Below, piece after piece: positions 1-64,000 of a stretch of DNA of 64,000 nt (the first letter of the stretch is position 1; each line of letters opens with the position of its first letter). Source of the stretch: Caulobacter vibrioides (GTDB lineage: Bacteria > Pseudomonadota > Alphaproteobacteria > Caulobacterales > Caulobacteraceae); assembly GCF_002858865.1 (NCBI RefSeq), contig NZ_PJRR01000014.1, forward strand, positions 124,001 to 188,000, read 5' to 3'. The notes beneath the pieces were generated by a model that ran no database searches, was not told the DNA's origin, and saw only the letters and a list, made by a program, of their open reading frames with translations. The translations under genes and the position numbers were made by a program.

Positions 1-908
1 CCAGCGGCCGGGTGTTTCCGCAGGCGATGAAGGCCTCGCCCCTGCTGCGCGCCTGGCTCTCGCGCCTGGAAGGCCTGGGCGTGTCGCTGCGGCCGCGCTC
101 GACCTGGAGGGGCTGGGACGCCATGGGCGGCCTGCGGATCGACGACCCCAACGGCCGCAACACGGTGCGCGCCCGCGTCACCATCCTGGCGCTGGGCGGC
201 GCCAGTTGGCCCAAGCTCGGCTCCGACGCGGCCTGGGCGCCGCTGCTGCGGGTGGGCGGTTCGGAGATCGCGCCCTTCCGCCCCGCCAACTGCGGCTTCG
301 ACGTCGCTTGGAGCGAGGTCTTCCGCGACCGCTTCGCGGGCGAACCGCTGAAGAACATCGCCCTGCGCCTGGGCGAGGCGCGCGCGCGCGGCGATGCGGT
401 CATCGCCCGCTACGGCCTGGAAGGCGGCGCGATCTACGCCTTGGGCGGAGCGGCGCGCGATGCGGCCCTGGCGGGCGGCGCGACCCTGACCGTGGACCTT
501 CGCCCCGACATTCCCGTCGAGACCCTGGAGCGCCGCCTGCACGCCCCGCGCGGCGGCCAGAGCCTGGCCAACTTCCTGCGCAAGGCCGTCAAGCTGTCGC
601 CGGTCGAGGTCAATCTGCTGCGCGAGGCCCATGGCCTGGATCTCCCCGTGGAGCCGGCCGCCCTGGCGGCGGCGATCAAGGCCGCCCCGATCCGCCTGAC
701 CGGGGTCCAGCCGCTGGATCGCGCCATCTCCTCGGCCGGCGGCGTGCGCTTCGAGAGCCTGGACGGCCTGACGCTGAAGGGGCGTCCCGACGTGCTGCTG
801 GCCGGCGAGATGCTGGACTGGGAAGCCCCCACCGGCGGCTACCTCCTGCAGGCCTGCTTCGCCACCGGCGTCGCCGCCGGCCGGGCGGCGCTGGAGCGGC
901 TGGGCTAG
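1..908 (+). CDS. NAD(P)/FAD-dependent flavoprotein of the HI0933/BaiN-like family, 5' truncated
   Basis: The reading frame is open to the left edge of the window, so the N-terminal FAD-binding part (the GxGxxG dinucleotide fold) is missing. The visible part begins inside a segment with the residues GRVFPQAMKASPLLRAWL, which is typical of this family, and continues through LALGGASWPKLGSDA. It ends with the characteristic C-terminal TGGYLLQACFATG stretch that contacts FAD. Substrate and reaction are not known for most members; they are presumed soluble oxidoreductases. The stop codon overlaps the stop of the convergent AraC-type gene, the two TAG codons sharing bases 906-907. Family assignment is good; function is not known. 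Confidence 0.8.
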   Translation, partial: SGRVFPQAMKASPLLRAWLSRLEGLGVSLRPRSTWRGWDAMGGLRIDDPNGRNTVRARVTILALGGASWPKLGSDAAWAPLLRVGGSEIAPFRPANCGFDVAWSEVFRDRFAGEPLKNIALRLGEARARGDAVIARYGLEGGAIYALGGAARDAALAGGATLTVDLRPDIPVETLERRLHAPRGGQSLANFLRKAVKLSPVEVNLLREAHGLDLPVEPAALAAAIKAAPIRLTGVQPLDRAISSAGGVRFESLDGLTLKGRPDVLLAGEMLDWEAPTGGYLLQACFATGVAAGRAALERLG

Positions 909-1912
909 GTTCGCACGTGACAAGGGCTCCGTCCGGTCCAGCGCTTGAAGGCGCGGGAGAAGGCGGCGGGCTCGGAGAAGCCGACGAGATAGGCGGTCTC
1001 GTTGACCGAGGCCTTGGCGCCGGTGAGGTAGCGCAGCGCCATGCGGTGGCGTAGCGCGTCCAGCACCGTCTTGTAGGTGACGTCCTCGGCCTTCAGCTTG
1101 CGAAACAGGGTCTGGCGGCTGAAGCCCAGGGCGCGGGCGACGGCCTCGGCGCTCACCTCGCCGGTGTGCAAAAGCGGCAGCAGCACGGCCTCGACCCGGC
1201 CGCGGACGGTCTTCTGGTCCTCAAGCTCCCGCAGCAGCTCGTCGGCCCGCTGGATGAGGACGCCGAACACGTAGCGCGGCTGCAGCGCCACGGGCCAGGT
1301 CGCGATGCGCGGGTCGAGCCGCATGGCGTTCCAGGGGCTGGAGAAGGTCACCGGGCACTGGAAAATGCGGTCATGCTCGGCGCGCCAGGCCGGGGCCGGA
1401 TGGGTGAAACACACCTCCAGCACATGCGGCTCGGGCAGGAAGCGGCGCGGACCGCAGACCAGTCGGGCGAAGGCTCCTTCGGTCAGTTCGGGGAAGGTGT
1501 TGGGATCCGCGCGCGTATCGACCATCCAAAGCTGGCCGTCGCGGACGCTCAGCGCAAAACGCGGCCCGTCGCTGAGCCCTTCGGTCTCCAGGGTCAGCCG
1601 CCCGAAGCGCTGCATCTGGGCGAAGGCGTCGCCCATGGTGGCCGAGGCGTTCATGATCAAGCCGACGATCGAGATCTCCGCAAGATCGACCGCCTCGCCG
1701 AAATGCAGCGCCAGCGCCGGGTCGTCGCAAAGGTCCTGAGCCGCGCGCATCAGCGCCATATAGGTTGCGAGCGGCAGGCGCTGGTCGTGGTCCTGCAGGT
1801 CTTCAGGGACAAGGTCGGCCCGGTCCATCAGCGCCGCGCGATCCGCGCCCTGCTGGACAGCGAACGCGATCAAGCCGGCGACGACTCCCGCCGACGTGGT
1901 CAGGTTCGACAT
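905..1912 (-). CDS. AraC-family transcriptional regulator
   Basis: A 335-residue protein with the two-part layout of the OruR/ArgR-like AraC subgroup. The N-terminal ligand-binding region (about residues 20-210) has the pattern of the arabinose-binding-like AraC domain. The C-terminal double helix-turn-helix (about 235-335) includes ARALGFSRQTLFRKLKAE and the second-helix signature VGFSEPAAFSRAFKRWTG. It is a cytoplasmic DNA-binding activator or repressor. It is divergent from the membrane protein gene at 2000, with 87 bases between the two starts, so that gene is the first candidate target. The inducer cannot be read from the sequence. Confidence 0.85.
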   Translation of the reverse strand: MSNLTTSAGVVAGLIAFAVQQGADRAALMDRADLVPEDLQDHDQRLPLATYMALMRAAQDLCDDPALALHFGEAVDLAEISIVGLIMNASATMGDAFAQMQRFGRLTLETEGLSDGPRFALSVRDGQLWMVDTRADPNTFPELTEGAFARLVCGPRRFLPEPHVLEVCFTHPAPAWRAEHDRIFQCPVTFSSPWNAMRLDPRIATWPVALQPRYVFGVLIQRADELLRELEDQKTVRGRVEAVLLPLLHTGEVSAEAVARALGFSRQTLFRKLKAEDVTYKTVLDALRHRMALRYLTGAKASVNETAYLVGFSEPAAFSRAFKRWTGRSPCHVRT

Positions 1913-1999
1913 CGTCGCGGGCCCCAGGTGTTACAAACGATCATGCGCACGGCGGGAAAGATCATGGCGCGCGTCCCGCCCATCGACAAGTAATGGGCC

Positions 2000-2803
2000 A
2001 TGACACCCCGGTATCGTTCTGTCGCCTCCATCCTGTTCGCCCTCGCCGCGCTGGCGCCGTCGATCGCCCTGGCGGAAAACCTCGAGGCCAGGCCCGGCGA
2101 TCCGGCCTGGATGCACCTGGGCGCCAACGCCCTGCTTTGGGCGCACATCGCCGGCGGAGCGATCGGGATGGTCACCGGCGTCATCGCCCTGGCCGCGCGC
2201 AAGGGTCAGCGCGTCCACCGCGCGGCGGGATCGGTGTTCTTTTTGGCGATGTTCACCGCCTACGCCATCGGTGCGGGCGTGGCGCCGTTTCTCCAGACGG
2301 GGCAGCGCCCCAACTTCGTCGCCGGCGTCATGGCGCTGTACCTGCTGATCAGCGGGACGATGGCGGCTCGTCTCCGCGACAAGAAGGCCGGCGCGCCCGA
2401 GGTCATCGGGCTGATCGTCGCCCTCTGCATCACCGCCGCCGGCGTGACGTTCATGAAGATGGGCGCGGCCAGCCCCAGCGGGACGGTGGACGGCTCGCCG
2501 CCGCAGGCCTTCCTGTTGTTCACGATCGCCGGCGTCTTCGCGGCGGCGGGCGAGGCGCACGCGCTGCTGCGCAAGCAGCTGTCCAGGACCTCGCGGATCG
2601 CGCGGCACCTCTGGCGGATGTGCTTTTCCCTGTTCATCGCCTCGGGGTCGTTCTTCCTGGGGCAACAGCAGGTGTTTCCCAAGGCCCTGCAGGATTCGGC
2701 GCTGCTTTACGTCGCCGCCCTGGCGCCGCTTCCGATCCTGCTGTTCTGGCTGGGCAAGGTCTATGTCGACGAGGCGCTCCGCCGCCGCCAGCGCGCAAAC
2801 TAA
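2000..2803 (+). CDS. Polytopic membrane protein, DUF2306-like
   Basis: 267 residues. The first 25 look like a signal peptide or first membrane anchor (SILFALAALAPSIALAEN). Six or seven further hydrophobic segments follow, at roughly residues 45-68, 75-95, 105-123, 133-153, 165-187, 207-226 and 235-255. The spacing and the early HxxGG and RxHRAAG motifs resemble the DUF2306 group of small inner-membrane proteins, whose role is unknown. It sits back to back with an AraC-type regulator. No catalytic motif is visible, and the family call is by resemblance only. Confidence 0.6.
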   Translation: MTPRYRSVASILFALAALAPSIALAENLEARPGDPAWMHLGANALLWAHIAGGAIGMVTGVIALAARKGQRVHRAAGSVFFLAMFTAYAIGAGVAPFLQTGQRPNFVAGVMALYLLISGTMAARLRDKKAGAPEVIGLIVALCITAAGVTFMKMGAASPSGTVDGSPPQAFLLFTIAGVFAAAGEAHALLRKQLSRTSRIARHLWRMCFSLFIASGSFFLGQQQVFPKALQDSALLYVAALAPLPILLFWLGKVYVDEALRRRQRAN

Positions 2804-2936
2804 AGTTTTTACGCAACACATCGAAGGAAGCGTCATCCAGCGCCGCCCGGCGATGGTTCAAGCCATTGTCCCGACGCTTTGGCCCCTATAAGCAAGCGCC
2901 TTGCTGAACGCCGCGCGGCGCTTTGGAAGGTTGCGA

Positions 2937-3728
2937 ATGCCAAGTCCCCTGATGGCGGCCCTGAAGGATGTGGGAGACGGGATTCGTCTCGCGCCCCTGT
3001 GGTGGCGGCTGGGCCTGGATCAGACGGCGTCGCGCTTTCAGCGCTCGGTGCTGGGGCCGTTCTGGATGGCCTGCAACCTCTTGGTCATCGCCTTCGCCCT
3101 GGCCTTTGTCGTCAGCGCCCTGATGGGCGTGGACATGATGAAGAGCTATCCGCAGGTGGTGGCGGGCCTCTTGGCCTGGTCGCTGGTGGGCACCACCATC
3201 GCCGAGGCCCAGGCGATCTTTCTCTACAACGCCGGCCTGATGCAGAGCCAACGCCTGCCGCTCAGCTTCTACGTCTTCCTGCACGCCCAGAAGTCGGCGA
3301 CCAACTTCCTGTTCCAGGCGATCGCCTTCTGGGCGACGATGCTGGTGCTGAACCGTTTCGCGTTCCCACACTGGACGCTGATCCCGGCGCTGGCCGTGAT
3401 GATGCTGATCGTCTGCTTCCAGGGCTTCATCATCGCCATCCCGTCCACCCGCTTCCGCGATGTGGCCTACATGATGAGCTATGTCGTCCAACTGCTGTTC
3501 TACGTGACGCCGGTGTTCTGGATGACCGAGAACGTCAGCGAAAAGCACCGCTGGGTGGTCGAGCTGAACCCCTTCACCCATCAGGTCGAGCTGCTGCGCG
3601 CGCCGCTGACCGGCCATGCGCCGGACGCCATCCACTGGTGGTGGACGCTAGGAACCCTGGGCGTGCTCGTCGTCGTCGCCATCACCTTGCTGGCGATGTT
3701 CCGCAAGCGCGTGGTCTTCTGGCTGTAG
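2937..3728 (+). CDS. ABC-2 type polysaccharide exporter, permease subunit (Wzm-like)
   Basis: Inner-membrane subunit of an ABC exporter for lipid-linked polysaccharide. I start it at the ATG at 2937 because a GGAAGG ribosome-binding site lies six bases upstream; a TTG at 2901 would add 12 residues. The 263-residue product has the family's amphipathic N-terminus with the SRFQRSVLGPFWM motif. Six membrane segments follow, then the C-terminal WVVELNPFTHQVELLR stretch that is nearly invariant in Wzm/KpsM-type permeases. The matching ATPase starts nine bases after the stop and glycosyltransferases follow, so the substrate is probably a surface glycan (O-antigen, capsule or exopolysaccharide). Confidence 0.9.
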   Translation: MPSPLMAALKDVGDGIRLAPLWWRLGLDQTASRFQRSVLGPFWMACNLLVIAFALAFVVSALMGVDMMKSYPQVVAGLLAWSLVGTTIAEAQAIFLYNAGLMQSQRLPLSFYVFLHAQKSATNFLFQAIAFWATMLVLNRFAFPHWTLIPALAVMMLIVCFQGFIIAIPSTRFRDVAYMMSYVVQLLFYVTPVFWMTENVSEKHRWVVELNPFTHQVELLRAPLTGHAPDAIHWWWTLGTLGVLVVVAITLLAMFRKRVVFWL

Positions 3729-3737
3729 GAGACGGGG

Positions 3738-4490
3738 ATGACGCACCAGATCAAGCTGACCAACGTCGATCTAGACTACTTCGTCTACAGCCTGCGCTCG
3801 CAGTCGCTGCGCAGCGCGGTGTTCAACCTCGCGGTCGGCGGCCGGATGTACAAGGCTGCGGGCGATGTGGCGGCCGTGAAGGCGCTGCACGACATCAATC
3901 TGGAGATCAACGAGGGCGACCGCATCGCCCTCGTCGGCCACAACGGCTCGGGCAAGACGACCCTGCTGAAGGTCATCGCCGGCATCTATTCGCCGACGCG
4001 CGGCGAGCTGTCGATCGACGGCGACATCACCTCGATGATCGCCATCAACGCCGGTCTCGACATGGAGGCCACGGGCCTTCGCAACATCCACAAGCTGGGC
4101 CTGATGCGCCGGCTTTCGCGGAAGGTCATCGACAGCCGCGTCGACGCCATCGCCGAGTTCTCGGGCCTGGGCGACTTCCTGCACCTGCCGGTGCGCACCT
4201 ATTCGGCCGGTATGCTGGCGCGCCTGATGTTCACGGTGGCCACCGAGTTCGAGGCCGACATCCTGGTGCTGGACGAGTGGCTCAGCGCCGGCGACGCCGC
4301 CTTCGTGCAGAAGGCCGCCCAGCGTATGCACCGCATGGTCGAGGACGCCAAGATCATGGTGATGGCCACCCACGACCATGACCTGGTCCAGCGCGTCTGC
4401 AACCGCGTCTGCGAACTGCAGGGCGGAAAGATCGCCTTCCTCGGCTCGACCGAGGACTGGCTGGCCTACCGCGAAACCCAGGCCGCATGA
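3738..4490 (+). CDS. ABC transporter ATP-binding protein for polysaccharide export (Wzt/KpsT-like)
   Basis: A 250-residue nucleotide-binding subunit pairing with the permease just upstream. Walker A reads GHNGSGKTT (about residues 66-74), the signature region reads YSAGMLARL in place of LSGGQ, as usual in this subfamily, and Walker B is ILVLDEW followed by LSAGDAAF. The switch histidine is in MATHDHD. It stops after the nucleotide-binding domain and lacks the C-terminal carbohydrate-recognition domain of long Wzt proteins, so export probably does not depend on a chain-terminal modification. Its TGA overlaps the next gene's ATG (ATGA at 4487), indicating translational coupling. Confidence 0.92.
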   Translation: MTHQIKLTNVDLDYFVYSLRSQSLRSAVFNLAVGGRMYKAAGDVAAVKALHDINLEINEGDRIALVGHNGSGKTTLLKVIAGIYSPTRGELSIDGDITSMIAINAGLDMEATGLRNIHKLGLMRRLSRKVIDSRVDAIAEFSGLGDFLHLPVRTYSAGMLARLMFTVATEFEADILVLDEWLSAGDAAFVQKAAQRMHRMVEDAKIMVMATHDHDLVQRVCNRVCELQGGKIAFLGSTEDWLAYRETQAA

Positions 4491-6943
4491 GCCGCCTGCC
4501 GCCCGGCCTGAAGACCGGCCGCGACGTGTCGGTCACCGGCGTCGATGCGGCCGGGCGCACGGTCCTGACCGCCCGCGACGGCGATCCGCAGATGGTCTGG
4601 ACGCCCACCCGCGAGGAGCGCAAGGCGCTGCGGGCGGCCAAGGCGGTGCGGATCGACGTCAAGCTTGAGGCGGTCGACGGCAAGCTGGTCGGCCCCGCGC
4701 TCTACGCCGACTGGGGCGACGGCTTTTCCGAGGACTCCTATGCCCGCCTGAAGGCCGGTCCGGACGGCTGGTTCGCCTCGCTGCCGGCCCGCAGTTTCCA
4801 GCTGAACGGCGTGCGGCTCGACCCGTCCGAGGGCGCCTGCGCTTTCACGGTCGAGGCCTTCACGGTCACCCGCATCGGCGATCTCGGCCGCGATCCGCGC
4901 GGCCTGCGCGGCGCGGTCATCCAGGCGCTGAAGCCGATGCTGGGCCCCCTGCGCGGCCCCGCCGGCGCGGCTTGGCGCCGAGGCCGGGCGCTGCTGGCCA
5001 AGGGCCGCGTGGCGCGTCCGGCGGGACGCGACGAGGGCGCGGTGGGCGCGACCTACGCCCACGCGATCGCGGTCTCCCGCAACCTGCGCAGCCCGCACTA
5101 CGCCGCCCCGATCGCCGCCCCGATCACCCTGCCGGCCGAAGCGCCCAAGGTGGTGGCCTTCTACCTGCCGCAGTTTCATCCGTTCCCGGAGAATGACGCC
5201 TGGTGGGGCAAGGGCTTCACCGAGTGGACCAACGTCTCCAAGGCCCAGCCGCAGTTCCTGGGTCACTACCAGCCGCGCCTGCCGGCGGATCTGGGCTTCT
5301 ATGACCTGCGTCAGCGCGAGGTGCTGGCCCAGCAGGTGGATCTGGCCAAGGGCGCGGGCGTCCACGCCTTCTGCTTCCACTATTACTGGTTCGCCGGAAA
5401 GCGCCTTCTGGAACGGCCGCTGGACCTGTTCCTGAACGATCCGAGCCTTGATCTGCCGTTCGCCCTCTGCTGGGCCAACGAGAACTGGACCCGGCGCTGG
5501 GACGGCGACGAGAGCGACATCCTGATGGGCCAGGAGCACTCGCCGCAGGACGACCGCGCCGTGTTCGAGGACCTGGCGCGCTACATCCGCGACCCGCGCT
5601 ATCTGCGGGTGGGCGGCAAGCCGCTCCTGGTGCTGTACCGCCCCGAGATCCTGCCTGACGCCAAGGCCACCACCGACCGATGGCGCGAGCAGGCGCGGAC
5701 CATGGGGTTGGGCGAGCTGCACCTGTTGTGCACCACCGCCTTCGGTTTCCAGGACTATGCCGGCCACGGCTTCGACGGGATCGTCGACTTCCCGCCGCAC
5801 GCCATTGTCGAGGGCGAGATCACCAACCGGGTCACGCCGCTGCACGCCGGCTTCACCGGCAAGGTCTATGACTATCCCGCCGTGGCCCGCCACAAGCTGG
5901 ACGAGCTGGAGCAGGTTCCGGCCGCCTTCGTCCCCGGCGTCATGCCCGGCTGGGACAACCAGGCCCGCAAGCCGTGGGCCGGGGTGGCGTTCCACAACGC
6001 CGATCCGGAAAGCTATTTCGGCTGGCTGTCGGGGGCGCTGAAGCACGCCGAGGCCAGGCATCCCAAGGGCGAGGCGCTGGTGTTCGTCAACGCCTGGAAC
6101 GAGTGGGGCGAAGGCGCCTATCTCGAGCCCGACCGCTGGTTTGGCCACGGCTATCTGCACGCCACCCGCACCGCGCTCAGCGCCTGGCTGCCGCGCCTGA
6201 CCAACGCCCATCCGATCATCGCCGAGGCACAGAGCCAGTTCGCCAAGCGCGCCGACGCGGTGACCTTGCTGCACCTGTTCTATCCCGAACTGATCGACTG
6301 GTTCGCCGAGCGCCTGGCCGCCACAGCCGACGTTCTGGATCTGATGATCACCGTGCCGGAGACCTGGAGCGAGGCGGATCTGGCCCGCGCCCGCGCCGCC
6401 TTCCCGGCCGCACACCTGGCGATCGCCGAGAACCGGGGCCGCGACATCCGCCCGTTCGTCGAGACGCTGCGCCGCGCCCGCGCGCTGGGCTATTCGGTGT
6501 TCTGCAAACTGCACTCCAAGCGCTCGCCGCATCAGGCCAAGGGCGACCAGTGGCGGGCCAAGCTGGTCGAGGGCCTGCTGGGCGGCGAGGCCGCGGCCCT
6601 GGCGCTGCGCGCCTTCGCCCAGGACCCGAAGCTGGGCCTGCTGGCCGCCGCCGGCGCGCGGATGCGGGTCGGCGATCCCGACGTCATGGACAACAACCGC
6701 GCCGAGGCCGACCGGCTGTCGGCGCGCATGGGCCTGAAGCCGCGCCCGGAGACGCCGTTCGCCGCCGGCTCGATGTTCTGGGGGCGGACGGAAGCCTTCG
6801 CCCCCCTGACCGACCTGTCGGATGACGAGATCGCCTTCGGACCGGAGCTTGGTCGCGTCGACGGCACCACCGCCCATGCGATCGAGCGCCTGACGGCCGC
6901 CATCGTCGAGCGCGCCGGCTATCGCGCGAGTTTTGAGCTGTGA
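4487..6943 (+). CDS. Large glycosyltransferase: WbsX-type domain fused to rhamnan-synthesis F (RgpF) domain
   Basis: 818 residues in three parts. Residues 1-215 look beta-rich and match no family I recognise. Residues about 220-575 carry the WbsX-type signature: VVAFYLPQFHPFPENDAWWG, GFTEWTNV, CWANENWTRRWDG and FVNAWNEWGEGAYLEPD. Residues about 590-818 match the RgpF-like domain (HLFYPELIDWF, ENRGRDIRPFV, KLHSKRSP). Both domain types occur in enzymes that build O-antigen or rhamnan backbones, so this protein probably adds sugars to the glycan exported by the upstream ABC pair. No signal peptide or membrane segment is visible. It overlaps both neighbours by four bases. Confidence 0.85.
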   Translation: MSRLPPGLKTGRDVSVTGVDAAGRTVLTARDGDPQMVWTPTREERKALRAAKAVRIDVKLEAVDGKLVGPALYADWGDGFSEDSYARLKAGPDGWFASLPARSFQLNGVRLDPSEGACAFTVEAFTVTRIGDLGRDPRGLRGAVIQALKPMLGPLRGPAGAAWRRGRALLAKGRVARPAGRDEGAVGATYAHAIAVSRNLRSPHYAAPIAAPITLPAEAPKVVAFYLPQFHPFPENDAWWGKGFTEWTNVSKAQPQFLGHYQPRLPADLGFYDLRQREVLAQQVDLAKGAGVHAFCFHYYWFAGKRLLERPLDLFLNDPSLDLPFALCWANENWTRRWDGDESDILMGQEHSPQDDRAVFEDLARYIRDPRYLRVGGKPLLVLYRPEILPDAKATTDRWREQARTMGLGELHLLCTTAFGFQDYAGHGFDGIVDFPPHAIVEGEITNRVTPLHAGFTGKVYDYPAVARHKLDELEQVPAAFVPGVMPGWDNQARKPWAGVAFHNADPESYFGWLSGALKHAEARHPKGEALVFVNAWNEWGEGAYLEPDRWFGHGYLHATRTALSAWLPRLTNAHPIIAEAQSQFAKRADAVTLLHLFYPELIDWFAERLAATADVLDLMITVPETWSEADLARARAAFPAAHLAIAENRGRDIRPFVETLRRARALGYSVFCKLHSKRSPHQAKGDQWRAKLVEGLLGGEAAALALRAFAQDPKLGLLAAAGARMRVGDPDVMDNNRAEADRLSARMGLKPRPETPFAAGSMFWGRTEAFAPLTDLSDDEIAFGPELGRVDGTTAHAIERLTAAIVERAGYRASFEL

Positions 6944-7992
6944 GCCGGCTCGCTCGCCTCGCGCGTCGGGTCGGGCGCAAGCTGAAGGCCCTGACCCCCA
7001 CGCCCAAGACGCCCGAACCGCCGTCGCTGCCGTTGATCCTGGACGCCCCCGTCGCCCCGGACTTCACGACGGCGCGCGAGGCTTGGTGCGCGCCCGCCTT
7101 CGGCGTGGTGGTGGACGCCGGCGGCCAGGTCCTGGGCGGCGCCGCGCGTCAGGCCCTGGGCTTCAGCCCCGATCTCGCCGCCCTGCCGGGCGTCCGTGTC
7201 AGTGAAGGCGGCAGCCGGCTGATCCTGCCTGAAGGTGCGCCTCGCCTGGCCAGGGGCGCCGTGGTCGCGGGCTGGGGCGACTTGCGCAACTATGCCGGCT
7301 TCGTCCTGAACACCCTGCCCGCGCTCGTCGAGGCGTCCAAGGCCGGCATCCTGGCCGACCACCCGCTGGTGACGCCGCCGCTGACGCGCTGGCAAGCCGA
7401 TCTCCTGACGCTGGCCGGGCTGGCCCCGCCGCTGATCAACGCGGCGCCCTGGGTGGTCCTGGACGAGGCCGTGCTCTCGCCGCCCCCCTCCCCGGTCGCG
7501 ACCCATGCCATGCTCGCCGAGGTGCGCGAGCGCGTGCTGGCGACGCTGGGCCCGGAAAGCGGCGCCCGCCCCAAACTCTATGTCAGCCGCGCCGACGCGA
7601 TGAACGCGGTGATGGTCGACGAGGCGGGCGTCGAGATCGAACTGGCGGCGCTGGGCTATACGATCGTCCGTCCCGAGACGTCTTCGACGCATGAGCTGAT
7701 CGGCCTTTTCCGCGAGGCCAAGGTCATTGTGGCGCCGACCGGAACCGTGCTGGCCAACGCCCTGTTCTGCGCGGCCGACGCCCAGATCGTCGAGATCCGA
7801 CCGCCGGGCGCGAACGGTCTGTGGGTGCGCGACCTGGCGGTGCTCGCCGGCGCGACCTGGCATGGCTTCGACGCACCGGGCGAGAAGGAAGCTCCGGACG
7901 CGCCGCTGGATCCGGCCTTGCCGCCCGCCTCGGCGTTCGGCTGGCGCGCCGACGCAGCCGCGCTGCTGGCGTTCCTGGCGCAGCGGAGCTGA
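6940..7992 (+). CDS. GT61/DUF563-type glycosyltransferase
   Basis: 350 residues starting at a GTG that overlaps the previous stop (GTGA). The pattern is that of the DUF563/glycosyltransferase family 61 group: an internal WGDLRNYAGFVLNTLPALVE segment, PKLYVSRADA about two thirds along, then LIGLFREAKVIVAPTGTVLANALFCA, which resembles the ExxGSALAN nucleotide-sugar region. In this copy the acidic residue normally found in that motif is replaced (APTGTVL), so activity may be altered. It lies between two other glycan genes of the operon and is probably cytoplasmic. The sugar specificity cannot be inferred. Confidence 0.75.
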   Translation: MSRLARLARRVGRKLKALTPTPKTPEPPSLPLILDAPVAPDFTTAREAWCAPAFGVVVDAGGQVLGGAARQALGFSPDLAALPGVRVSEGGSRLILPEGAPRLARGAVVAGWGDLRNYAGFVLNTLPALVEASKAGILADHPLVTPPLTRWQADLLTLAGLAPPLINAAPWVVLDEAVLSPPPSPVATHAMLAEVRERVLATLGPESGARPKLYVSRADAMNAVMVDEAGVEIELAALGYTIVRPETSSTHELIGLFREAKVIVAPTGTVLANALFCAADAQIVEIRPPGANGLWVRDLAVLAGATWHGFDAPGEKEAPDAPLDPALPPASAFGWRADAAALLAFLAQRS

Positions 7993-8002
7993 GGGCGACC
8001 CC

Positions 8003-9187
8003 GTGGCTTCCTTCATCGATCTTTCGAGCGCGGACCTCTCGCCCCTGTCGGGCGCCCTGCATGGCCCCGACCGCGTGGCGCGCGCCCTGCTGATCCAGGG
8101 CGGCGCCCTGGTGCCGCCGCGCCCGATGCTGTGGCCCTGCGCCGGCGACATGCTGAACGGCCTGCACATCCTGGGCGATCTCCACGCGCCCGATGTCGAC
8201 CTGCTGGTGGCCAAACGCGTGGTGGCCGGCGGCTCCGGCGCGCACCTGAAGCTGGACGACCAGCTCGTCTACGCCGAGGGCGCCTATCCCTATTACGTCC
8301 AGCACTGGTACCAGCACGACATTGCGCGCCAGGCCTGGGATTTCGACGCGCCGGTGACGCACCGGCTCGACCGGGCCTTCGTGATCACCCACTTCAACTT
8401 CGTCTGGGGTCACTGGCTGACCGAGATGTACCCCAAGCTGTTCGTGATCCGCGCCCTGAACGCGGCGGGGATCACCGCGCCGCTGCTGCTGCCCCGGACG
8501 GCCCCCGGCTATGTGGCGCGCATCGTGCGGATGATGCTGCCCGACCAGGAGATCGTCACCTACGACCCGCGCGACGAAGCCGTCGAGATCGGCGCGGCCC
8601 TGCTGCCGCACATGCTGAACCGCAACTATGTGTTCCACGACTTCCTGCGCTGGAACCTTGAGCGCGAGGCCTTGAGCTTCACCAAGGGCGGTGACGCGGA
8701 CATGCTGTTCGTCAGCCGGGGCGGCGTGCGCACGGCCCAGTCCTTCCGCGAGCTTGAGAACGAGGCCGAGATCGAGGGCCTGGCCCAGGAGGCCGGCCTC
8801 ACCCTGGTGCGCCCCGAGACCCTGGGCTGGGACCAGCAGGCGCGTCTCTTCTCCCGCGCGCGTCTGGTGGCCGGCGAGTTCGGCTCGGGCCTGCACAACG
8901 CCCTGCTCTCGCCGCAGGGCTGCCAGGTGGTGTCGCTGAACTGGCTGGTGGAGGTGCAGTCGCGGATCGGCAACTTCCGCCGCCACGACGTCGGCTACAT
9001 CCTGCCCGCCGACGGCCAGGCCCGGCTCTATTCAATCGAACCCCAGGCCAACCAGCCGTTCACCATCGACCCCGTGGAGTTCCGCCAGAAGCTGGCGATC
9101 GCCGTGGACCGAGCCCAGGCGCGCAAGGCCATGGCGGGCTGGGACGACGCCCCCTTCCCCGCCGATACGCCGGAACTCAGGCTGTAG
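8003..9187 (+). CDS. GT61/DUF563-type glycosyltransferase
   Basis: I place the start at the GTG at 8003, preceded by GAGGGCG and ten bases after the upstream stop, giving 394 residues; the frame stays open further upstream inside the neighbouring gene. Family motifs are clear: HFNFVWGHWLTEMYPKLF, ADMLFVSRGG, then RLVAGEFGSGLHNALLSP, the conserved GEFGSGLHN nucleotide-sugar site of GT61-like proteins. It is the last gene of the polysaccharide export and assembly operon and a diverged tandem neighbour of the preceding GT61-like gene. Probably a cytoplasmic transferase; donor and acceptor unknown. Confidence 0.82.
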   Translation: MASFIDLSSADLSPLSGALHGPDRVARALLIQGGALVPPRPMLWPCAGDMLNGLHILGDLHAPDVDLLVAKRVVAGGSGAHLKLDDQLVYAEGAYPYYVQHWYQHDIARQAWDFDAPVTHRLDRAFVITHFNFVWGHWLTEMYPKLFVIRALNAAGITAPLLLPRTAPGYVARIVRMMLPDQEIVTYDPRDEAVEIGAALLPHMLNRNYVFHDFLRWNLEREALSFTKGGDADMLFVSRGGVRTAQSFRELENEAEIEGLAQEAGLTLVRPETLGWDQQARLFSRARLVAGEFGSGLHNALLSPQGCQVVSLNWLVEVQSRIGNFRRHDVGYILPADGQARLYSIEPQANQPFTIDPVEFRQKLAIAVDRAQARKAMAGWDDAPFPADTPELRL

Positions 9188-9195
9188 AGATCCAA

Positions 9196-9226
9196 CATCC
9201 AGCGCCCCTTTTGAACGCTCTGGATG
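9196..9226. terminator. Hairpin between convergent genes
   Basis: CATCCAGCG and CGCTCTGGATG can pair as a nine-base-pair stem with a two-base bulge around an 11-base loop, in the 62-base gap between the glycan operon and the convergent response-regulator gene. There is no clear T-run after it on the minus strand. It is a plausible but weak bidirectional terminator. Confidence 0.3.
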
Positions 9227-9249
9227 ATCCCATCCCAGGCCAAGGGGTG

Positions 9250-9603
9250 CTAGCCGATCCGGAAGCGCTCGACGGCCAGGCGCAGCGCGCCGGCGTTGAT
9301 CGGCTTGGCCAGCACCTGCACCGACTCGAAGCCCGCGCGCGGCAGGTCGCCATAGCCGGTGGCGAAGACGAACGGCACGCCCTGCTCGCGCAGGCGTTCG
9401 GCGACCGGAAACACCATCTCGCCGCCGATATTGACGTCCAGCACCGCGCCGTCGGGCGAGGGATGGTCGCGCAGCCAGGCCAGGGCGGCGTCGACGGCGC
9501 CGAATGAGCCGGCCACCTCGCACCCCATGTCGCCGAGCATGTCCTCGACCATCATGGCCACCAGGGCCTCATCCTCGACGATCATGACCCGGGCGGTCTT
9601 CAT
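9250..9603 (-). CDS. Single-domain response regulator
   Basis: A 117-residue stand-alone receiver domain. The ATG at 9603 overlaps the stop of the upstream histidine kinase (ATGA), which fixes the start and couples translation. The acidic pocket is VEDE (residues 9-12), the phospho-acceptor is Asp56 in GAVLDVNIGG, and the conserved lysine lies in VLAKPIN near residue 98. There is no output domain, so it acts by protein contact or as a phosphate sink. Genes of this type next to HWE kinases (LovK-LovR in Caulobacter is the known example) tune the general stress response; that role here is an inference from context. Confidence 0.88.
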   Translation of the reverse strand: MKTARVMIVEDEALVAMMVEDMLGDMGCEVAGSFGAVDAALAWLRDHPSPDGAVLDVNIGGEMVFPVAERLREQGVPFVFATGYGDLPRAGFESVQVLAKPINAGALRLAVERFRIG

Positions 9604-10745
9604 GCGGCCAGGCTCATGCGTTCGGAGAGCGGCGCGCGCAGCGTGAAGACCAAGCCCGTGGGCGCGAAGTCGAGCACCGCCTGGCCGCCGAGGTCCCGCG
9701 CCAGGCCCTGATGCACCATCTTGGAGCCGAACCCGTTGCGCGTGGGCGGCCCCGACAGGGCGGGCCCACCCTGTTCGCGCCAGATCAGGGTCAGAAGCCC
9801 CGGAGCGGTCGCCTTGTCGACGTTCCATTCGATCGCGACCCGGCCTTGGGGGGTCGAGAGGGCGCCATGGCGCGCGGCGTTGGCGATCAGCTCGTGGATG
9901 GCCATGTGCACCGACACCGCCGTCTCGGCGCTGAAGGCGACGGCCGGGCCCTGGACCTCGAACCGTCCCGCAACGTCGTCGGCGAAGGTCGCCAGGGTGC
10001 GTTGCAGGATCTCCTCCAGTTGCGGACGTCCCCAGGCGCGGCGGGTCAGCAGTTCGTGCGCCTGCGAGAGCGCCAGGATCCGGCTCTCGAACACGTCGGC
10101 AAAGGCCTCGGGCGACGGGGTCGTGCGCAGGGTCTGGCGGGTGATCGACTGCACGATCGCCAGGGTGTTCTTCACGCGGTGATCCAGCTCGCGCAGCAGG
10201 AAGTGACCGTGCTCGAGCGAGGCGGCGAGGTAGTCATTGAGCCGACCGCTCTCCAGGGCCGAGGCCGTGGCGCGCGCGACCACCTGCAGCTTGCGCAGCA
10301 CCTCGGGCGGCGGATCATAGGGTCGCGCCCAATAGACGGCGATTGCGGCGATCGGATCACGCGGCCGGACGGGCGCGATCGCCAGGCTCTTCACGAAGGT
10401 GGGCCGATAGGCGTCGTGGGGCATGTCGGGATCGGCGTAGATATCGGGACAGACCACAACGCGACCGCTCTTCATCACGCGGCCGGCCACGCACTGGTCC
10501 ATCGGGAAACGCTTGCCTTTCCAGAGCGGCCCGATCGCGTCCTCGTCGACGTACCAGCACAGGTCCTTGTCACGCATGACGAAGGCCACGCCGTCGGCGT
10601 CCAGAATGCGCCGCGCGGCGCCGCGCACCACATCGGCGACCTCGTTGATCGTGCGCGTCGCCGACAGCGTCTCGATCATCTCGATCAGAGTCGTCAGGCC
10701 GGTTTCGGCGTCGCCGATGCTGTGGTTGACGTCGAGCTCCCGCAT
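9600..10745 (-). CDS. GAF-domain HWE/HRXXN-family sensor histidine kinase
   Basis: 381 residues from the ATG at 10745, preceded by GGAG. The N-terminal half (about 20-170) is a GAF sensor domain. The dimerisation box reads RELDHRVKNTLAIVQSITRQ, the HRxKN form of the HWE/HisKA_2 class, with the phospho-histidine in HRVKN. The ATP-binding domain (about 280-381) has HELIANAARHGAL as N-box and GFGSKMV as glycine loop. No membrane segments are visible, so it is a cytoplasmic sensor. It is coupled by a four-base overlap to a single receiver protein, its likely partner. HRXXN kinases in alphaproteobacteria commonly feed PhyR/EcfG stress signalling; whether this one does is not shown. Confidence 0.88.
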   Translation of the reverse strand: MRELDVNHSIGDAETGLTTLIEMIETLSATRTINEVADVVRGAARRILDADGVAFVMRDKDLCWYVDEDAIGPLWKGKRFPMDQCVAGRVMKSGRVVVCPDIYADPDMPHDAYRPTFVKSLAIAPVRPRDPIAAIAVYWARPYDPPPEVLRKLQVVARATASALESGRLNDYLAASLEHGHFLLRELDHRVKNTLAIVQSITRQTLRTTPSPEAFADVFESRILALSQAHELLTRRAWGRPQLEEILQRTLATFADDVAGRFEVQGPAVAFSAETAVSVHMAIHELIANAARHGALSTPQGRVAIEWNVDKATAPGLLTLIWREQGGPALSGPPTRNGFGSKMVHQGLARDLGGQAVLDFAPTGLVFTLRAPLSERMSLAA

Positions 10746-10912
10746 AGCTCCAGTCGCACGATGGTTGTGCCGTGAAACCCTAACATGTAGCCGTCGCTGA
10801 ACAAGCACGATCACCATGCGCGAATCAGAACGCCACGCCGCGCGAACCTGCGGAAAGTCGCACGAGACGGGGCCTCGCGCCTTGATAAGTCTCAAACTTT
10901 CGCCCGGGGGCG

Positions 10913-12175
10913 TCACTCGGTCGCAGGCGCCCCGCGCAGAACCCGATCCAGCCGCTGTCGGTCCAGCGCCCCTTCCCAGCGCGCCACCACCAGGGTGGCG
11001 ACGCCGTTGCCGACCAGGTTGGTCAGGGCCCGGCACTCGCTCATGAACCGGTCGACGCCCACCAGGATGGCGAGCGCGGCGATCGGGATGTCGGGCACGA
11101 CGGCCAGGGTGGCGGCCAGGGTGATGAAGCCCGCCCCCGTCACGCCCGAAGCGCCCTTCGAGGTCAGCATCGCCACGCCCAGCAGCGCCAGCTCCTGGCC
11201 CAGCGACAGCGGGGTGTTCGTCGCCTGGGCCAGGAACAGCGTGGCCAGGGTCATGTAGATGTTGGTGCCATCGAGGTTGAAGCTGTAGCCCGTGGGGATC
11301 ACCAGCCCGACCACCGAGCGGCGGGCCCCGGCGTTCTCCAGCTTCTCCATCATCTGCGGCAGCACCGATTCCGAGGAGCTGGTGCCCAGCACGATCAGGA
11401 GCTCCTCACGGATATAGGCCAGGAACCGGAAGATCGAGAACCCGCTGACCCAGGCGATGGCCCCCAGCACCACCAGCACGAACAGCAGCGAGGTGACATA
11501 GAAGGTCGCCACCAGCGCGCCCAGCTGCACCAGCGCCTCCACCCCGTACTTGCCGATGGTGAAGCCCATGGCCCCGAACGCGCCGATCGGGGCCAGGCGC
11601 ACGACGATATGGATGATCCCGAAGAACAGCTTGGACGTCTCGTCCAGCACATGGGCGACCTTCTCGCCGAAGTCGCCCATGCGCACGCAGGCGAACCCGG
11701 TCAGGATCGCGATCACCAGCACCTGCAGCAGATTCCCGTCGGCGAAGGCGCCGATGAAGGTGTCGGGGATCAGGTGCAGCAGATAGGCGACCATGCCCTC
11801 GCCGTGCTGGGCCTTTTCGACGTAGCCGGCGGCGATCGACGCATCGAGCGTGGCCGGATCGATGTTGAAGCCGGCGCCCGGCTGGATCAGGCGGCCGACG
11901 ACCAGGCCAATCACCAGGGCCAGGGTCGAGACCACCTCGAAATAGATCAGCGCCTTCACGCCCACCCGGCCGAACGCCTTCATGTCACCCATGCGCGCGA
12001 TGCCGCCGGCCACGGTGCAGAAGATCACCGGCGCGATGACCAGCTTGATCAGCTTGATAAACCCGTCGCCCAGCGGCTTCAGCGCCACCCCGATCTGCGG
12101 CCATATCGCCCCGACCAGCACCCCCAGGACGATCGCGATCAGCACCTGCACATAGATGGACTTCAAATGCCGCAC
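10913..12175 (-). CDS. dctA: C4-dicarboxylate:cation symporter DctA
   Basis: 420 residues, the usual length for DctA in the DAACS (glutamate/aspartate symporter) family. It imports succinate, fumarate, malate and often aspartate with protons. Visible hallmarks are the serine-rich re-entrant loop [27 protein letters not shown] in TM7, the second loop [12 protein letters not shown], and [18 protein letters not shown] in TM8. It starts at a GTG preceded by GGGGGAAGA. It stands alone, facing away from the tRNA gene, and no dctBD sensor pair adjoins it. Confidence 0.93.
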
Positions 12176-12252
12176 GCGTTCTTCCCCCGCCGCGCGGACG
12201 GGGTTCTAACCGCCCCCGTCTTGCGCTATTGACCCTGACCCGCGCGCCGCGC

Positions 12253-12329
12253 GGCCCGGTAGCTCAGCAGGATAGAGCAGCGCTTTCCTAAAGCGAAGGT
12301 CGGGGGTTCGAGTCCCTCCCGGGCCGCCA
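12253..12329 (+). tRNA. tRNA-Arg (anticodon CCT)
   Basis: A complete cloverleaf can be folded: acceptor stem GGCCCGG with CCGGGCC, D-arm GCTC/GAGC, an anticodon arm with loop TTCCTAA giving anticodon CCT, T-arm GGGGG-TTCGAGT-CCCTC with one G-T pair, discriminator G, and an encoded CCA end (12327-12329). The first pair of the anticodon stem is a G-A mismatch. It reads AGG codons. The 3' end is 17 bases from the convergent cheR stop. Confidence 0.95.
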
Positions 12330-12346
12330 GGGGCGCCAGTAATCGC

Positions 12347-13177
12347 TCAGGCTGAGAGCGCGTGCGGCGCGGCGCTGGCGTCGGCCTTGATCCAGCATCC
12401 GGCTCGATTCGTCTGCGCGAAGGCGTTCGTCACCCCAAGCGTGGTTTCCGAAGCGCCGAGGAACAGATGGCCGCCGTTCTGCATCTGTCCGGCGACCAAA
12501 TCCAAGATCCGGCGTCGGGTAGAAATATCAAAATAAATCAGCACGTTGCGACAGAAAACGATGTCGAAACGCCCCAAAGCCCAAGGCGAGTCCATCAGGT
12601 TGTGGCGTTTCCAAGTGACCCTGCTGCGAAGCTCATTCTTGGCGCGCCAGGATTCGCCGTCCTTGTCGAAATAGCGGGTGAGCTTCTGAATAGGCAGGCC
12701 GCGCTGGATCTCGAAACTCGAATAGACGCCCGCTGCGGCCTTGGTCAGGCAGCTCTGCGAAATGTCGGTGCCGACGATCTCGACGGCGTTCTCGGCGCTA
12801 AGGTGCGGCAGCTCATCGCAAAGCATCGCGATGGAATAGGCCTCCTGACCGGTGGAGGCGGCCGCGCTCCAGATTCGGAGGGGGCCGGCCCCTCGGCGCC
12901 CTGGATCGGAGAGCAGAGTTCGCAGGACCTCGAAGGGCGTTTGGTCGCGGAAGAAGAAGGTCTCGTTGGTGGTCATCGCGTCCAGGGCGGCGTCGACCAC
13001 GCGGGCCTCCGGTCTATCCCGGATCGCGTCGATGAGCGCGTCGATATCGGCGTAGCCGCTAGTGCCGGCGATCGGCGCCAGTCGAGTCTTGACCAGATAG
13101 TCTTTGGTCTCGTCGATCAGGATACCCGTGCGCCGGTGCAGGAGCTCGGCGAAAAACAGAAGGTTCTGAGGGGTCAC
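12347..13177 (-). CDS. cheR: Chemotaxis protein methyltransferase CheR
   Basis: 276 residues. It methylates glutamates on chemoreceptors using S-adenosylmethionine. The N-terminal helical CheR_N domain (about 1-80) is followed by the Rossmann methyltransferase fold. Visible motifs are MTTNETFFFRD, WSAAASTGQEAYSIAMLC (SAM-binding loop), EIVGTDIS and FDIVFCRNVLIYFD. It is the last gene of the minus-strand che operon, and its start overlaps the cheB stop by four bases. There is no TPR extension. Confidence 0.95.
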   Translation of the reverse strand: MTPQNLLFFAELLHRRTGILIDETKDYLVKTRLAPIAGTSGYADIDALIDAIRDRPEARVVDAALDAMTTNETFFFRDQTPFEVLRTLLSDPGRRGAGPLRIWSAAASTGQEAYSIAMLCDELPHLSAENAVEIVGTDISQSCLTKAAAGVYSSFEIQRGLPIQKLTRYFDKDGESWRAKNELRSRVTWKRHNLMDSPWALGRFDIVFCRNVLIYFDISTRRRILDLVAGQMQNGGHLFLGASETTLGVTNAFAQTNRAGCWIKADASAAPHALSA

Positions 13178-14250
13178 GCCACGCTCCGGGCTCTTGACGC
13201 TATATAGGGGCCGATCTGATCCAGCGGCAAAACAGCTTCGGCGAGGCCGGCGTTGGCGACCGCCCCGGGCATGCCCCAGACGACGCTGGTCGCCTCATCC
13301 TGAGCGATGATCGTCCCGCCGACCTTGGCCAGGACGGCCGCGCCATCGCGCCCGTCACGTCCCATGCCCGTCAGCACGACCCCCAGCACACGGCCTTTCC
13401 AGAACCGCGCGGCGGACTCGAACAGAGGGTCAGCCGAAGGACGGCAATAGTTGACCTCGGGTCCTTGATCCAGATGGATACTGGGACCGCCGCCGCCGGC
13501 CGCACGGACGGTCATGTGGTAGTCGCCGGGCGCGACATAGATCACGCCGGGCACGATGGGCTCGCCGTTCTGAGCCTCGCGGGCCGTCAGATGCGATATG
13601 GGGTCCAACATCTGCGCCAGGGTGCGGGTGAAGCCGGGCGGCATGTGTTGGGCGATCAGAATGGGAGACGTCCAGTCCGCGCCGAGCCCGGCGATAAAGC
13701 GACGGAGCGCGGGGGGGCCTCCTGTGGAGGACGCCACGACCACGGCCTCGATCGGACCGGCGGGGCCCGACGAGGGCGGGGCTAGCGTTGGACGCGGCGC
13801 GGCTTGGGGCGGCGCGGGCCGCGCGGCGCGCGCGCCGAGGTGACGGACCTTCTCGATCAGGTCCTTCCGGTACAGATCAGCGCCGCCAAGCTTGTTGGCC
13901 GAGGGCTTGGCGATGTAGTCGGCCGCCCCCAGATCAAGCGCCCGCAGCGTGACTTCGGCCCCACGCTCGGTCAGGGTCGAGGCCATGATGACCCTGAGGT
14001 CGGGCTTGGCCGCCAAGAGCTTGGGCAGCGCCTCGAGGCCCGACATCACCGGCATCTCGATGTCCAGCAGGCAGACGTCGACCGAGGTGTCCGCCAGCTT
14101 GCGCAGCGCCTGACCGCCATCGACGGCGATGGCCGCAATGATGAAGCCCGCCTCCTCAAGCCAGCGCGTGACCATCCCGCGGACCACGGCGGAGTCGTCG
14201 ACAATCATGACCCGCACGGGATGGGCTGTCGCCGCGACGGCGGCGCTCAT
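13174..14250 (-). CDS. cheB: Chemotaxis protein-glutamate methylesterase CheB
   Basis: 358 residues. A receiver domain (about 10-130; phospho-acceptor Asp63 in LLDIEMPVMSG) is joined by a proline- and alanine-rich linker to the methylesterase/deamidase domain (about 165-355). Catalytic elements are the serine in VVASSTGGPPALRRF, the histidine in IAQHMPPGFTR and the aspartate in VVLTGMGRDGRDGA. It removes methyl groups from receptors under CheA control. It overlaps cheY and cheR by four bases each within a tightly coupled operon. Confidence 0.95.
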   Translation of the reverse strand: MSAAVAATAHPVRVMIVDDSAVVRGMVTRWLEEAGFIIAAIAVDGGQALRKLADTSVDVCLLDIEMPVMSGLEALPKLLAAKPDLRVIMASTLTERGAEVTLRALDLGAADYIAKPSANKLGGADLYRKDLIEKVRHLGARAARPAPPQAAPRPTLAPPSSGPAGPIEAVVVASSTGGPPALRRFIAGLGADWTSPILIAQHMPPGFTRTLAQMLDPISHLTAREAQNGEPIVPGVIYVAPGDYHMTVRAAGGGGPSIHLDQGPEVNYCRPSADPLFESAARFWKGRVLGVVLTGMGRDGRDGAAVLAKVGGTIIAQDEATSVVWGMPGAVANAGLAEAVLPLDQIGPYIASRARSVA

Positions 14251-14615
14251 CGCGCGATACCGGCCATGGCGAGTTTGGCTTCGAGAGCGGGCTCATCGAA
14301 CGGTTTGAAAATGTACTCGTCGGCTCCCGCCGCCATCGCCTGGGTGATGTGGTCCAGATCGTTTTCGGTCGTACAGAACACGACCTTGGCGTCCCGCCCG
14401 GCGGGCGCGGCGCGAAGCGTCTTCAGGAAGGTCAAGCCATCCATCCGCGGCATGTTCCAGTCCAGGAGCACCGCGTCCGGCATGCGGGCCTGGCACGCGT
14501 TGAGCGCATCAAGCCCGTCTTCGGCCTCCTCGACCGCATAGCCCATGCGCTCGAGCATGCGCCGCGCGACCTTCCGGATCACCGCGCTGTCGTCGACGAC
14601 CAGAACACAGGTCAT
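14247..14615 (-). CDS. cheY: Chemotaxis response regulator CheY
   Basis: A 122-residue single receiver domain. The ATG at 14615 overlaps the cheW stop. The acidic pair is in VVDDS (residues 6-10), the phospho-acceptor is Asp52 in LLDWNMPRMDG, the switch Thr lies in VFCTTEND and the invariant Lys in YIFKPFDEP. Position between cheW and cheB supports a direct CheA target. Whether it binds the flagellar motor or another output cannot be told from sequence. Confidence 0.92.
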   Translation of the reverse strand: MTCVLVVDDSAVIRKVARRMLERMGYAVEEAEDGLDALNACQARMPDAVLLDWNMPRMDGLTFLKTLRAAPAGRDAKVVFCTTENDLDHITQAMAAGADEYIFKPFDEPALEAKLAMAGIAR

Positions 14616-15064
14616 GCTGCGGCTCCATAATGCCCGGTCCCGCCGGTGATCAGTTTCGAGGCGTCCAGCACAACCAGCAGCCCCTCGGGCAGGCGGAACA
14701 CGCCGGGGATGATTTCGGCCCACCGCACCGGCAAATTGTCCGGGGGCGGAATAAGATCGATCGGATCCAGCTTCACCACCGACTCGACCTCGTCGACGAC
14801 CAGACCGTAGTGGTCGCCGCCCAGCTCCAGTCCGACCGCCTTGGCAGGCCTGGCGGTGGGGTCGCGCGGTTTCATGGCCAGGCGCGCCCGGGCGCAGACC
14901 GCCGTGACGATCCGCCCTCGAAGATTCAACACGCCAATGATTTCCGGCGGCGCCAGCGGCACCGGGGTGATGTTGCGTGGGTAAAACACGTCATGCACCA
15001 CCAAGGCGTCCAACCCGAAGAGATGGCCGCCGACGCGGAGGGTCACATAGTCCCGCGCGCTCAT
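14612..15064 (-). CDS. cheW: Chemotaxis coupling protein CheW
   Basis: 150 residues from the ATG at 15064, which overlaps the cheA stop (ATGA). A single CheW beta-barrel domain: DYVTLRVGGHLFGLDALVV at the start, the arginine region IIGVLNLRGRIVTAV, and GLVVDEVESVVKL followed by a C-terminal PGVFRLPEGLLVVLDASKL. It bridges receptors and CheA in the signalling array. An upstream extension of the frame exists inside cheA but has no domain content, so I use the coupled start. Confidence 0.93.
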   Translation of the reverse strand: MSARDYVTLRVGGHLFGLDALVVHDVFYPRNITPVPLAPPEIIGVLNLRGRIVTAVCARARLAMKPRDPTARPAKAVGLELGGDHYGLVVDEVESVVKLDPIDLIPPPDNLPVRWAEIIPGVFRLPEGLLVVLDASKLITGGTGHYGAAA

Positions 15065-17355
15065 GCGGCGATCCTTCCATCGGCGTCGCCGCCCGTCGCG
15101 CCCTTGGCGTGCTCGGCCAGGGCCAGCAGCATGAAGTGGTCGAGATCCAGCAGCTCGGTCGCCCGCCCGTTGATCAGCGCCACGCCCCGGACGCCCGGTC
15201 GACTTGCGGTCAGCTCGATATCGAGCTTGGCCCCGACCACGTCGACGATCTGGTCGACCGCCAGGCCCATGGCGTAGAGCATGCCCTGCACCACCAGCAG
15301 CGGCTGCGATCCGCTCTCCATAAAGCGCTGGCCGTCTTCGATCGTGAGCACCGGCATCAACTTGCCGCGATAATCGACCGCAGCGCGATCGCCGATGCGT
15401 TGAATGGTGGTGACCGGCGCCTGCTCGAGGCGTGTGATGCGCGAGAGCTCCACGGCTTTCAGCGCGCCTGCGCCGACCCGGACAATGAGCAGGCTGACCA
15501 GCTCCGCCGCCTCCGCTTCCGTCCACACCGCGGCTTCGTCGATCGCCTTCTGGGCGCGCGCGGGCATGTCGCCGGCGCGGTCGGACAAGCCGTTGGGATC
15601 AATGATCAGCACGACCGAACCATCGCCCAGCAGGGTGGCGCCCGAGAATACGGGAATGGTGCGCAAGACGCTGGCCAGGGGTTTGACCACGATCTCTTCG
15701 GTGTCGATCACCTCCTCGACCAGAACGCCGAAGCGGTGCGCGCCCACGCGCATGATCAAGACAAACTTGGCCTCGTGCCGGCGTTCGCGGCCCAGCTCCT
15801 CGGAAAGGTCGATGAGCGGGATCAGTTGCTCGCGCAGGCGCAGCATGCGGACGTGCTCGATCTCCTCGAAACGGTGGTCGGAATCGGCGCTGACCTTGAC
15901 CAGCTCCTGCACCGAGGCCTGCGGGACAGCGAAGCGTTCGCCCGCTGCGCGGATGATCAGCGCCGAGACGATCGCCAGCGTCAGAGGGATCTTGACCGTA
16001 ACGACGCAGCCCTGGCCCAGGGTCGACTGCAGCTCGATCTGGCCGCCGATCTGTTCGATATTGCTGCGGACCACATCCATGCCGACGCCGCGGCCCGAGA
16101 CATTGGTGACGACCACCGCAGTCGAGAAGCCCGGTGCGAAAATCAGCCGATGCACCTGGGCCTCGGTCATGGTTTCGGCTTCGGCCCGGCCCACAATGCC
16201 CTTTTCGATCGCCTTCTCGCGGATGCGCGCGGTGTCCAGCCCCCGGCCGTCGTCCCGCAGGCGGATCACGATCGCGCCGCCCTCGTGATAGGCTGAGAGG
16301 TGGATCAAGCCGGCCTCGGGCTTGCCCGCCGCGCGACGCGCCTCCGGCCCCTCCAGACCGTGGTCGGCGGAGTTGCGGACCATATGGGTCAAGGGGTCGC
16401 GGATCTGTTCCAGGACCTGCCGATCCAGCTCCGTCGCCTCGCCCTCCATGACCAGTTCGATGGGCTTGCCCAACTCGCCGGAGAGGTCGCGAACCAGCCG
16501 CGGCAGCTTTTTCCAAGCCTGGCCGATGGGCTGCATCCGCGTCTTCATGACGCTGTCCTGCAGCTCTCCGGTGATGGAGGACAGGCGTTGCAGCGGTGGC
16601 GTGAAGGTCTCGTCCCCGCGCCCTCGATTGAGCTGCAGGAGCTGATTGCGGGTCAGAACCAGCTCCGAAACCAGCGTCATCATGTCTTCCAGCACGTCGA
16701 CACCGACGCGGATGGTCTGAGGACCCAGGCTCTCGCTCACCGGGGCTTCGGGCGCGCTGTCGGTTTGGTCCGGTTCGAACGCTGCAGCCGGCGAGGCCGC
16801 CGCCGGCGTCTCGACGGGCGGCGCCGGCGCGCCGAAGACCGGCCCTTCGGCGGCCAGGAACGCCGCCTCAAGCTCTTCGAGAGACACCTCGCCCGGCCGC
16901 AGCGTACGCTCCGGAGCCGCCACGTCCGCTGCGAGCGGTTCGGGTTCGGCGGCCACGGCCGACTGTTCCGACGGGGCGGCGCCGTCCGAAAACGCCTCCA
17001 GCGCCCGGATCAGCGCCGTGTCGTCACCCTCGGGCTCCCGGCCCAGATCGCCGAGCCCGTCAAGGATCATCTTGATACGGTCGATCGCGCTCAGCACGGC
17101 CGTCACGGCTTGCGAAGAGACCTGCAGACGCCCGTCGCGGAACCGCCCCAGCAGCGTTTCGCCGGCGTGGGCGATGGCCTCCAGGCGTCCCAGGCCCAGA
17201 AAGCCGCAGGCGCCCTTCAGCGTGTGGACGAGGCGAAAGATCTTATCCAGAGCGGCGCGATCCTCGGGCCGCGCTTCAAACCGCACCAGTTCGACATCGA
17301 TCACCTCGAGCCCTTCGTGGGCCTCGACCAGGAAGTCGGCGATCAGATCATCCAT
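15061..17355 (-). CDS. cheA: Chemotaxis histidine kinase CheA with two C-terminal CheW-like domains
   Basis: 764 residues. The Hpt domain carries the phospho-histidine His44 in LVHTLKGACGFLGL. A long Pro/Ala/Glu-rich linker (about 125-235) stands in place of an obvious P2 domain. The dimerisation and ATPase domains follow, with HMVRNSADHGLE as N-box and GRGVGMDVV as glycine box (about 300-455). The normal CheW-like P5 domain spans about 460-605, and a second CheW-like domain follows at about 620-750 (LLIVRVGAGALKAVELS, YRGKLMPVLTIEDG). The extra domain is unusual. It starts 37 bases downstream of the MCP gene and is presumably co-transcribed with it. Confidence 0.93.
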   Translation of the reverse strand: MDDLIADFLVEAHEGLEVIDVELVRFEARPEDRAALDKIFRLVHTLKGACGFLGLGRLEAIAHAGETLLGRFRDGRLQVSSQAVTAVLSAIDRIKMILDGLGDLGREPEGDDTALIRALEAFSDGAAPSEQSAVAAEPEPLAADVAAPERTLRPGEVSLEELEAAFLAAEGPVFGAPAPPVETPAAASPAAAFEPDQTDSAPEAPVSESLGPQTIRVGVDVLEDMMTLVSELVLTRNQLLQLNRGRGDETFTPPLQRLSSITGELQDSVMKTRMQPIGQAWKKLPRLVRDLSGELGKPIELVMEGEATELDRQVLEQIRDPLTHMVRNSADHGLEGPEARRAAGKPEAGLIHLSAYHEGGAIVIRLRDDGRGLDTARIREKAIEKGIVGRAEAETMTEAQVHRLIFAPGFSTAVVVTNVSGRGVGMDVVRSNIEQIGGQIELQSTLGQGCVVTVKIPLTLAIVSALIIRAAGERFAVPQASVQELVKVSADSDHRFEEIEHVRMLRLREQLIPLIDLSEELGRERRHEAKFVLIMRVGAHRFGVLVEEVIDTEEIVVKPLASVLRTIPVFSGATLLGDGSVVLIIDPNGLSDRAGDMPARAQKAIDEAAVWTEAEAAELVSLLIVRVGAGALKAVELSRITRLEQAPVTTIQRIGDRAAVDYRGKLMPVLTIEDGQRFMESGSQPLLVVQGMLYAMGLAVDQIVDVVGAKLDIELTASRPGVRGVALINGRATELLDLDHFMLLALAEHAKGATGGDADGRIAA

Positions 17356-17392
17356 CGCTATCTCCGAAGGCCCTAACCGCGCCGGAGCGTGG

Positions 17393-19243
17393 TTAGGCGG
17401 CCCGCACCGTCTTCAGGAAGGTGTCCACGCGGTCACGCAGCGCTGCGGCCTGGCGCCCCAGCTCCTGCGAGGCGCTGACCACCTGGTGCGAGGCCGAGCC
17501 GGTCTGTTGCGCGCCATGCAAGACGTCGGAAATGTTCCGCGACACGTCTTGAGCGCCGTTGGCGGCTTCGGAGGTGTTGCGCGCGATCTCGCGGGTCGCG
17601 GCCGATTGCTCTTCGACCGCGGCGTTGATGGCCGTCGACACCGCGTTCATCTCGTCAATGATGCGCTGGATTTCGGAGATCGCCGACACCGAGTCGCTGG
17701 TGATGTTCTGGATCTCGTGGATCTGCGCGGCGATGTCCTCGGTGGCCTTGGCGGTCTGGGTGGCCAGACCCTTGACCTCGGCGGCCACGACGGCGAAGCC
17801 CCGGCCGGCCTCGCCGGCGCGCGCGCTTTCGATCGTGGCGTTCAGGGCCAGGAGATTGGTCTGACCGGCGATCTCGCTGATCAGGTTGACCACCTCGCCG
17901 ATCTTCTGCGCCGAGACGGACATCCGGTCGATGGTCTCGCTGGTGCGGCGAGCGCGGTCGACGGCCTGGGCGGCGATCGAGGTCGAGTGATTGACCTGAT
18001 GGGCGATCTCGTTGACCGACTTGCCCATCTCGTCGGTCGAGGAGGCCACCACGGCGACGCTGGTCGTGGCTTCTTCGGCGGCGGCGGCCACGGTCGCCGA
18101 CTGCTCGCTGGTGCGGCTGGCGGTATCGGCCAAGGCGCGGGCCGTGAGCTCCAACTCGTCGGCCTTCTCGGCGACCAGGGCGACGACCGCGCCGACATCC
18201 GCCTCGAACTGATCCGCCATGGCGCGAACAGCCTCGCGCTTGGCGATTTCGGACTGCGCCGTCGTCTCGCGGGCGGCCTTGAGATTACCCTTGAAGTCCT
18301 CCAGCGCGACCGCCAGGCGGCCCATCTCGTTCTGATCGCGGGTAAACGGCGTGTGGACGTCCAGATCATCGGCGCGGAGCTTGTCGATCACCGCCAGCAG
18401 ACCGCCGATGCGGCGCTGGATGCCGAACGCGAGCTGGACGGCCAGCAAGACCGCGAGGGCCAGGAAGGCGGCGACGACGCCGAGCCGTACGAACAGATCG
18501 GTCATGGCCGCCTGCTGGCGGTTCTCCAGCATCGTGTCGAGCACGACCGTGTCGGCGCGCCAAAGCGCGTCGATCGCGTTCAAGGCGACGCGTTCGGCGG
18601 CGATCGCTTCGGGCGACGTCGGATCGCTGGCCGCCATGACGGCGCTCACCGCCGTCTCCAGCTGGCGCAACGAGGCGGTCAAACCCGTGGCCACGGCGCG
18701 GCTTTTGTCGTTCGCCACCGCCGCTTCCACCGACGCCTTGGTCCGGTCCAGGGCGTCCTTGATCTGTGCGGAGTTCACCGCGCGGTCTTCGAGGGTGATC
18801 TGGTTGTGCCGAACACCGATGGTCCGCGCCAGGTTGGGCAAGCCGATGACCGCCGCATCCATGGCGTAGTAGCTGTCCAGATCAGGATCCAGGGTCAGGT
18901 TGGAGCCGTCGGCCACGGCCGCGATCAGCTTGTTCATCGCCTCGCCGCGCTGGTCGGGCGTCGCGCCCTGCAAGGCCTGCGCCGCCGCTTCCGCCGAGAA
19001 ATCCTCGGCGCCGGCCGGGGACGCGCCGCCGGTCTGACCCGCCGAGGCGTAGATCGAGAGCGCTTGCGGCCAGGCCTTCCGGAGCCATTCGACGCCGGCG
19101 CGCTCCTTCTGGGCGAACGAGACCTCCTTCATCACCTGTTGAACATAGATGAAGGTCATCAGCGCCAGCGGCGCCAGAAGAACCAGCGCCATCAGGCCCA
19201 GCTTCTTTCCGATGGAAAGCCTGCTGTTGAGTAGCTCGAACAT
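17393..19243 (-). CDS. Methyl-accepting chemotaxis protein
   Basis: 616 residues from the ATG at 19243, with AAGGGA eight bases upstream. TM1 is about residues 13-34 ([20 protein letters not shown]). A largely helical periplasmic domain of some 200 residues resembles nitrate/4HB-type sensor modules, and TM2 is near residue 255. HAMP and a cytoplasmic coiled coil follow. The hairpin tip is [20 protein letters not shown], the highly conserved CheA/CheW-binding region. No C-terminal CheR-docking pentapeptide is visible. It is the first gene of the minus-strand che operon and probably its dedicated receptor. The ligand is unknown. Confidence 0.92.
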
Positions 19244-19870
19244 CGACCGTCCCTTTTCCCGATCTTCACGGCGCGCCACGGGCCCAACGCCGCAGAGTCT
19301 TAAAACCCGCCTTCATCGCGCTCCGCCCCCTCGCCTTCATCCGGGGGATGGGGGCGGCCTGGGCAAATCGCATGGGTCGTCAATCTCTGATCCGCGCGAT
19401 TAACCGCGCGTTACCCGCCCCGAGCCCCGGCCCCGATTAACTCTAAGAGGTGCGATCTATACTCATTTTGAGTGCGGCAAATTTGGAGTAATACTGAAGC
19501 CTTTTAGCGTCGAGCTGCACCTACTAGGCTTCCGCCACGCCGCTCACCGCGAGCTCCGGCGGCGCAAAATCAGAAACACCGCCTATCTAAATGAGCAAAA
19601 TGGCTCCCTTATACTCAAAAATACGCGCCTAAATTTTAAAACTGAATTATTCTAGCAAAACTTGCTCATGTATTCACTTAGCCACGGAATAGGAAGCCCT
19701 CAAACCGATCGCAAACAAGATCTATCCAGGATTAGTTTTCGCGAGTGAAATCGGCCCGATATCGGGGTGCGGCCAAATGTCACGAGGCCGAAGTAGGCAA
19801 TCTTTATGCTTCAGCCGAGATTTTGATCGACTGGATCAGGTCGTCATCCGGACGGAGCCAAGAGACAAAG
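19244..19870. promoter_or_regulatory. AT-rich divergent control region of the che block
   Basis: About 630 bases with no supported gene, lying between the minus-strand MCP-cheA operon and the plus-strand cheY-cheZ genes. The part from about 19430 to 19740 is clearly richer in A and T than the surrounding sequence and repeats motifs such as ATACTCATTTTGAG and ATACTCAAAAATAC. It must hold the promoters for both directions. A candidate CtrA box is listed separately. Confidence 0.6.
19400..19414. promoter_or_regulatory. Candidate CtrA-binding box
   Basis: TTAA-CCGCGCG-TTAC matches the CtrA consensus TTAA-N7-TTAA at seven of eight fixed positions with exact spacing. It lies 157 bases upstream of the MCP start in the divergent che control region. 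CtrA is the Caulobacter cell-cycle regulator that drives motility and chemotaxis genes. One short site can occur by chance, so this is only a candidate. Confidence 0.4.
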
Positions 19871-20254
19871 ATGCCAGCCGCGAACATGCCCATCCTCGTC
19901 GTCGACGACTACAAGACGACCATCAAGATCGTACACGGACTTTTGCGCCAGCTCGGGTTCACGAACCTGGATGAGGCCGAGAACGGAGAGGAAGCCCTGC
20001 GCAAACTGCGCACGCAATCCTATCAGTTGGTCATCTCGGACTGGAACATGGAGCCGATGACCGGCATCGAACTGCTGCGGTCCGTGCGCGCCGACAGCGC
20101 CTTGCGCGCGACGCCCTTCATTATGATCACCGCGGAAAGCAAGGTTGAGAACGTCGTCGCCGCCAAACAGGCCGGCGCCAACAACTACATCGTCAAGCCT
20201 TTCAGCGCCGAGGCCCTCAAGCAGAAAATTGTGTCCATCTTCGGGGACTTCTGA
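19871..20254 (+). CDS. cheY: CheY-like chemotaxis response regulator
   Basis: 127 residues from the ATG at 19871; the frame is open further upstream but has no homology there. A single receiver domain with VVDDYKTT (residues 10-17), phospho-acceptor Asp57 in LVISDWNMEPMTG, Thr in FIMITAES and Lys in YIVKPFSAE. The DWNMEPMTG region and the length closely resemble CheY proteins that work with CheZ. A CheZ-like gene follows five bases after the stop, so this CheY is the natural substrate of that phosphatase. Confidence 0.92.
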   Translation: MPAANMPILVVDDYKTTIKIVHGLLRQLGFTNLDEAENGEEALRKLRTQSYQLVISDWNMEPMTGIELLRSVRADSALRATPFIMITAESKVENVVAAKQAGANNYIVKPFSAEALKQKIVSIFGDF

Positions 20255-20259
20255 CCGCG

Positions 20260-20721
20260 ATGACGGCGCGGCCCGACCTCATGTCCGATCCTGGCGGCGC
20301 TCCGGAGGCGGACCTGCAAGCGGCGATTTGCAGCCTGAATCCGGCCCGCTTCGCAGGCGAGCGGATCGGCGGGGCGCTGGTCGAATTGCAGGCGGCGCGC
20401 CAGGACGTGGAGAAGGCCGTTGAGCGCATCCTCGCCGAGGCCGAGGCGATGCTCGACGGCGACACCTCCGTCGAACGCGCTATCGCCGTGATGGAGGCGT
20501 GCGCCGTTCATGACATCGTTGGCCAGCGTCTCACCAAGGTCGAGGCGTTGCTGGCCGAGCTTGACCGGCGGCTGGCGCGCCTAGCCGGCGCCGCCGCGCT
20601 CACCGCGCTTCCGGAGGCAGAGTCTCCCTCCGAGGCCCGTCAACGGGAGCTCTGGCTCAACGGTCCCGCGCGTCCCGCCGAAGGACTCTCGCAGGCCGAC
20701 GCTGACCGTCTTTTCGAATAG
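20260..20721 (+). CDS. cheZ: CheZ-like CheY phosphatase
   Basis: 153 residues, shorter than E. coli CheZ (about 214). The protein is almost entirely helical. Residues 84-90 read HDIVGQR, matching the CheZ active-site helix in which an Asp and a Gln four residues later (here Asp85 and Gln89) attack the CheY phosphate. The extreme C-terminus, SQADADRLFE, resembles the CheY-tethering tail of CheZ after an Ala/Pro/Glu-rich linker. It lies directly after a cheY gene. The ATG at 20281 is an alternative start. The call rests on these short motifs and context. Confidence 0.8.
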   Translation: MTARPDLMSDPGGAPEADLQAAICSLNPARFAGERIGGALVELQAARQDVEKAVERILAEAEAMLDGDTSVERAIAVMEACAVHDIVGQRLTKVEALLAELDRRLARLAGAAALTALPEAESPSEARQRELWLNGPARPAEGLSQADADRLFE

Positions 20722-20799
20722 CCATCGGCCCGGCGTGGCCGTGTCGGCTTGTTAACCGTTTCCGCCAGATAGTCGAACCTGGGTTCAAGGTCAGCGATC

Positions 20800-22713
20800 A
20801 TGCCGCCCCATTCATTCTCGCCGAAGGCGCTAACAGGTTCGATCAGCCGCATTCTGATGTTGGCGGTCGGATTGCTGACCCTCCTGCTGGCCGCCTCGGC
20901 CCTCTTCTGGGCCAGCGTCGAGGCCAACGAGATGGCGCTGCGGAAGCAGCAAACCAAGACCGACCTGATCCACGATGACCGCCTGCAAGCGCTCACCCGG
21001 CGCGTGGGCGTGATCCGCTACGATCTTCTGGCCCTGAAGGTCGCTGCGACCGGCGCTGACGTCTCCCTGATCGGCATCGAGTCCGTCCGCGCCCAGGCCA
21101 AGACACTGCAACGGGACGTCCGAGAGGTTGGCCGCCTCGTCAAGAGTGCGGAACTGCCAGGTCTCGGCGCGCAAGTCGCCGCCATAGAGACCAGCCTTGA
21201 GCCGCTCAGCGCGGAGGTCGAAGTCCTGGCTGCGGCCATCGAAGCCGGCGGATCAGCCGCCGCCGCGCCGCTGCGCGGTCCGTTCGACGCCCGCGTTCAG
21301 ACGCTTACCCAAGCCGTCGAGGCACTGGATCAGGCGGTGGGCGCGCTGGCCGCGCGACATGGCAACCAGCGCCGCGCGTCCGAGGCGGCCTTGCTGAACG
21401 ATAGCCAGCGGAACTTCACTTTCGCGATCGTCATCGCCGGGGCGAGCCTGCTGATCGGCGGCGCGATCCTGGCGATCCTTCAGCGACGCATCCTCAAGCC
21501 GCTGCGCCAGATCACCAGACATATGTCGGGCATGACTTCCGGCCAGTACGATATCGCGCCGCCCTTCGCCGAGCGCAATGACGAGATCGGCTGCATGGCC
21601 CGCTCCATCGCTGGACTTCAGGACGCGCTCCTCGAACGTCGCAAGGCCCGCGAGGCGCATGAGGCCGAGGTCGAGCTCTATCAGCTCGAACTCGAGCGCA
21701 GCGCGTCGGACGTCGAACGCATGAACACGGTGCGGTCAGCCATCCTCAACGACTTGGGCGAAGCCTTGGAGCGCGTGGCGGTCGGTGATCTGGGCGTGAG
21801 GCTGGACCAGCGGTTCCCCGAGGGTTTTGACCAGCTGCGCATCGACTTCAACGTCTCGATGGAAGCGCTGGGCAAGGTCATGCAGTCCATCCTCGAGGCG
21901 ACGGAGGCGGTCAGCTTCGGCGCGTCCGAACTGTCGCGCGCGGCCAACCGTATGGCGACGCATACCGGCGAACAGGCCTCGTCGGTGCAGCAGTCGGCGC
22001 AGTCCTTGGCGAACCTTAAGGACGAGGTCACGGCCAACAACATGACCGCCCGGGACGTCCTGGGCGTCGTCAGCGACGCCAAGGCTTCCGCAGACACCAC
22101 GCTGAGCGCCATGGAGCGCACCGTGCAGGCCATGAGCCGGATCGAGTCTTCATCGGCCGACATTCAGAAGATCAGCGAGGTGATCAGCGAGATCGCTTTC
22201 CAGACCAATCTCCTGGCCCTGAACGCGGGGGTCGAGGCCGCGCGAGCAGGAGAGTCCGGCCGCGGCTTCGCTGTCGTCGCGCAAGAAGTTCGCTCGCTGG
22301 CCCAGCGCTCCGCTCAATCGGCCCGGGAGATCACCGCGCTGGTCAATTCAGCCCGCGCTGACGTCGCGCAAGGCGGGCGCGAGGTTAGCAGCACCGGCGC
22401 GGCCCTCAACGCGATCGTAAGTCGCGTCCTGGAAATCCACGGCCTGGTCGAACGCATCTCCGCGTCCAACGAAGCCCAGGCTGGAACCATCGGTTCAATC
22501 ACGCGGGCGGTTGACGTGATCGACGCCATCACGCGCGACAACTCTTCGATGGTGAGCGAGGCGACCGCCGCCAGTCAAACCCTGGCCGATGAGGCCAGCA
22601 CGCTGACGACCTCGATCTCGCGCTTCCAAGGGCCGCTGCAAGGCCGCCAGAACGCCAGCGCCGAACCGCCGTCCATTGAGGCGCTCGACGAAATCGATCG
22701 TCTGTTCGGATGA
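20800..22713 (+). CDS. Methyl-accepting chemotaxis protein with HAMP domain
   Basis: 637 residues. TM1 is at about 17-38 ([19 protein letters not shown]), a helical periplasmic domain runs to about 200, TM2 is at about 206-227, then a HAMP domain ([20 protein letters not shown]) and a second HAMP-like segment near 335-385. The signalling domain tip reads [20 protein letters not shown]. The C-terminus ends [11 protein letters not shown], closely similar to the tail of the CheZ-like protein just upstream. It follows cheY and cheZ by 78 bases and probably belongs to the same transcript. Confidence 0.92.
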
Positions 22714-22735
22714 GGAACGGCGCGTCATCGTCCCT

Positions 22736-22751
22736 GCGGCGTTCACGCCGC
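22736..22751. terminator. GC hairpin between convergent genes
   Basis: GCGGCG-TTCA-CGCCGC forms a perfect six-base-pair stem with a four-base loop in the 53-base gap between the MCP and the convergent receiver gene. No T-run follows, so it is a weak terminator candidate. Confidence 0.25.
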
Positions 22752-22766
22752 GCGCAGCGCCGCAGC

Positions 22767-23135
22767 CTAGGACGCCGAACGCACCATCCGCTCAAGGCGG
22801 CGCAGCAGCACCCGCGCCTCGAAAGGCTTACCGATAAAGTCGGCCGCGCCCAAATTCATCGATCGGCGGATATCCTCGGGCGAGGTCTGGGCGGTCAGCA
22901 TCAAGGCCGGGATCTCCGCGAACGTCGGATCGCGACGCACCGCGTTGAGCAAGGCCAGGCCATCCATCCCGGGCATGTTGATGTCCACGACCATGGCGTG
23001 CGGCGCGACCACTGGCAGCATGTCCAGAGCGGCCTGTCCGTCGGCTGCGGTGCTGACCTCGTAACCTGCGCCTTCCAGGACCCCGGTCACGAGGTCGCGG
23101 ATCGCTTCGTCGTCTTCCACAAGAAGGATTCGCAT
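22767..23135 (-). CDS. Single-domain response regulator
   Basis: About 122 residues from the ATG at 23135; a GTG three codons upstream (23144) is equally possible. Receiver domain with LLVEDDEA, the phospho-acceptor Asp in AMVVDINMPGMDG (Asp54 from the GTG start), Thr in LMLTAQTS and Lys in DFIGKPFEA. It has no output domain. It lies beside the che genes, but on the opposite strand from cheYZ and not in an operon with a kinase. Its partner could be the PAS kinase encoded at 24491-26698 or CheA. Confidence 0.88.
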   Translation of the reverse strand: MRILLVEDDEAIRDLVTGVLEGAGYEVSTAADGQAALDMLPVVAPHAMVVDINMPGMDGLALLNAVRRDPTFAEIPALMLTAQTSPEDIRRSMNLGAADFIGKPFEARVLLRRLERMVRSAS

Positions 23136-23245
23136 CGCGCCCACCCGACTATCCGCCCTCTGTTCTTCATGATCAGGCGTGCGAGATCAAGCGCGCTTCT
23201 TCCCGATGTGCCCTTGGCTGCGCGGAAGTACGGGAGCGCCAAATC

Positions 23246-24409
23246 GTGAGCACGCCCGACCGCTTGGACCAAAGGCAGCTCAGTCAAGCGGCTGTGGCGC
23301 ACGCTCGGTTCAGGCAGGGCGAAGGCGGTCGGCGCCTGATCATGCGCTTTCACGATCTTAGCGGCCTTGATCTGTCCAACCGCGATCTGCGCGGCGCAGA
23401 CCTGACGGGTTCGGATCTTTCCGATGCGCGGCTCGAAGGCGTCATGCTGGAGGAGGCCATCCTGTTCGGAGCGCTCCTGGAAAGGGCCAACCTCAGCCTT
23501 GGTCGTCTGCAGCGCGCGGATTTGCGCGGCGCCAATCTGCGGGGCGCGATCCTCGACGGCGCCGACCTGCGGCAAGTCGATTTTCGCTCCGGCAAACTGG
23601 CGGTAGCCGACGAAGCCAGCCAGTTCGTCATGATCCGGCGGGACGTTTCGGCCGCCCGCCTGGAAAGCGCTTCGATCACCGGAGCGACCTTGGACGGCGC
23701 GCGCATGGACCAGGTCCTGATGGGCGAAGCCGACCTGAGCGAATGCTCGCTCCGGGGCGCCACCATGCAGGGCGTGCGCCTGAAGAACGCCCGCCTGCGC
23801 GGCGCCGATTTCAGCAACGCCAATCTCGCGGGGGCGGACCTGCGCGACGCCGACCTCTCGCGCGCCATCCTTGTCGGGACCGCGATGAAGGGCGCGCGGA
23901 TCGAGGGGGCGATCATCGAAGGGGTGCTGACGGCGCCGACCCCCGCCGCGATTGAAGCCGCGCCTACGCTGCGCCAGGCGCTCGACAGTCACCGGCAGTG
24001 GTTCGCCACCGGCGGCGCCAGTGGTCAGGTCGCCCGCCTGGAGGGCCGCGACCTTCGACCGCTGGGCACGCTGCTGGCCAACAGCGAACTGACCGCGCTG
24101 AAAGCTCGCGGCGCGTGCCTGGCGGGCATGGTGCTGGCCGGCGCGATGCTACAGGGCGCCGATCTGGACGAGGCGGATCTGCGTGGAGCGGACCTCCGCG
24201 GCGCCGACCTCCGCGGCGCCTCATTGCGCGGCGCCAACCTCTCGCAAGCCGATCTTCGAGAAGCCGATCTGCGCAACCTTGGACTTGAAACCGGGCGGGA
24301 CCTGACGACCAAGCTCGATGGCGCGATGCTGCGGTACGCCGATCTTCGCGAGGCCAAGCGCAGCGGAAACTGGCCGCAGGCTGATACAACGGGCGCTCGC
24401 GGCCTTTAG
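23246..24409 (+). CDS. Pentapeptide-repeat protein
   Basis: 387 residues from a GTG preceded by GGGAG; an ATG at 23342 would remove 32 residues. Two long runs of A(D/N)LxX repeats form a predicted right-handed beta-helix. One run spans about 40-225, interrupted by a short non-repeat segment near 112-132, and the other spans about 270-375. They are separated by a helical linker around 228-262. Typical units are RGADLTGSDLSDA and EADLRGADLRGADLR. There is no signal peptide or membrane segment. Function in this family is usually unknown; some members mimic DNA to protect gyrase, but nothing here shows that. Confidence 0.88.
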   Translation: MSTPDRLDQRQLSQAAVAHARFRQGEGGRRLIMRFHDLSGLDLSNRDLRGADLTGSDLSDARLEGVMLEEAILFGALLERANLSLGRLQRADLRGANLRGAILDGADLRQVDFRSGKLAVADEASQFVMIRRDVSAARLESASITGATLDGARMDQVLMGEADLSECSLRGATMQGVRLKNARLRGADFSNANLAGADLRDADLSRAILVGTAMKGARIEGAIIEGVLTAPTPAAIEAAPTLRQALDSHRQWFATGGASGQVARLEGRDLRPLGTLLANSELTALKARGACLAGMVLAGAMLQGADLDEADLRGADLRGADLRGASLRGANLSQADLREADLRNLGLETGRDLTTKLDGAMLRYADLREAKRSGNWPQADTTGARGL

Positions 24410-24490
24410 GTTTCTCGGCGCTTAGAGGCTTTGAGATCAGATGTTTGGAGCCCTTTCGCTTTCGCTGATCCCGTCTAAGGCTAAAGCGCT

Positions 24491-26698
24491 CTAGGCTGGC
24501 CCCACGCCCTCCGGAAGCCCGTCATCCATCATGGCCGCGACCGACCGGATCGCCGTCGCGGGGCTCGCGTCCTGCGCCAGAAGTCCATCAAGGATCTGCG
24601 GCGGGGGCGTGGCGGCCGCCTCGCGGGACACGACGGCCAGATAGGGGGCGTAGCGATTTTGGCCGGCTTGCCGCATCCGCCGCGCCAGGTCGCAATGGCC
24701 GTCAAGATCGAGGTCCAGTTGGAACACGACACAGTCATAGCCCCGCGCCTCGCTGAGACTGAGGGCCGCCTCGGCTGTTGTAGCCTCGTCAACGCGCGCG
24801 CCCGCATCGGCCAGGACCGCTGACAGGCTCTGGATCGCCGATCCAACAAGCAGGATCGGCGCCCCTTCGGGCAAGACGGGCGAGGCGGCGGCGCTCTCGG
24901 GAGCCGCGTCCAGCGACAGCATGGGCAAGGTCAGCGTGAAGGTCGATCCCTGCCCCACCGTCGAGCTCACCTGGATTTCACCGCCCATCGCCTCCGCCAA
25001 GAATCGACCGATGGCGAGGCCCAGCCCCGAGCCGCCAAACCGCCGCGCAATAGTGTCATCCACCTGCGAGAAGCGGCCGAATAAGCGCTCCAGGTGATCC
25101 TCCGCGATGCCGATGCCCGTGTCGGCTACCGCAATCTCGAGCATTCCGTCGTCATTGCGCTGAGCAGTGACCGTAACGCCGCCCTGTTCGGTGAACTTGA
25201 TGGCGTTGCCGATCAGATTCAGCAACACCTGCCGCACGTGCTGGCTGTCCAGCGCCGCGCACAGACCGAGGACCGCCGAGCCATCGTAGCTTAAGCTCAG
25301 CCCCTTGCGGTCGGCCTGCACGCTGAGCAAGGCGACCGTCTCGGCGATCAGACCATTGACCTCTGTGGCCGCGGTGACGATGCGCACGCCCCCGCTTTCA
25401 AGCTTCGAGAAATCGAGAATGTCGTTGATCGTGGACAGCAAGGCGCGGCCGCCCGCGGAAATGCGATCGGACGCATGGCGTACGGTCGGCGACAGCGCGG
25501 GCTCGGCCTGGATCTGCTCGGCGAAACCAATGACGCTGGTCAGGGGGGTGCGCAACTCGTGCGTCATATTGGCCAGAAAGGCGGATTTGGCCCGCACGGC
25601 GGCCTCGGCGCGCACCCGAGCCGCGATCAGGCTCTCCTCCAACGAGTGTCGATCGGTCATATCGCGAAAGGTCGAGGTCAGGGCTACGGGGACACCGTCC
25701 GCGTCGCGCTCCAGCCACCCCTTGCCCTCCATCCAGCGATAGTCGCCGTCGACGCTCAGGAATCGCAGTTCGGTGTCCAGGGACGGCCGCTTGTCGCCGC
25801 GGCTCTCGAAGGCGCCGGCGATGAAGGCCGCCGCGCGCTCGGTCTCATCGGGGTGAACCAGGGACATGAACGACGCGCCTTCCTGAGCAAGGTTCGCCAA
25901 GCCAAGGCGGTCAGCCGAGGACGACGCGTAGAGGATCTTTCCGGACGCATCGACTTGCACGGTGAGATCCTGCGCCGACTCCGCCAGCAGCCTTAAGCGC
26001 CATTCGCTGGCCTCGGCGCGTTCGCGCGCTTCATGCGCCTGCGCCAGCGCCAGTTGATAGCGGCGTTCGGTCTCGATCTGTTCTGTGATGTCGCGCGCAA
26101 TATCGACAAAGCCGGTGACGACGCCCTCGGCGTTCCGGATCGGCATGGGGCGGGACTCGAGCACGCGAATGTCACCGGCGACGTGCCGCACACGCATCCG
26201 CAAGCGGCTGGACGGAGCCGCGCCCTCGCGCAGCAGGTCCGCATAGTAGGCCGCGACCGCGGCGTGATCCTCGGGCGCGATGAAATCCCAGGTGCGACGG
26301 CCCGCGGCCTCTGCGACCGAACCGCCAATGATGCGCGACCAGGCCGGCGAGACCCGCAGCAGGCGTCCGGTGAGGTCATAATGGCTGATCAGATCGTCGG
26401 GCGCCTGTTCGAGCATTGCAAAGGGCGACGCATCGGCGACAAGGTCGGCCACGAGCGACGCCAGTTCCGTCAAGAGCTCCCGCGCCGCCTCTCCGTCTGA
26501 GCCGCTCGCCCACAGACACAAGTCAGAGCCGGACGCGCCGACATCGACCGCGAAACCCTTGCCTGGGAGGGCGTTCTGCGACGTCCCGCGTCTGATCAGC
26601 TCCAGAGCCTCAACACCAAGCCGCCTCCGATATAGGGACAGGAGGGCGTGTATCGCCGGATGATCAGGGACCGAGCCTGCCATGTGCTCTGAGGTCAT
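24491..26698 (-). CDS. PAS-domain sensor histidine kinase with a degenerate C-terminal receiver
   Basis: 735 residues, no membrane segment. Residues 1-85 are of unknown fold. PAS domains lie at about 95-210 and 235-350. The HisKA box is [20 protein letters not shown] (phospho-His in THELRTP), the ATPase domain has [34 protein letters not shown] and [13 protein letters not shown]. The C-terminal about 120 residues have receiver-like spacing, but the acidic pocket is LLVGSA instead of LLVDDD and the phospho-acceptor position holds Gln (YDCVVFQ), so it cannot be phosphorylated in the normal way. It therefore probably signals to a separate receiver protein. Confidence 0.85.
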
Positions 26699-27040
26699 GA
26701 ACTGGGCAATCTCTGAGGGCCTACACAGCGCGAGGCTATCCGGTCGCGCAGCACGTCGTTCAATCTATTCTTCTCGGTCGGCCCAAGCACGCCATCCAGG
26801 AGAGGATCACGGTCGCTGAGACTATTGGCCGCAGGTCAGGAGCGGTCTAGGGGCCAATGTCGAAGTATTTGTCGCCACAAGCCTGCCAAGAGGTCCTCAG
26901 CCAAGGCGATGAAGGCGCGGAGCTTGTCGGCACACTCCCGCTGCACGATGTCTTCATCGGACGGGACGTCTTGACCTTCGGTGATGAAGCGTATGACGAC
27001 GCCTCCAGGCTGATCGTCCAAGGCGGCTTCCTCAGCGAGG
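26699..27040. other. Intergenic region leading into the mobile-element scar
   Basis: The first 137 bases hold nothing I can support. From 26836 the minus strand carries a gene fragment, listed separately. There is no obvious promoter for the plus-strand integrase remnant. Confidence 0.4.
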
Positions 27041-27075
27041 GTGGCCCAAGCTTCGGCCTCGCCGTCGGTCGTGTC
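26836..27075 (-). pseudogene. 5'-truncated fragment of an unidentified gene
   Basis: The minus strand encodes a plausible soluble sequence with protein-like composition: EEAALDDQPGGVVIRFITEG, then SDEDIVQRECADKLRAFIAL and EDLLAGLWRQIL before a stop. The frame stays open further upstream, but beyond about 27075 it runs antisense to the integrase remnant and loses protein-like character. I read it as the 3' end of a gene whose 5' part was lost when the integrase sequence joined here. The family is not recognised. Confidence 0.3.
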
Positions 27076-27595
27076 CAGGGCCTTTCTGATGCTGCGCTTT
27101 GGACTGCATCTAGGCCTACGCCAGAAGAACCTGCGCCAGCTTTTGATCTGCCAGCGCGGCGCGCCCGCCTCGTCTGAGCGCCGCCTAGAGACACTGAAAT
27201 GCGGCGAGCTCCGCTGGAACGAACGTGAAGGGGGCTGGGAGGCGTTCATCCCTGCTGTCGCGTTCAAGAACGCGGGATCTTCGTACTTCGGTCGCCAGCC
27301 GTTTCGCCTGCTGCTGCCGGACCTCGGCGGCCTCTACGATCAGATCGGCGCCTATCTGAAGGTTCACAGGCCGCGCCTCCTTGGGGGCGCGGCGGATCCC
27401 GGGACCTTTTTCGTGAAGACCATGAAGGCGACGAGCAAGAGCGCCGCCTATGATCAGAATACGTTCTATGAAGCTTGGCGACTGGCGATTCAGCGCTACG
27501 GCATTTTCAATCCCTATACGGGGCGCGGGCGCCATCGAGGGCCCGTTGCCGCATGGGCCGCGAAGATCCTGAACAAGGCCTGGGAGGACGCATGA
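27041..27595 (+). pseudogene. Tyrosine recombinase (integrase), frameshifted and internally deleted
   Basis: The open frame contains the middle of a phage-type integrase: LMLRFGLHLGLRQKNLRQLL, FKNAGSSYFG, DPGTFFVKT and GIFNPYTGRG. Just after NPYTGRG the expected AIEGPLPHGP is present in the DNA but in a different frame (around 27525-27562), so one base was gained. Directly after this the sequence jumps to AAKILNKAWEDA, the extreme C-terminus. The block with the catalytic Arg, His and Tyr residues is missing. The 5' end is also absent. The gene is dead. Its stop overlaps an ATG (ATGA at 27592) that begins a second, also broken, reading frame. Confidence 0.7.
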
Positions 27596-27617
27596 CCCGC
27601 GCGTCTCTGGACAGCCT
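27556..27617 (+). repeat. 62-bp repeat, copy 1 (integrase 3' end and following start)
   Basis: The 62 bases match 51375-51436 at 58 positions without gaps. They cover the last 12 codons of the integrase remnant and the first eight codons of the overlapping downstream frame. Both copies are in plus orientation. Confidence 0.85.
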
Positions 27618-27784
27618 TAAGTGGTCACCATGCCGTTTGTGGCCAGCGTTGAGTGGTGACCCCAAATGGTCGATTTGGCAGTGTTCTGAAAAATCAAAGG
27701 GCTACGCGGACAGCGTAAAATGGTCCCCACAGGGGTATTGTACGGACCACCTAACGCTGTCCACTTTGACCACTTAAGGCTGTC
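27610..27784. mobile_element. 175-bp element with perfect 18-bp inverted ends, IS21-like end remnant
   Basis: GACAGCCTTAAGTGGTCA (27610-27627) is the exact reverse complement of 27767-27784. Inside are three further variants of the same unit (consensus GACAGCGTTAAGTGGTCACC): 27642-27661 and 27709-27728 in direct orientation, and 27744-27761 inverted. Several approximately 20-bp repeats, direct at one end and inverted at the other, are the known layout of IS21-family termini, so this may be two IS ends left after internal loss, or a small non-autonomous derivative. No transposase is present. It cuts the reading frame that starts at 27592. Confidence 0.6.
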
Positions 27785-27998
27785 AGCCTTTGCGACTCAG
27801 TTGCAAGAATGGCAGCTGTGGCCGGGGCGCTTCGGCCAACGGGGTTTGAGAGTAGCGCCCGTGATGGCGCGCATACCGTCAACCCGATACGCCCCTTTGG
27901 CCTTTGAAGATGACGCGCCGTCGCCGGCCAGCATGAGCAGATAATTCAAGCAAATGGGTAACTGGCTCACTCGCTGCCTCTAGGCCCGGGCCGGCATG
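27785..27998. other. Non-coding stretch after the inverted-repeat element
   Basis: Together with the element this makes about 400 bases without an intact gene between the integrase remnant and the end of astC. I see no terminator with a T-run for astC and no coding pattern. Confidence 0.4.
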
Positions 27999-29177
27999 TC
28001 ACGCAGCGATAGGCAACCAAGCTTCCGCAGCGCGCAGTAGTCGAGCTTCGGCTTCGGCGATCTCCAGTTCGCTGATCGTCAGCGGCGGCAGGAGGCGCAC
28101 GACATCGGCGCCCGCCGCAACGGTCATGACGCCAAAGTCTCGCAAGTGCGCGACGACGTCCCGCGCCGACGCACGAACCTGAAGTCCTCGCATCAGACCA
28201 TGGCCCTGAGCTCGGACGAACAGGTCGCTGTGTCGACGCAAGAGGCGCTGTAGCAGAGCGTCCACAAGCGCCGCCCGTTCACGAACAGTCTCCAGAAAGC
28301 CAGGCGCCAGCACCGCGTCCAGCACCGCCGAGGCGACAGCGCAGGCCAGTGGATTGCCGCCGTAGGTGCTGCCGTGTGACCCAGGCGTCATGCCGCTGGC
28401 GGCGTCCTCGGTCGCAAGGCAAGCGCCGATTGGAAAGCCGCCGCCCAGCCCCTTGGCCACAGCGATGATATCGGGCCGCACGCCATAGAGCTCATGGGCG
28501 AACAGGTGGCCCGTGCGACCGATGCCGGTCTGCACCTCGTCAAGGATCAGCAGCAGGTCATGCTGGTCGCACAGGGCGCGAAGGCCGGCCAGGAACCCGG
28601 GAGTCGCCGGCGTTAGGCCGCCTTCGCCCTGGATCGGTTCGACCAGAATCGCGGCGGTCTGTGGGGTGATCGCGCGCGCTGCGCCCTCGATATCGTTGAA
28701 CGGTGTGGTGTCGAAGGCGTCGTAGAGCGGCGTAAAGCCTTCCCGAACCTTCATCTGATCGGTGGCCGAGATGGTCGCCAGGGTGCGGCCATGGAAGGCG
28801 TTGCCGAAGGTCAGCACACGGTAACGCTCAGGGCGGCCCTTCGCGCCTTGCCAGCGCCGCGCGGTCTTGATGGCGGCCTCGACCGCCTCGGCGCCGGAGT
28901 TAGCGAAGAACACGCGGTCGGCGAAGGTCGCGTCGGTCAGCTTGGTGGCCAGGGCTTCCTGGGCCGGCAGCCGGTAGAGGTTGGAGGCGTGCCACAGGAT
29001 GTCGGCCTGTGTCTTCAGCGCCTGGACCAGACGCGGATCGCCGTGACCCAGGGTGTTGACCGCCACGCCGGCGGCGAGATCCAGGTAGTCGCGGCCGTCC
29101 TGGTCGTAGAGCCAGCAGCCTTCGCCGCGGACGATGTCGATGTTGGCGCGCGCATAGGTGTTCATCAGGGCGGACAC
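27999..29177 (-). CDS. astC: Succinylornithine/acetylornithine aminotransferase (AstC/ArgD type)
   Basis: 392 residues, a class III PLP aminotransferase. Motifs: [47 protein letters not shown] and the PLP lysine in [16 protein letters not shown]. AstC and ArgD cannot be told apart reliably by sequence, and many bacteria use one enzyme for both. Its place as last gene of an ast operon, nine bases after astB, argues that it converts succinylornithine to succinylglutamate semialdehyde with 2-oxoglutarate as acceptor in arginine breakdown. Confidence 0.88.
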
Positions 29178-29186
29178 GGCGGTCTC

Positions 29187-30467
29187 CTAGACGGTCGGGG
29201 CGGTGAGGAAGGTTTCGAGGGCGGCGTGGGCGACCATGGCGGCTTCCCAGAGCGCGGGATCGGTCAGATCGGATGGCGCTATAGCTCTTGGCCACCAGGT
29301 TTCGACCAGGCGTGTCAGCCGATCGAGGCGTGCGTGGTCCAGCAGGAAGGCCGGGTTGATCTGGTCGCGCGCTGCGGCCGCAACGGGTACGCGCAGGCGC
29401 AGGCAGGCCGGACCGCCGCCGTTGCTCATGCTCTGGCGAAGATCGACGACCTTAACCTTTGTGACCGGATTGTCCGCCGCCAGGATCGTCTGAATCTCAC
29501 GCCAGGCGGCGGCGTTATCGCGCGCCTCGACTGGGACGATCAGGGCCATGTCGCCGTCCGGCAAGGACACCAGTTGCGAATTGAACAGGTAGGAAGCGAC
29601 TGCGTCTTCGAGGCTCAGGTCGCGCGTCTCGATGACCACCAGCCCGGGCAGCCGCGCGGAGAGTTCGGCCAGCAGGTCGGGACGCGTGGCGAAAGCCTGA
29701 GGGTGGGCCAGCAGGACGTTGGCGTTGGCGACCGCGACGACGTCGTTGTGAAAGGCGCCGGCCTTGATCGCCTCGGCGCTCTGCATCGCGAAAAGCGCGG
29801 CGGGCTGAACGCCCGCCAGCCGCGCCGCGGCCTGACTCGCGCGCAGGGCCTGGCGTTCGGGGAAGCGGCCGCCCCGCGGCGCGCCGTGGACAAAGACATT
29901 GACGCCGCGCGCGCCGTGGTTCGCCGCCAGCCGCATATGGTTGGCCGCGCCCTCGTCGCCCAGATGGGCCGCGAACGGCAGAGGGGCATGGACCGCGAAG
30001 GCCTCGCCGGAAAAGACGCGCCGCAGCGTGGCGTAGGTGTCATCCGCCTCCAGCGACCGATGAATCATCGTGCCCAGATTGGCCGTGACCAGGTGGACGC
30101 GGCCGTCGGCGGTGTCGGGCGCGGCGAGCACCGTGGCGGCGTTGGCGGTCCACATCGACGACGCTGAGGACGCCGCGCGCAACAGGTCTAGATCCTCGTC
30201 GGCGACCTGGGCCAGGACCGCTTGGTCCGAACCCTTGAAGCCCAGCCGACGAAGGACATGCGCGGCTGGGCGCGGCGGCGGCGGTAGAAAGCCCTGGGTC
30301 AGGCCCAGATCCAGAAGCGTGCGCATCTTGGTCAGGCCCTGCAGGGCCGCCGCGCGTGGGCTTGAGACCGCGCCCGCGTTGCTGTGCGAGGCGATGTTGC
30401 CCAAGGACAGGCCCGCATAGTTGTGGGTCGGTCCGATCAGGCCGTCGAAATTGATTTCCAAGGTCAT
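29187..30467 (-). CDS. astB: N-succinylarginine dihydrolase AstB
   Basis: 426 residues, slightly shorter than E. coli AstB (447). It hydrolyses N2-succinylarginine to succinylornithine, two ammonia and CO2. The opening [21 protein letters not shown] is the family signature, and the substrate-pocket segments [14 protein letters not shown] and [17 protein letters not shown] (containing the nucleophile Cys) are intact. The start overlaps the astD stop by four bases (ATGA at 30464), so the genes are translationally coupled. Confidence 0.95.
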
Positions 30468-31882
30468 GGGGTCAGGCCGATCGGCAGACGGAAGACGGGG
30501 CTGGGGCTTTCCAGCCCGGCGACGGGATAGGCGCTGTAGTCGGCGGCGTAGTAGGCGCTGGGGCGGTGGTTGCCAGACCCGCCAACCCCGCCGAAGGGCG
30601 CGGCCGACGAGGCGCCGGTTGTGGGACGGTTCCAGTTGACGATCCCGGCGCGCACGCTGGCCCAGAAGCGCCGGTAGAGCGCCTCGTCATCGCTGATGAG
30701 ACCGGCGGCGAGACCAAATCTTGTGGCGTTGGCCAGGGCCAGGGCGGCGTCGAAATCCGCCGCGCGGCGAACCTGAAGCAGCGGTCCGAAGATCTCCTCG
30801 TCGCGCAGCGGCGCGTCGGTGAGCTCGATCAGGCCAGGCGAGAGTAGAGCCGAGCGCGCTTCGCGGACCGCGGCCAGCCGCAACGGTCGCCCGCCGTCGG
30901 CGGTCATCCGGTCCTGGGCCGCCAGAACCTGAGCCGCCGCGTGGGCGTCGATCACCGGGCCCATGAAGGGCGCGGGCGATTGGAAGGGGCCGCCGATCAC
31001 CAAGCGGTCCATCAGCATCGTCAGCGCCTCCAGCAGCGCATCGCCGCGTGCGCCCTCGGGCAGAATCAGCCGCCGCGCGCAGGTGCAGCGCTGGCCGGCG
31101 GTCACATAGGCGGACTGGACGATCAGGTGCGCCGCCGCTTCAATGTCCGCGACGTCCCAGACGACCAGGGGCGCGTTGCCGCCCAGCTCCAACGCCAGAA
31201 TCTTGTGCGGGGCGTCAGCCAGCGCCCGATGGATGGCGCGCCCGGCCTGGACTCCGCCGGTGAACAGAACGCCGTCCACCGCCTCGTGCCGAACCAGCGC
31301 CTCGCCCGCCTCGCCGCCACCGATCACGATGGTCAGGACGTGGTCCGGCAGTCCCGCCGCGCGCCAGAGTTCGCCCATCAACTGGCCGCAGGCGGGCGTC
31401 TTTTCGCTGGGCTTGAACACCACGGCGTTACCCGCCAACAGGGCCGGAACGATGTGGCCATTGGCCAGGTGCATGGGAAAATTGAACGGGCCGATCACAG
31501 CCAGGACGCCGTGAGGCCGGTGCGCCAGCCGCGCAGTAGCGTCGGCCATGGACTCGGACCGCTCGCCCGCTCGCTCGTCCTGGGCGCGGATCGAGATGGC
31601 GACCTTGGCCGCGACGCTGTCGGCCTCGGTAAGCGCCTCCCACATCGGCTTGCCGGTCTCGCGGGCGATCAGGGTGGCGATCTCCTCCCGGCGTGCACGG
31701 ACGATCTCGGCGAAGCGCAGGGCGATCGCGCGGCGCTCGGCCAGCGGCGTCATCGCCCATTCCGCGAACGCGGCGCGAGCACTATGGCAAGCCGCGTCGA
31801 TGCTGCGCGCATCGTTCACAGCGAAATCCGCGATCGCCTCGCCCGTATAGGGGTCACGAGAGATGAGCCTAGAAGCGGACAT
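30464..31882 (-). CDS. astD: N-succinylglutamate 5-semialdehyde dehydrogenase AstD
   Basis: 472 residues of the aldehyde dehydrogenase superfamily. It oxidises succinylglutamate semialdehyde to succinylglutamate with NAD. NAD-binding and catalytic motifs are visible: [42 protein letters not shown] with the general-base Glu, and the nucleophile Cys in [11 protein letters not shown]. It overlaps astA by 14 bases and astB by four. The tight coupling supports the specific AstD call over other dehydrogenases. Confidence 0.93.
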
Positions 31883-32912
31883 GGGTGATCTCCTGGCCGG
31901 GCGCCAAGCCCAGGGCGTTGATGAGCGAGGCTTCGGCGCGGACGCCGTCGTCGCCCGCGCTCAGGCCGCCGCGCACCACACGGAACGCCGCGCCGGCCCC
32001 CGCGCAGACCAGGGCGTCGTCGGTGGGGGTGTCGGTCAGACCGGCTAACGGCGCGCGACGCGCCTCGCGAATGGCCTTCAGATCGTCGATCCGCGCGCGC
32101 AAGGTCGGACCGCCGTCGAAGATGTCGACATAGCCGTCGCTGACGAAGCCCTCTTCGCGCAGCAGGCGCTCGGCCCCGACACCGTCCTGGTGGGGCTTGC
32201 CCAGCGCCGCCTGGGCTGCGGGCGGCAGCAGCCCGACGTAGATCGGATACTTGGGACCGAGGTCGGAGATGAAGCGGGTGCCGCTCAGCGCGCAGGCGCG
32301 GTCGGCCGCCGCGAAATCCATGGCGTAAAAATGCGCGCCGAGCGCATCCCAGACCGGCGAGCGACCATCTGCGTCCTGAACGCCCCGAAGGTCTGCAATC
32401 ACCTGCTCGCCGAACCAGTCCCGGTGGCGGGCCATGAACAGATAGCGGCTACGGGCCATCAGTCGCCCTGCCTGGCCCTTGCGCGCGTCCGGCGCGACGA
32501 ACAGCCCTCCGACCTCGGCTTGGTCGGTAAGGTCGTTGACCAGAGTCAGCACAGACATTTCGACGCGCTTGCCCAGGTCCGGCGACAGTTGGGTCAGGCG
32601 GGTGACGCGATAGCTGTAGAAGGGTTGAGCGACCCCGATCCGGGCGAACACGCAGGCCGCGCCAATAACGCGGCCTTGCCGCTCCAGGACCAGATAGACC
32701 GCCGCTCCGGCGTTGCGGGTTTCCGGGTCGATCAAGGCCTGTTCCGACGCGGCCAAGCGGTCGTCGAGCGCGGCTCGGTCGGCGGGGAGATTGGTCATTC
32801 CCGCATCGGCCGCCCGCGCCAAAGCCAACAGTCCGTCAAGGTCGCCGCGGCGCGCAGGGCGAACCAGATCGGCCGTCTGGGGCGCGGATGGCGTTGTGGG
32901 TGGCCTTGACAC
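31869..32912 (-). CDS. astA: Arginine N-succinyltransferase AstA
   Basis: 347 residues starting at a GTG with a strong GGAGGAG site nine bases upstream. It transfers succinyl from succinyl-CoA to arginine, the entry step of the AST pathway. The GNAT-like fold begins LVRPARRGDLDGLLALARAA. FYSYRVTRLTQLSPDLGKRV and the SKY-like ARSRYLFMARH region are typical of AstA. It is the first gene of the ast operon and reads away from the Lrp/AsnC regulator, which is probably its controller. Confidence 0.93.
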   Translation of the reverse strand: MSRPPTTPSAPQTADLVRPARRGDLDGLLALARAADAGMTNLPADRAALDDRLAASEQALIDPETRNAGAAVYLVLERQGRVIGAACVFARIGVAQPFYSYRVTRLTQLSPDLGKRVEMSVLTLVNDLTDQAEVGGLFVAPDARKGQAGRLMARSRYLFMARHRDWFGEQVIADLRGVQDADGRSPVWDALGAHFYAMDFAAADRACALSGTRFISDLGPKYPIYVGLLPPAAQAALGKPHQDGVGAERLLREEGFVSDGYVDIFDGGPTLRARIDDLKAIREARRAPLAGLTDTPTDDALVCAGAGAAFRVVRGGLSAGDDGVRAEASLINALGLAPGQEITHVRF

Positions 32913-32934
32913 CGAATTTTCTCCTCCCGATTAG
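32906..32934 (+). promoter_or_regulatory. Weak candidate promoter for the Lrp/AsnC gene
   Basis: TTGACA (32906-32911), a 17-base spacer and GATTAG (32929-32934) resemble a housekeeping promoter with a poor -10. It overlaps the astA start, so transcription in the two directions may interfere. Confidence 0.25.
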
Positions 32935-32974
32935 TCTCCAGTCTTGCCGAGGTTTCACGGCATTGCTGATTGAA

Positions 32975-32994
32975 CTTCGGCGTTCAGGCCGAAG
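32975..32994 (+). promoter_or_regulatory. Seven-base inverted repeat over the Lrp/AsnC ribosome-binding region
   Basis: CTTCGGC-GTTCAG-GCCGAAG is a perfect inverted repeat ending three bases before the ATG at 32998. It could be an operator for the Lrp-type protein (autoregulation and ast control) or an RNA hairpin that hides the start site. Confidence 0.4.
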
Positions 32995-32997
32995 AAA

Positions 32998-33486
32998 ATG
33001 CGGTTCTCTAAGGGCGGAGCGACAGAAGCTGTGGTGGATCGGATCGACGAGAAGATTCTGCGGGCGCTGCAGGCCGATGCGCGCCTGACCAACGCGGCCC
33101 TGGCCGAACAGGTGGGCCTCTCGCCCAGCGCCTGCCTGGTGCGAACCCGTCGCCTGGAGGCCGAGGGTTACCTGCTCAGCTACCATGCCCGTCTGGCCGT
33201 GGAGCGCCTGCGGCCGACTGTGATCGTGTACGCCGAGGTGACGCTCAAGCGGCACCATCCGGATGACTTTCTGGTGTTCGAAACCGCCATCGCCGACTTG
33301 CCGGAAGTCATTGAGGCGGCTCAGGTCAGCGGTCCGTTCGACTACTTCCTGAAGGTCTGCGCCCGCGACGTGCTCAGCTGGCGGGAGCTGGCGGACAGTC
33401 TGCTTCGCAGCGAGTTGGGCGTCGACAAAATCGCCACCCACATCCTGATGAAGGAGACCAAGCCCTTCGTCGGATATCCGCTCTAG
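32998..33486 (+). CDS. Lrp/AsnC-family transcriptional regulator
   Basis: Up to 162 residues from the ATG at 32998; GTG codons at 33031 and 33034 behind GGAG would give the more typical length of about 150. The N-terminal winged helix-turn-helix reads IDEKILRALQADARLTNAAL, then VGLSPSACLVRTRRLE. The C-terminal RAM ligand-binding domain (about 75-150) includes SGPFDYFLKVCARDV and the closing THILMKETKPFVGYPL. Members sense amino acids as octamers. Divergent from astA and upstream of the TonB receptor, it most likely controls arginine or cyanophycin use. Confidence 0.92.
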   Translation: MRFSKGGATEAVVDRIDEKILRALQADARLTNAALAEQVGLSPSACLVRTRRLEAEGYLLSYHARLAVERLRPTVIVYAEVTLKRHHPDDFLVFETAIADLPEVIEAAQVSGPFDYFLKVCARDVLSWRELADSLLRSELGVDKIATHILMKETKPFVGYPL

Positions 33487-33882
33487 GCGACCCGGTGGCG
33501 GCGCCTGAATTTTGAGCGGTGACGTGGGTCTTCGGCGGCATCATCTTGCAGGCGGCTTGCCAGATGCGGACTTTTATGTAGCGTTATCGCGTCGAGAGGA
33601 CACGCTCAGCCATGCGCACCCCGCATCAGGTTCTCGTGCGCCGGTCTGTTCAGTACCATCTGAAAGACTGGTTCAACGAGTGATACGCCCCCCGGCCGCC
33701 CAGCGGTCGGCCATAGGCGTGCGCCCCTAGGGCGCCCTTGGACATCCCCATACAGGCCCTGAGCCGTCGCGCCTCGCGATGGTCGGAACCCTTGCGGCGT
33801 CCCGCCTTCCACCGCTCTTCGCCATCGACATAGCGCCGCTCGCGGGCAAGGTCCCGTCGCGTGGCTCCGGGGGACATTTTCC
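33487..33882. other. Intergenic region upstream of the TonB receptor
   Basis: About 400 bases. A 75-codon minus-strand frame (33650-33877) is open, but I find no ribosome-binding site or family pattern for it, so I do not call a gene. The region must hold the TonB-receptor promoter. GGGGGA eight bases before the ATG at 33883 is its ribosome-binding site. Confidence 0.4.
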
Positions 33883-36696
33883 ATGAACTTCCATCGCAAC
33901 GACCTGAGCCATGTGCTCGGGGCGATACTGGCGCTCGGCCTGACGCAGACCGCCTTCGCCCAGGAAACCAAGCCAGCCAAACCGCCCGCCGCCCAGGATG
34001 AGCCGCAGGTGCTCGAAGCCGTGACCGTAACGGGCACCCGGATCCAGGGTCTGGATCTGAAGGGGGCGGTGCAAGCCTATCAGATCGACCGCGAACTGAT
34101 CGACGAGTCGGGGGCGACTTCGGTCATCGACCTATTCAACCAGCTGCCAATCGCCGCCGGCGGCGGCGGCACCTTCTCGACGGCCAGCGCCGGCGCGCTT
34201 TCCGGGGACACGCCCGTCGGCGCGTCAGGCGTCTCGCTGCGGGGGCTGGGAACCAGCGCCACCTTGACCCTGATCAACGGTCGACGCGCGTCGATCAGCG
34301 CCTTCGCTCGGGGCCAGGAATCCTTCATCGACGCCAGCGCTATCCCATTGGCCGCGCTCGAGCGCGTCGAGATCCTCCCTAACGGCGCCTCGGCCCTCTA
34401 CGGCGCAGACGCGGTGGCCGGTGTCGTTAACTATGTCCTGCGCAAGGACTTCGAGGGCCTGGAAGCGTCGCTCTCCTACGGCGACTCGACGGCCAAGAGC
34501 GACGAAGGCCGGGTCAATTTCAACCTTGTCGCCGGCAAGGCGTTCGGCGATCACCACGTGACGGCTGTGGTCGACTACTTCAAGCGCAACGCCTTCTATC
34601 TGCGAGACCGCGCCGCTTCCCGCGACTCTTTCCGACCCAGCCAGCAGGGCTTCCATCCCAGCTTCAACGATCTCTTCTTCATGACCAACGACCAGACCGA
34701 AGGGCCTGGCGGAAGCGGTTGCGCGAGCGCGGACTTCAAGGTCGGGAACCTCGGCGAGTACTGTCAGGTCAACGCCAACCGCTACGTCTCCTCTCAGGAC
34801 GAGCAGGAAAGCGTCGGCGGGCTGATCTCGCACAGCTACAGCTTCGGCGACGGGGCGACTTGGTACAACGAACTCCTGTTCCAGTCCTCCAAGGCGCAGG
34901 GCACGAGCTCGCCGGCCAACTTCTCACGGGCGCCTATCGATCCGGAAAATCCCAACTGGCCGACCACGCTGAAGGACGACCTCGTCGCCGAGGGCAAGGT
35001 GCGGCGCTTCAGTTCCTATTACGGCTTTCCGATCTTCGCCTGGGGCAAGCTGATCGACTCCCGCGCCGTGGAAGTGGAGTCGCAATCCTACCGCTTCGTG
35101 ACGGGCCTGAAGGGTCGGTTGGCCTCGGGTTGGACCTATGATGCAGGCCTGACCATCGGCGGCAACGACCGGACGCAGGAAGGCCTCTCGGGGCTCTACC
35201 GCTCGAAGGCCTTCTATGACGCCAATCTCGGAAATCTGTGTACGGACGGATCGGCTGTCCGACGCTGGAACGTCAACCTAAGCCGGCCCAGCGCCACCTA
35301 TGTCGGCGCCACATGTGAGGCGGCGGGCAAGACGACGCTTTGGTACAATCCGTTCGGCGGCCAGACCCAGCAACCGGGCGGCTTGACCGACCGGTTGGAA
35401 ACCAAGGCCCGCCGCGAGGGTCGCTCTCGCGCCTACGCCTTGGACGGGTCGCTGTCGGGGGACCTGTTCACCCTGGCTGGTCGTCAGGTGAAGGGCGCCT
35501 TCGGGGCGGAGTATCGCCGCGAGACCCTGCGCGACACGCCGTCCGGCGACGCCGTGGCCACCGCGACCAACCCCGAACCGATCCTGGGTTTCTCATCGAC
35601 CAGCGCCAAGGCAGAACGGGACCAGTGGGCCGTCTACGGCGAGGTCTATGCCCCGCTATCGGACCGTCTGGATCTGCAGCTGGCGGCCCGGTACGACCAC
35701 TACGACGCGTTCGGCGGCGACTTCAATCCGAAGGTTTCCGCGCGGTTCCGCGCGACGGACGCCCTGACGTTCCGGGCGAACTGGTCCACCTCATTCCGCG
35801 CGCCATCCTTGGCCCAGAGCGGCGCCGGCGTGCTGCTGTCCAGCTACCGCGTGAACTGCAGGATCACCCCGCAGGCCTGCGGCGGCAGCGCGACCGCAAA
35901 CGGACAGGCGCTCCTGTCGGAGGACGTCGGCAACCCCGAACTGAAGGCCGAGAACGCCAAGACTTGGGGCGGTGGTCTGTTGTTCGAGCCGACCGACGAT
36001 ATTGAGATCAAGCTGGACTACTGGAATATCGAACACCGCAACCTGGTGGGCGTCGCGGAGGACGACTTCATCCGTCGCGCCCTGGCCGGGGCTTTCCCGG
36101 TGAAGGGGCCGGGCCAACTTCCGACGGGCCAGGCGGGTGTCGAGGTCACTAACGGCTTCGTTACGGACGCGCACTTCCAGATCAGCAATCTTGGCTACCA
36201 GAAGACCCGCGGCGTCGATTTCTCCTATACCCAGCACCTGCCCGAGAGCTCGGCGGGGCGCTTCACCGCGACGTTCGACGCGACCTATCTGATCGCCTTC
36301 GACCGCAAGGCCTCGGCCGACGCGCTGATTGAGCGCCTGGCCGGCGACTATCTCTATCCGCGATTCATGGCGAACGCCCGGATCCGCTGGAGCAAGGACG
36401 CCTTGCGAGCCTCCTTGGGCGCCCGCTATGTTAGTCGTTACACCGACCAGCCCGACCCGCGCACCCTGGCAGCGGTCGGTATCGCGGCCAATACCAAGGT
36501 CAAGGTGGACGCCTCGTTCACGCTGGACGGCAGCGTCAGCTACGACTTCTCGGAGCACAGCTACATTCAGCTGAACGTCCGCAACCTGCTGGACGAGGCG
36601 CCGCCTCGGGTTCTGGGCTCAAGCGCGAACGTCGACCTCTACAATCATGACCTCATCGGGCGGTTTGCTACACTCCGCCTGACACATCGCTTCTAG
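33883..36696 (+). CDS. TonB-dependent outer-membrane receptor
   Basis: 937 residues. The signal peptide ends at about residue 27 (LTQTAFAQE). A TonB-box-like LEAVTVTGTRI follows at about 45, then a plug domain (SGATSVIDLFNQLPI, VSLRGLGTSATLTLINGRRA, RVEILPNGASALYGADAVAG) and a large 22-strand-type barrel ending in TLRLTHRF with the terminal Phe needed for assembly. It imports a large or scarce ligand using proton-motive force. The downstream transporter, cyanophycinase-like and isoaspartyl peptidase genes suggest a peptide ligand such as cyanophycin fragments; this is inference. Confidence 0.92.
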   Translation: MNFHRNDLSHVLGAILALGLTQTAFAQETKPAKPPAAQDEPQVLEAVTVTGTRIQGLDLKGAVQAYQIDRELIDESGATSVIDLFNQLPIAAGGGGTFSTASAGALSGDTPVGASGVSLRGLGTSATLTLINGRRASISAFARGQESFIDASAIPLAALERVEILPNGASALYGADAVAGVVNYVLRKDFEGLEASLSYGDSTAKSDEGRVNFNLVAGKAFGDHHVTAVVDYFKRNAFYLRDRAASRDSFRPSQQGFHPSFNDLFFMTNDQTEGPGGSGCASADFKVGNLGEYCQVNANRYVSSQDEQESVGGLISHSYSFGDGATWYNELLFQSSKAQGTSSPANFSRAPIDPENPNWPTTLKDDLVAEGKVRRFSSYYGFPIFAWGKLIDSRAVEVESQSYRFVTGLKGRLASGWTYDAGLTIGGNDRTQEGLSGLYRSKAFYDANLGNLCTDGSAVRRWNVNLSRPSATYVGATCEAAGKTTLWYNPFGGQTQQPGGLTDRLETKARREGRSRAYALDGSLSGDLFTLAGRQVKGAFGAEYRRETLRDTPSGDAVATATNPEPILGFSSTSAKAERDQWAVYGEVYAPLSDRLDLQLAARYDHYDAFGGDFNPKVSARFRATDALTFRANWSTSFRAPSLAQSGAGVLLSSYRVNCRITPQACGGSATANGQALLSEDVGNPELKAENAKTWGGGLLFEPTDDIEIKLDYWNIEHRNLVGVAEDDFIRRALAGAFPVKGPGQLPTGQAGVEVTNGFVTDAHFQISNLGYQKTRGVDFSYTQHLPESSAGRFTATFDATYLIAFDRKASADALIERLAGDYLYPRFMANARIRWSKDALRASLGARYVSRYTDQPDPRTLAAVGIAANTKVKVDASFTLDGSVSYDFSEHSYIQLNVRNLLDEAPPRVLGSSANVDLYNHDLIGRFATLRLTHRF

Positions 36697-36708
36697 CCCT
36701 TGGGCCCA

Positions 36709-36747
36709 GCGCGTGGCTTCGCGGCGCGGAGCCACGCGCGCCTTTTT
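36709..36747 (+). terminator. Rho-independent terminator or attenuator
   Basis: GCGCGTGGCT (36709-36718) pairs perfectly with AGCCACGCGC (36730-36739) around an 11-base loop, followed by GCC and five T. It begins 12 bases after the TonB-receptor stop and the T-run ends ten bases before the transporter ATG at 36758. Confidence 0.8.
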
Positions 36748-36757
36748 GAGATTTCCC

Positions 36758-38245
36758 ATGTCGTCCCCGACCTCAGATCCGCCGAAGGGTGCGCCGGGCA
36801 AGAGCAAGCTGCCCGACACCTTTCTGATTCTGCTGTTTCTGGCCCTGGCGGCCTTCGTGAGCACCTGGATCTTCACGCCCGGTCGCTACGCCTTGAGCGC
36901 TAAGGGACGCATCGATCCGACGTCGTTCGAGGCCGGCGCGGCGCCGCTACGCGCGCCGCTCTTTGGCCAGGACGGCGCCGTGGGCTTTTTGAACGTTCCG
37001 TTCGAGGGACTGGTCGCCGGCGACCGATCCTCCACGACGGTCGGGCTGATGGCCTTCATCCTCGTGATCGGCGGCGTGTTCGGCGTCCTGATGCGCACCG
37101 GCTCGATCGACCGGGTGCTGACCGCCCTGATCGGTCCGCCAGACAAGCTGGGGACAGTGCGTGGCGACCTCATGGTGATGGGCCTGTTCGTCGCCTTCTC
37201 GCTGGCGGGCGCCGTTTTCGGCATGAGCGAGGAAGCAATCGCCATCAGCCTCATCCTGACGCCGATCCTGGTGCGCAGCGGCTATGACTCCATCACCGGC
37301 ATGCTGACCTGCTACGTGGCGACCCAGGTCGGCTTCGCCACCTCCTGGATGAACCCGTTCGGCTTGGTGATCGCGCAAAGCATCTCGGGTTTGCCCACCC
37401 TGTCGGGGATGAGCCTGCGCCTCGTCATGTGGGTGGTCTTCACCTTGGTCGGGGTGGCCTATCTTGGCTGGTACGCCCGCCGCGTGCGCCGCGATCCGAC
37501 GCTTTCGGTCGCCTTCCAGTCCGACGCGCGCTGGCGCGACACCGCCTCGGTCGTCGACTCAACCGCCTTTCGGAAGGGCGACCTCGTGGTGTTGGCCTTG
37601 CTGCTGGCGACCGTCATCTGGGTCGCGTGGGGCGTCATCGCCAAGGGCTATTATCTCGCCGAGATCGCGGCGCAGTTCTTCGCGATGGGTCTGGCCGTTG
37701 GTCTGATCGCCTACGTTCTGAAACTGGGCCAGTCCGGCGCGAACGATCTGGTTCGAGCGTTCGGCGAAGGCGCCGCGCAGCTGGCGCCAGCGGCGCTCGT
37801 CGTCGGGATCGCCAAGGGCGTCTTGCTGATGATCGGCGGCGACAAGCCCGACCACTGGAGTCTGCTCAACAGTCTGCTTCACGCCATGGGCGGCCTGACG
37901 GCCTTACTGCCCGACTGGGCGACGGCCTTGGGCATGCTGGGCTTCCAGAGCGCGATCAACCTCGTCATCGTGTCGGGCTCCGGCCAGGCCGCCCTGACCA
38001 TGCCCCTGATGGCTCCGCTGGCTGACCTAGCGGGCGTGTCTCGGCAAACGGCCGTGTTGGCGTTCCAACTGGGCGACGGGCTGACCAATATTGTCGCGCC
38101 GACCTCTGCGGCCCTGATGGGATGCCTAGCGGCCGGGCGCCTCGGCTTCTCCACCTGGATCACCTTCGTCTGGCGTCCGCTCGCGGGTCTCCTGCTGCTG
38201 GCGGCGGCCTTCATCCTGATCGCGCAGGGGCTGGGCTACCAATGA
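36758..38245 (+). CDS. YfcC-family inner-membrane transporter
   Basis: 495 residues from the ATG at 36758; an earlier GTG lies within the terminator stem and is unlikely. About 12 hydrophobic segments, in the order and with the motifs of the YfcC/ion-transporter superfamily: FILVIGGVFGVLMRTGSID, GAVFGMSEEAIAISLILTP, TSWMNPFGLVIAQ, a VSGSGQAALTMPLMAPLAD loop and FQLGDGLTNIVAPTSAALMG. Relatives are annotated as basic amino-acid or peptide carriers. Between a TonB receptor and two peptidases for beta-aspartyl peptides, it probably imports the dipeptide or arginine. It overlaps the next gene by four bases. Confidence 0.85.
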   Translation: MSSPTSDPPKGAPGKSKLPDTFLILLFLALAAFVSTWIFTPGRYALSAKGRIDPTSFEAGAAPLRAPLFGQDGAVGFLNVPFEGLVAGDRSSTTVGLMAFILVIGGVFGVLMRTGSIDRVLTALIGPPDKLGTVRGDLMVMGLFVAFSLAGAVFGMSEEAIAISLILTPILVRSGYDSITGMLTCYVATQVGFATSWMNPFGLVIAQSISGLPTLSGMSLRLVMWVVFTLVGVAYLGWYARRVRRDPTLSVAFQSDARWRDTASVVDSTAFRKGDLVVLALLLATVIWVAWGVIAKGYYLAEIAAQFFAMGLAVGLIAYVLKLGQSGANDLVRAFGEGAAQLAPAALVVGIAKGVLLMIGGDKPDHWSLLNSLLHAMGGLTALLPDWATALGMLGFQSAINLVIVSGSGQAALTMPLMAPLADLAGVSRQTAVLAFQLGDGLTNIVAPTSAALMGCLAAGRLGFSTWITFVWRPLAGLLLLAAAFILIAQGLGYQ

Positions 38246-39465
38246 AGCGGCTGACGATGGGACTTGGTCTCGCCGTGCTGGCGGCGGGGCCGGCCTTGGC
38301 GGAGACCGGGCGCCTAGTGATCGCCGGCGGCGCGGTGGATCCGGCCAACGACGCGCTTTACGGCGCCTTTATCGCCGAGGCGGCGCGTCACGCCGCCGAT
38401 CCTCGCGCGCCCCGCTTCGTGATCGTGCCCGCGGGCTCCGCCGAACCCAGCGGATCCGCCGAGGCGATGATCGGCCATCTTGTCCGACGGGGCGTGGCGC
38501 GTGAGGTGATCGCCGTCGCCGAGATCGCGATGGTCGACGATCCGGAGACGCCCGCAGTCGACGAATCACGATGGCGCGACGGCGCCAGCTTGGCCAGCGA
38601 GATCGCCAAGCTCTCGACCGCCGACGGGATCTGGTTCGTCGGCGGCGATCAGTCCCGGATCATCGCGACGCTGAAGACCCACCAGGGCGGCGATACGCCG
38701 TTCCTGGCGCGTCTGCGCGCGCGGTGGCGGACTGGTGCGGCGATCGGCGGGACCAGCGCTGGCGCTGCCATGATGAGTGGTCCGATGATCGTCGCAGGCG
38801 ATAGTCCGGCCGCCCTCGTGTTGCCGGTGGGCGCAGCAGCGGGGCCGCTGGGCGAACCACTCTCCATGGGCCAGGGCTTGGGCTTCTTTTCGTTTGGGCT
38901 CGTCGATCAACATTTCGACCGTCGCAAACGCCTGGGGCGCTTGGCGCGCGCGCTGGGCGCCCTATCGCCGACCCAGCGGCTGGGCTTCGGCGTCGACGAG
39001 AACACCGCCATGGTGGTCGATGTCGATCGACACGCAGCCCGCGTGATCGGCGCCGGCGCGGTGACCGTGCTGGACGCCCGTAAGCCGGGCCGCCTGCGGC
39101 GTGAGCCCTACGCCTTGCGGAACGCGACGCTCACCATGCTCACCGATGGCGACGCGATCGATCTGCGGTCACTGCATGTGACGCCGTCCTCCGGAAAAGT
39201 GCTCGTCGCGACGCCATTGTCCGCGCGATCACGACCCGAGGCGCGGCTGGCTTCTGAGCTTCTCGCGCTGCCCGTTGGCGCCGCACACCGGCTGACTCAG
39301 CCGATCGGTGACCATGCGCGCGTCGACTTCAGCTTCGCGCGGGCGCGAGGCGCCAGGGTCTTCGTTGGCCCCGATCAGCCTGACCGATCGGGCGTCACGC
39401 TCATTGACGTGAAGCTTTCGATCACGTCGCACATCCAATCCAAAGAACCGCAGGGCCGACCATGA
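38242..39465 (+). CDS. Exported cyanophycinase-like peptidase, family S51
   Basis: 407 residues. The ATG at 38242 overlaps the transporter stop. The first 20 residues form a signal peptide (LGLAVLAAGPALAE). The S51 fold follows: RLVIAGGAVDPANDALY, then GIWFVGGDQSRI, the nucleophile Ser172 in GGTSAGAAMMSG, and GLGFFSFGLVDQHFDRRKRLGRL, typical of cyanophycinases. Cyanophycinase cuts the multi-L-arginyl-poly-L-aspartate polymer to beta-Asp-Arg dipeptides. Export distinguishes it from the cytoplasmic enzyme of cyanobacteria and points to scavenging of external polymer. The C-terminal 110 residues are an extra domain I do not recognise. Confidence 0.85.
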   Translation: MKRLTMGLGLAVLAAGPALAETGRLVIAGGAVDPANDALYGAFIAEAARHAADPRAPRFVIVPAGSAEPSGSAEAMIGHLVRRGVAREVIAVAEIAMVDDPETPAVDESRWRDGASLASEIAKLSTADGIWFVGGDQSRIIATLKTHQGGDTPFLARLRARWRTGAAIGGTSAGAAMMSGPMIVAGDSPAALVLPVGAAAGPLGEPLSMGQGLGFFSFGLVDQHFDRRKRLGRLARALGALSPTQRLGFGVDENTAMVVDVDRHAARVIGAGAVTVLDARKPGRLRREPYALRNATLTMLTDGDAIDLRSLHVTPSSGKVLVATPLSARSRPEARLASELLALPVGAAHRLTQPIGDHARVDFSFARARGARVFVGPDQPDRSGVTLIDVKLSITSHIQSKEPQGRP

Positions 39466-40346
39466 CCGATGTCCCCTATGTAATCGCTCTGCATGGCGGG
39501 GCGGGCGTGATCCCGGGACGGGACTATGGTCGCGCGCTCGACCATCTTCGCGATCTTGCGGCGCGGATGTCATCCAAGCTCGCGGACGGGCTCGACGCGA
39601 TCGACGCGGTCGAGATCGCCGTGACGGAAATGGAGGACAGCGGCCTCTATGTTGCTGGGCGCGGCTCGGCCCCGAACGCTGTGGGCGTGGTCGAAATGGA
39701 TGCCTCGATCATGGACGGCGCGCGCCACCGCGCGGGGGCGGTCTGCGCCATACAGGGCGTCGCCAGTCCAGTGGGCGCGGCGCGCCAGGTGCTTGAGGCC
39801 ACGCCGCACGTTCTCCTGGCCGGAGAAGGCGCCAGTCAGTTCGCGCGCGCGCGCGGCCTGCCGCTGATCGGGGATCCCGCAAACTTCTACCGCACGCCTG
39901 TCGGCCTCACTCAGGCCGACATCGACGCTGAGGCCGCCGCCTTGGCGCACGGCACGGTGGGCGCCGTGGCGCTCGACCGGCGGGGAGCCCTGGCCGCGGC
40001 GACGTCGACGGGCGGTGTCTTCGGAAAGCGGCCCGGACGAGTAGGCGACACCCCTCTGCCCGGCGCGGGCGTATGGGCTGACGGCGAAGTCGCCGTGTCC
40101 TGCACCGGGGTCGGCGAGTACTTCATTCTCGGCGCGACGGCCTATGACGTCGCCGCCCGCCTTCGCTACGCGGGACAATCCCTCGACCAAGCCTGCCAGG
40201 GCGCCATAGCCCGGATCGGCGAACTGGGCGGGGATGGTGGCCTGATCGCCGTGGACCGGCGCGGCCGTGTGAGCTTCCAGTTCAATTCACCGGGCCTGAA
40301 GCGCGCGGTGGCTGGCTGCGGGCGCCTCACGCAAGCGGTGGTTTAG
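39462..40346 (+). CDS. Isoaspartyl peptidase / plant-type L-asparaginase (Ntn hydrolase)
   Basis: 294 residues, overlapping the previous gene by four bases. The N-terminal HGGAGVIPG motif and the self-cleavage site HGTVGAVALD are present; after processing, Thr165 becomes the catalytic N-terminal nucleophile. TSTGGVFGKRPGRVGDTPLPGAG is the substrate-binding loop typical of plant-type asparaginases. The family hydrolyses beta-aspartyl dipeptides and sometimes asparagine. No signal peptide, so it acts in the cytoplasm. Next to a cyanophycinase-like gene it is the natural enzyme to split beta-Asp-Arg into Asp and Arg. Confidence 0.92.
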   Translation: MTDVPYVIALHGGAGVIPGRDYGRALDHLRDLAARMSSKLADGLDAIDAVEIAVTEMEDSGLYVAGRGSAPNAVGVVEMDASIMDGARHRAGAVCAIQGVASPVGAARQVLEATPHVLLAGEGASQFARARGLPLIGDPANFYRTPVGLTQADIDAEAAALAHGTVGAVALDRRGALAAATSTGGVFGKRPGRVGDTPLPGAGVWADGEVAVSCTGVGEYFILGATAYDVAARLRYAGQSLDQACQGAIARIGELGGDGGLIAVDRRGRVSFQFNSPGLKRAVAGCGRLTQAVV

Positions 40347-40825
40347 CGGCAAATGCGACGTTCACAGATTCGGTGGCCTCGAGCTCGACGACGCGCTGGA
40401 AACATCCGAGCAGGCCGACCTCTAGGCGCCATCTCTAGTCGTTTTCGATTGCGCGACACCTCTGCCCGAACATCCTAGAGGTGCGCCAATGTCAGCCGCT
40501 GGCGCTGGGAGGCCGGATGACCTGCCGCTACAGGAACATTTCCGGCTTTCTTGGTTGGACGCTTACGCACCCGTCAGGGGATAAGTCGAGCGGTCTCAGC
40601 CTGCAGCGCAGCGGCTACGATAGCTCAGGTGTTCGTATGGCTATCTGAAGGTCGGAGCGCTCCCGCTGGGCACGTCGATCTGCCCTCCCCGCCCGCTTGC
40701 GGACCTTCCGAAAGTCAACCATCGCTTGCCGGGCCTGACGATTGCCGAACGGCGACGCCTGGCCTGGCGCCTGCCGAAAGGCGACGTTTGCCAGCGATGG
40801 ACGCCCGCCCCTAGGATCTTGGCCT
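40347..40825. other. 480-base region without a supported gene
   Basis: Lies between the isoaspartyl peptidase and the convergent serine hydrolase. Short open frames here have no recognisable pattern and I see no T-run terminator. The composition resembles decayed coding sequence, but no family could be identified. Confidence 0.4.
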
Positions 40826-42298
40826 TCAGGGCTGCACAAGCTTGGCGATCATTTCGCGAGCGTGATCGTTACCGGGATTCAGCTCAAGGGAACGGCGATA
40901 GTTGGAAATCGCCGCCCCCTTGTCGCCAGTGGCCGCCAAGCCATCTCCGTAACTGTCGTAAGCATTGGCGCTAGCTGGGAAACTGGCGACGTTGAACGCG
41001 AACATCGCGCGTCCAGCGACGGGCCGCCCTGCCTCAATTAGGCGATAGCCCCAGCCATTCACATAGTCCTCAGTGAGGTGAAGTTCGGGGTAGCGCTGGC
41101 GGACAAGGGACACCGATGCGGCCACATCCGCGTAGTCGCTTTCTTCAAGCATCGCCTCTAGCGCCTTCAAACCTGCAGGTGGTCCAAACAGGGCTTCATG
41201 CACCGCCCGTGCAAGCTCTCCTAGGCGCCATTCCAAGCCCACGCGGTTGGCCAGGATGACGGAGCCATACCCCTTACCGGGATAGAATTCGCAGTAGCTG
41301 GAAAAGCCGTATGTGCTCCCGCTGTGGCTCAGATAGAGTTGACTGTCGGCCGTTTTGTTGACGAGCCAATGATAGCCAATCGCGCCGGTCTCCGGTGTGC
41401 CGAAGGTTGGCTCATGAGTGAGCGCAATGGCCGGGCTCGACGCCGCCAAATGGGCGTTGAGGTAACGCGCCATGTCGATCGCTGAATAGCGAAGGTTTCC
41501 TGCGCCGAGGCTTACCGCATCGATGGATGGCGGAGCCTCAAGCCCAGTTCCATCATAGCCTCGCGCCAGAATACTACGTGGCGGCTCGACGACGCCTGCC
41601 CCCATGCCAAAGGGCCGCTCGATGTAGCGCGCCAGCAAGGTCTGATAGGATTGTCCGTAAACGCGTTCGAGAACGACACGAAGAAGCTCGGACGCCACAT
41701 TGGAATGCCTAGGCGTTCGACCAGGGACATCGACCAAGCTGGCGTTGCGAAGATCGATCATCAACTGATCGGTACTGTAGTTTGCCAGCATCTGAGCTGC
41801 GACCAACGCGGCCTCGGATGGCTTGGCGTTTGCAGCAGCAGTGCGCCAGTCAGGAATGTTATCCGGCAGCGCCGATGTTGTGTTGACGAGGTCGATCAGC
41901 CGAACCGGACGCCCGTCGCGCACGAGATTGTCATACCCTGCGGGCAGATGTTGCCGTACGTCGTCTGAGGCGACAAGCCGCCGCTCTTTTATGGCATGGG
42001 CCAAAAGAAGGCCGGTGAAAGTCTTGGAGATTGAGCCAATTTCAAAAACAGATCGCTCGCTAACCGGGGATCCGTCGCGCGCCATCAGACCGGCATTGTA
42101 GTGTCGCGTGCGGTTATCCTGGACGACGGCCACCGAGATGCCATCGGCCTGATGCTCTGTGACGATCTTTGCAACCAGGGCGTCGATAGGATCCGGTCGT
42201 GTTTGCGCTCGGACATCCCATGCAGTCAGCAGAGGTGTCGTGGATACGAGGGCCAGAAAACTGCGGCGCTGAAGGCCATCACCCGAGAACCGCATCAT
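40826..42298 (-). CDS. Exported beta-lactamase-family serine hydrolase (class C/PBP-like)
   Basis: 490 residues from the ATG at 42298 with GGAAG six bases upstream; a GTG at 42322 is weaker. The N-terminus has a Tat-type leader (LQRRSFLALV). The active-site tetrad SISK is in EIGSISKTFTGLLLAHAI. At the second motif, where the family usually has YxN, this protein reads HSN (RHSNVASELL). The C-terminal part (about 420-490) resembles a TPR-type helical repeat (SYGDGLAATGDKGAAISNYR). Such proteins are esterases or D-amino peptidases more often than true beta-lactamases; the substrate is unknown. Confidence 0.85.
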   Translation of the reverse strand: MMRFSGDGLQRRSFLALVSTTPLLTAWDVRAQTRPDPIDALVAKIVTEHQADGISVAVVQDNRTRHYNAGLMARDGSPVSERSVFEIGSISKTFTGLLLAHAIKERRLVASDDVRQHLPAGYDNLVRDGRPVRLIDLVNTTSALPDNIPDWRTAAANAKPSEAALVAAQMLANYSTDQLMIDLRNASLVDVPGRTPRHSNVASELLRVVLERVYGQSYQTLLARYIERPFGMGAGVVEPPRSILARGYDGTGLEAPPSIDAVSLGAGNLRYSAIDMARYLNAHLAASSPAIALTHEPTFGTPETGAIGYHWLVNKTADSQLYLSHSGSTYGFSSYCEFYPGKGYGSVILANRVGLEWRLGELARAVHEALFGPPAGLKALEAMLEESDYADVAASVSLVRQRYPELHLTEDYVNGWGYRLIEAGRPVAGRAMFAFNVASFPASANAYDSYGDGLAATGDKGAAISNYRRSLELNPGNDHAREMIAKLVQP

Positions 42299-42609
42299 AG
42301 AAATCTTCCAGCCATGTTTCACCCCCCCATAAGGATCGCTTGGGGGATTTGCTAGGCCATTTGGTGGAAGGCATCAGGCCGCGTTCGAACGGCCGGCTCG
42401 ATTTCCAGCACTACCGCGAGAAGCGCAAACAGTCCTCTCTCTTGGCGTGGGAAGTGCGCCATTTGCTGCCGTTGACTAACCTCTAGAAAGGCGACATTCG
42501 GCGGAGGTGTTCACGTCGCCTTTGCTACGTCCGATCGCTTCCACCTCGGCGCGGACGCGACCGGTGGTGAGTGGGGTAGAGGGCGCGGATTTCGGATACC
42601 TCCTCAACC
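42299..42609. other. Intergenic region, 310 bases
   Basis: Contains the upstream region of the serine hydrolase and the downstream region of the GH92 gene. A short palindrome GGCCGCGTTCGAACGGCC-like stretch near 42390 is the only structure seen. No gene is supported. Confidence 0.35.
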
Positions 42610-45189
42610 TCAGAGCGGCGGCGCACCCGAGGTGGGCGCCGCACAGGACGCCCCCGCGATGAGCTCGACCTCGGAGACGCTCGCCTCACTGCCACCGTCC
42701 AGCACCCATCGCAGACGGGCGTATCGTCCCGGCGCCAGCGGGAAGGTCCGGGTCGCGTGGCGATGGTCGAACACCACCTTGCTCTGCTGGTCGACGCTCA
42801 CCCAGACTCGCCCGTCATGGGCCTGCAGGGTCCAGTGCGAGGGATCGGCTTGGTCGGGGCCGACGCTGACAGAATAGGCGGCGATGCAGGCGGGCGCCTT
42901 GAGACTGAGGGTGACCGACTGGCCCGGCGCGGCGCGCCAACCCGTCGAGGTCTTGCCGTCGACAAGGCTGGGCTGATCGGCGCGCGCCGTCAGCACCGCG
43001 CCCGCATAGATCCACTGTCCCGGCTGATCGGACATCGACAGGGACAGAACGCCGCCGCCCAAGAGCTGGGCCTGCGAGACATAGGGCCCGGCCAAAGGTT
43101 TGCCGTTGAAGCTCGCGCTCGCGATGTAGGGACGGCTGGCTCCGGCTTTGGCCGCCAGGATCTCAAGCGTCTTGCCGTTCTCCAACTGGATCACGGTGCG
43201 ACCATAGCGGGGCCCGTGCAGGTAGTAGAGATCGCTGCCCAGCTTCGGGAACAGCCCCAGGCTGTTGAAGACGAAGTTGGAGCTCATCGCGCCGGCGTCC
43301 TCATCGCCCGGATAGGCGTCCGCGGTGAAGTGCTTGACCACCTCCCCCGCCCAACGGGACGACAGATCCGCCCGTCCGATCGCGTGGAACAACCATGGCG
43401 TGGCGAACGACGGCTCGTTGGTGATGTCGATCAGGCCCGCATCGAGGGCGTGGTTCAGGCGCTCATTGAACCGAACGCGACCGCCCATCGCCTCGACCAG
43501 GCCCGGCAAGTCGTGCAGCACCCCATACGAATAGATCCAGGCCGTGCCCTCATAGTAGCCGACGTTGTTGTGGACCTTGCCGTCCCAGCCGAGCTTCGGG
43601 TCGATGTCCTGAAACTTTCCGTCGGCATAGCGCGGCATCAGAAAGCCTGAGAAGCCGTCGCTGGTCGCGTCAGGGTTCCAGATCTTGCGCCAGTTGGCCG
43701 AGCGCTCGGTCAGGATCTTGGCCTCGTCGGTCTGGCCGGCCTTGGCGGCGACCTGGGCGGCATAGAAGTCGTTCAGCGCGAAGCCCAGGGTCGAGGAGCC
43801 TGACTTGGCCCTCTGGTTGTTCGGCTCGGGGCTACGGTCGCCGACCGCGAAATAGCCGCTCTCCAGATAGCGCGGGCGGCGCCGCTCAAAAGCGTTGAAA
43901 CGAGCGACCCGCCAGGCGTCGCGCCAGTTCACACCCTCGGCCCCGCGCAGCAGGGCCTCGCCCAGGACGTTGTCGACTTCATCCCCGCCCTGCCCGACAT
44001 GATAGTTCTGGCCGCCGATGATCGCCGTATCCGCCGCCCCGAACTTGTCGAAGGTGTGGATCAGCGAATTGACATTGGCTGTGTAGAGGCTGGGCCGGAG
44101 CACCGATATCAGCGGGAACAGCGTCCGATAGGTGTCCCAGAGGGTGTAGTGCTCGTCCCAGTTCGGACGGCCAAGTCTTGCGGCCGGCTGGTCCAGCGAG
44201 CGGTCACGCGGGTGCGTCGAGGCGTGGTACAGCGCGCTGTAGAAGCGACGCTGTTGGCTTTCGGCCATTCCCTCCACGCGCACCTGACCCAAACGATCGT
44301 TCCAGGCGGCTTGGGTGTCGCGGCGAACCCGCTCGAAGTCCCAGTCAGGGATCTCGCGGTCCAGCAAGGCCTTGGCCATCTCGGCGCTGACAAAGGAGAC
44401 GGCGATCTTCACCAGGAGGGGCTTGGTGGGCGTGGTCTTGAAGGTGAGCCAGGCGCCCAGCCGCTCATCCGACCCTGTGCGGCCCGACAGGGCGCCGTCC
44501 CTGCGTTCAGCCTTGTCGAAGACACCCCAGGCGGTCGGGTTCTGATCAAACTCGGCCACGAACCAGATGTCGATCAGGGCCGGGTTCCAGTAACCCTTGG
44601 CCTTGACGTGGCCAACGATACGCCCCTGCTCGGGGAACAGTTGGACATCGGCCTGTTCCGAAGCCACCAGCCCGCCGACCTTGCGGGTCACGTCCAGGAC
44701 GACCTGCGCCTGGTCGGTCGTGGGATAGGTCAGCCGGTAGATGGCCGCGTAGTGCGCCGGCGTGATCTCCACCTTGGTGTCGTAGCGGGTGAGCCGGACT
44801 GAATAGGCGTCGGCCGCCAGGGTCTCATCGGCCTTGGGCGACAGATGGGCGGCTTCGTCGAAAACAGGCTCGCCGACCTGCGGCGACAACAGGAAGGTCC
44901 CGTAGGTGGTGACGCCACCGGATCCTTGCGAATGAAGCTGAGCAAAGCCGCTGATCGGTTCGGCCGGGTTGTAGCCGGCGTTACTGGCCTTCAGCGTGTC
45001 CGGCGACGGGTGGATCGATCCGTTTGGCCGGGTCGGCCCGGGAATGGTGTCGCCTTGATTATCGTCTCCCAAGCCGACGCGAAGGTCGGGAAGCTTGTAG
45101 AGCGCACGACCGGGCGCGGCTTGGGCTTGGTGAGCGGCCCCAAGAGCCAGAGCAAAGCCGACGACAAGGAGTTGGACTCGGAAACGCAC
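42610..45189 (-). CDS. Exported GH92 family alpha-mannosidase
   Basis: 859 residues. I use the GTG at 45189, which has GGGA seven bases upstream and gives a clean signal peptide (LLVVGFALALGAAHQAQA); a GTG at 45213 adds eight residues. The GH92 two-domain catalytic region spans about 30-735, with LWDTYRTLFPLISVL, the GQGGDEVDNVLGEALLRGAEG region, GYYEGTAWIYSYGVLHDLPG and GDEDAGAMSSNFVFNSLGLFP, typical of these calcium-dependent exo-alpha-mannosidases. The last 120 residues look like an F5/8-type (CBM32-like) carbohydrate-binding domain. Likely periplasmic, trimming mannose-containing glycans. It follows the LacI gene by 36 bases. Confidence 0.88.
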   Translation of the reverse strand: MRFRVQLLVVGFALALGAAHQAQAAPGRALYKLPDLRVGLGDDNQGDTIPGPTRPNGSIHPSPDTLKASNAGYNPAEPISGFAQLHSQGSGGVTTYGTFLLSPQVGEPVFDEAAHLSPKADETLAADAYSVRLTRYDTKVEITPAHYAAIYRLTYPTTDQAQVVLDVTRKVGGLVASEQADVQLFPEQGRIVGHVKAKGYWNPALIDIWFVAEFDQNPTAWGVFDKAERRDGALSGRTGSDERLGAWLTFKTTPTKPLLVKIAVSFVSAEMAKALLDREIPDWDFERVRRDTQAAWNDRLGQVRVEGMAESQQRRFYSALYHASTHPRDRSLDQPAARLGRPNWDEHYTLWDTYRTLFPLISVLRPSLYTANVNSLIHTFDKFGAADTAIIGGQNYHVGQGGDEVDNVLGEALLRGAEGVNWRDAWRVARFNAFERRRPRYLESGYFAVGDRSPEPNNQRAKSGSSTLGFALNDFYAAQVAAKAGQTDEAKILTERSANWRKIWNPDATSDGFSGFLMPRYADGKFQDIDPKLGWDGKVHNNVGYYEGTAWIYSYGVLHDLPGLVEAMGGRVRFNERLNHALDAGLIDITNEPSFATPWLFHAIGRADLSSRWAGEVVKHFTADAYPGDEDAGAMSSNFVFNSLGLFPKLGSDLYYLHGPRYGRTVIQLENGKTLEILAAKAGASRPYIASASFNGKPLAGPYVSQAQLLGGGVLSLSMSDQPGQWIYAGAVLTARADQPSLVDGKTSTGWRAAPGQSVTLSLKAPACIAAYSVSVGPDQADPSHWTLQAHDGRVWVSVDQQSKVVFDHRHATRTFPLAPGRYARLRWVLDGGSEASVSEVELIAGASCAAPTSGAPPL

Positions 45190-45225
45190 GACAGGTCCCT
45201 TTCCCGGGTTCACGGTTGTTCTGGT

Positions 45226-46272
45226 TCAGTGTCTTGAGGTCAGCGGCGCGCTCAGCGCAGGCGACGCCATCAGGTGGACCGGCAAGGGAGGATGGCGTTC
45301 CATTTCCCGGTCCTGAATCAGATGCAGGATCCTGTCGACGGCGACACGCCCCATGGCCGCTGCAGGTTGGACGACGCAGATGTACGGCTCGGGGAAGAAG
45401 CGGGCCATCTCGGCCACACCGAAGAACATCAGCAGCACCTTGCCGATCGCCTCCGGCGCCAGGGCGCGCATTGCATCGGCCACCCCGACCGCCAGTGGGA
45501 ATGAGGCGCAAAAGATCGCGTCAGGCCGCTCGGCTTGGGACCACAGGCGCTCGAACGCCTGATAGCCGTCGGCCTCGGCCAACCCGCCGGTGATGACCCA
45601 GTCGGGATTGATCGACAGGCCTGCCGCCCGCATGCCGGCCTCATAGCCAGCCCGGCGTTCACGCCCGATGTTGATCGCGTCATAGCCCGCCAGATGGGCG
45701 ATGCGGGTGCGTCCGAGCGCAGCAGCGGCCAATACCGCGTCATGCGCGCCGCCCCGGTCGTCCATGGTCACGGCCTCGAACGATTGGAGGTCACACGGCG
45801 CGCGGTCGAAATAGACCAGCGGCACCCCTCGAGGGGCAAGCCAGCGATAGTCGCTGAGAAGCTCGTCGCGTCGCTCGCTGACAGAGACCAGAAGACCTTC
45901 CACCCGCATGGAGACAAAGGTTTCCACATGGCGACGCTCCACGGAGGGCTGTTCCTGAGAGACGCCGAAAAGAATCTCATAGCCCTGCTCGGCGGCCGCC
46001 TCTTGGATCGCACCCAGCGACTCCGCGAAGAACGCGTGGCGAATCTTGGGAACAACCACACCGAGGAGCTTGCTGCCCCCCTGGGCCTGAAGGGATCGGG
46101 CGAAGTGATTGGGCACGTAACCCATCTCCGCAGCGGCGCGTTTGACGCGCTCGACCGTCTCGGGCGCCATGTCAGCATGGCCCCTGAGCGCTTTGGAGAC
46201 GCTCATGCTCGATAGGCCTAGCCTTTTGGCGATATCGATGAGTCGGACGTGGGCTTTCTTGCTTTGGATCAC
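45226..46272 (-). CDS. LacI-family transcriptional regulator
   Basis: 348 residues from a GTG preceded by GGGAGC. The N-terminal LacI helix-turn-helix and hinge are clear: VRLIDIAKRLGLSSMSVSKA, then VKRAAAEMGYVPNHFARSLQ. The rest is the periplasmic-binding-protein-like sugar sensor (about 65-345), with LLGVVVPKIRHAFFAESLGA. It sits between the GH28 and GH92 genes and is probably the local repressor, released by a sugar from the degraded glycan. Its best visible target is the palindrome TTAACGTTAA on the TonB-receptor promoter. Confidence 0.92.
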   Translation of the reverse strand: MIQSKKAHVRLIDIAKRLGLSSMSVSKALRGHADMAPETVERVKRAAAEMGYVPNHFARSLQAQGGSKLLGVVVPKIRHAFFAESLGAIQEAAAEQGYEILFGVSQEQPSVERRHVETFVSMRVEGLLVSVSERRDELLSDYRWLAPRGVPLVYFDRAPCDLQSFEAVTMDDRGGAHDAVLAAAALGRTRIAHLAGYDAINIGRERRAGYEAGMRAAGLSINPDWVITGGLAEADGYQAFERLWSQAERPDAIFCASFPLAVGVADAMRALAPEAIGKVLLMFFGVAEMARFFPEPYICVVQPAAAMGRVAVDRILHLIQDREMERHPPLPVHLMASPALSAPLTSRH

Positions 46273-46355
46273 GGTCGCTCCCGAAACAGCGCGGAGCGGG
46301 CCGTTCTAGCGTCGATTGAGCCACTGCGGAGGTCCGGAAACGCCATCGGGGCTCA

Positions 46356-47939
46356 CTAAAACGTCATCAACTTGGTATGAGGCACGCGCTTGTCCCGAAC
46401 CGGCGAGCTTGTGCGGAGTTCGAAATCGCGGACTCCCTCCAAGTGGAAGCTGGACTTGCTGGGCGGCAGTTGCAGTCGCGACAGGCGCGCGCCGTCCACA
46501 TTCTGCATCCACACGGCCGGGCGCGCGTCCGGCGTCAGGGTGCGCACCTCGATCCCGTCGAGCTCGACGTTGCGGGCGTGGCGCACGAAGAATCCCGTCG
46601 CGGGGAGGTCGCCGAACATGTTCGGCTCTGGATAACCAGCCTCGTTCTCGGGCGGGCGCAAGGCGGCCATGGCCGCATCGCCGCCGCCGACTTGCTCAAG
46701 AAAACACTGGCTGATCTTGATGTCCTCGACCGGGTGCCCATTGAGACCCGCGATGATCGAAGGCATCCGGTCACCGGCTGAAGAGGTGATGTTGCTGATC
46801 AGGATGCGCTTCAGCGTACCGATGGGCCGCCCCTCGGGGCCGCGCATACGCTTGCCCAGACGCATGAAGATCGGGGCCGTGGTCCCGCCATGCATCGTAA
46901 TGTTGGTGATGGTGATGTCTTCAAGCGCGCCGCCGTCGACGGTCTCAAGCGCGATGCCTCGACATTTGTCGAACACGCAGTTGGTGATAGTGAAGTTCTT
47001 GAAGCCCCCATTGGACTCGGTGCCGAGCTTGATGCGGCCATGCGTCCCCTTCGGGGCGGGCATGAAGACCTGCCAGGTGCCGTCGAGCACGGATCCGATC
47101 CGATAGCGACCAGCCACGTAGCAATCCGAAATCGTGAGGTTCTCAGTAACGCGCGGATAGCCCAGCGCGTAGGAACTCTTCGGGCAGATCGCATCGTCCC
47201 AGGGCGAGTTGATGGTACAGCGGGTGATGCGCACGTTCCGGCAGCAGTCGATGTCCAGACCGTCGCGATTGGTGTCGATCAGCAGATTGTCGATGGTCAG
47301 GTTATCGACGCCGGTGGCCAACAGCGCGAACCACCCGCCCTGCAGCACCTTGAAGTCGCGCAACAGGACGTTGCGGCAGTTCTTGAGGGCGATCGACTTG
47401 TCCCCGACGCCGGGCTTGCCCGAGATCGGCATGTCCTTGTCATAGTCATGGCCGCGCCCCAGACCCTTGCCCCAGATCAGGCCGGGCCCTTCGATGACGA
47501 TGTCGTTCAAGCCCTCGCCATGGATCAGGCTGTTGCGCCAGTGGCTGTGACCGAAATCCTGATAGGATGAGTAGGCGGGATCCATCGGCTCGGCGTGGTC
47601 ATAGCCACCGCTTTCCATGCCTTCGATCGGTGTCGAGGCCGCGAGGATCGTGGCGCCCTGATCGAGATAGAGCCTGATCCGGCTCTTCAGGTGGATCGTG
47701 TAGCAGGCATAGGTTCCCGCCGGGACCAGCACCGTGCCCCCGCCCCGCTCGGCGGCGTAGGCGATGGCGCGATCGATGGCCGGAGAGTCGATGGTGACCC
47801 CGTCGCCCTTGGCTCCGAAGTCGCGAACATTGGCGACCGCCTCCGTGGGCGCGGCGTGCGTGCGGGACGCCGAGGCGCCCACGCCGAGGGCCAGCAGTCC
47901 GCCCAGCAACTGGCGACGATGGGGGGGCAAATGCAACAT
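46356..47939 (-). CDS. Exported GH28 family glycoside hydrolase (polygalacturonase-like)
   Basis: 527 residues with a Tat-type leader (RRQLLGGLLALGVGASASRTHA). The mature N-terminus, VRDFGAKGDGVTIDSPAIDR, opens the pectin-lyase-like right-handed beta-helix. Catalytic-region motifs are NRDGLDIDCCRNV (in place of NTDGxD), SPWDDAICPKSS (in place of GDDCI) and GRIKLGTESNGG (RIK). GH28 enzymes hydrolyse galacturonan or rhamnogalacturonan. The changed spelling of the motifs suggests a subfamily with different specificity. It is separated from the TonB-receptor gene by a terminator. Confidence 0.85.
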   Translation of the reverse strand: MLHLPPHRRQLLGGLLALGVGASASRTHAAPTEAVANVRDFGAKGDGVTIDSPAIDRAIAYAAERGGGTVLVPAGTYACYTIHLKSRIRLYLDQGATILAASTPIEGMESGGYDHAEPMDPAYSSYQDFGHSHWRNSLIHGEGLNDIVIEGPGLIWGKGLGRGHDYDKDMPISGKPGVGDKSIALKNCRNVLLRDFKVLQGGWFALLATGVDNLTIDNLLIDTNRDGLDIDCCRNVRITRCTINSPWDDAICPKSSYALGYPRVTENLTISDCYVAGRYRIGSVLDGTWQVFMPAPKGTHGRIKLGTESNGGFKNFTITNCVFDKCRGIALETVDGGALEDITITNITMHGGTTAPIFMRLGKRMRGPEGRPIGTLKRILISNITSSAGDRMPSIIAGLNGHPVEDIKISQCFLEQVGGGDAAMAALRPPENEAGYPEPNMFGDLPATGFFVRHARNVELDGIEVRTLTPDARPAVWMQNVDGARLSRLQLPPSKSSFHLEGVRDFELRTSSPVRDKRVPHTKLMTF

Positions 47940-47978
47940 GAAGCCTCCGACGATCCGAGGGCCTCGGCGCGCGCCGAC

Positions 47979-48010
47979 CGCCCTCCTCTATAGAAATCGC
48001 CCTCCTCTAT
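47979..48010. repeat. 13-bp direct repeat, 19-bp period
   Basis: CGCCCTCCTCTAT occurs at 47979-47991 and 47998-48010, between the GH28 start and the TonB-receptor terminator. It may be a regulator site pair or chance. Confidence 0.5.
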
Positions 48011-48011
48011 G

Positions 48012-48047
48012 AAAAAGGCGACGGCCGATCCGGATAGACCGGCCGTC
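48012..48047 (-). terminator. Rho-independent terminator after the TonB receptor
   Basis: On the minus strand GACGGCCG and CGGCCGTC form an eight-base-pair stem (48020-48027 with 48040-48047), followed by GCC and five T (48012-48016). It lies 24 bases downstream of the receptor stop codon and separates it from GH28. Confidence 0.8.
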
Positions 48048-48070
48048 AAACTTCACAGGAGGGGTGAAGA

Positions 48071-51064
48071 TCAGAACGCAGCGCGCGCGGTGAGGGTGAT
48101 CGTACGTCCGTCGTAATTGGCCGTCCGCACCACATCCTCGTCGTTTTCGTACTCGAAGCGGATCGCGTCGGTCAGATTGTAAACATCGAGGCCCAGGCTG
48201 AACCGGTCCGAGACATTGTAGGAGGCGGCCAAGTCCAACTGACCGCGGGGCCTCACAGAGCGCGAACCACCCGTGAAGGTGCCGTTCGAGTTCAGATCGT
48301 AGGCCGAGCGGTAGTTGTAGACGAGGCGCACGCCATACTTCGGCGTCTCGTAGTAGCCGATCATGTTGACGTTGTGCTTGGAGATGCCGGGGAACGGCGC
48401 GATCGCGGCGCTCTTGGAGGTGGTGTAGGCGTAGTTGAAGCTGCCGCCGAAGTCCTTCCAGAAGCCCGGCAGGAAGTCGAGGTTCTGCTGGATGTTGAAC
48501 TCCAGGCCGCGAACCTTGGTCGCCTTGTCCAGGTTGTAGGAGCCGGTCGCCCGGACCTGCAGCACGTTCGAGGAGGTCGATTGGCTGGACGTGCAGTAGG
48601 TTCCATCCCAGGCCAGCGTCCCCAGGCCCCAGGTGGAGCCGTCGGACGGGCAAAGGATCGCCGGATCGCTGGTGGTGACGATGCGGCCCGTGATGCTCTT
48701 CTCGAAAACGGCCAGCGAGATCAGGCCGTTGGGACGGTTGTACCACTCCAGCGACAGGTCCATCGACGTCGCCATGTAGGGCTTGAGCTTGTTGTTGCCG
48801 ATCGTGATCGGCACATAGTTCACCGCCACGGCCGCCGAGGTCAGCGTGGTGTCCAGGGTCCTGGAGCCGATCTTGGTGATCGCCGAGAACTGGCGCGGGT
48901 GCGGCTTGACGTAGGTCTTGTAGTAGGCCCCGCGCAGCACGATGTCGTCCGTAACGTCAGCCGCGAAGATCGCCGACGGCAGGAAGAAGTCGTACTTGTT
49001 CTTGTAGGTGACCCAGCTGAAGCTGTTACGCGTACCGATGCCATCGGCTGGCGGGGTCTTCTGATCGAGCGCCTCGAGGGTGTTGTCGGTGTTCTCGTAG
49101 CGCACCCCGACATTGCCGCGCACCCGGTGACCGGCCAGTTCGGTGTCGTACTTGGCCATCACGTAGGCTTGGGTGTTGTCGTCGTCGCTGGTGTAGTTGC
49201 GCAGGGCGTAGTTGTCGTCCTGGTAGCGGATGTTGAAGCCCGTCGGCGACAGGCCGCCGCCCGAAGCGGTGTATTCGGTGACCGGGCGCACGGCGTCGAG
49301 GAAGGCGTCGAGATCGATCACCTGCCAGTTCTTGGTGTAGGCGCCGCCCTTGCCGCCGAAGAAGTCGTCGACATAAGGCGCCTGCTTGACCATGGCGCTG
49401 GTGATGTTCTGGGTCTGCAGGCCGAAGGCGTAAACGCGGTAGCCGGCGCTGGTGTAGCTGGCGCGTTCCAAGCGCGCACCGCCTTGGATGCTCTTGATGG
49501 GGCCAAGTTCGACAAAACGCTCGGCGTCGAACTGCGCCGTGTAGAGGCTGTTCTCGGCGTAGCTCTGCGTGCCCGTCAGCTGCAAGCGACGGGTCGCGGC
49601 CGCCCGGGTGGGCGAATTGTAGAGCGAGGTCGGGTCCGAGGCGCCCAACCAAGACCAAGAGGTTCCCGCCGGGATACCGGTCACCGGACTCGGCGTGATC
49701 GTGTAGGAATAGTCGCCAATATCGTCCCGACCAGTGCTCAGCGTGCCGCTGATCCCATTGCCGCCGGCGGTGATCAGGGTGTTGGCGTCCACCTGGGTTT
49801 CGACCGACGAGTTCTTGCCGCCCGAGGCCGTCAGAACACCGGCCAAGCGCCAGTTTTCGTTGCTCCAGTCGATATTGGCCATCACGCCCCGCGACGCCTG
49901 GTGCTGGGAGTTGAGGCGCGACGACATCAGCGCGTCGGGGTTCGTGAACGAGATCTGGTCGTAGACGTAGCGACCGTCGGAAACCTTGAACGGCGTGCCG
50001 ACGGGCGTGATGATCGAGCCGGCGTTGAGACCGTTGATCATCAGGTCCTGGCGCGTCTTCGGCAGGTCCCGATCGGTATAGTAGCCAATCAGGCCCATCT
50101 TGGTCTGATCGTTAGGCTTCCACTCCAGTCCGCCTGAGGCCGACCAAGTCTCGCCCTTGTTCATCCGCGCATATTGGCGGGTCTGCGAGTTGAAATACAG
50201 ACCGCTCGTGCCCTTGGTTCCCGTCGCGCCGGCCACATAGCTGCAGAAGGCCGAGCTGCCCGTCGTGCAGGGCGTCGACGAGTAGTACTCTCCATATTTA
50301 GCCACGAAGTTCGCAGCGCTCAGGCCGGTATAGGCCGGCGTTAGGACGGCGTAGTTGTTGATCAGAATGCTATCGCGGCGGAAATTCTCCTTTCTGTAGG
50401 CCAGCGTCCCGAAGGCGGCCAAACTTGAGGAGAAGACCTTGTTGTAGCTGACCGTGACGGCGGGCGCCCCTAGATCACCGAGCGTGTTGTACTCATAGGC
50501 CGCCTTCATCGAGCCGCCCTCTCGACGCGAAAGCGCCGGTGCGATCTGCAAATCGACATTGCCGCTGAGGCCGCCCGTCTGGGCGTTGGCCATGGGCGAC
50601 TTCTGGATCACGAACGCCGAAAAGATGTCGGAGTTGAAAGCGCCGAGCGGCGAGCCCTGATTGTCGCGGAGTAGCGGCGGCTCGGCGAAGGCCTGACCAT
50701 TGAGCGTCATGCGAGCGTACTCGCCAGGCATGCCCCGCAGGTTAATCGTCGCGTCGCGCCCCTCGGCTTCACGATTGATTTGAACGCCGGGCACGCGCTG
50801 AAGGGCCTCGCCGACGTTCAGGTCGGGGAAGCGCCCCAAGCCGTCTGAAGAGATGCCGTCGGTGATCTCGATGGCGTTCTTCTTGGCGCGAACCGCGTTG
50901 GCGTAGCTCTGCTTGAAGCCCGTGACGACCACGGCCTCAAGGGTGTCGCCGGCGGCCGGCGACTTGGCCTCTTGGGCCTGGCTCACGGCCGGAAGTCCCG
51001 CGATGACGGTGGCTGATAGCAGCGCGATCTTCAGGACGCGCGACGAAGCGATCTTGGAATTCAT
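48071..51064 (-). CDS. TonB-dependent outer-membrane receptor (carbohydrate type, Caulobacter family)
   Basis: 997 residues. The signal peptide ends near residue 30 (SATVIAGLPAVSQAQE), and the TonB-box-like LEAVVVTGFKQS follows. The plug has the pattern of the large Caulobacter/Xanthomonas receptor family: GRFPDLNVGEALQRVPGVQI, REAEGRDATINLRGMPGEY. The barrel ends TITLTARAAF with a terminal Phe. Members typically take up plant or algal oligosaccharides. It is the first gene of the GH28-LacI-GH92 locus, with its own promoter, candidate LacI operator and terminator. Confidence 0.93.
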   Translation of the reverse strand: MNSKIASSRVLKIALLSATVIAGLPAVSQAQEAKSPAAGDTLEAVVVTGFKQSYANAVRAKKNAIEITDGISSDGLGRFPDLNVGEALQRVPGVQINREAEGRDATINLRGMPGEYARMTLNGQAFAEPPLLRDNQGSPLGAFNSDIFSAFVIQKSPMANAQTGGLSGNVDLQIAPALSRREGGSMKAAYEYNTLGDLGAPAVTVSYNKVFSSSLAAFGTLAYRKENFRRDSILINNYAVLTPAYTGLSAANFVAKYGEYYSSTPCTTGSSAFCSYVAGATGTKGTSGLYFNSQTRQYARMNKGETWSASGGLEWKPNDQTKMGLIGYYTDRDLPKTRQDLMINGLNAGSIITPVGTPFKVSDGRYVYDQISFTNPDALMSSRLNSQHQASRGVMANIDWSNENWRLAGVLTASGGKNSSVETQVDANTLITAGGNGISGTLSTGRDDIGDYSYTITPSPVTGIPAGTSWSWLGASDPTSLYNSPTRAAATRRLQLTGTQSYAENSLYTAQFDAERFVELGPIKSIQGGARLERASYTSAGYRVYAFGLQTQNITSAMVKQAPYVDDFFGGKGGAYTKNWQVIDLDAFLDAVRPVTEYTASGGGLSPTGFNIRYQDDNYALRNYTSDDDNTQAYVMAKYDTELAGHRVRGNVGVRYENTDNTLEALDQKTPPADGIGTRNSFSWVTYKNKYDFFLPSAIFAADVTDDIVLRGAYYKTYVKPHPRQFSAITKIGSRTLDTTLTSAAVAVNYVPITIGNNKLKPYMATSMDLSLEWYNRPNGLISLAVFEKSITGRIVTTSDPAILCPSDGSTWGLGTLAWDGTYCTSSQSTSSNVLQVRATGSYNLDKATKVRGLEFNIQQNLDFLPGFWKDFGGSFNYAYTTSKSAAIAPFPGISKHNVNMIGYYETPKYGVRLVYNYRSAYDLNSNGTFTGGSRSVRPRGQLDLAASYNVSDRFSLGLDVYNLTDAIRFEYENDEDVVRTANYDGRTITLTARAAF

Positions 51065-51119
51065 CTGTTCCTCCCCCGATGGCCCGTCGCATTCATGCGC
51101 GACTTATTGGCCTGACCTC

Positions 51120-51148
51120 TTTAACGTTAACTCCTGCGGGCCTGTCAA
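51120..51148 (-). promoter_or_regulatory. Promoter with overlapping LacI-type operator
   Basis: On the minus strand a perfect -35 TTGACA (51143-51148) is followed after 17 bases by GTTAAA (51120-51125) as a weak -10. The palindrome TTAACGTTAA (51121-51130), with the central CG typical of LacI-family operators, covers the -10 region. It is 56 bases upstream of the TonB-receptor ATG, so a bound repressor would block transcription. Confidence 0.6.
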
Positions 51149-51276
51149 TACACTCTAGGTCGAGACCGTTCCCTCCGTGCGTGGAGTGGCGCTGAATCGG
51201 TGTTTCCGACCCTGCTCAGATGCCCCCCACGATTGGTCAGGCCAAAAGGTTGTGTGTGGGGGGCGGTTCACAATGA

Positions 51277-51414
51277 CACCCGCTAGACGCCTTCAAGCCG
51301 TATGGAGCGCTCTGGGACGCCGACACCGTCGCCAAGCCCTACGGCCGCTTCCTGCCGAAAGATAAGGCCGCCTCGGCCGCGAAGATCCTGAATAGGGCCT
51401 GGGAGGACGCATGA
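51277..51414 (+). pseudogene. C-terminal fragment of a tyrosine recombinase (integrase)
   Basis: After an in-frame stop at 51274 the frame encodes about 45 residues ending TVAKPYGRFLPKDKAASAAK and ILNRAWEDA. This is the C-terminal segment of the same integrase family as the remnant at 27041, including the catalytic-Tyr region (YGRFLP), but with Pro where the family usually has His before the Tyr. The stop overlaps an ATG (51411), as in the other copy. There is no start codon and the rest of the gene is gone. Confidence 0.65.
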
Positions 51415-51436
51415 CCCGCGCATCTCTGGCCAGCCT
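51375..51436 (+). repeat. 62-bp repeat, copy 2
   Basis: Matches 27556-27617 at 58 of 62 positions, in the same orientation, and spans the integrase stop and the overlapping downstream start. Homology ends at about 51436; at the other locus this is where the 175-bp element's terminal repeat takes over. Confidence 0.85.
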
Positions 51437-51635
51437 ACGGCGAAGGCGTCGCCGAAGCGCTGGCCAGACTTGGACGGCCGACCACCTGAACGAAACAGGA
51501 GGCGTTTCCTGTACTCGCCAACTTCTTCAGAGGTTCAGGCGCTGTCGACCCTGGGCCAGCGCTGGATGGTCCCTACGGTTTGTGGATCGCGCCGGGCGAG
51601 ATGAACGCTATCCCGGCGCCGTCGCGCTCAATTGA
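51411..51635 (+). pseudogene. Remnant of the reading frame following the integrase
   Basis: A 74-codon frame begins at the ATG that overlaps the integrase stop (ATGACCCGCGC). The first eight codons match the frame at 27592, showing that both loci once carried the same gene pair. The rest is rich in Arg and Trp and matches nothing I recognise, so it is probably decayed. The following 96 bases up to 51731 hold the ribosome-binding site GAGGAG of the next gene. Confidence 0.35.
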
Positions 51636-51731
51636 CGCCCGACGACGTTAAAGCGTCCCGCCGGTCGCGCTGAGCGTTGCTAAAGGTCAAGGTCGTATTC
51701 TAGTGTCGCTCAATCGAGGAGCGAGATCCAC

Positions 51732-52520
51732 ATGACGACCCTGGAAGCCACCGGCGGCGCCTTCGAGCTGGGCCGGGTGATGCAGCGGACCTTCAAGGTC
51801 ATCGGCGACAACCTTGGCCTGTTCGCGATCAGCGGCCTGGCGTTGATCGCCCTGCCCGTCTTCGCGGCGAGCGTAGTCGGCTTCCTCTATCCGGAGCCCT
51901 GGGTCATCGGCCTGGCCGGCGTGGCGGGCGGGATCGTGGCCTTTGTCGGCAGCCTGATGATGCAGGGCGTCGTCGTTCACAGCGCCATCTCGGGTCTCAA
52001 CGGCCGAAAGATCCGGTTGGGCGAAGCCCTCGGGGTGGGCGCGCGCAAGGCCCTGCCCTTGCTCGGCCTTGGCATTCTGCAGAGTCTCGGCTTCGCGCTG
52101 GGGTTCCTTCTTCTGATCGTGCCGGGCCTGATGCTGATGACGGCCTGGTCCGTCGCCGCGCCCGTCCTGGTGATGGAAAAGCGCAGCATCGAGGCCAGCT
52201 TCGGCCGCAGCGGCGACCTGACGCGCGGGCACCGCTGGAGTATTTTCGGGCTTCTGGTGATCTATTTCGTGCTGGCCATGATCATCAGCGCCGCCGTGCA
52301 GGGCCTGGCGGCTGCGGCGGGCGTGACCACGGCCCAGAGCGGTTTCATGACCACCACCCAGGCGCCCTCGCTCGTGGCGCTGGCCGCCGTCCTGGTCAGC
52401 GCCTTGAGCACCGCCGTCCAGGGCGTGATCTCGGCCGCCGGCGCGGCGGCGATCTATTATGAACTGCGCACCGGCAAGGAAGGCGCCGCGCCAGACCAGC
52501 TGGCGGCGGTGTTCGATTAG
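51732..52520 (+). CDS. Polytopic inner-membrane protein (YciC/glycerophosphodiesterase membrane-domain-like)
   Basis: 262 residues with GAGGAG 11 bases upstream. It opens with the soluble ELGRVMQRTFKVIGDNLGLF pattern. About six hydrophobic segments follow (near 30-50, 58-82, 105-130, 165-190, 210-232, 235-252), with LLLIVPGLMLMTAWSVAAPV in the middle. This layout resembles bacterial membrane-domain proteins found in YciC and glycerophosphodiester phosphodiesterase fusions; no catalytic domain is present. It is a single gene, convergent with the RDD gene. Function unknown. Confidence 0.7.
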   Translation: MTTLEATGGAFELGRVMQRTFKVIGDNLGLFAISGLALIALPVFAASVVGFLYPEPWVIGLAGVAGGIVAFVGSLMMQGVVVHSAISGLNGRKIRLGEALGVGARKALPLLGLGILQSLGFALGFLLLIVPGLMLMTAWSVAAPVLVMEKRSIEASFGRSGDLTRGHRWSIFGLLVIYFVLAMIISAAVQGLAAAAGVTTAQSGFMTTTQAPSLVALAAVLVSALSTAVQGVISAAGAAAIYYELRTGKEGAAPDQLAAVFD

Positions 52521-52571
52521 AGCTCACGACCTGACCGCGTCAGGCCGCAAGCTCTAATCTTCTGTTTTGGC

Positions 52572-52616
52572 GCATTTTTCTTCACGCGAACCGGAACCAC
52601 TTCGCTCGAAAAATGC
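52572..52616. repeat. Alphaproteobacterial intergenic palindromic repeat
   Basis: GCATTTTTC (52572-52580) and GAAAAATGC (52608-52616) form a perfect nine-base-pair stem around a GAACCGGAACCACTTCGC core. The core resembles a widespread REP-like intergenic sequence in Caulobacterales and Rhizobiales. It sits between two convergent genes and may also act as a terminator. Confidence 0.6.
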
Positions 52617-52630
52617 TCTGACGCTCCAGC

Positions 52631-53497
52631 TCAGACGTCGTGCTTGTCGCGGCGTCGCACGCCCATCAAGAGCCGCGCCTCCAGCCGCTTGCGCAGGGCC
52701 GCGTAGTAGGCGCTGAGGAAGTCGTGATCGTCGTCGATCGCGCCGTGGGTCCAGTCGATCTTGCGCGCGATGCGGGCGGCGACGGCCCGCATGGTCTTGC
52801 GGTCGCGCTGACGCAGCACGTCTTCCAGAACGTGCAGCTCCTTGGCGCCGTAGGCGTCGATCTGGGCCTGGGTGAAGTCGTAGCGCGCCAAGCGCTCGGC
52901 GCCGTCATCGGCCATGTCGCGCACAAGGCTCTGCTTGGGCGTGCGCACCACCCAGGTGCCACCGACCAGATCCCCCACCCGCAGGCGATCGGCGTTAAAC
53001 AGCGGGAAGAACACGAAGATCCCCGCCCAGATGAAGCCCAGCAGAATCGCCCAGCTCTCGACGCCGCCGTCGCCCTGGGGCGCGGGCAGGATGCTGAGCG
53101 GCAGGAACACCTCCAGTTCGCGCATGGCGTTGCGGGCGAAGATGGCGGCGGGACGCAGGCGGCCGCCGTCGCGGGCGGCCACACGCAGGCCCATGGCGCG
53201 CTTGCCCGGCGTCGCCGCCGCCGCCGACAGCTCAAACCCGACAAAGTAGAAGTTGCGCAGCAGGAAGAAGCCGAGCAGCCAGATCACCGCCATCATCTCG
53301 GCGCCGCCGCGGCCCATCGCGCCGATCGCGCCGATCCCGAGCAGGCCCAGCAGCAGCGTCGCGGCGACCAGCACGCCGATGATGATCGCCGCGTCCAGCA
53401 GGAAGGCGCCGGCCCGCTGGCCGGCCTCGCCCAGCTCCAGCCGCAGATCGACGCCCTCGGGCGTGACGAAGGCGCGGGTCAGTTTTCCCTCAGCCAT
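52631..53497 (-). CDS. RDD-family membrane protein
   Basis: 288 residues from the ATG at 53497; a GTG at 53512 is possible. The RDD domain (about 8-165) has the Arg in GQRAGAFLLDAAII and the two Asp-type positions at the family's usual sites, with three hydrophobic segments (near 27-50, 62-82, 130-152). The last 110 residues are soluble and charged, with IDAYGAKELHVLEDVLRQRD. It is the last gene of the DUF4129-to-RDD operon and overlaps the SpoIIM gene by eight bases. RDD proteins are thought to be transporters or membrane partners; role unknown. Confidence 0.85.
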   Translation of the reverse strand: MAEGKLTRAFVTPEGVDLRLELGEAGQRAGAFLLDAAIIIGVLVAATLLLGLLGIGAIGAMGRGGAEMMAVIWLLGFFLLRNFYFVGFELSAAAATPGKRAMGLRVAARDGGRLRPAAIFARNAMRELEVFLPLSILPAPQGDGGVESWAILLGFIWAGIFVFFPLFNADRLRVGDLVGGTWVVRTPKQSLVRDMADDGAERLARYDFTQAQIDAYGAKELHVLEDVLRQRDRKTMRAVAARIARKIDWTHGAIDDDHDFLSAYYAALRKRLEARLLMGVRRRDKHDV

Positions 53498-54488
53498 GGC
53501 GGCGCGGTCCATAGAAATAGAGACCCCACATCAGGGCGGTCGCCGCCGCCACGCCGTAGCGCGCCGCCGTGTCGGTGATCAGCTGCCGGCCGAAGCCTTC
53601 GAGCAGGCCGGCCAGGAACAGCATCACCACCACCCCGCCCATCACCGTGGCGGCGTGGCGACCCGCCTCGGCGAGGGCGTCGAGGCGACGCCGCTCGCCG
53701 GGAAAGGCCGCGGCCCAGCCGATCCTGAGCCCCGCCGCGCCGGCCAGGATCACCGCGAACAGCTCGGTGACGCCATGGATCAGCAGCCAGCCGCCGAGCT
53801 CGATTCCCAGGCCTCGGCTGGCGAACAGAGCCAGGAACGCCCCCAGCATCGCGCCGTTGTAGAGCACCAACCCTGCGGTCGGAACGCAGAGCGCAAAGCC
53901 CAGAGCGAAGGCCAGAAGCGCGACCTGGGCGTTGTGGGTGAACAGGAAGGTGGCGAAGACGGTCAGCCCGCTCGCGTCCTTGCCGCCCAGGGTGGCCGCC
54001 AGCGCCTCGGTCGTGGCGGCCGGATCGCGTCCCCCCGCCAGTTCGCGGGGCACGAAGGCGTAGAACCAGTCCGGATCGTGCCCGACGAGCCAGGCGGCGA
54101 TCATCACGCCCAGCGCCATGAGGGCCGCGCTGACCAGGGTTTCGCGCCACAGTCCCCGCACGGCCGCCGGCCAGCCGCCCGCGAAAAAGCCTTTGAGTTG
54201 ACCCCACAGGGTCTCGCGCGAGCCGTAGACGAAGAAATAGGCGCGCGCGCACAGGGTCTCCAGATAGGCGATCAGCGCCCGGTCCAGCGAGGTGGCGCGG
54301 GCGACCGACAGCGCCGACAGCGCAGAGCGGTACAGGACGGGCGCGGCCAGCAGGTCTTCGTCGGACAGATCGGCGATCGAGCCCTTCTCGACCTTGCCGA
54401 TCAGCCGTTCCAGGCGCCGCCAGTCGGCCTCGCGCTCCTGGCGGAAGCGCTGGCTCTTGAGGCGCGGATCAACCTTGATGTCGATCAC
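53490..54488 (-). CDS. SpoIIM-like membrane protein (stage II sporulation protein M domain)
   Basis: 332 residues. A soluble N-terminal 95 residues rich in Arg (RLKSQRFRQEREADWRRLER) precede the SpoIIM/DUF95 domain with five or six membrane segments. The family motifs FLFTHNAQVALLAFALGFAL and LVLYNGAMLGAFLALFASRG, then WLLIHGVTELFAVILAGAAG, are clear. Organisms like this do not sporulate; the domain is widespread next to MoxR and DUF58 genes, as here, and probably belongs to an envelope-maintenance complex. It overlaps the DUF58 gene by four bases. Confidence 0.88.
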   Translation of the reverse strand: MIDIKVDPRLKSQRFRQEREADWRRLERLIGKVEKGSIADLSDEDLLAAPVLYRSALSALSVARATSLDRALIAYLETLCARAYFFVYGSRETLWGQLKGFFAGGWPAAVRGLWRETLVSAALMALGVMIAAWLVGHDPDWFYAFVPRELAGGRDPAATTEALAATLGGKDASGLTVFATFLFTHNAQVALLAFALGFALCVPTAGLVLYNGAMLGAFLALFASRGLGIELGGWLLIHGVTELFAVILAGAAGLRIGWAAAFPGERRRLDALAEAGRHAATVMGGVVVMLFLAGLLEGFGRQLITDTAARYGVAAATALMWGLYFYGPRRHG

Positions 54489-55794
54489 AGCAGCTCCCTC
54501 CGCATCAGGTCGACATAGGCGTTGATCAGCGCCGGACCGATCCGGGCGGCCGGCGCCTCGACGATATGGGCGCCCAGCCGACGAAGGCGGGCGATCACGA
54601 CCTCACGCTCGCGCATCAGGCCGGCGGCGACGACCGCGCGGGTGACATCGGCCGGTTCGACCGGGTCGGCGGCGACCATGGCCTCGAGCTCCGCGTCCTG
54701 CATGACCACGAACAGCACCAGATGCCGCGACAGGAGCCTGGCCGAGGCTTCGATCATCAGCTCGGCGGCCGTCGGATCAGTGAAGTCGGTGAACACCACC
54801 ACCAGCGACCGCCGCCTCAGTTTGGCGGCCAGATGGCTGAGCGCCAGGGTGTAGTTGGTCTCCTCGGTCGAATAGTCGATCCGCGCGGCGGCCTGCTGCA
54901 ACTGACCAAAGGCGTCGGCCCCGCCGACCACGCCCGTCAGCAGGCGCGGCGCGGAGTCGAAGGCGAAGAAACCCGCCCGGTCCCCCGAGCGCAGACAGGC
55001 CAGCGCCAGCAGCAGGGCTGCGTGGATCGCCCGATCGATGCGCGGCGCCCCGCCGACGGGCTCGCACATGGCCCGCCCGCAATCGATCGCCATCACGACC
55101 TGGTGGTTGCGCTCGGTACGGAACTCCTTGGCCAGCAACTGCATATGCCGGGCCGACTGTTTCCAGTCGATCGCGCGCCGGTCCATGCCGAGCCTGAACT
55201 CGCGCAACGCCTCGAACTCCGAACCCTCGCCGCGCTCGATCTGGGTCTTGGCGCCGATCGCCGCGTCGCGGGCCAGCATCTTCACGGCCTCCTCGCGGAC
55301 GCCCGCCAGATCGGTTCCGACCACCGCCTCGACGTCGAGGTCGAAGGCCTTCTGCTTCCAGGCCAGACCAAGGGGGCCGGTCCAGCGCACCCAGAGCCGG
55401 GCGAGCTTGCCGCTCCCACGCCGCTCCGGCGTCAGGGGAAAGGCGAAACTCGCCACGCCCGCCTCGACCTCGACATCGACGAAGGCCGTCTCCAGCCCGA
55501 GCCGTTCGTCGGCCTCCAGCGCCGCGAACGCGCGCGGGGGCGTGCGCGCCGGCGCGAAGTTCGCGACGAACTGCGCCTGACCGCCGCGCGCCACGGAAAA
55601 GATCCGCGTCTCGGTCGGCTCCAGCGTCAGCCCCCCGCGCGAGGCGGCCGACAGGGCGTCCACCACCAAGAAGAGCGCGACAAGGCCGATCCACGCCAAG
55701 CCCGTCAGCCAGCCGGCCGGGGCCAGCACGCCGACCAGCAGCGCCGGCGGCAGACCGGCGGCCATGGCGATGACGGCGCGGCGGGTGGGATAGA

Positions 55795-55798
<4 letters not shown>
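54485..55798 (-). CDS. DUF58 domain membrane protein
   Basis: 437 residues. Two hydrophobic segments near the N-terminus (about 8-45) are followed by a beta-rich region. The DUF58 signature [20 protein letters not shown] precedes a von Willebrand A-like fold ([11 protein letters not shown] as a degenerate metal site; [18 protein letters not shown]). DUF58 proteins are the usual client or partner of MoxR ATPases, the gene immediately upstream. It overlaps both neighbours by four bases. Confidence 0.9.
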
Positions 55799-56751
<953 letters not shown>

Positions 56752-56752
56752 C

Positions 56753-57973
56753 CTATTGCCGTCCACGGATCAGCTCCTGCTTCCAAAGGTGTAGGTCGCG
56801 CGCCACCTGCATCATGTCCGAGGCGGTGGCGGCGCGGGCGCGCTCGGCGAGCGCGGTGAAGGTGCTGGACGCGCCCACAGTGACGCTGACGCGGTCGAGG
56901 AACGCGTCCAGGGCGGGATCATCCATGCCGCGCGGCGCGCCGATGGCGCGGGCGGCCGAGGTCCGGATCAATTGGGCGTACAGCGGCGTCATGCGCGCCT
57001 CGCGCCCCGCCAGGCGGATAAGACCGGCGGTGTTGTCGGCCAGCGCCAGCTTGCCCAGCGCCACGGCGCGGCGCGGCTTGAGCGCGGGGCCAAAGCGCAC
57101 GCCGGCCTGCAGCCCCGCCAACACCGCCAGCGCGACAAGCACCAGGGTCGCGCCGACCAGCGGCGGCTCCAGCAGCAGGCGCAGCAGGCTGCGCGCGCGG
57201 GCGAAGCCGTGCAGCGTCGCATCGAACACCATCGGGGTGTCCTCGGCGTGGATCAGGTCCAGCAGCGCCACGGCGGTCCGCGCGCCTTCGAGCGTCTTCA
57301 GCGCGGTCGTGTTCAAAAGGTCCGGCTCCGCCAGGACATAGGTCTGGCTTTCGGTGTGCATGGCCAGGACCATGCGACCGTCCTGGTCTTTCAGCACCGG
57401 CGTCCAGCCCTTTCCCTCCAGGCTGCGCGGCGCGCGGACCGAGGGCTGGAGGCCGAAGAGCTGTCCATTGGGACGGTAAAGGCGCAGGGGTCCGACCTCC
57501 GGCGGGGGCGCGCGAAGCGTCAGGCCCTTGCGCAGGTCGGCGGGGAGCACCGCCAGACTGGCCTTGTCGTTGACGATCCGTGTGGCCAACGCCCAACCCT
57601 TGCGGTTCGGATCCGGCATCGTCGCCCATTTGGGCAACACGATCAGCCGCGGCCCGGGGTGATCGAAGTCGTCGAGATTCACCGCGCCGGCGCCCAGGGC
57701 CGGGGTCAGCACCAGCAGGCCGTCCTCCGCCGAAGCCGGCAGCGGCCCCCGCCCGACCAGCGCGCCGCGTCCTGACGCCTGCAGCAGACGCACCGTCGCC
57801 GCATAGCCCACCGAGGAACGCGACAGGGCGTGCGCGCCCCCGTCGTCGCCCTTCTTCAGCTCGGGCGCATAGGCCGACAGCACGCCAAGACCTGCGAAGC
57901 TGACCACCCCCACCAGCACGATGACGATCATCGCCATCGGCGAGAACGCGCCCGATGCGCCCCGCCGGCTCAT
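56753..57973 (-). CDS. DUF4350 domain membrane protein
   Basis: 406 residues from the ATG at 57973, which overlaps the upstream stop (ATGA). An N-terminal membrane segment (about 12-34) precedes the DUF4350 domain (about 45-245), which resembles a glutamine-amidotransferase-like fold: [20 protein letters not shown], then [15 protein letters not shown] second membrane segment lies at about 290-315. The family occurs almost only in MoxR-DUF58 operons; its function is unknown. Confidence 0.8.
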
Positions 57974-58596
57974 CGCGCCCACCCTTCGGGCAGGGCGAAG
58001 GCTTCGTAGGCCGCGCGGCAGGCGGCGAAGTCTTCGGCGTCCACGGGCCGGCCGCCGAACAGACCCCGCTCGACGACGCCGGCGATTCCGGCGAAGGCCG
58101 GCCGCGCGACCTCCGGCAGGGCGGGCAGCAAGGCGATTTCCCGCGCGGTGTAGGACACCCGCAGAGCCTTGGGGCGATGCTTCTGGATGTCCTCGACGCT
58201 GCGCAGCAGAAGCAGGTGGGCCGCCTCCAGGAAGCGTCCGTCTGCGGCCAGTTGATCGGCGGCCAGGAGCAGGTCGCGGGCCGCTGCGGCGTCCGGTCTC
58301 CAGGCGGGGTCGGCCGCGAGCCTAGGCCCCTCCGCCCGAGCGGGCGGCGCCTTCGCCCGGATGATCTCCCGAACGATCGCGAAGATGATCAGCAGGGTCA
58401 GCGCCGCAAGGCCGATCCAGAAAACGACCTTGAGCATCGGCGCGGCGGCCTTCAGGACCTCGCCCACCCAAGCCAGCCAACCGGGGACCTTGGGCGGCGA
58501 GAACACAGCATGCTCGAACTGAAAACCGCCCTCGCGCGCCAGACGCTCATGCGCCGACGCGACCGAGTCATCGGCCGTCTGCCCCGAAACCCTCAC
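57970..58596 (-). CDS. DUF4129 domain membrane protein
   Basis: 208 residues from a GTG. One membrane segment (about 55-80, VVFWIGLAALTLLIIFAIVR), then the DUF4129 domain (about 98-205) with AAARDLLLAADQLAADGRFL and a transglutaminase-associated pattern (RVSYTAREIALLPAL). It is the first gene of the six-gene operon. In other bacteria this domain is found fused to transglutaminases in MoxR loci; no transglutaminase is visible here. Confidence 0.82.
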   Translation of the reverse strand: MRVSGQTADDSVASAHERLAREGGFQFEHAVFSPPKVPGWLAWVGEVLKAAAPMLKVVFWIGLAALTLLIIFAIVREIIRAKAPPARAEGPRLAADPAWRPDAAAARDLLLAADQLAADGRFLEAAHLLLLRSVEDIQKHRPKALRVSYTAREIALLPALPEVARPAFAGIAGVVERGLFGGRPVDAEDFAACRAAYEAFALPEGWAR

Positions 58597-58868
58597 GCCC
58601 CCGTTTACCGCCTCGACTCGCGATCAAGGCCCCACGCCCCCCGCAACAGAGACATCATCCGCTCAACCCTTGGGCGTGACAAGCCCCTTTACGTCCGCGC
58701 CGGCGGCCAGGAAGCACCCGATCGCCCAGCGCTGGGTGGTGGCGCCCCTTGGCGCGGACAGGCGGGCGAAAGATGAAAGATTTATAAAGTTTCAGCGGGT
58801 CTGCCGTCGCGCTGCGTCCCTTACCGATGAGGCCATTTTTCCGGCCCATCATCGGGGATAGCTTGAAC

Positions 58869-61757
58869 ATGCAACCGTCTTCCTTGAAGCAGGCGCTGCT
58901 CTTCACGGCCGCAGGCCTGAGCCTGCTTGCTACACCAGCGTTTGCGGCGTCGGACGCCGACACGCCCATCGCCACGGCGGACTCGTCGACCGTCAGCGAA
59001 GTCGTCGTCGCCGGTCAGCGCCGCAGCCAGGCGCGCGCACTTCAGGAGCAGCGCGACAGCCTGACCGTCGCCAACATCGTCTCGGCCGAGGAACTGCAAG
59101 CCCAACCGACCGCCAACCTCGCCGACCTGCTGTCGCGTTTGCCGGGCCTGTCGTCCGCAGTGGACCAGTCGCGCAACCAGGCCGGCACCGGCGAGGCGCA
59201 GTACGTGACCATCCGTGGTCTGGACAGCGCCTGGAACGCCTATTCGATGAACGGCGTGCGCCTGGCTCAGACCGACTCCAAGGCCCGCACCATCTCGATG
59301 AACCTGCTGTCGCCGTTCGCCCTGTCGTTCGTGCGGGTCGACAAGGCGCCGACCGCCGAGATGGACGGCGACGCCCTGGCCGGCACGGTCGATTTCCGCA
59401 CCGCCACGGGCTTCGACTTCGCGTCCAACTACAACCGTTTCCGCCTGCAGGGCCAGCTGGCCGACCGCGCCATCCAGCGCGACGTTGACGGTCTGGGCTA
59501 CACGACCCAGCTGGAAATGGCCCGCACGTTCGGCGACGCCGAGCAGTTCGCCGTCTATGGCAACCTCTACTATCAGGACAAGGACAACGCCGGCGAGTCG
59601 CGCGCGGTCCAGCAGGACTATGTGAAGAAGGACTCCACGGCGCCGGGCCTGATCCGCGACCAGGGCGCCAATCTCTACGCCCGCGGCCCGCAGTGGAACT
59701 TCTACCGCAACAGCGTGAAGCGTCAGGGCGCCACCCTGTCGCTGGACTACAAGACCGACGCCCAGAGCCTGTATGGCCGCTTCACCCACGGCGAGTTCAA
59801 GCTGCTGACCAGCATGGATCAGTCGTCGGCGCGCCTGGGTCTGGCCACCGCCCCCAGCGGCTCCAAGGAACTGGTCGACTTCCTCACCTCCGTGCGGCCG
59901 TCCTCGGCCTGGCAGACGGCCGGCGACAGCGACCCCAAGAACATCAGCCTGTATGGCGCGATCCCCGGCCAGTACAGCCGCACCGAGCACTCGACCCAGA
60001 CCCTGACCACCGCCCTCATCGGCGGCGAGACCAAGCGCAACGCGTTCACTCTGGACTACGCCGTGTCGTACTCGAAGGGGCGCACCGAGTATCCGTTCCG
60101 GATGCAGGCCGGCTTCTACGCCTTCCCGTTCATCGGTACGCCCGACCAGGGCGGCAAGGCCGTGGTTCCGCTGATCACCGACATCTCCAACCCCAAGGAT
60201 CCGCGCGCGGTGCTCACGCCGGAGGGCCTGCGCTATATCAGCCGCACCGACATCACGCGCCAGTGGTACGTGACCTACGGCTATGAGTACGCCGAAGAGT
60301 CCAAGACCGACCTCAAGGCCAATCTGGCCTGGGACATCGAGCATCCGATCGTCAAGTCGATCAAGGGCGGCGTGAAGTACGAGACGGCGGATCGTGAGTC
60401 GAACGACGTCGGCACCGGCGATGAGAACCGCTTCTACTTCTACAAGAAGGACGCCAGCGGCAACTGGACGGCCAACAGCGCCCTGCTGGGCAACGGCAGC
60501 CATCGCTGGGCCAACCAGGGCGAGTTCCTGTTCGACCTGCCGGGCAAGACCCTGACCAGCTTCATGATGGGCGGGTTGCAGGTGCCGATGCGCCTTGTCG
60601 ATCCGGACTACCTGAAGAACCAGGCCTACAAATACGCCGCCACCATTCCGTGGACGGATGAAGTTCTGAAGCGGAACCTGCTTTCGGGCGAGGAGACCCG
60701 CGCCTCGGCCTATGTCCAGTCCACCCTGACCTTCGGTGACACCCTGACCGTGGTGCCGGGCGTGCGTTACGAGGACAACAACTTCAAGGGCTCCTACTGG
60801 CGTCCGGAGAGCGTCAAGGGCGCGGACGGCAAGACCACCTCGGCGCGGGTTCAAGCCTCGTCGGATCGCGGCATGGGCATCGTCCTGCCCAGCGTGATCG
60901 CCACCTGGCGGCCGACCGACGAGATCGTGGTGCGTGGTGCGGTGCGCCGCGCCTATACCCGCCCGGCCTTCGACCAGATGATCGGCGCCACCAGCATCTC
61001 CAAGGACGCCGACGGCAAGATCATCGCTATCAGCATCGCCAACCCGGACCTGCAGCCGGTCACCGGCATCAACTACGACTTCAGCGTCGAAAAGTACGGC
61101 GAAGACGGCCAGTACCTGATGGCCTCGATCTACTACAAGGACCTGAAGAACGTGATGTTCGTCTCGGGTTCGACCAACACCGGCTCGGACTTCAACGTCT
61201 GGACGGGCGACGTGATCAAGGACGCCGGCGGCGCCGAGATCAGCCGTCTCGACAACGCCAAGAACGGTTCGGTGCTGGGTATTGAACTGGGCCTGCGCCA
61301 GCGCTTCACGACCCTGCCGGGCTTCTGGAACGGCTTTGGCGTCAGCGGCAACGTGACCTTCCAGAAGACCGAGGCTGACATCCGCGTCGGCAATCTGGGC
61401 AAGAACCTCAGCCGGCGCCTGATCAACGCCCCGGACAGCATCGTCAACGCCTCGCTGTTCTACAACAAGCACGGCGTGCGGGCCGAGCTGGCCTATAGCC
61501 GCGTGGGGATGATCTACAAGGACGTGCGCACGGACAACGACGACACCTGGGTCCAGCCGATGCGTCGCCTGAACTTCAACGCCAACTACCAGCTGCCGCA
61601 CGGCTGGCAGATCGGCATGGCGGTCGAGAACATCCTCAACGACCAGTCCTACTGGGCGACCCAAGGCAAGGCCGAAACCCTGCTCTCGCACGACCGCAAG
61701 GGCGGCTATGTCGAGACGGGCCGCACCTACATGATCAACACGTCCTGGACGTTCTGA
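58869..61757 (+). CDS. TonB-dependent outer-membrane receptor
   Basis: 962 residues from the ATG at 58869, which gives a clean signal peptide (ALLFTAAGLSLLATPAFA); an ATG at 58827 adds 14 residues. A TonB-box-like VSEVVVAGQRRS at about 40 is followed by the plug (AQPTANLADLLSRLPGLSSA, YVTIRGLDSAWNAYSMNGVR, VDKAPTAEMDGDALAGTVDF) and a long barrel ending in TYMINTSWTF with the terminal Phe. It belongs to the same large receptor group as the protein at 48071. It stands alone with its own terminator; the ligand is unknown. Confidence 0.93.
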   Translation: MQPSSLKQALLFTAAGLSLLATPAFAASDADTPIATADSSTVSEVVVAGQRRSQARALQEQRDSLTVANIVSAEELQAQPTANLADLLSRLPGLSSAVDQSRNQAGTGEAQYVTIRGLDSAWNAYSMNGVRLAQTDSKARTISMNLLSPFALSFVRVDKAPTAEMDGDALAGTVDFRTATGFDFASNYNRFRLQGQLADRAIQRDVDGLGYTTQLEMARTFGDAEQFAVYGNLYYQDKDNAGESRAVQQDYVKKDSTAPGLIRDQGANLYARGPQWNFYRNSVKRQGATLSLDYKTDAQSLYGRFTHGEFKLLTSMDQSSARLGLATAPSGSKELVDFLTSVRPSSAWQTAGDSDPKNISLYGAIPGQYSRTEHSTQTLTTALIGGETKRNAFTLDYAVSYSKGRTEYPFRMQAGFYAFPFIGTPDQGGKAVVPLITDISNPKDPRAVLTPEGLRYISRTDITRQWYVTYGYEYAEESKTDLKANLAWDIEHPIVKSIKGGVKYETADRESNDVGTGDENRFYFYKKDASGNWTANSALLGNGSHRWANQGEFLFDLPGKTLTSFMMGGLQVPMRLVDPDYLKNQAYKYAATIPWTDEVLKRNLLSGEETRASAYVQSTLTFGDTLTVVPGVRYEDNNFKGSYWRPESVKGADGKTTSARVQASSDRGMGIVLPSVIATWRPTDEIVVRGAVRRAYTRPAFDQMIGATSISKDADGKIIAISIANPDLQPVTGINYDFSVEKYGEDGQYLMASIYYKDLKNVMFVSGSTNTGSDFNVWTGDVIKDAGGAEISRLDNAKNGSVLGIELGLRQRFTTLPGFWNGFGVSGNVTFQKTEADIRVGNLGKNLSRRLINAPDSIVNASLFYNKHGVRAELAYSRVGMIYKDVRTDNDDTWVQPMRRLNFNANYQLPHGWQIGMAVENILNDQSYWATQGKAETLLSHDRKGGYVETGRTYMINTSWTF

Positions 61758-61809
61758 TCCTTCCTCTCCCCTAAGGCGCCGCCTCCCCCCTCGCGGCGCC
61801 TCCACCTTT

Positions 61810-61845
61810 GAGGCCGGAGCCTCCGGGTCTCCGGCCTCGCTTTTT
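61810..61845 (+). terminator. Rho-independent terminator
   Basis: GAGGCCGGAG (61810-61819) pairs perfectly with CTCCGGCCTC (61829-61838) around a nine-base loop and is followed by GC and five T, 52 bases after the TonB-receptor stop. Confidence 0.9.
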
Positions 61846-61880
61846 CGCGGACAACAGCTTGTTCGCCCCAGGGCCTTTGG

Positions 61881-61904
61881 CATCGAAACGGGATCGTTTC
61901 GATG
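61881..61904. repeat. Perfect palindromic hairpin within an intergenic repeat
   Basis: CATCGAAACG-GGAT-CGTTTCGATG is a perfect ten-base-pair stem. The following bases to about 61970, including GAAACCGGCTCCCACTTT, resemble a common dispersed intergenic repeat in alphaproteobacteria. It lies between two convergent TonB receptors and may terminate the minus-strand one. Confidence 0.6.
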
Positions 61905-61978
61905 CGATAAAAGGCGCTAAATCATAGAGTTAGAGCGTGACTGACGCCGAAACCGGCTCCCACTTTCAGCGTCAAGGT

Positions 61979-64000
61979 CTAGAACCGGGCGCGCAGGGCG
62001 AGGTTGAGCTGTCGTCCCGTATGGACGCGGCTGGCGATCACGCGACTGTGGCGGCCGACATGGGCGTCATAGGCCAGGGCGTCGCCCAGATTGACCACGC
62101 CCGTCTCGATCTGAGCCTGCTCGCTGATCCGGTAGCGGACACTGAGATCGGTGGCGAACACCGGTCGGATCCAGAGATTGTCCCAATCCCCCGGCGCTTC
62201 CAGCGTATTGTATTCCGACAGCAGCGCCCCGGTGTAACGGGCGTTGAGACGCACGCGCCAGGGGCCGCGTTCGTACACTCCCGCAAGGTTGGCCAGCCAG
62301 GCGGGCGCGGACTGCATGGGCGTCGCGCGGCCGAACTCGTCACTTCCCAGGTCCGCCTGCGTCCATTGCCGGCTGACGCTGCCCGACACCTCAAAGCTCG
62401 CCGCCGGATCGAAGGCGGGTCGCAGTCGGCGGACCCATTCGGCCTGCAGTCCCCGAACCGTGGCCACACCGCCGTTCTGCGGCGTGATCAGCCGCGCCAG
62501 GCCGGGCCTCGGCCGGGGCGCGGCGCCGGTATAGATGCCGCCGCTCTCAAACAGGATGTTGTCGAGGCGCTTGGCCCAGGCCGAGAGCCCCCAGCCGCCG
62601 TCGCGCGTGGTCTGAAGCCACTGCAGATCCAGATTGACGGCGGTGATGGCCTCAAGGTCGGGATTGCCCTGGGTCAGCACCTGAGCGCCTTGCTCGTCGG
62701 TGGTGAGGGCCGCGCCGCCGCCCAGTTGGTAAAGGGCTGGTCGACTGTAGGAGCGCCACAGTCCGGCGCGCAGGACGCGCCCTTGATCCGGACGCCAGGT
62801 CATGAACAGCGAGGGCAGGGTTTCGCCGAACCGGCTGCGGTCGCTGCGCCATTCGCCCGGCTGTTCGCCGGACGCCAGGGCCTTGACCAGCCAGTAGCGG
62901 CTGCGAACGGCGGTGTCCTCGCGCCGCACGCCGGCCATCAATTCGACAGCGCCCAGGCGGGCGGTCACCAAGCCATAGGCGGCGAAGACAACCTCGCGGC
63001 CGAACTGGCTCCGACAGTTGAGGTTGTTGATCTCGATCTTCCCGCAGCCGTCCAGACTGCCGGGACCGACAGCCCGGTCGAACCAGGCCGCCAGCGCCTG
63101 ATGATCCACGCGCGGCGCCCGCCAGTCGTAGACGCCGGGCCATACCGCCGGCCAGGTTTCACCGGTCGTGATCCCCAGATCGCGCCAGGTCAGGCCGGCC
63201 TGTCCCAGAACCACCGCGAAGGGCGGATTGGTCCAGTTGCGGTTGGTGACCTCGCGCCGGCTGGCGGAGGCCGAGGCGCCCGCCTTGACCGTCAGCGGGC
63301 CGCCGTCCAGCCACTCGACGTCAAACGCCGCCTGGACCCTGTCCTGGGCGCTGTGCTGCTCGGTCCGCTGACCCGCGCGACGGGCCAGCAGGCGGGTGTC
63401 GGCCTGGTCCAGATCCGCCCGAAGCTCCGGCGTCAGACGGGGGCGGGGAAAGCCGCCCGTGCTGTCGATCAGCAATCCGGCATAGGGGCGAGCGGTTTGT
63501 CCCTGGTTGAAGGCGTCGTTCTGGTTGACGCGGATCGAGGCCTCGAGGCGATCGGGACGATCGCTGGTGGCGCGGCTCAAGGTCAGGCGCGGCGTCAGCA
63601 GCCACGCGCCCGTTCGCCCCGCCCAATGGCCCGGAACAACGCCGCGCCCCGCCAGGGTCAGGACGGTGAGCCCGACATCGTCGGGATTGGTTTCGTACCA
63701 GACGCGGCTGGAGACCTCGCCCAGCGACAGGCGGTAGCCGCCGGCCGGATCCGGCGTCCAACGGCGCGCGCCGCCGACCAGTTGGGTCAGGGTCGAGTTC
63801 TGCTCGGTGCGGGACCGCAGATCGACGAGGGTCAGGCTCAAGGAACGGTCATCGGCGGGCCGCCAGTCCGCCGCGATCATCACCGCACGGCTGCGTTCGA
63901 ACACCTCGGAGACGCCCGTGTTGAGCGCTGTCAGCGCCAGGTCCGCCTCGGGGCGGGTCGGGTCGCGGGGCGCGCCGTAGAAGTTCGGACCGGGCGTCGC
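61979..64000 (-). CDS. TonB-dependent receptor, barrel part, 5' end beyond the window
   Basis: The minus-strand frame is open to the right edge, so the signal peptide and plug are missing. The visible 673 residues are alternating beta-strand and loop sequence of a TonB-receptor barrel: GVRREDTAVRSRYWLVKALA, RVLRAGLWRSYSRPALYQLG, NPDLEAITAVNLDLQWLQTT and a terminal QLNLALRARF with the closing Phe. It converges on the receptor ending at 61757. The ligand is unknown. Confidence 0.88.
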   Translation of the reverse strand, partial: ATPGPNFYGAPRDPTRPEADLALTALNTGVSEVFERSRAVMIAADWRPADDRSLSLTLVDLRSRTEQNSTLTQLVGGARRWTPDPAGGYRLSLGEVSSRVWYETNPDDVGLTVLTLAGRGVVPGHWAGRTGAWLLTPRLTLSRATSDRPDRLEASIRVNQNDAFNQGQTARPYAGLLIDSTGGFPRPRLTPELRADLDQADTRLLARRAGQRTEQHSAQDRVQAAFDVEWLDGGPLTVKAGASASASRREVTNRNWTNPPFAVVLGQAGLTWRDLGITTGETWPAVWPGVYDWRAPRVDHQALAAWFDRAVGPGSLDGCGKIEINNLNCRSQFGREVVFAAYGLVTARLGAVELMAGVRREDTAVRSRYWLVKALASGEQPGEWRSDRSRFGETLPSLFMTWRPDQGRVLRAGLWRSYSRPALYQLGGGAALTTDEQGAQVLTQGNPDLEAITAVNLDLQWLQTTRDGGWGLSAWAKRLDNILFESGGIYTGAAPRPRPGLARLITPQNGGVATVRGLQAEWVRRLRPAFDPAASFEVSGSVSRQWTQADLGSDEFGRATPMQSAPAWLANLAGVYERGPWRVRLNARYTGALLSEYNTLEAPGDWDNLWIRPVFATDLSVRYRISEQAQIETGVVNLGDALAYDAHVGRHSRVIASRVHTGRQLNLALRARF

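Follow-up and report, generated by a model that had tools for sequence, protein, structure and literature searches.

The nine-gene locus described here probably equips a Caulobacter to scavenge cyanophycin, or oligomers of it. Cyanophycin is a nitrogen-rich, arginine-rich polymer that serves cyanobacteria as a nitrogen store. The locus lies within a 64-kb stretch of DNA (the window) from a genome of 3.97 Mb; an earlier note on this DNA had described the locus at positions 27999-40346, and every gene that it named is an ORF there. Assignment of the genes with NCBIfam and Pfam models recovered the gene families named in that note, and both of its motifs, GGTSAGAAMMSG and HGTVGAV, were present. 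Our reading draws on the enzyme families, the operon-like layout, the absence of a synthetase and the conserved co-occurrence of the genes, all of which are read from sequence, and from these we infer the substrates of the two transporters, the cellular locations of the proteins, their regulation and the flux through the arginine succinyltransferase (AST) enzymes. The note had also raised the idea of predation; no lytic or attack gene was found among the nine genes with either set of models.

Four genes on the plus strand are separated by gaps of 16 (counted to the first YfcC start codon), -4 and -4 bases, and so look like one operon. They encode a TonB-dependent outer-membrane receptor (TBDT; 33883-36696; plug PF07715 and barrel PF00593 above cut-off), a YfcC-type inner-membrane carrier of the DcuC superfamily (36713-38245; NF008611, 642.9 bits, cut-off 500), a CphE-like S51 cyanophycinase, by eye of the export-signal-bearing kind (38242-39465; TIGR02069, 323.1 bits, cut-off 126.6), and an isoaspartyl aminopeptidase/asparaginase of the IaaA type (39462-40346; PF01112 [Asparaginase], 258 bits). 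The S51 ORF was listed from 38122, and its likelier start is the ATG at 38242 (MKRLTMGLGLAVLAAGPALA...), which produces the 4-base overlaps of YfcC with S51 and of S51 with IaaA. Between this putative uptake operon and an AST operon sits a plus-strand gene for an Lrp/AsnC-family regulator (32998-33486; HTH_AsnC and AsnC_trans_reg; PF13404, PF13412 and PF01037 above cut-off). A comparison of the two intergenic regions (32913-32997 and 33487-33882) revealed no repeat common to both.

The proposal that the S51 protein is a cyanophycinase was borne out, as far as sequence can predict, by its TIGR02069 score, its catalytic triad and a full cyanophycin pocket. The Ser-His-Glu triad and pocket are complete (Q137, S172, D222, Q223, H224, R228, R230, R233 and E253), and the fold is nearer to that of CphB, an intracellular cyanobacterial enzyme, than to that of PepE. 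The Glu of the triad is E201 in the numbering of CphB. The best annotated match of the window enzyme, at 99% identity, is a cyanophycinase of Caulobacter vibrioides. In the model of the window enzyme, the match to CphB (3EN0, 7UQW) stops at residue 316, and a predicted beta-rich C-terminal part (about 345-398) has no counterpart in that match. The reference for the pocket was the set of CphB residues Q101, D172, Q173, R178, R180 and R183 given in PMC3235067. As described in the same source, CphEal, an extracellular CphE of Pseudomonas, resembles the window enzyme in its length of ~420 aa with a leader, its Ser-His-Glu triad and its conserved pocket, but has a Thr beside the catalytic His where the window enzyme and CphB have a Gln. 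The N-terminus of the window enzyme is hydrophobic with an AxA-like site, judged by eye only, and on this inspection the enzyme is putatively exported. In a quick, midpoint-rooted tree it groups on the cyanophycinase side, as the earlier note would have it, lying among TBDT/YfcC-linked enzymes, beside known cyanophycinases and apart from the paralogs; its branch of 0.87, against 0.18-0.20 for its neighbours in this tree, points to faster evolution. S51 peptidases are described as giving resistance to McC (PMC9239234), yet it is exceedingly improbable that the window enzyme serves resistance to peptidyl-nucleotide antibiotics, given its export-like N-terminus, its position in an uptake operon, the full cyanophycin pocket and the neighbouring genes of arginine catabolism.

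The reading as scavenging rather than storage held up, on the lack of a synthetase and a conserved neighbourhood. The best match to a cyanophycin synthetase in the Caulobacter genome scored 76.9 bits, where the cut-off is 850. With a clustered cyanophycinase, isoaspartyl dipeptidase and transporter in a genome that has no cphA1, the locus fits the description of a cyanophycin utilization locus. Among 249 genomes of relatives (own genome included), 37 have a cyanophycinase above cut-off, and the neighbourhood comparison took in every over-cut-off place that lies in another genome than our own, again 37 in number. By tblastn, a CphA-like neighbour is present at 27 of the 37, and TIGR02068 confirmed CphA at each of the three checked, two of them in the same genus. 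That 15 places in 14 genomes of this very genus have a cyanophycinase near a CphA-like gene would fit a storage locus that has since lost its synthetase. This explanation is disfavoured as very improbable: the tree sets the window S51 apart from the CphA-linked enzymes, and tblastn found a TBDT or YfcC match near none of the 27 CphA-linked cyanophycinases. Six of the ten CphA-free places repeat the order TBDT, YfcC, S51 and IaaA seen in the window, and the other four (L047, L048, L049 and L053) have none of the partners. At a strict threshold of E<=1e-100, with up to three candidates considered in each genome, TBDT orthologs occur in seven of the 249 genomes (own, G005, G070, G123, G170, G194 and G223); these are exactly the genomes with the four-gene cluster, and each ortholog sits at the cluster position. 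In 385 genomes sampled more widely from the class, which contain eight other over-cut-off cyanophycinases, the ortholog search, made there apart from any neighbourhood comparison, added none.

In an alignment with solved beta subunits, residue 165 of IaaA (the HGTVGAV threonine) falls on their residue 1, as expected of the Ntn threonine. The protein passes PF01112 and scores 206 bits with the NCBIfam model PRK10226, below the cut-off of 567, so we do not claim that equivalog name for it. It lacks a signal peptide by eye and is thus probably cytoplasmic. The genome has another full-length IaaA-like gene (54%) elsewhere, besides a split match that is weaker, which makes the window gene an additional copy too. 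Of the 27 CphA-linked loci, 15 have an IaaA-like gene (38-54%) (2 of 27 at a stricter bit threshold), and since IaaA is common to storage loci it is by itself no marker of an uptake module. One IaaA and one IadA from cyanophycin clusters were assayed and described as promiscuous (PMC10206079); specificity therefore probably resides in the cyanophycinase and the transporters.

Searching GTDB species genomes with an S51 alignment gave at least 477 confirmed relatives, and the best 80 of these were used as named loci. They represent the 80 nearest enzymes and not cyanophycinases as a whole; some contigs end near the gene, and four loci (L084, L089, L111 and L122) appear to duplicate relatives included above. 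The scoring of neighbours used tblastn and bit thresholds, and because the loci were picked by S51 alone the neighbour counts are not circular. Among these best 80 of at least 477, 51 have a YfcC match close to the cyanophycinase. The 49 Pseudomonadota loci have TBDT in 33, YfcC in 34, IaaA in 16 and IadA in 17, and 14 lack every scored partner in the DNA examined. The 17 Bacillota loci have YfcC and a sigma-54 regulator in 12 each and IadA in 11, no TBDT or SusC near the cyanophycinase, and none of the partners in five. Of the 12 Bacteroidota loci, 10 have IadA, eight SusC, seven SusD and four YfcC, with one having no partner, and of the two Verrucomicrobiota loci one has YfcC and one IaaA. 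Of the same 80 loci, 55 have one of the dipeptidases IaaA and IadA, none has both and 25 have neither; three IadA representatives passed TIGR01975. The neighbourhood is conserved across orders and phyla, which is what the earlier note asked to see. The outer-membrane component is confined to lineages that possess such a membrane, the dipeptidase is swappable and the carrier is widely shared, a pattern that a route for uptake of beta-aspartyl dipeptides would predict.

The locus might instead salvage, more generally, the isoaspartyl peptides that damaged protein yields, S51 being a broad dipeptidase, as IaaA and IadA are promiscuous and, according to PMC10206079, are thought to serve protein-damage clearance too. 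We regard this as improbable in view of the full cyanophycin pocket of S51, its fold closer to CphB than to PepE and the substitution of IaaA and IadA for each other around it. A somewhat less improbable, although still unlikely, alternative keeps the same locus but has YfcC exchanging arginine or ornithine while beta-Asp-Arg enters via another carrier. NF008611 is indeed named "putative basic amino acid antiporter YfcC"; against this, an IaaA without a signal peptide, judged by eye, means that the dipeptide must reach the cytoplasm, and YfcC is within the operon at all seven four-gene loci and near the cyanophycinase at 12 of the 17 Bacillota loci among the best 80 of at least 477.

Counting against the favoured reading, cyanophycin scavenging, are the rarity of AST linkage, the missing AstE, the promiscuity of a cluster-borne IaaA assayed elsewhere, the occurrence of IaaA at CphA-linked loci, the CphA-free places and named loci that lack partners, the want of a common intergenic repeat and the long S51 branch. 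For this reading we suggest the following route. The TBDT would bring cyanophycin fragments or beta-Asp-Arg (oligo)peptides over the outer membrane, and the exported cyanophycinase would cut the aspartate backbone, in the periplasm or outside, to give beta-Asp-Arg. The YfcC carrier, a candidate beta-Asp-Arg importer on account of its conserved neighbourhood, may then move the dipeptide over the inner membrane, where cytoplasmic IaaA would split it into aspartate and arginine. More broadly, we lean slightly towards a modular nutrient system, with the YfcC/DcuC-family carriers of these loci devoted to importing beta-Asp-Arg and this TBDT subfamily to receiving cyanophycin peptides. In such a system the cyanophycinase would stay constant, in most cases together with the carrier, while lineages differ in their outer-membrane part (TBDT or SusCD, or neither) and in their dipeptidase (IaaA or IadA), and a few lineages would have captured their own AST operon and Lrp-type regulator.

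Similar loci are already known in outline. Cyanophycinase and iaaA are reported as clustered in 30 of 32 genomes that have both and no cphA1, often with amino acid transporters (Sharon and Schmeing 2023, PMC10206079), and that paper cites a "cyanophycin utilization locus" of strain L21-Spi-D4 (Ben Hania et al. 2017). These loci share with the window an adjacent cyanophycinase, isoaspartyl dipeptidase and transporter, the lack of a synthetase and the inference of scavenging; judged by the description there, the window differs in its TBDT, YfcC, Lrp-type regulator, second AST operon and occurrence in Caulobacter. Use of outside cyanophycin has also been suggested from the cyanophycinases of Pseudoalteromonas tunicata (PMC2536512) and a Thalassotalea strain (PMC7564069). 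The claim that both transporters are newly assigned stands only in part, as cyanophycin was proposed in 2012 as substrate of a TBDT beside a cyanophycinase in Citromicrobium sp. JLT1363; the description drawn on here (PMC3400609) names just those two proteins. The locus of that strain (L126) has the same order as the window, with TBDT 61%, YfcC 53%, S51 40% and IaaA 61% identical, and no AST core gene was found in it, the one match being a 28% aldehyde dehydrogenase. Among the papers searched we found none pairing cyanophycinase with YfcC and, judged by titles, none on cyanophycin and arginine succinyltransferase at such a locus. Given the earlier reports, the finding is a clearer assignment of parts, namely the transport proteins and the extra AST operon, and not a new system. 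Bacterial uptake of outside cyanophycin has hardly been assigned at the transporter level in the searchable literature, and a conserved set made up of a hydrolase, a dipeptidase and two transporters, its parts swappable across four phyla, supplies concrete candidates for knock-outs and uptake assays. In metagenomes from water and sediment, the gene set may also serve to mark cyanophycin turnover.

The AST genes occupy the minus strand, are transcribed away from the regulator and overlap or nearly do so. They are astA, arginine N-succinyltransferase (31869-32912; subfamily model TIGR03243, 403 bits, cut-off 284; the NCBIfam equivalogs TIGR03244 and TIGR03245 below cut-off), astD, succinylglutamate-semialdehyde dehydrogenase (30464-31882; TIGR03240, 634 bits, cut-off 579), astB, N-succinylarginine dihydrolase (29187-30467; PRK13281, 577 bits, cut-off 452; Pfam AstB, 587 bits; NCBIfam TIGR03241, 477 bits, below its cut-off of 538), and an astC-type class III aminotransferase of the ArgD/AstC group (27999-29177; PRK01278, 571 bits, cut-off 372; NCBIfam TIGR03246 for astC, 430 bits, below its cut-off of 609.95). 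The arginine catabolism that the earlier note called complete-looking proved not to be so, as astE is absent from the operon and TIGR03242 has no match in the genome. These adjacent extra AST enzymes would turn arginine towards glutamate and succinate, with the final desuccinylation supplied from elsewhere, and the Lrp-type protein may coordinate both operons. The genome has a second AstA gene (C11:11259), 40% identical to the window copy, in a locus of the order M20 hydrolase-astA-astD-astB; the M20 hydrolase (NF005602) is a plausible candidate for an AstE substitute.

Linkage of AST genes to the cluster is not generally conserved, contrary to what the note's comparison of gene order looked for; it recurs but is rare. 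AST core genes are present in two of the best 80 of at least 477 loci, and are absent from the examined DNA of the two same-genus relatives with the four-gene operon (L044 and L046). Near the cluster, G123 has astD and an M20 gene (L059), to which an extra stretch (L168) adds astB, astA, an aminotransferase and an Lrp-type gene; a gammaproteobacterial MAG (L093) has astA, M20, aminotransferase and Lrp-type genes, and an Opitutaceae MAG (L121) has astB and an aminotransferase. The second AST copy in the window suggests that arginine breakdown can couple directly to cyanophycin uptake. AstA occurs in 202 of the 249 genomes; the window copy is closest to two metagenome sequences (87-88%), and its named relatives include Phenylobacterium (54%) and sphingomonads (49-58%).

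The S51 cyanophycinase of the window (38242-39465) has diverged from its homologs in the cluster's two same-genus relatives, with which it shares only ~50% identity, and over residues 300-407 just 29 of 101 aligned positions are identical. The other cluster genes in these relatives are all well above this level, at 81% identity for the TonB-dependent receptor (TBDT), 73% for the YfcC carrier and 75-76% for the isoaspartyl peptidase IaaA. By these sequence comparisons, a single gene is evolving fast inside an otherwise conserved operon. One of the relatives, G005, also has a second S51 and IaaA-like pair near its four-gene cluster (L044, 14174-15822), which is more distant (33% for the S51 and 45% for the IaaA-like protein) and in whose S51 a pocket Ser replaces the Gln beside the catalytic His. 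Among the best 80 of at least 477 S51 relatives, a second S51 gene is also found in the Microbulbifer loci L096, L097, L098, L106, L110, and L150. The residue beside the catalytic His in these second copies is Thr, as reported for CphEal, the extracellular cyanophycinase of Pseudomonas, except in L150, where it is Ser.

In G123 (L059, 12166-16443), the TBDT is 1024 residues long with an N-terminal extension, and a FecR-like gene, named by eye, lies upstream of it. Because of this extension and the upstream FecR-like gene, the arrangement suggests surface-signaling control of the G123 receptor. A relative of the FecR-like gene precedes a TBDT in a Brevundimonas MAG (L107, 4229-5188).

A model search identified no AstE in the window's genome. 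An M20-family hydrolase adjoins AST genes in the second AST locus of this genome (L061, 8514-9755), in the G123 cluster locus (L059, 18613-19875), in a gammaproteobacterial MAG (L093, 940-2133) and in locus L083 (12228-13457), and both members tested (n = 2) matched NF005602. The AST-adjacent M20 hydrolase is a candidate alternative to AstE.

Just past the end of astC, window positions 27610-27784 contain a perfect 18-base inverted repeat with arms 139 bases apart, and a third copy with three mismatches; shuffled windows gave a mean of only 0.02 matches each. Parts of the flanking sequence are repeated on the same contig at G000:C6:175367 (91%) and G000:C6:190807 (81%). This stretch is perhaps the trace of a mobile or MITE-like element.

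To the right of the cluster, a serine hydrolase (40826-42322) has class C beta-lactamases and AmpH among its relatives. It matched 42 families and scored far under the curated cut-off for each of the 25 shown, and we do not take it as evidence of resistance. Positions 42610-51064, perhaps a second nutrient-use locus, encode a GH92 glycosidase (by domain match) and, as named by eye, a LacI-like regulator, a protein resembling a pectate lyase or polygalacturonase, and another TBDT.

Cyanophycinase has other neighbors in other lineages. Six Microbulbifer loci (L097, L098, L106, L110, L112, and L150) share a glutamine-synthetase-like gene (one annotated). A ~684-residue protein family is common to the Bacillota-set loci L103, L113, L115, L116, L117, L129, L131, L133, L143, L151, L157, and L158; its sole annotated member, a sigma-54-dependent regulator at L133, comes nearest to PrdR but scores far below the PrdR cut-off. 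Bacteroidota loci L134, L136, L140, L141, L144, L152, L155, and L159 have SusC-like and mostly also SusD-like genes (named from one annotated gene of each), resembling a polysaccharide locus, though the substrate here is apparently a peptide polymer. The cyanophycinases of L124, from a MAG titled Klebsiella pneumoniae, and of L119, from an uncultured gammaproteobacterial MAG, are very near each other, with end branches of 0.04-0.05 in the tree, and the Klebsiella label may be wrong.
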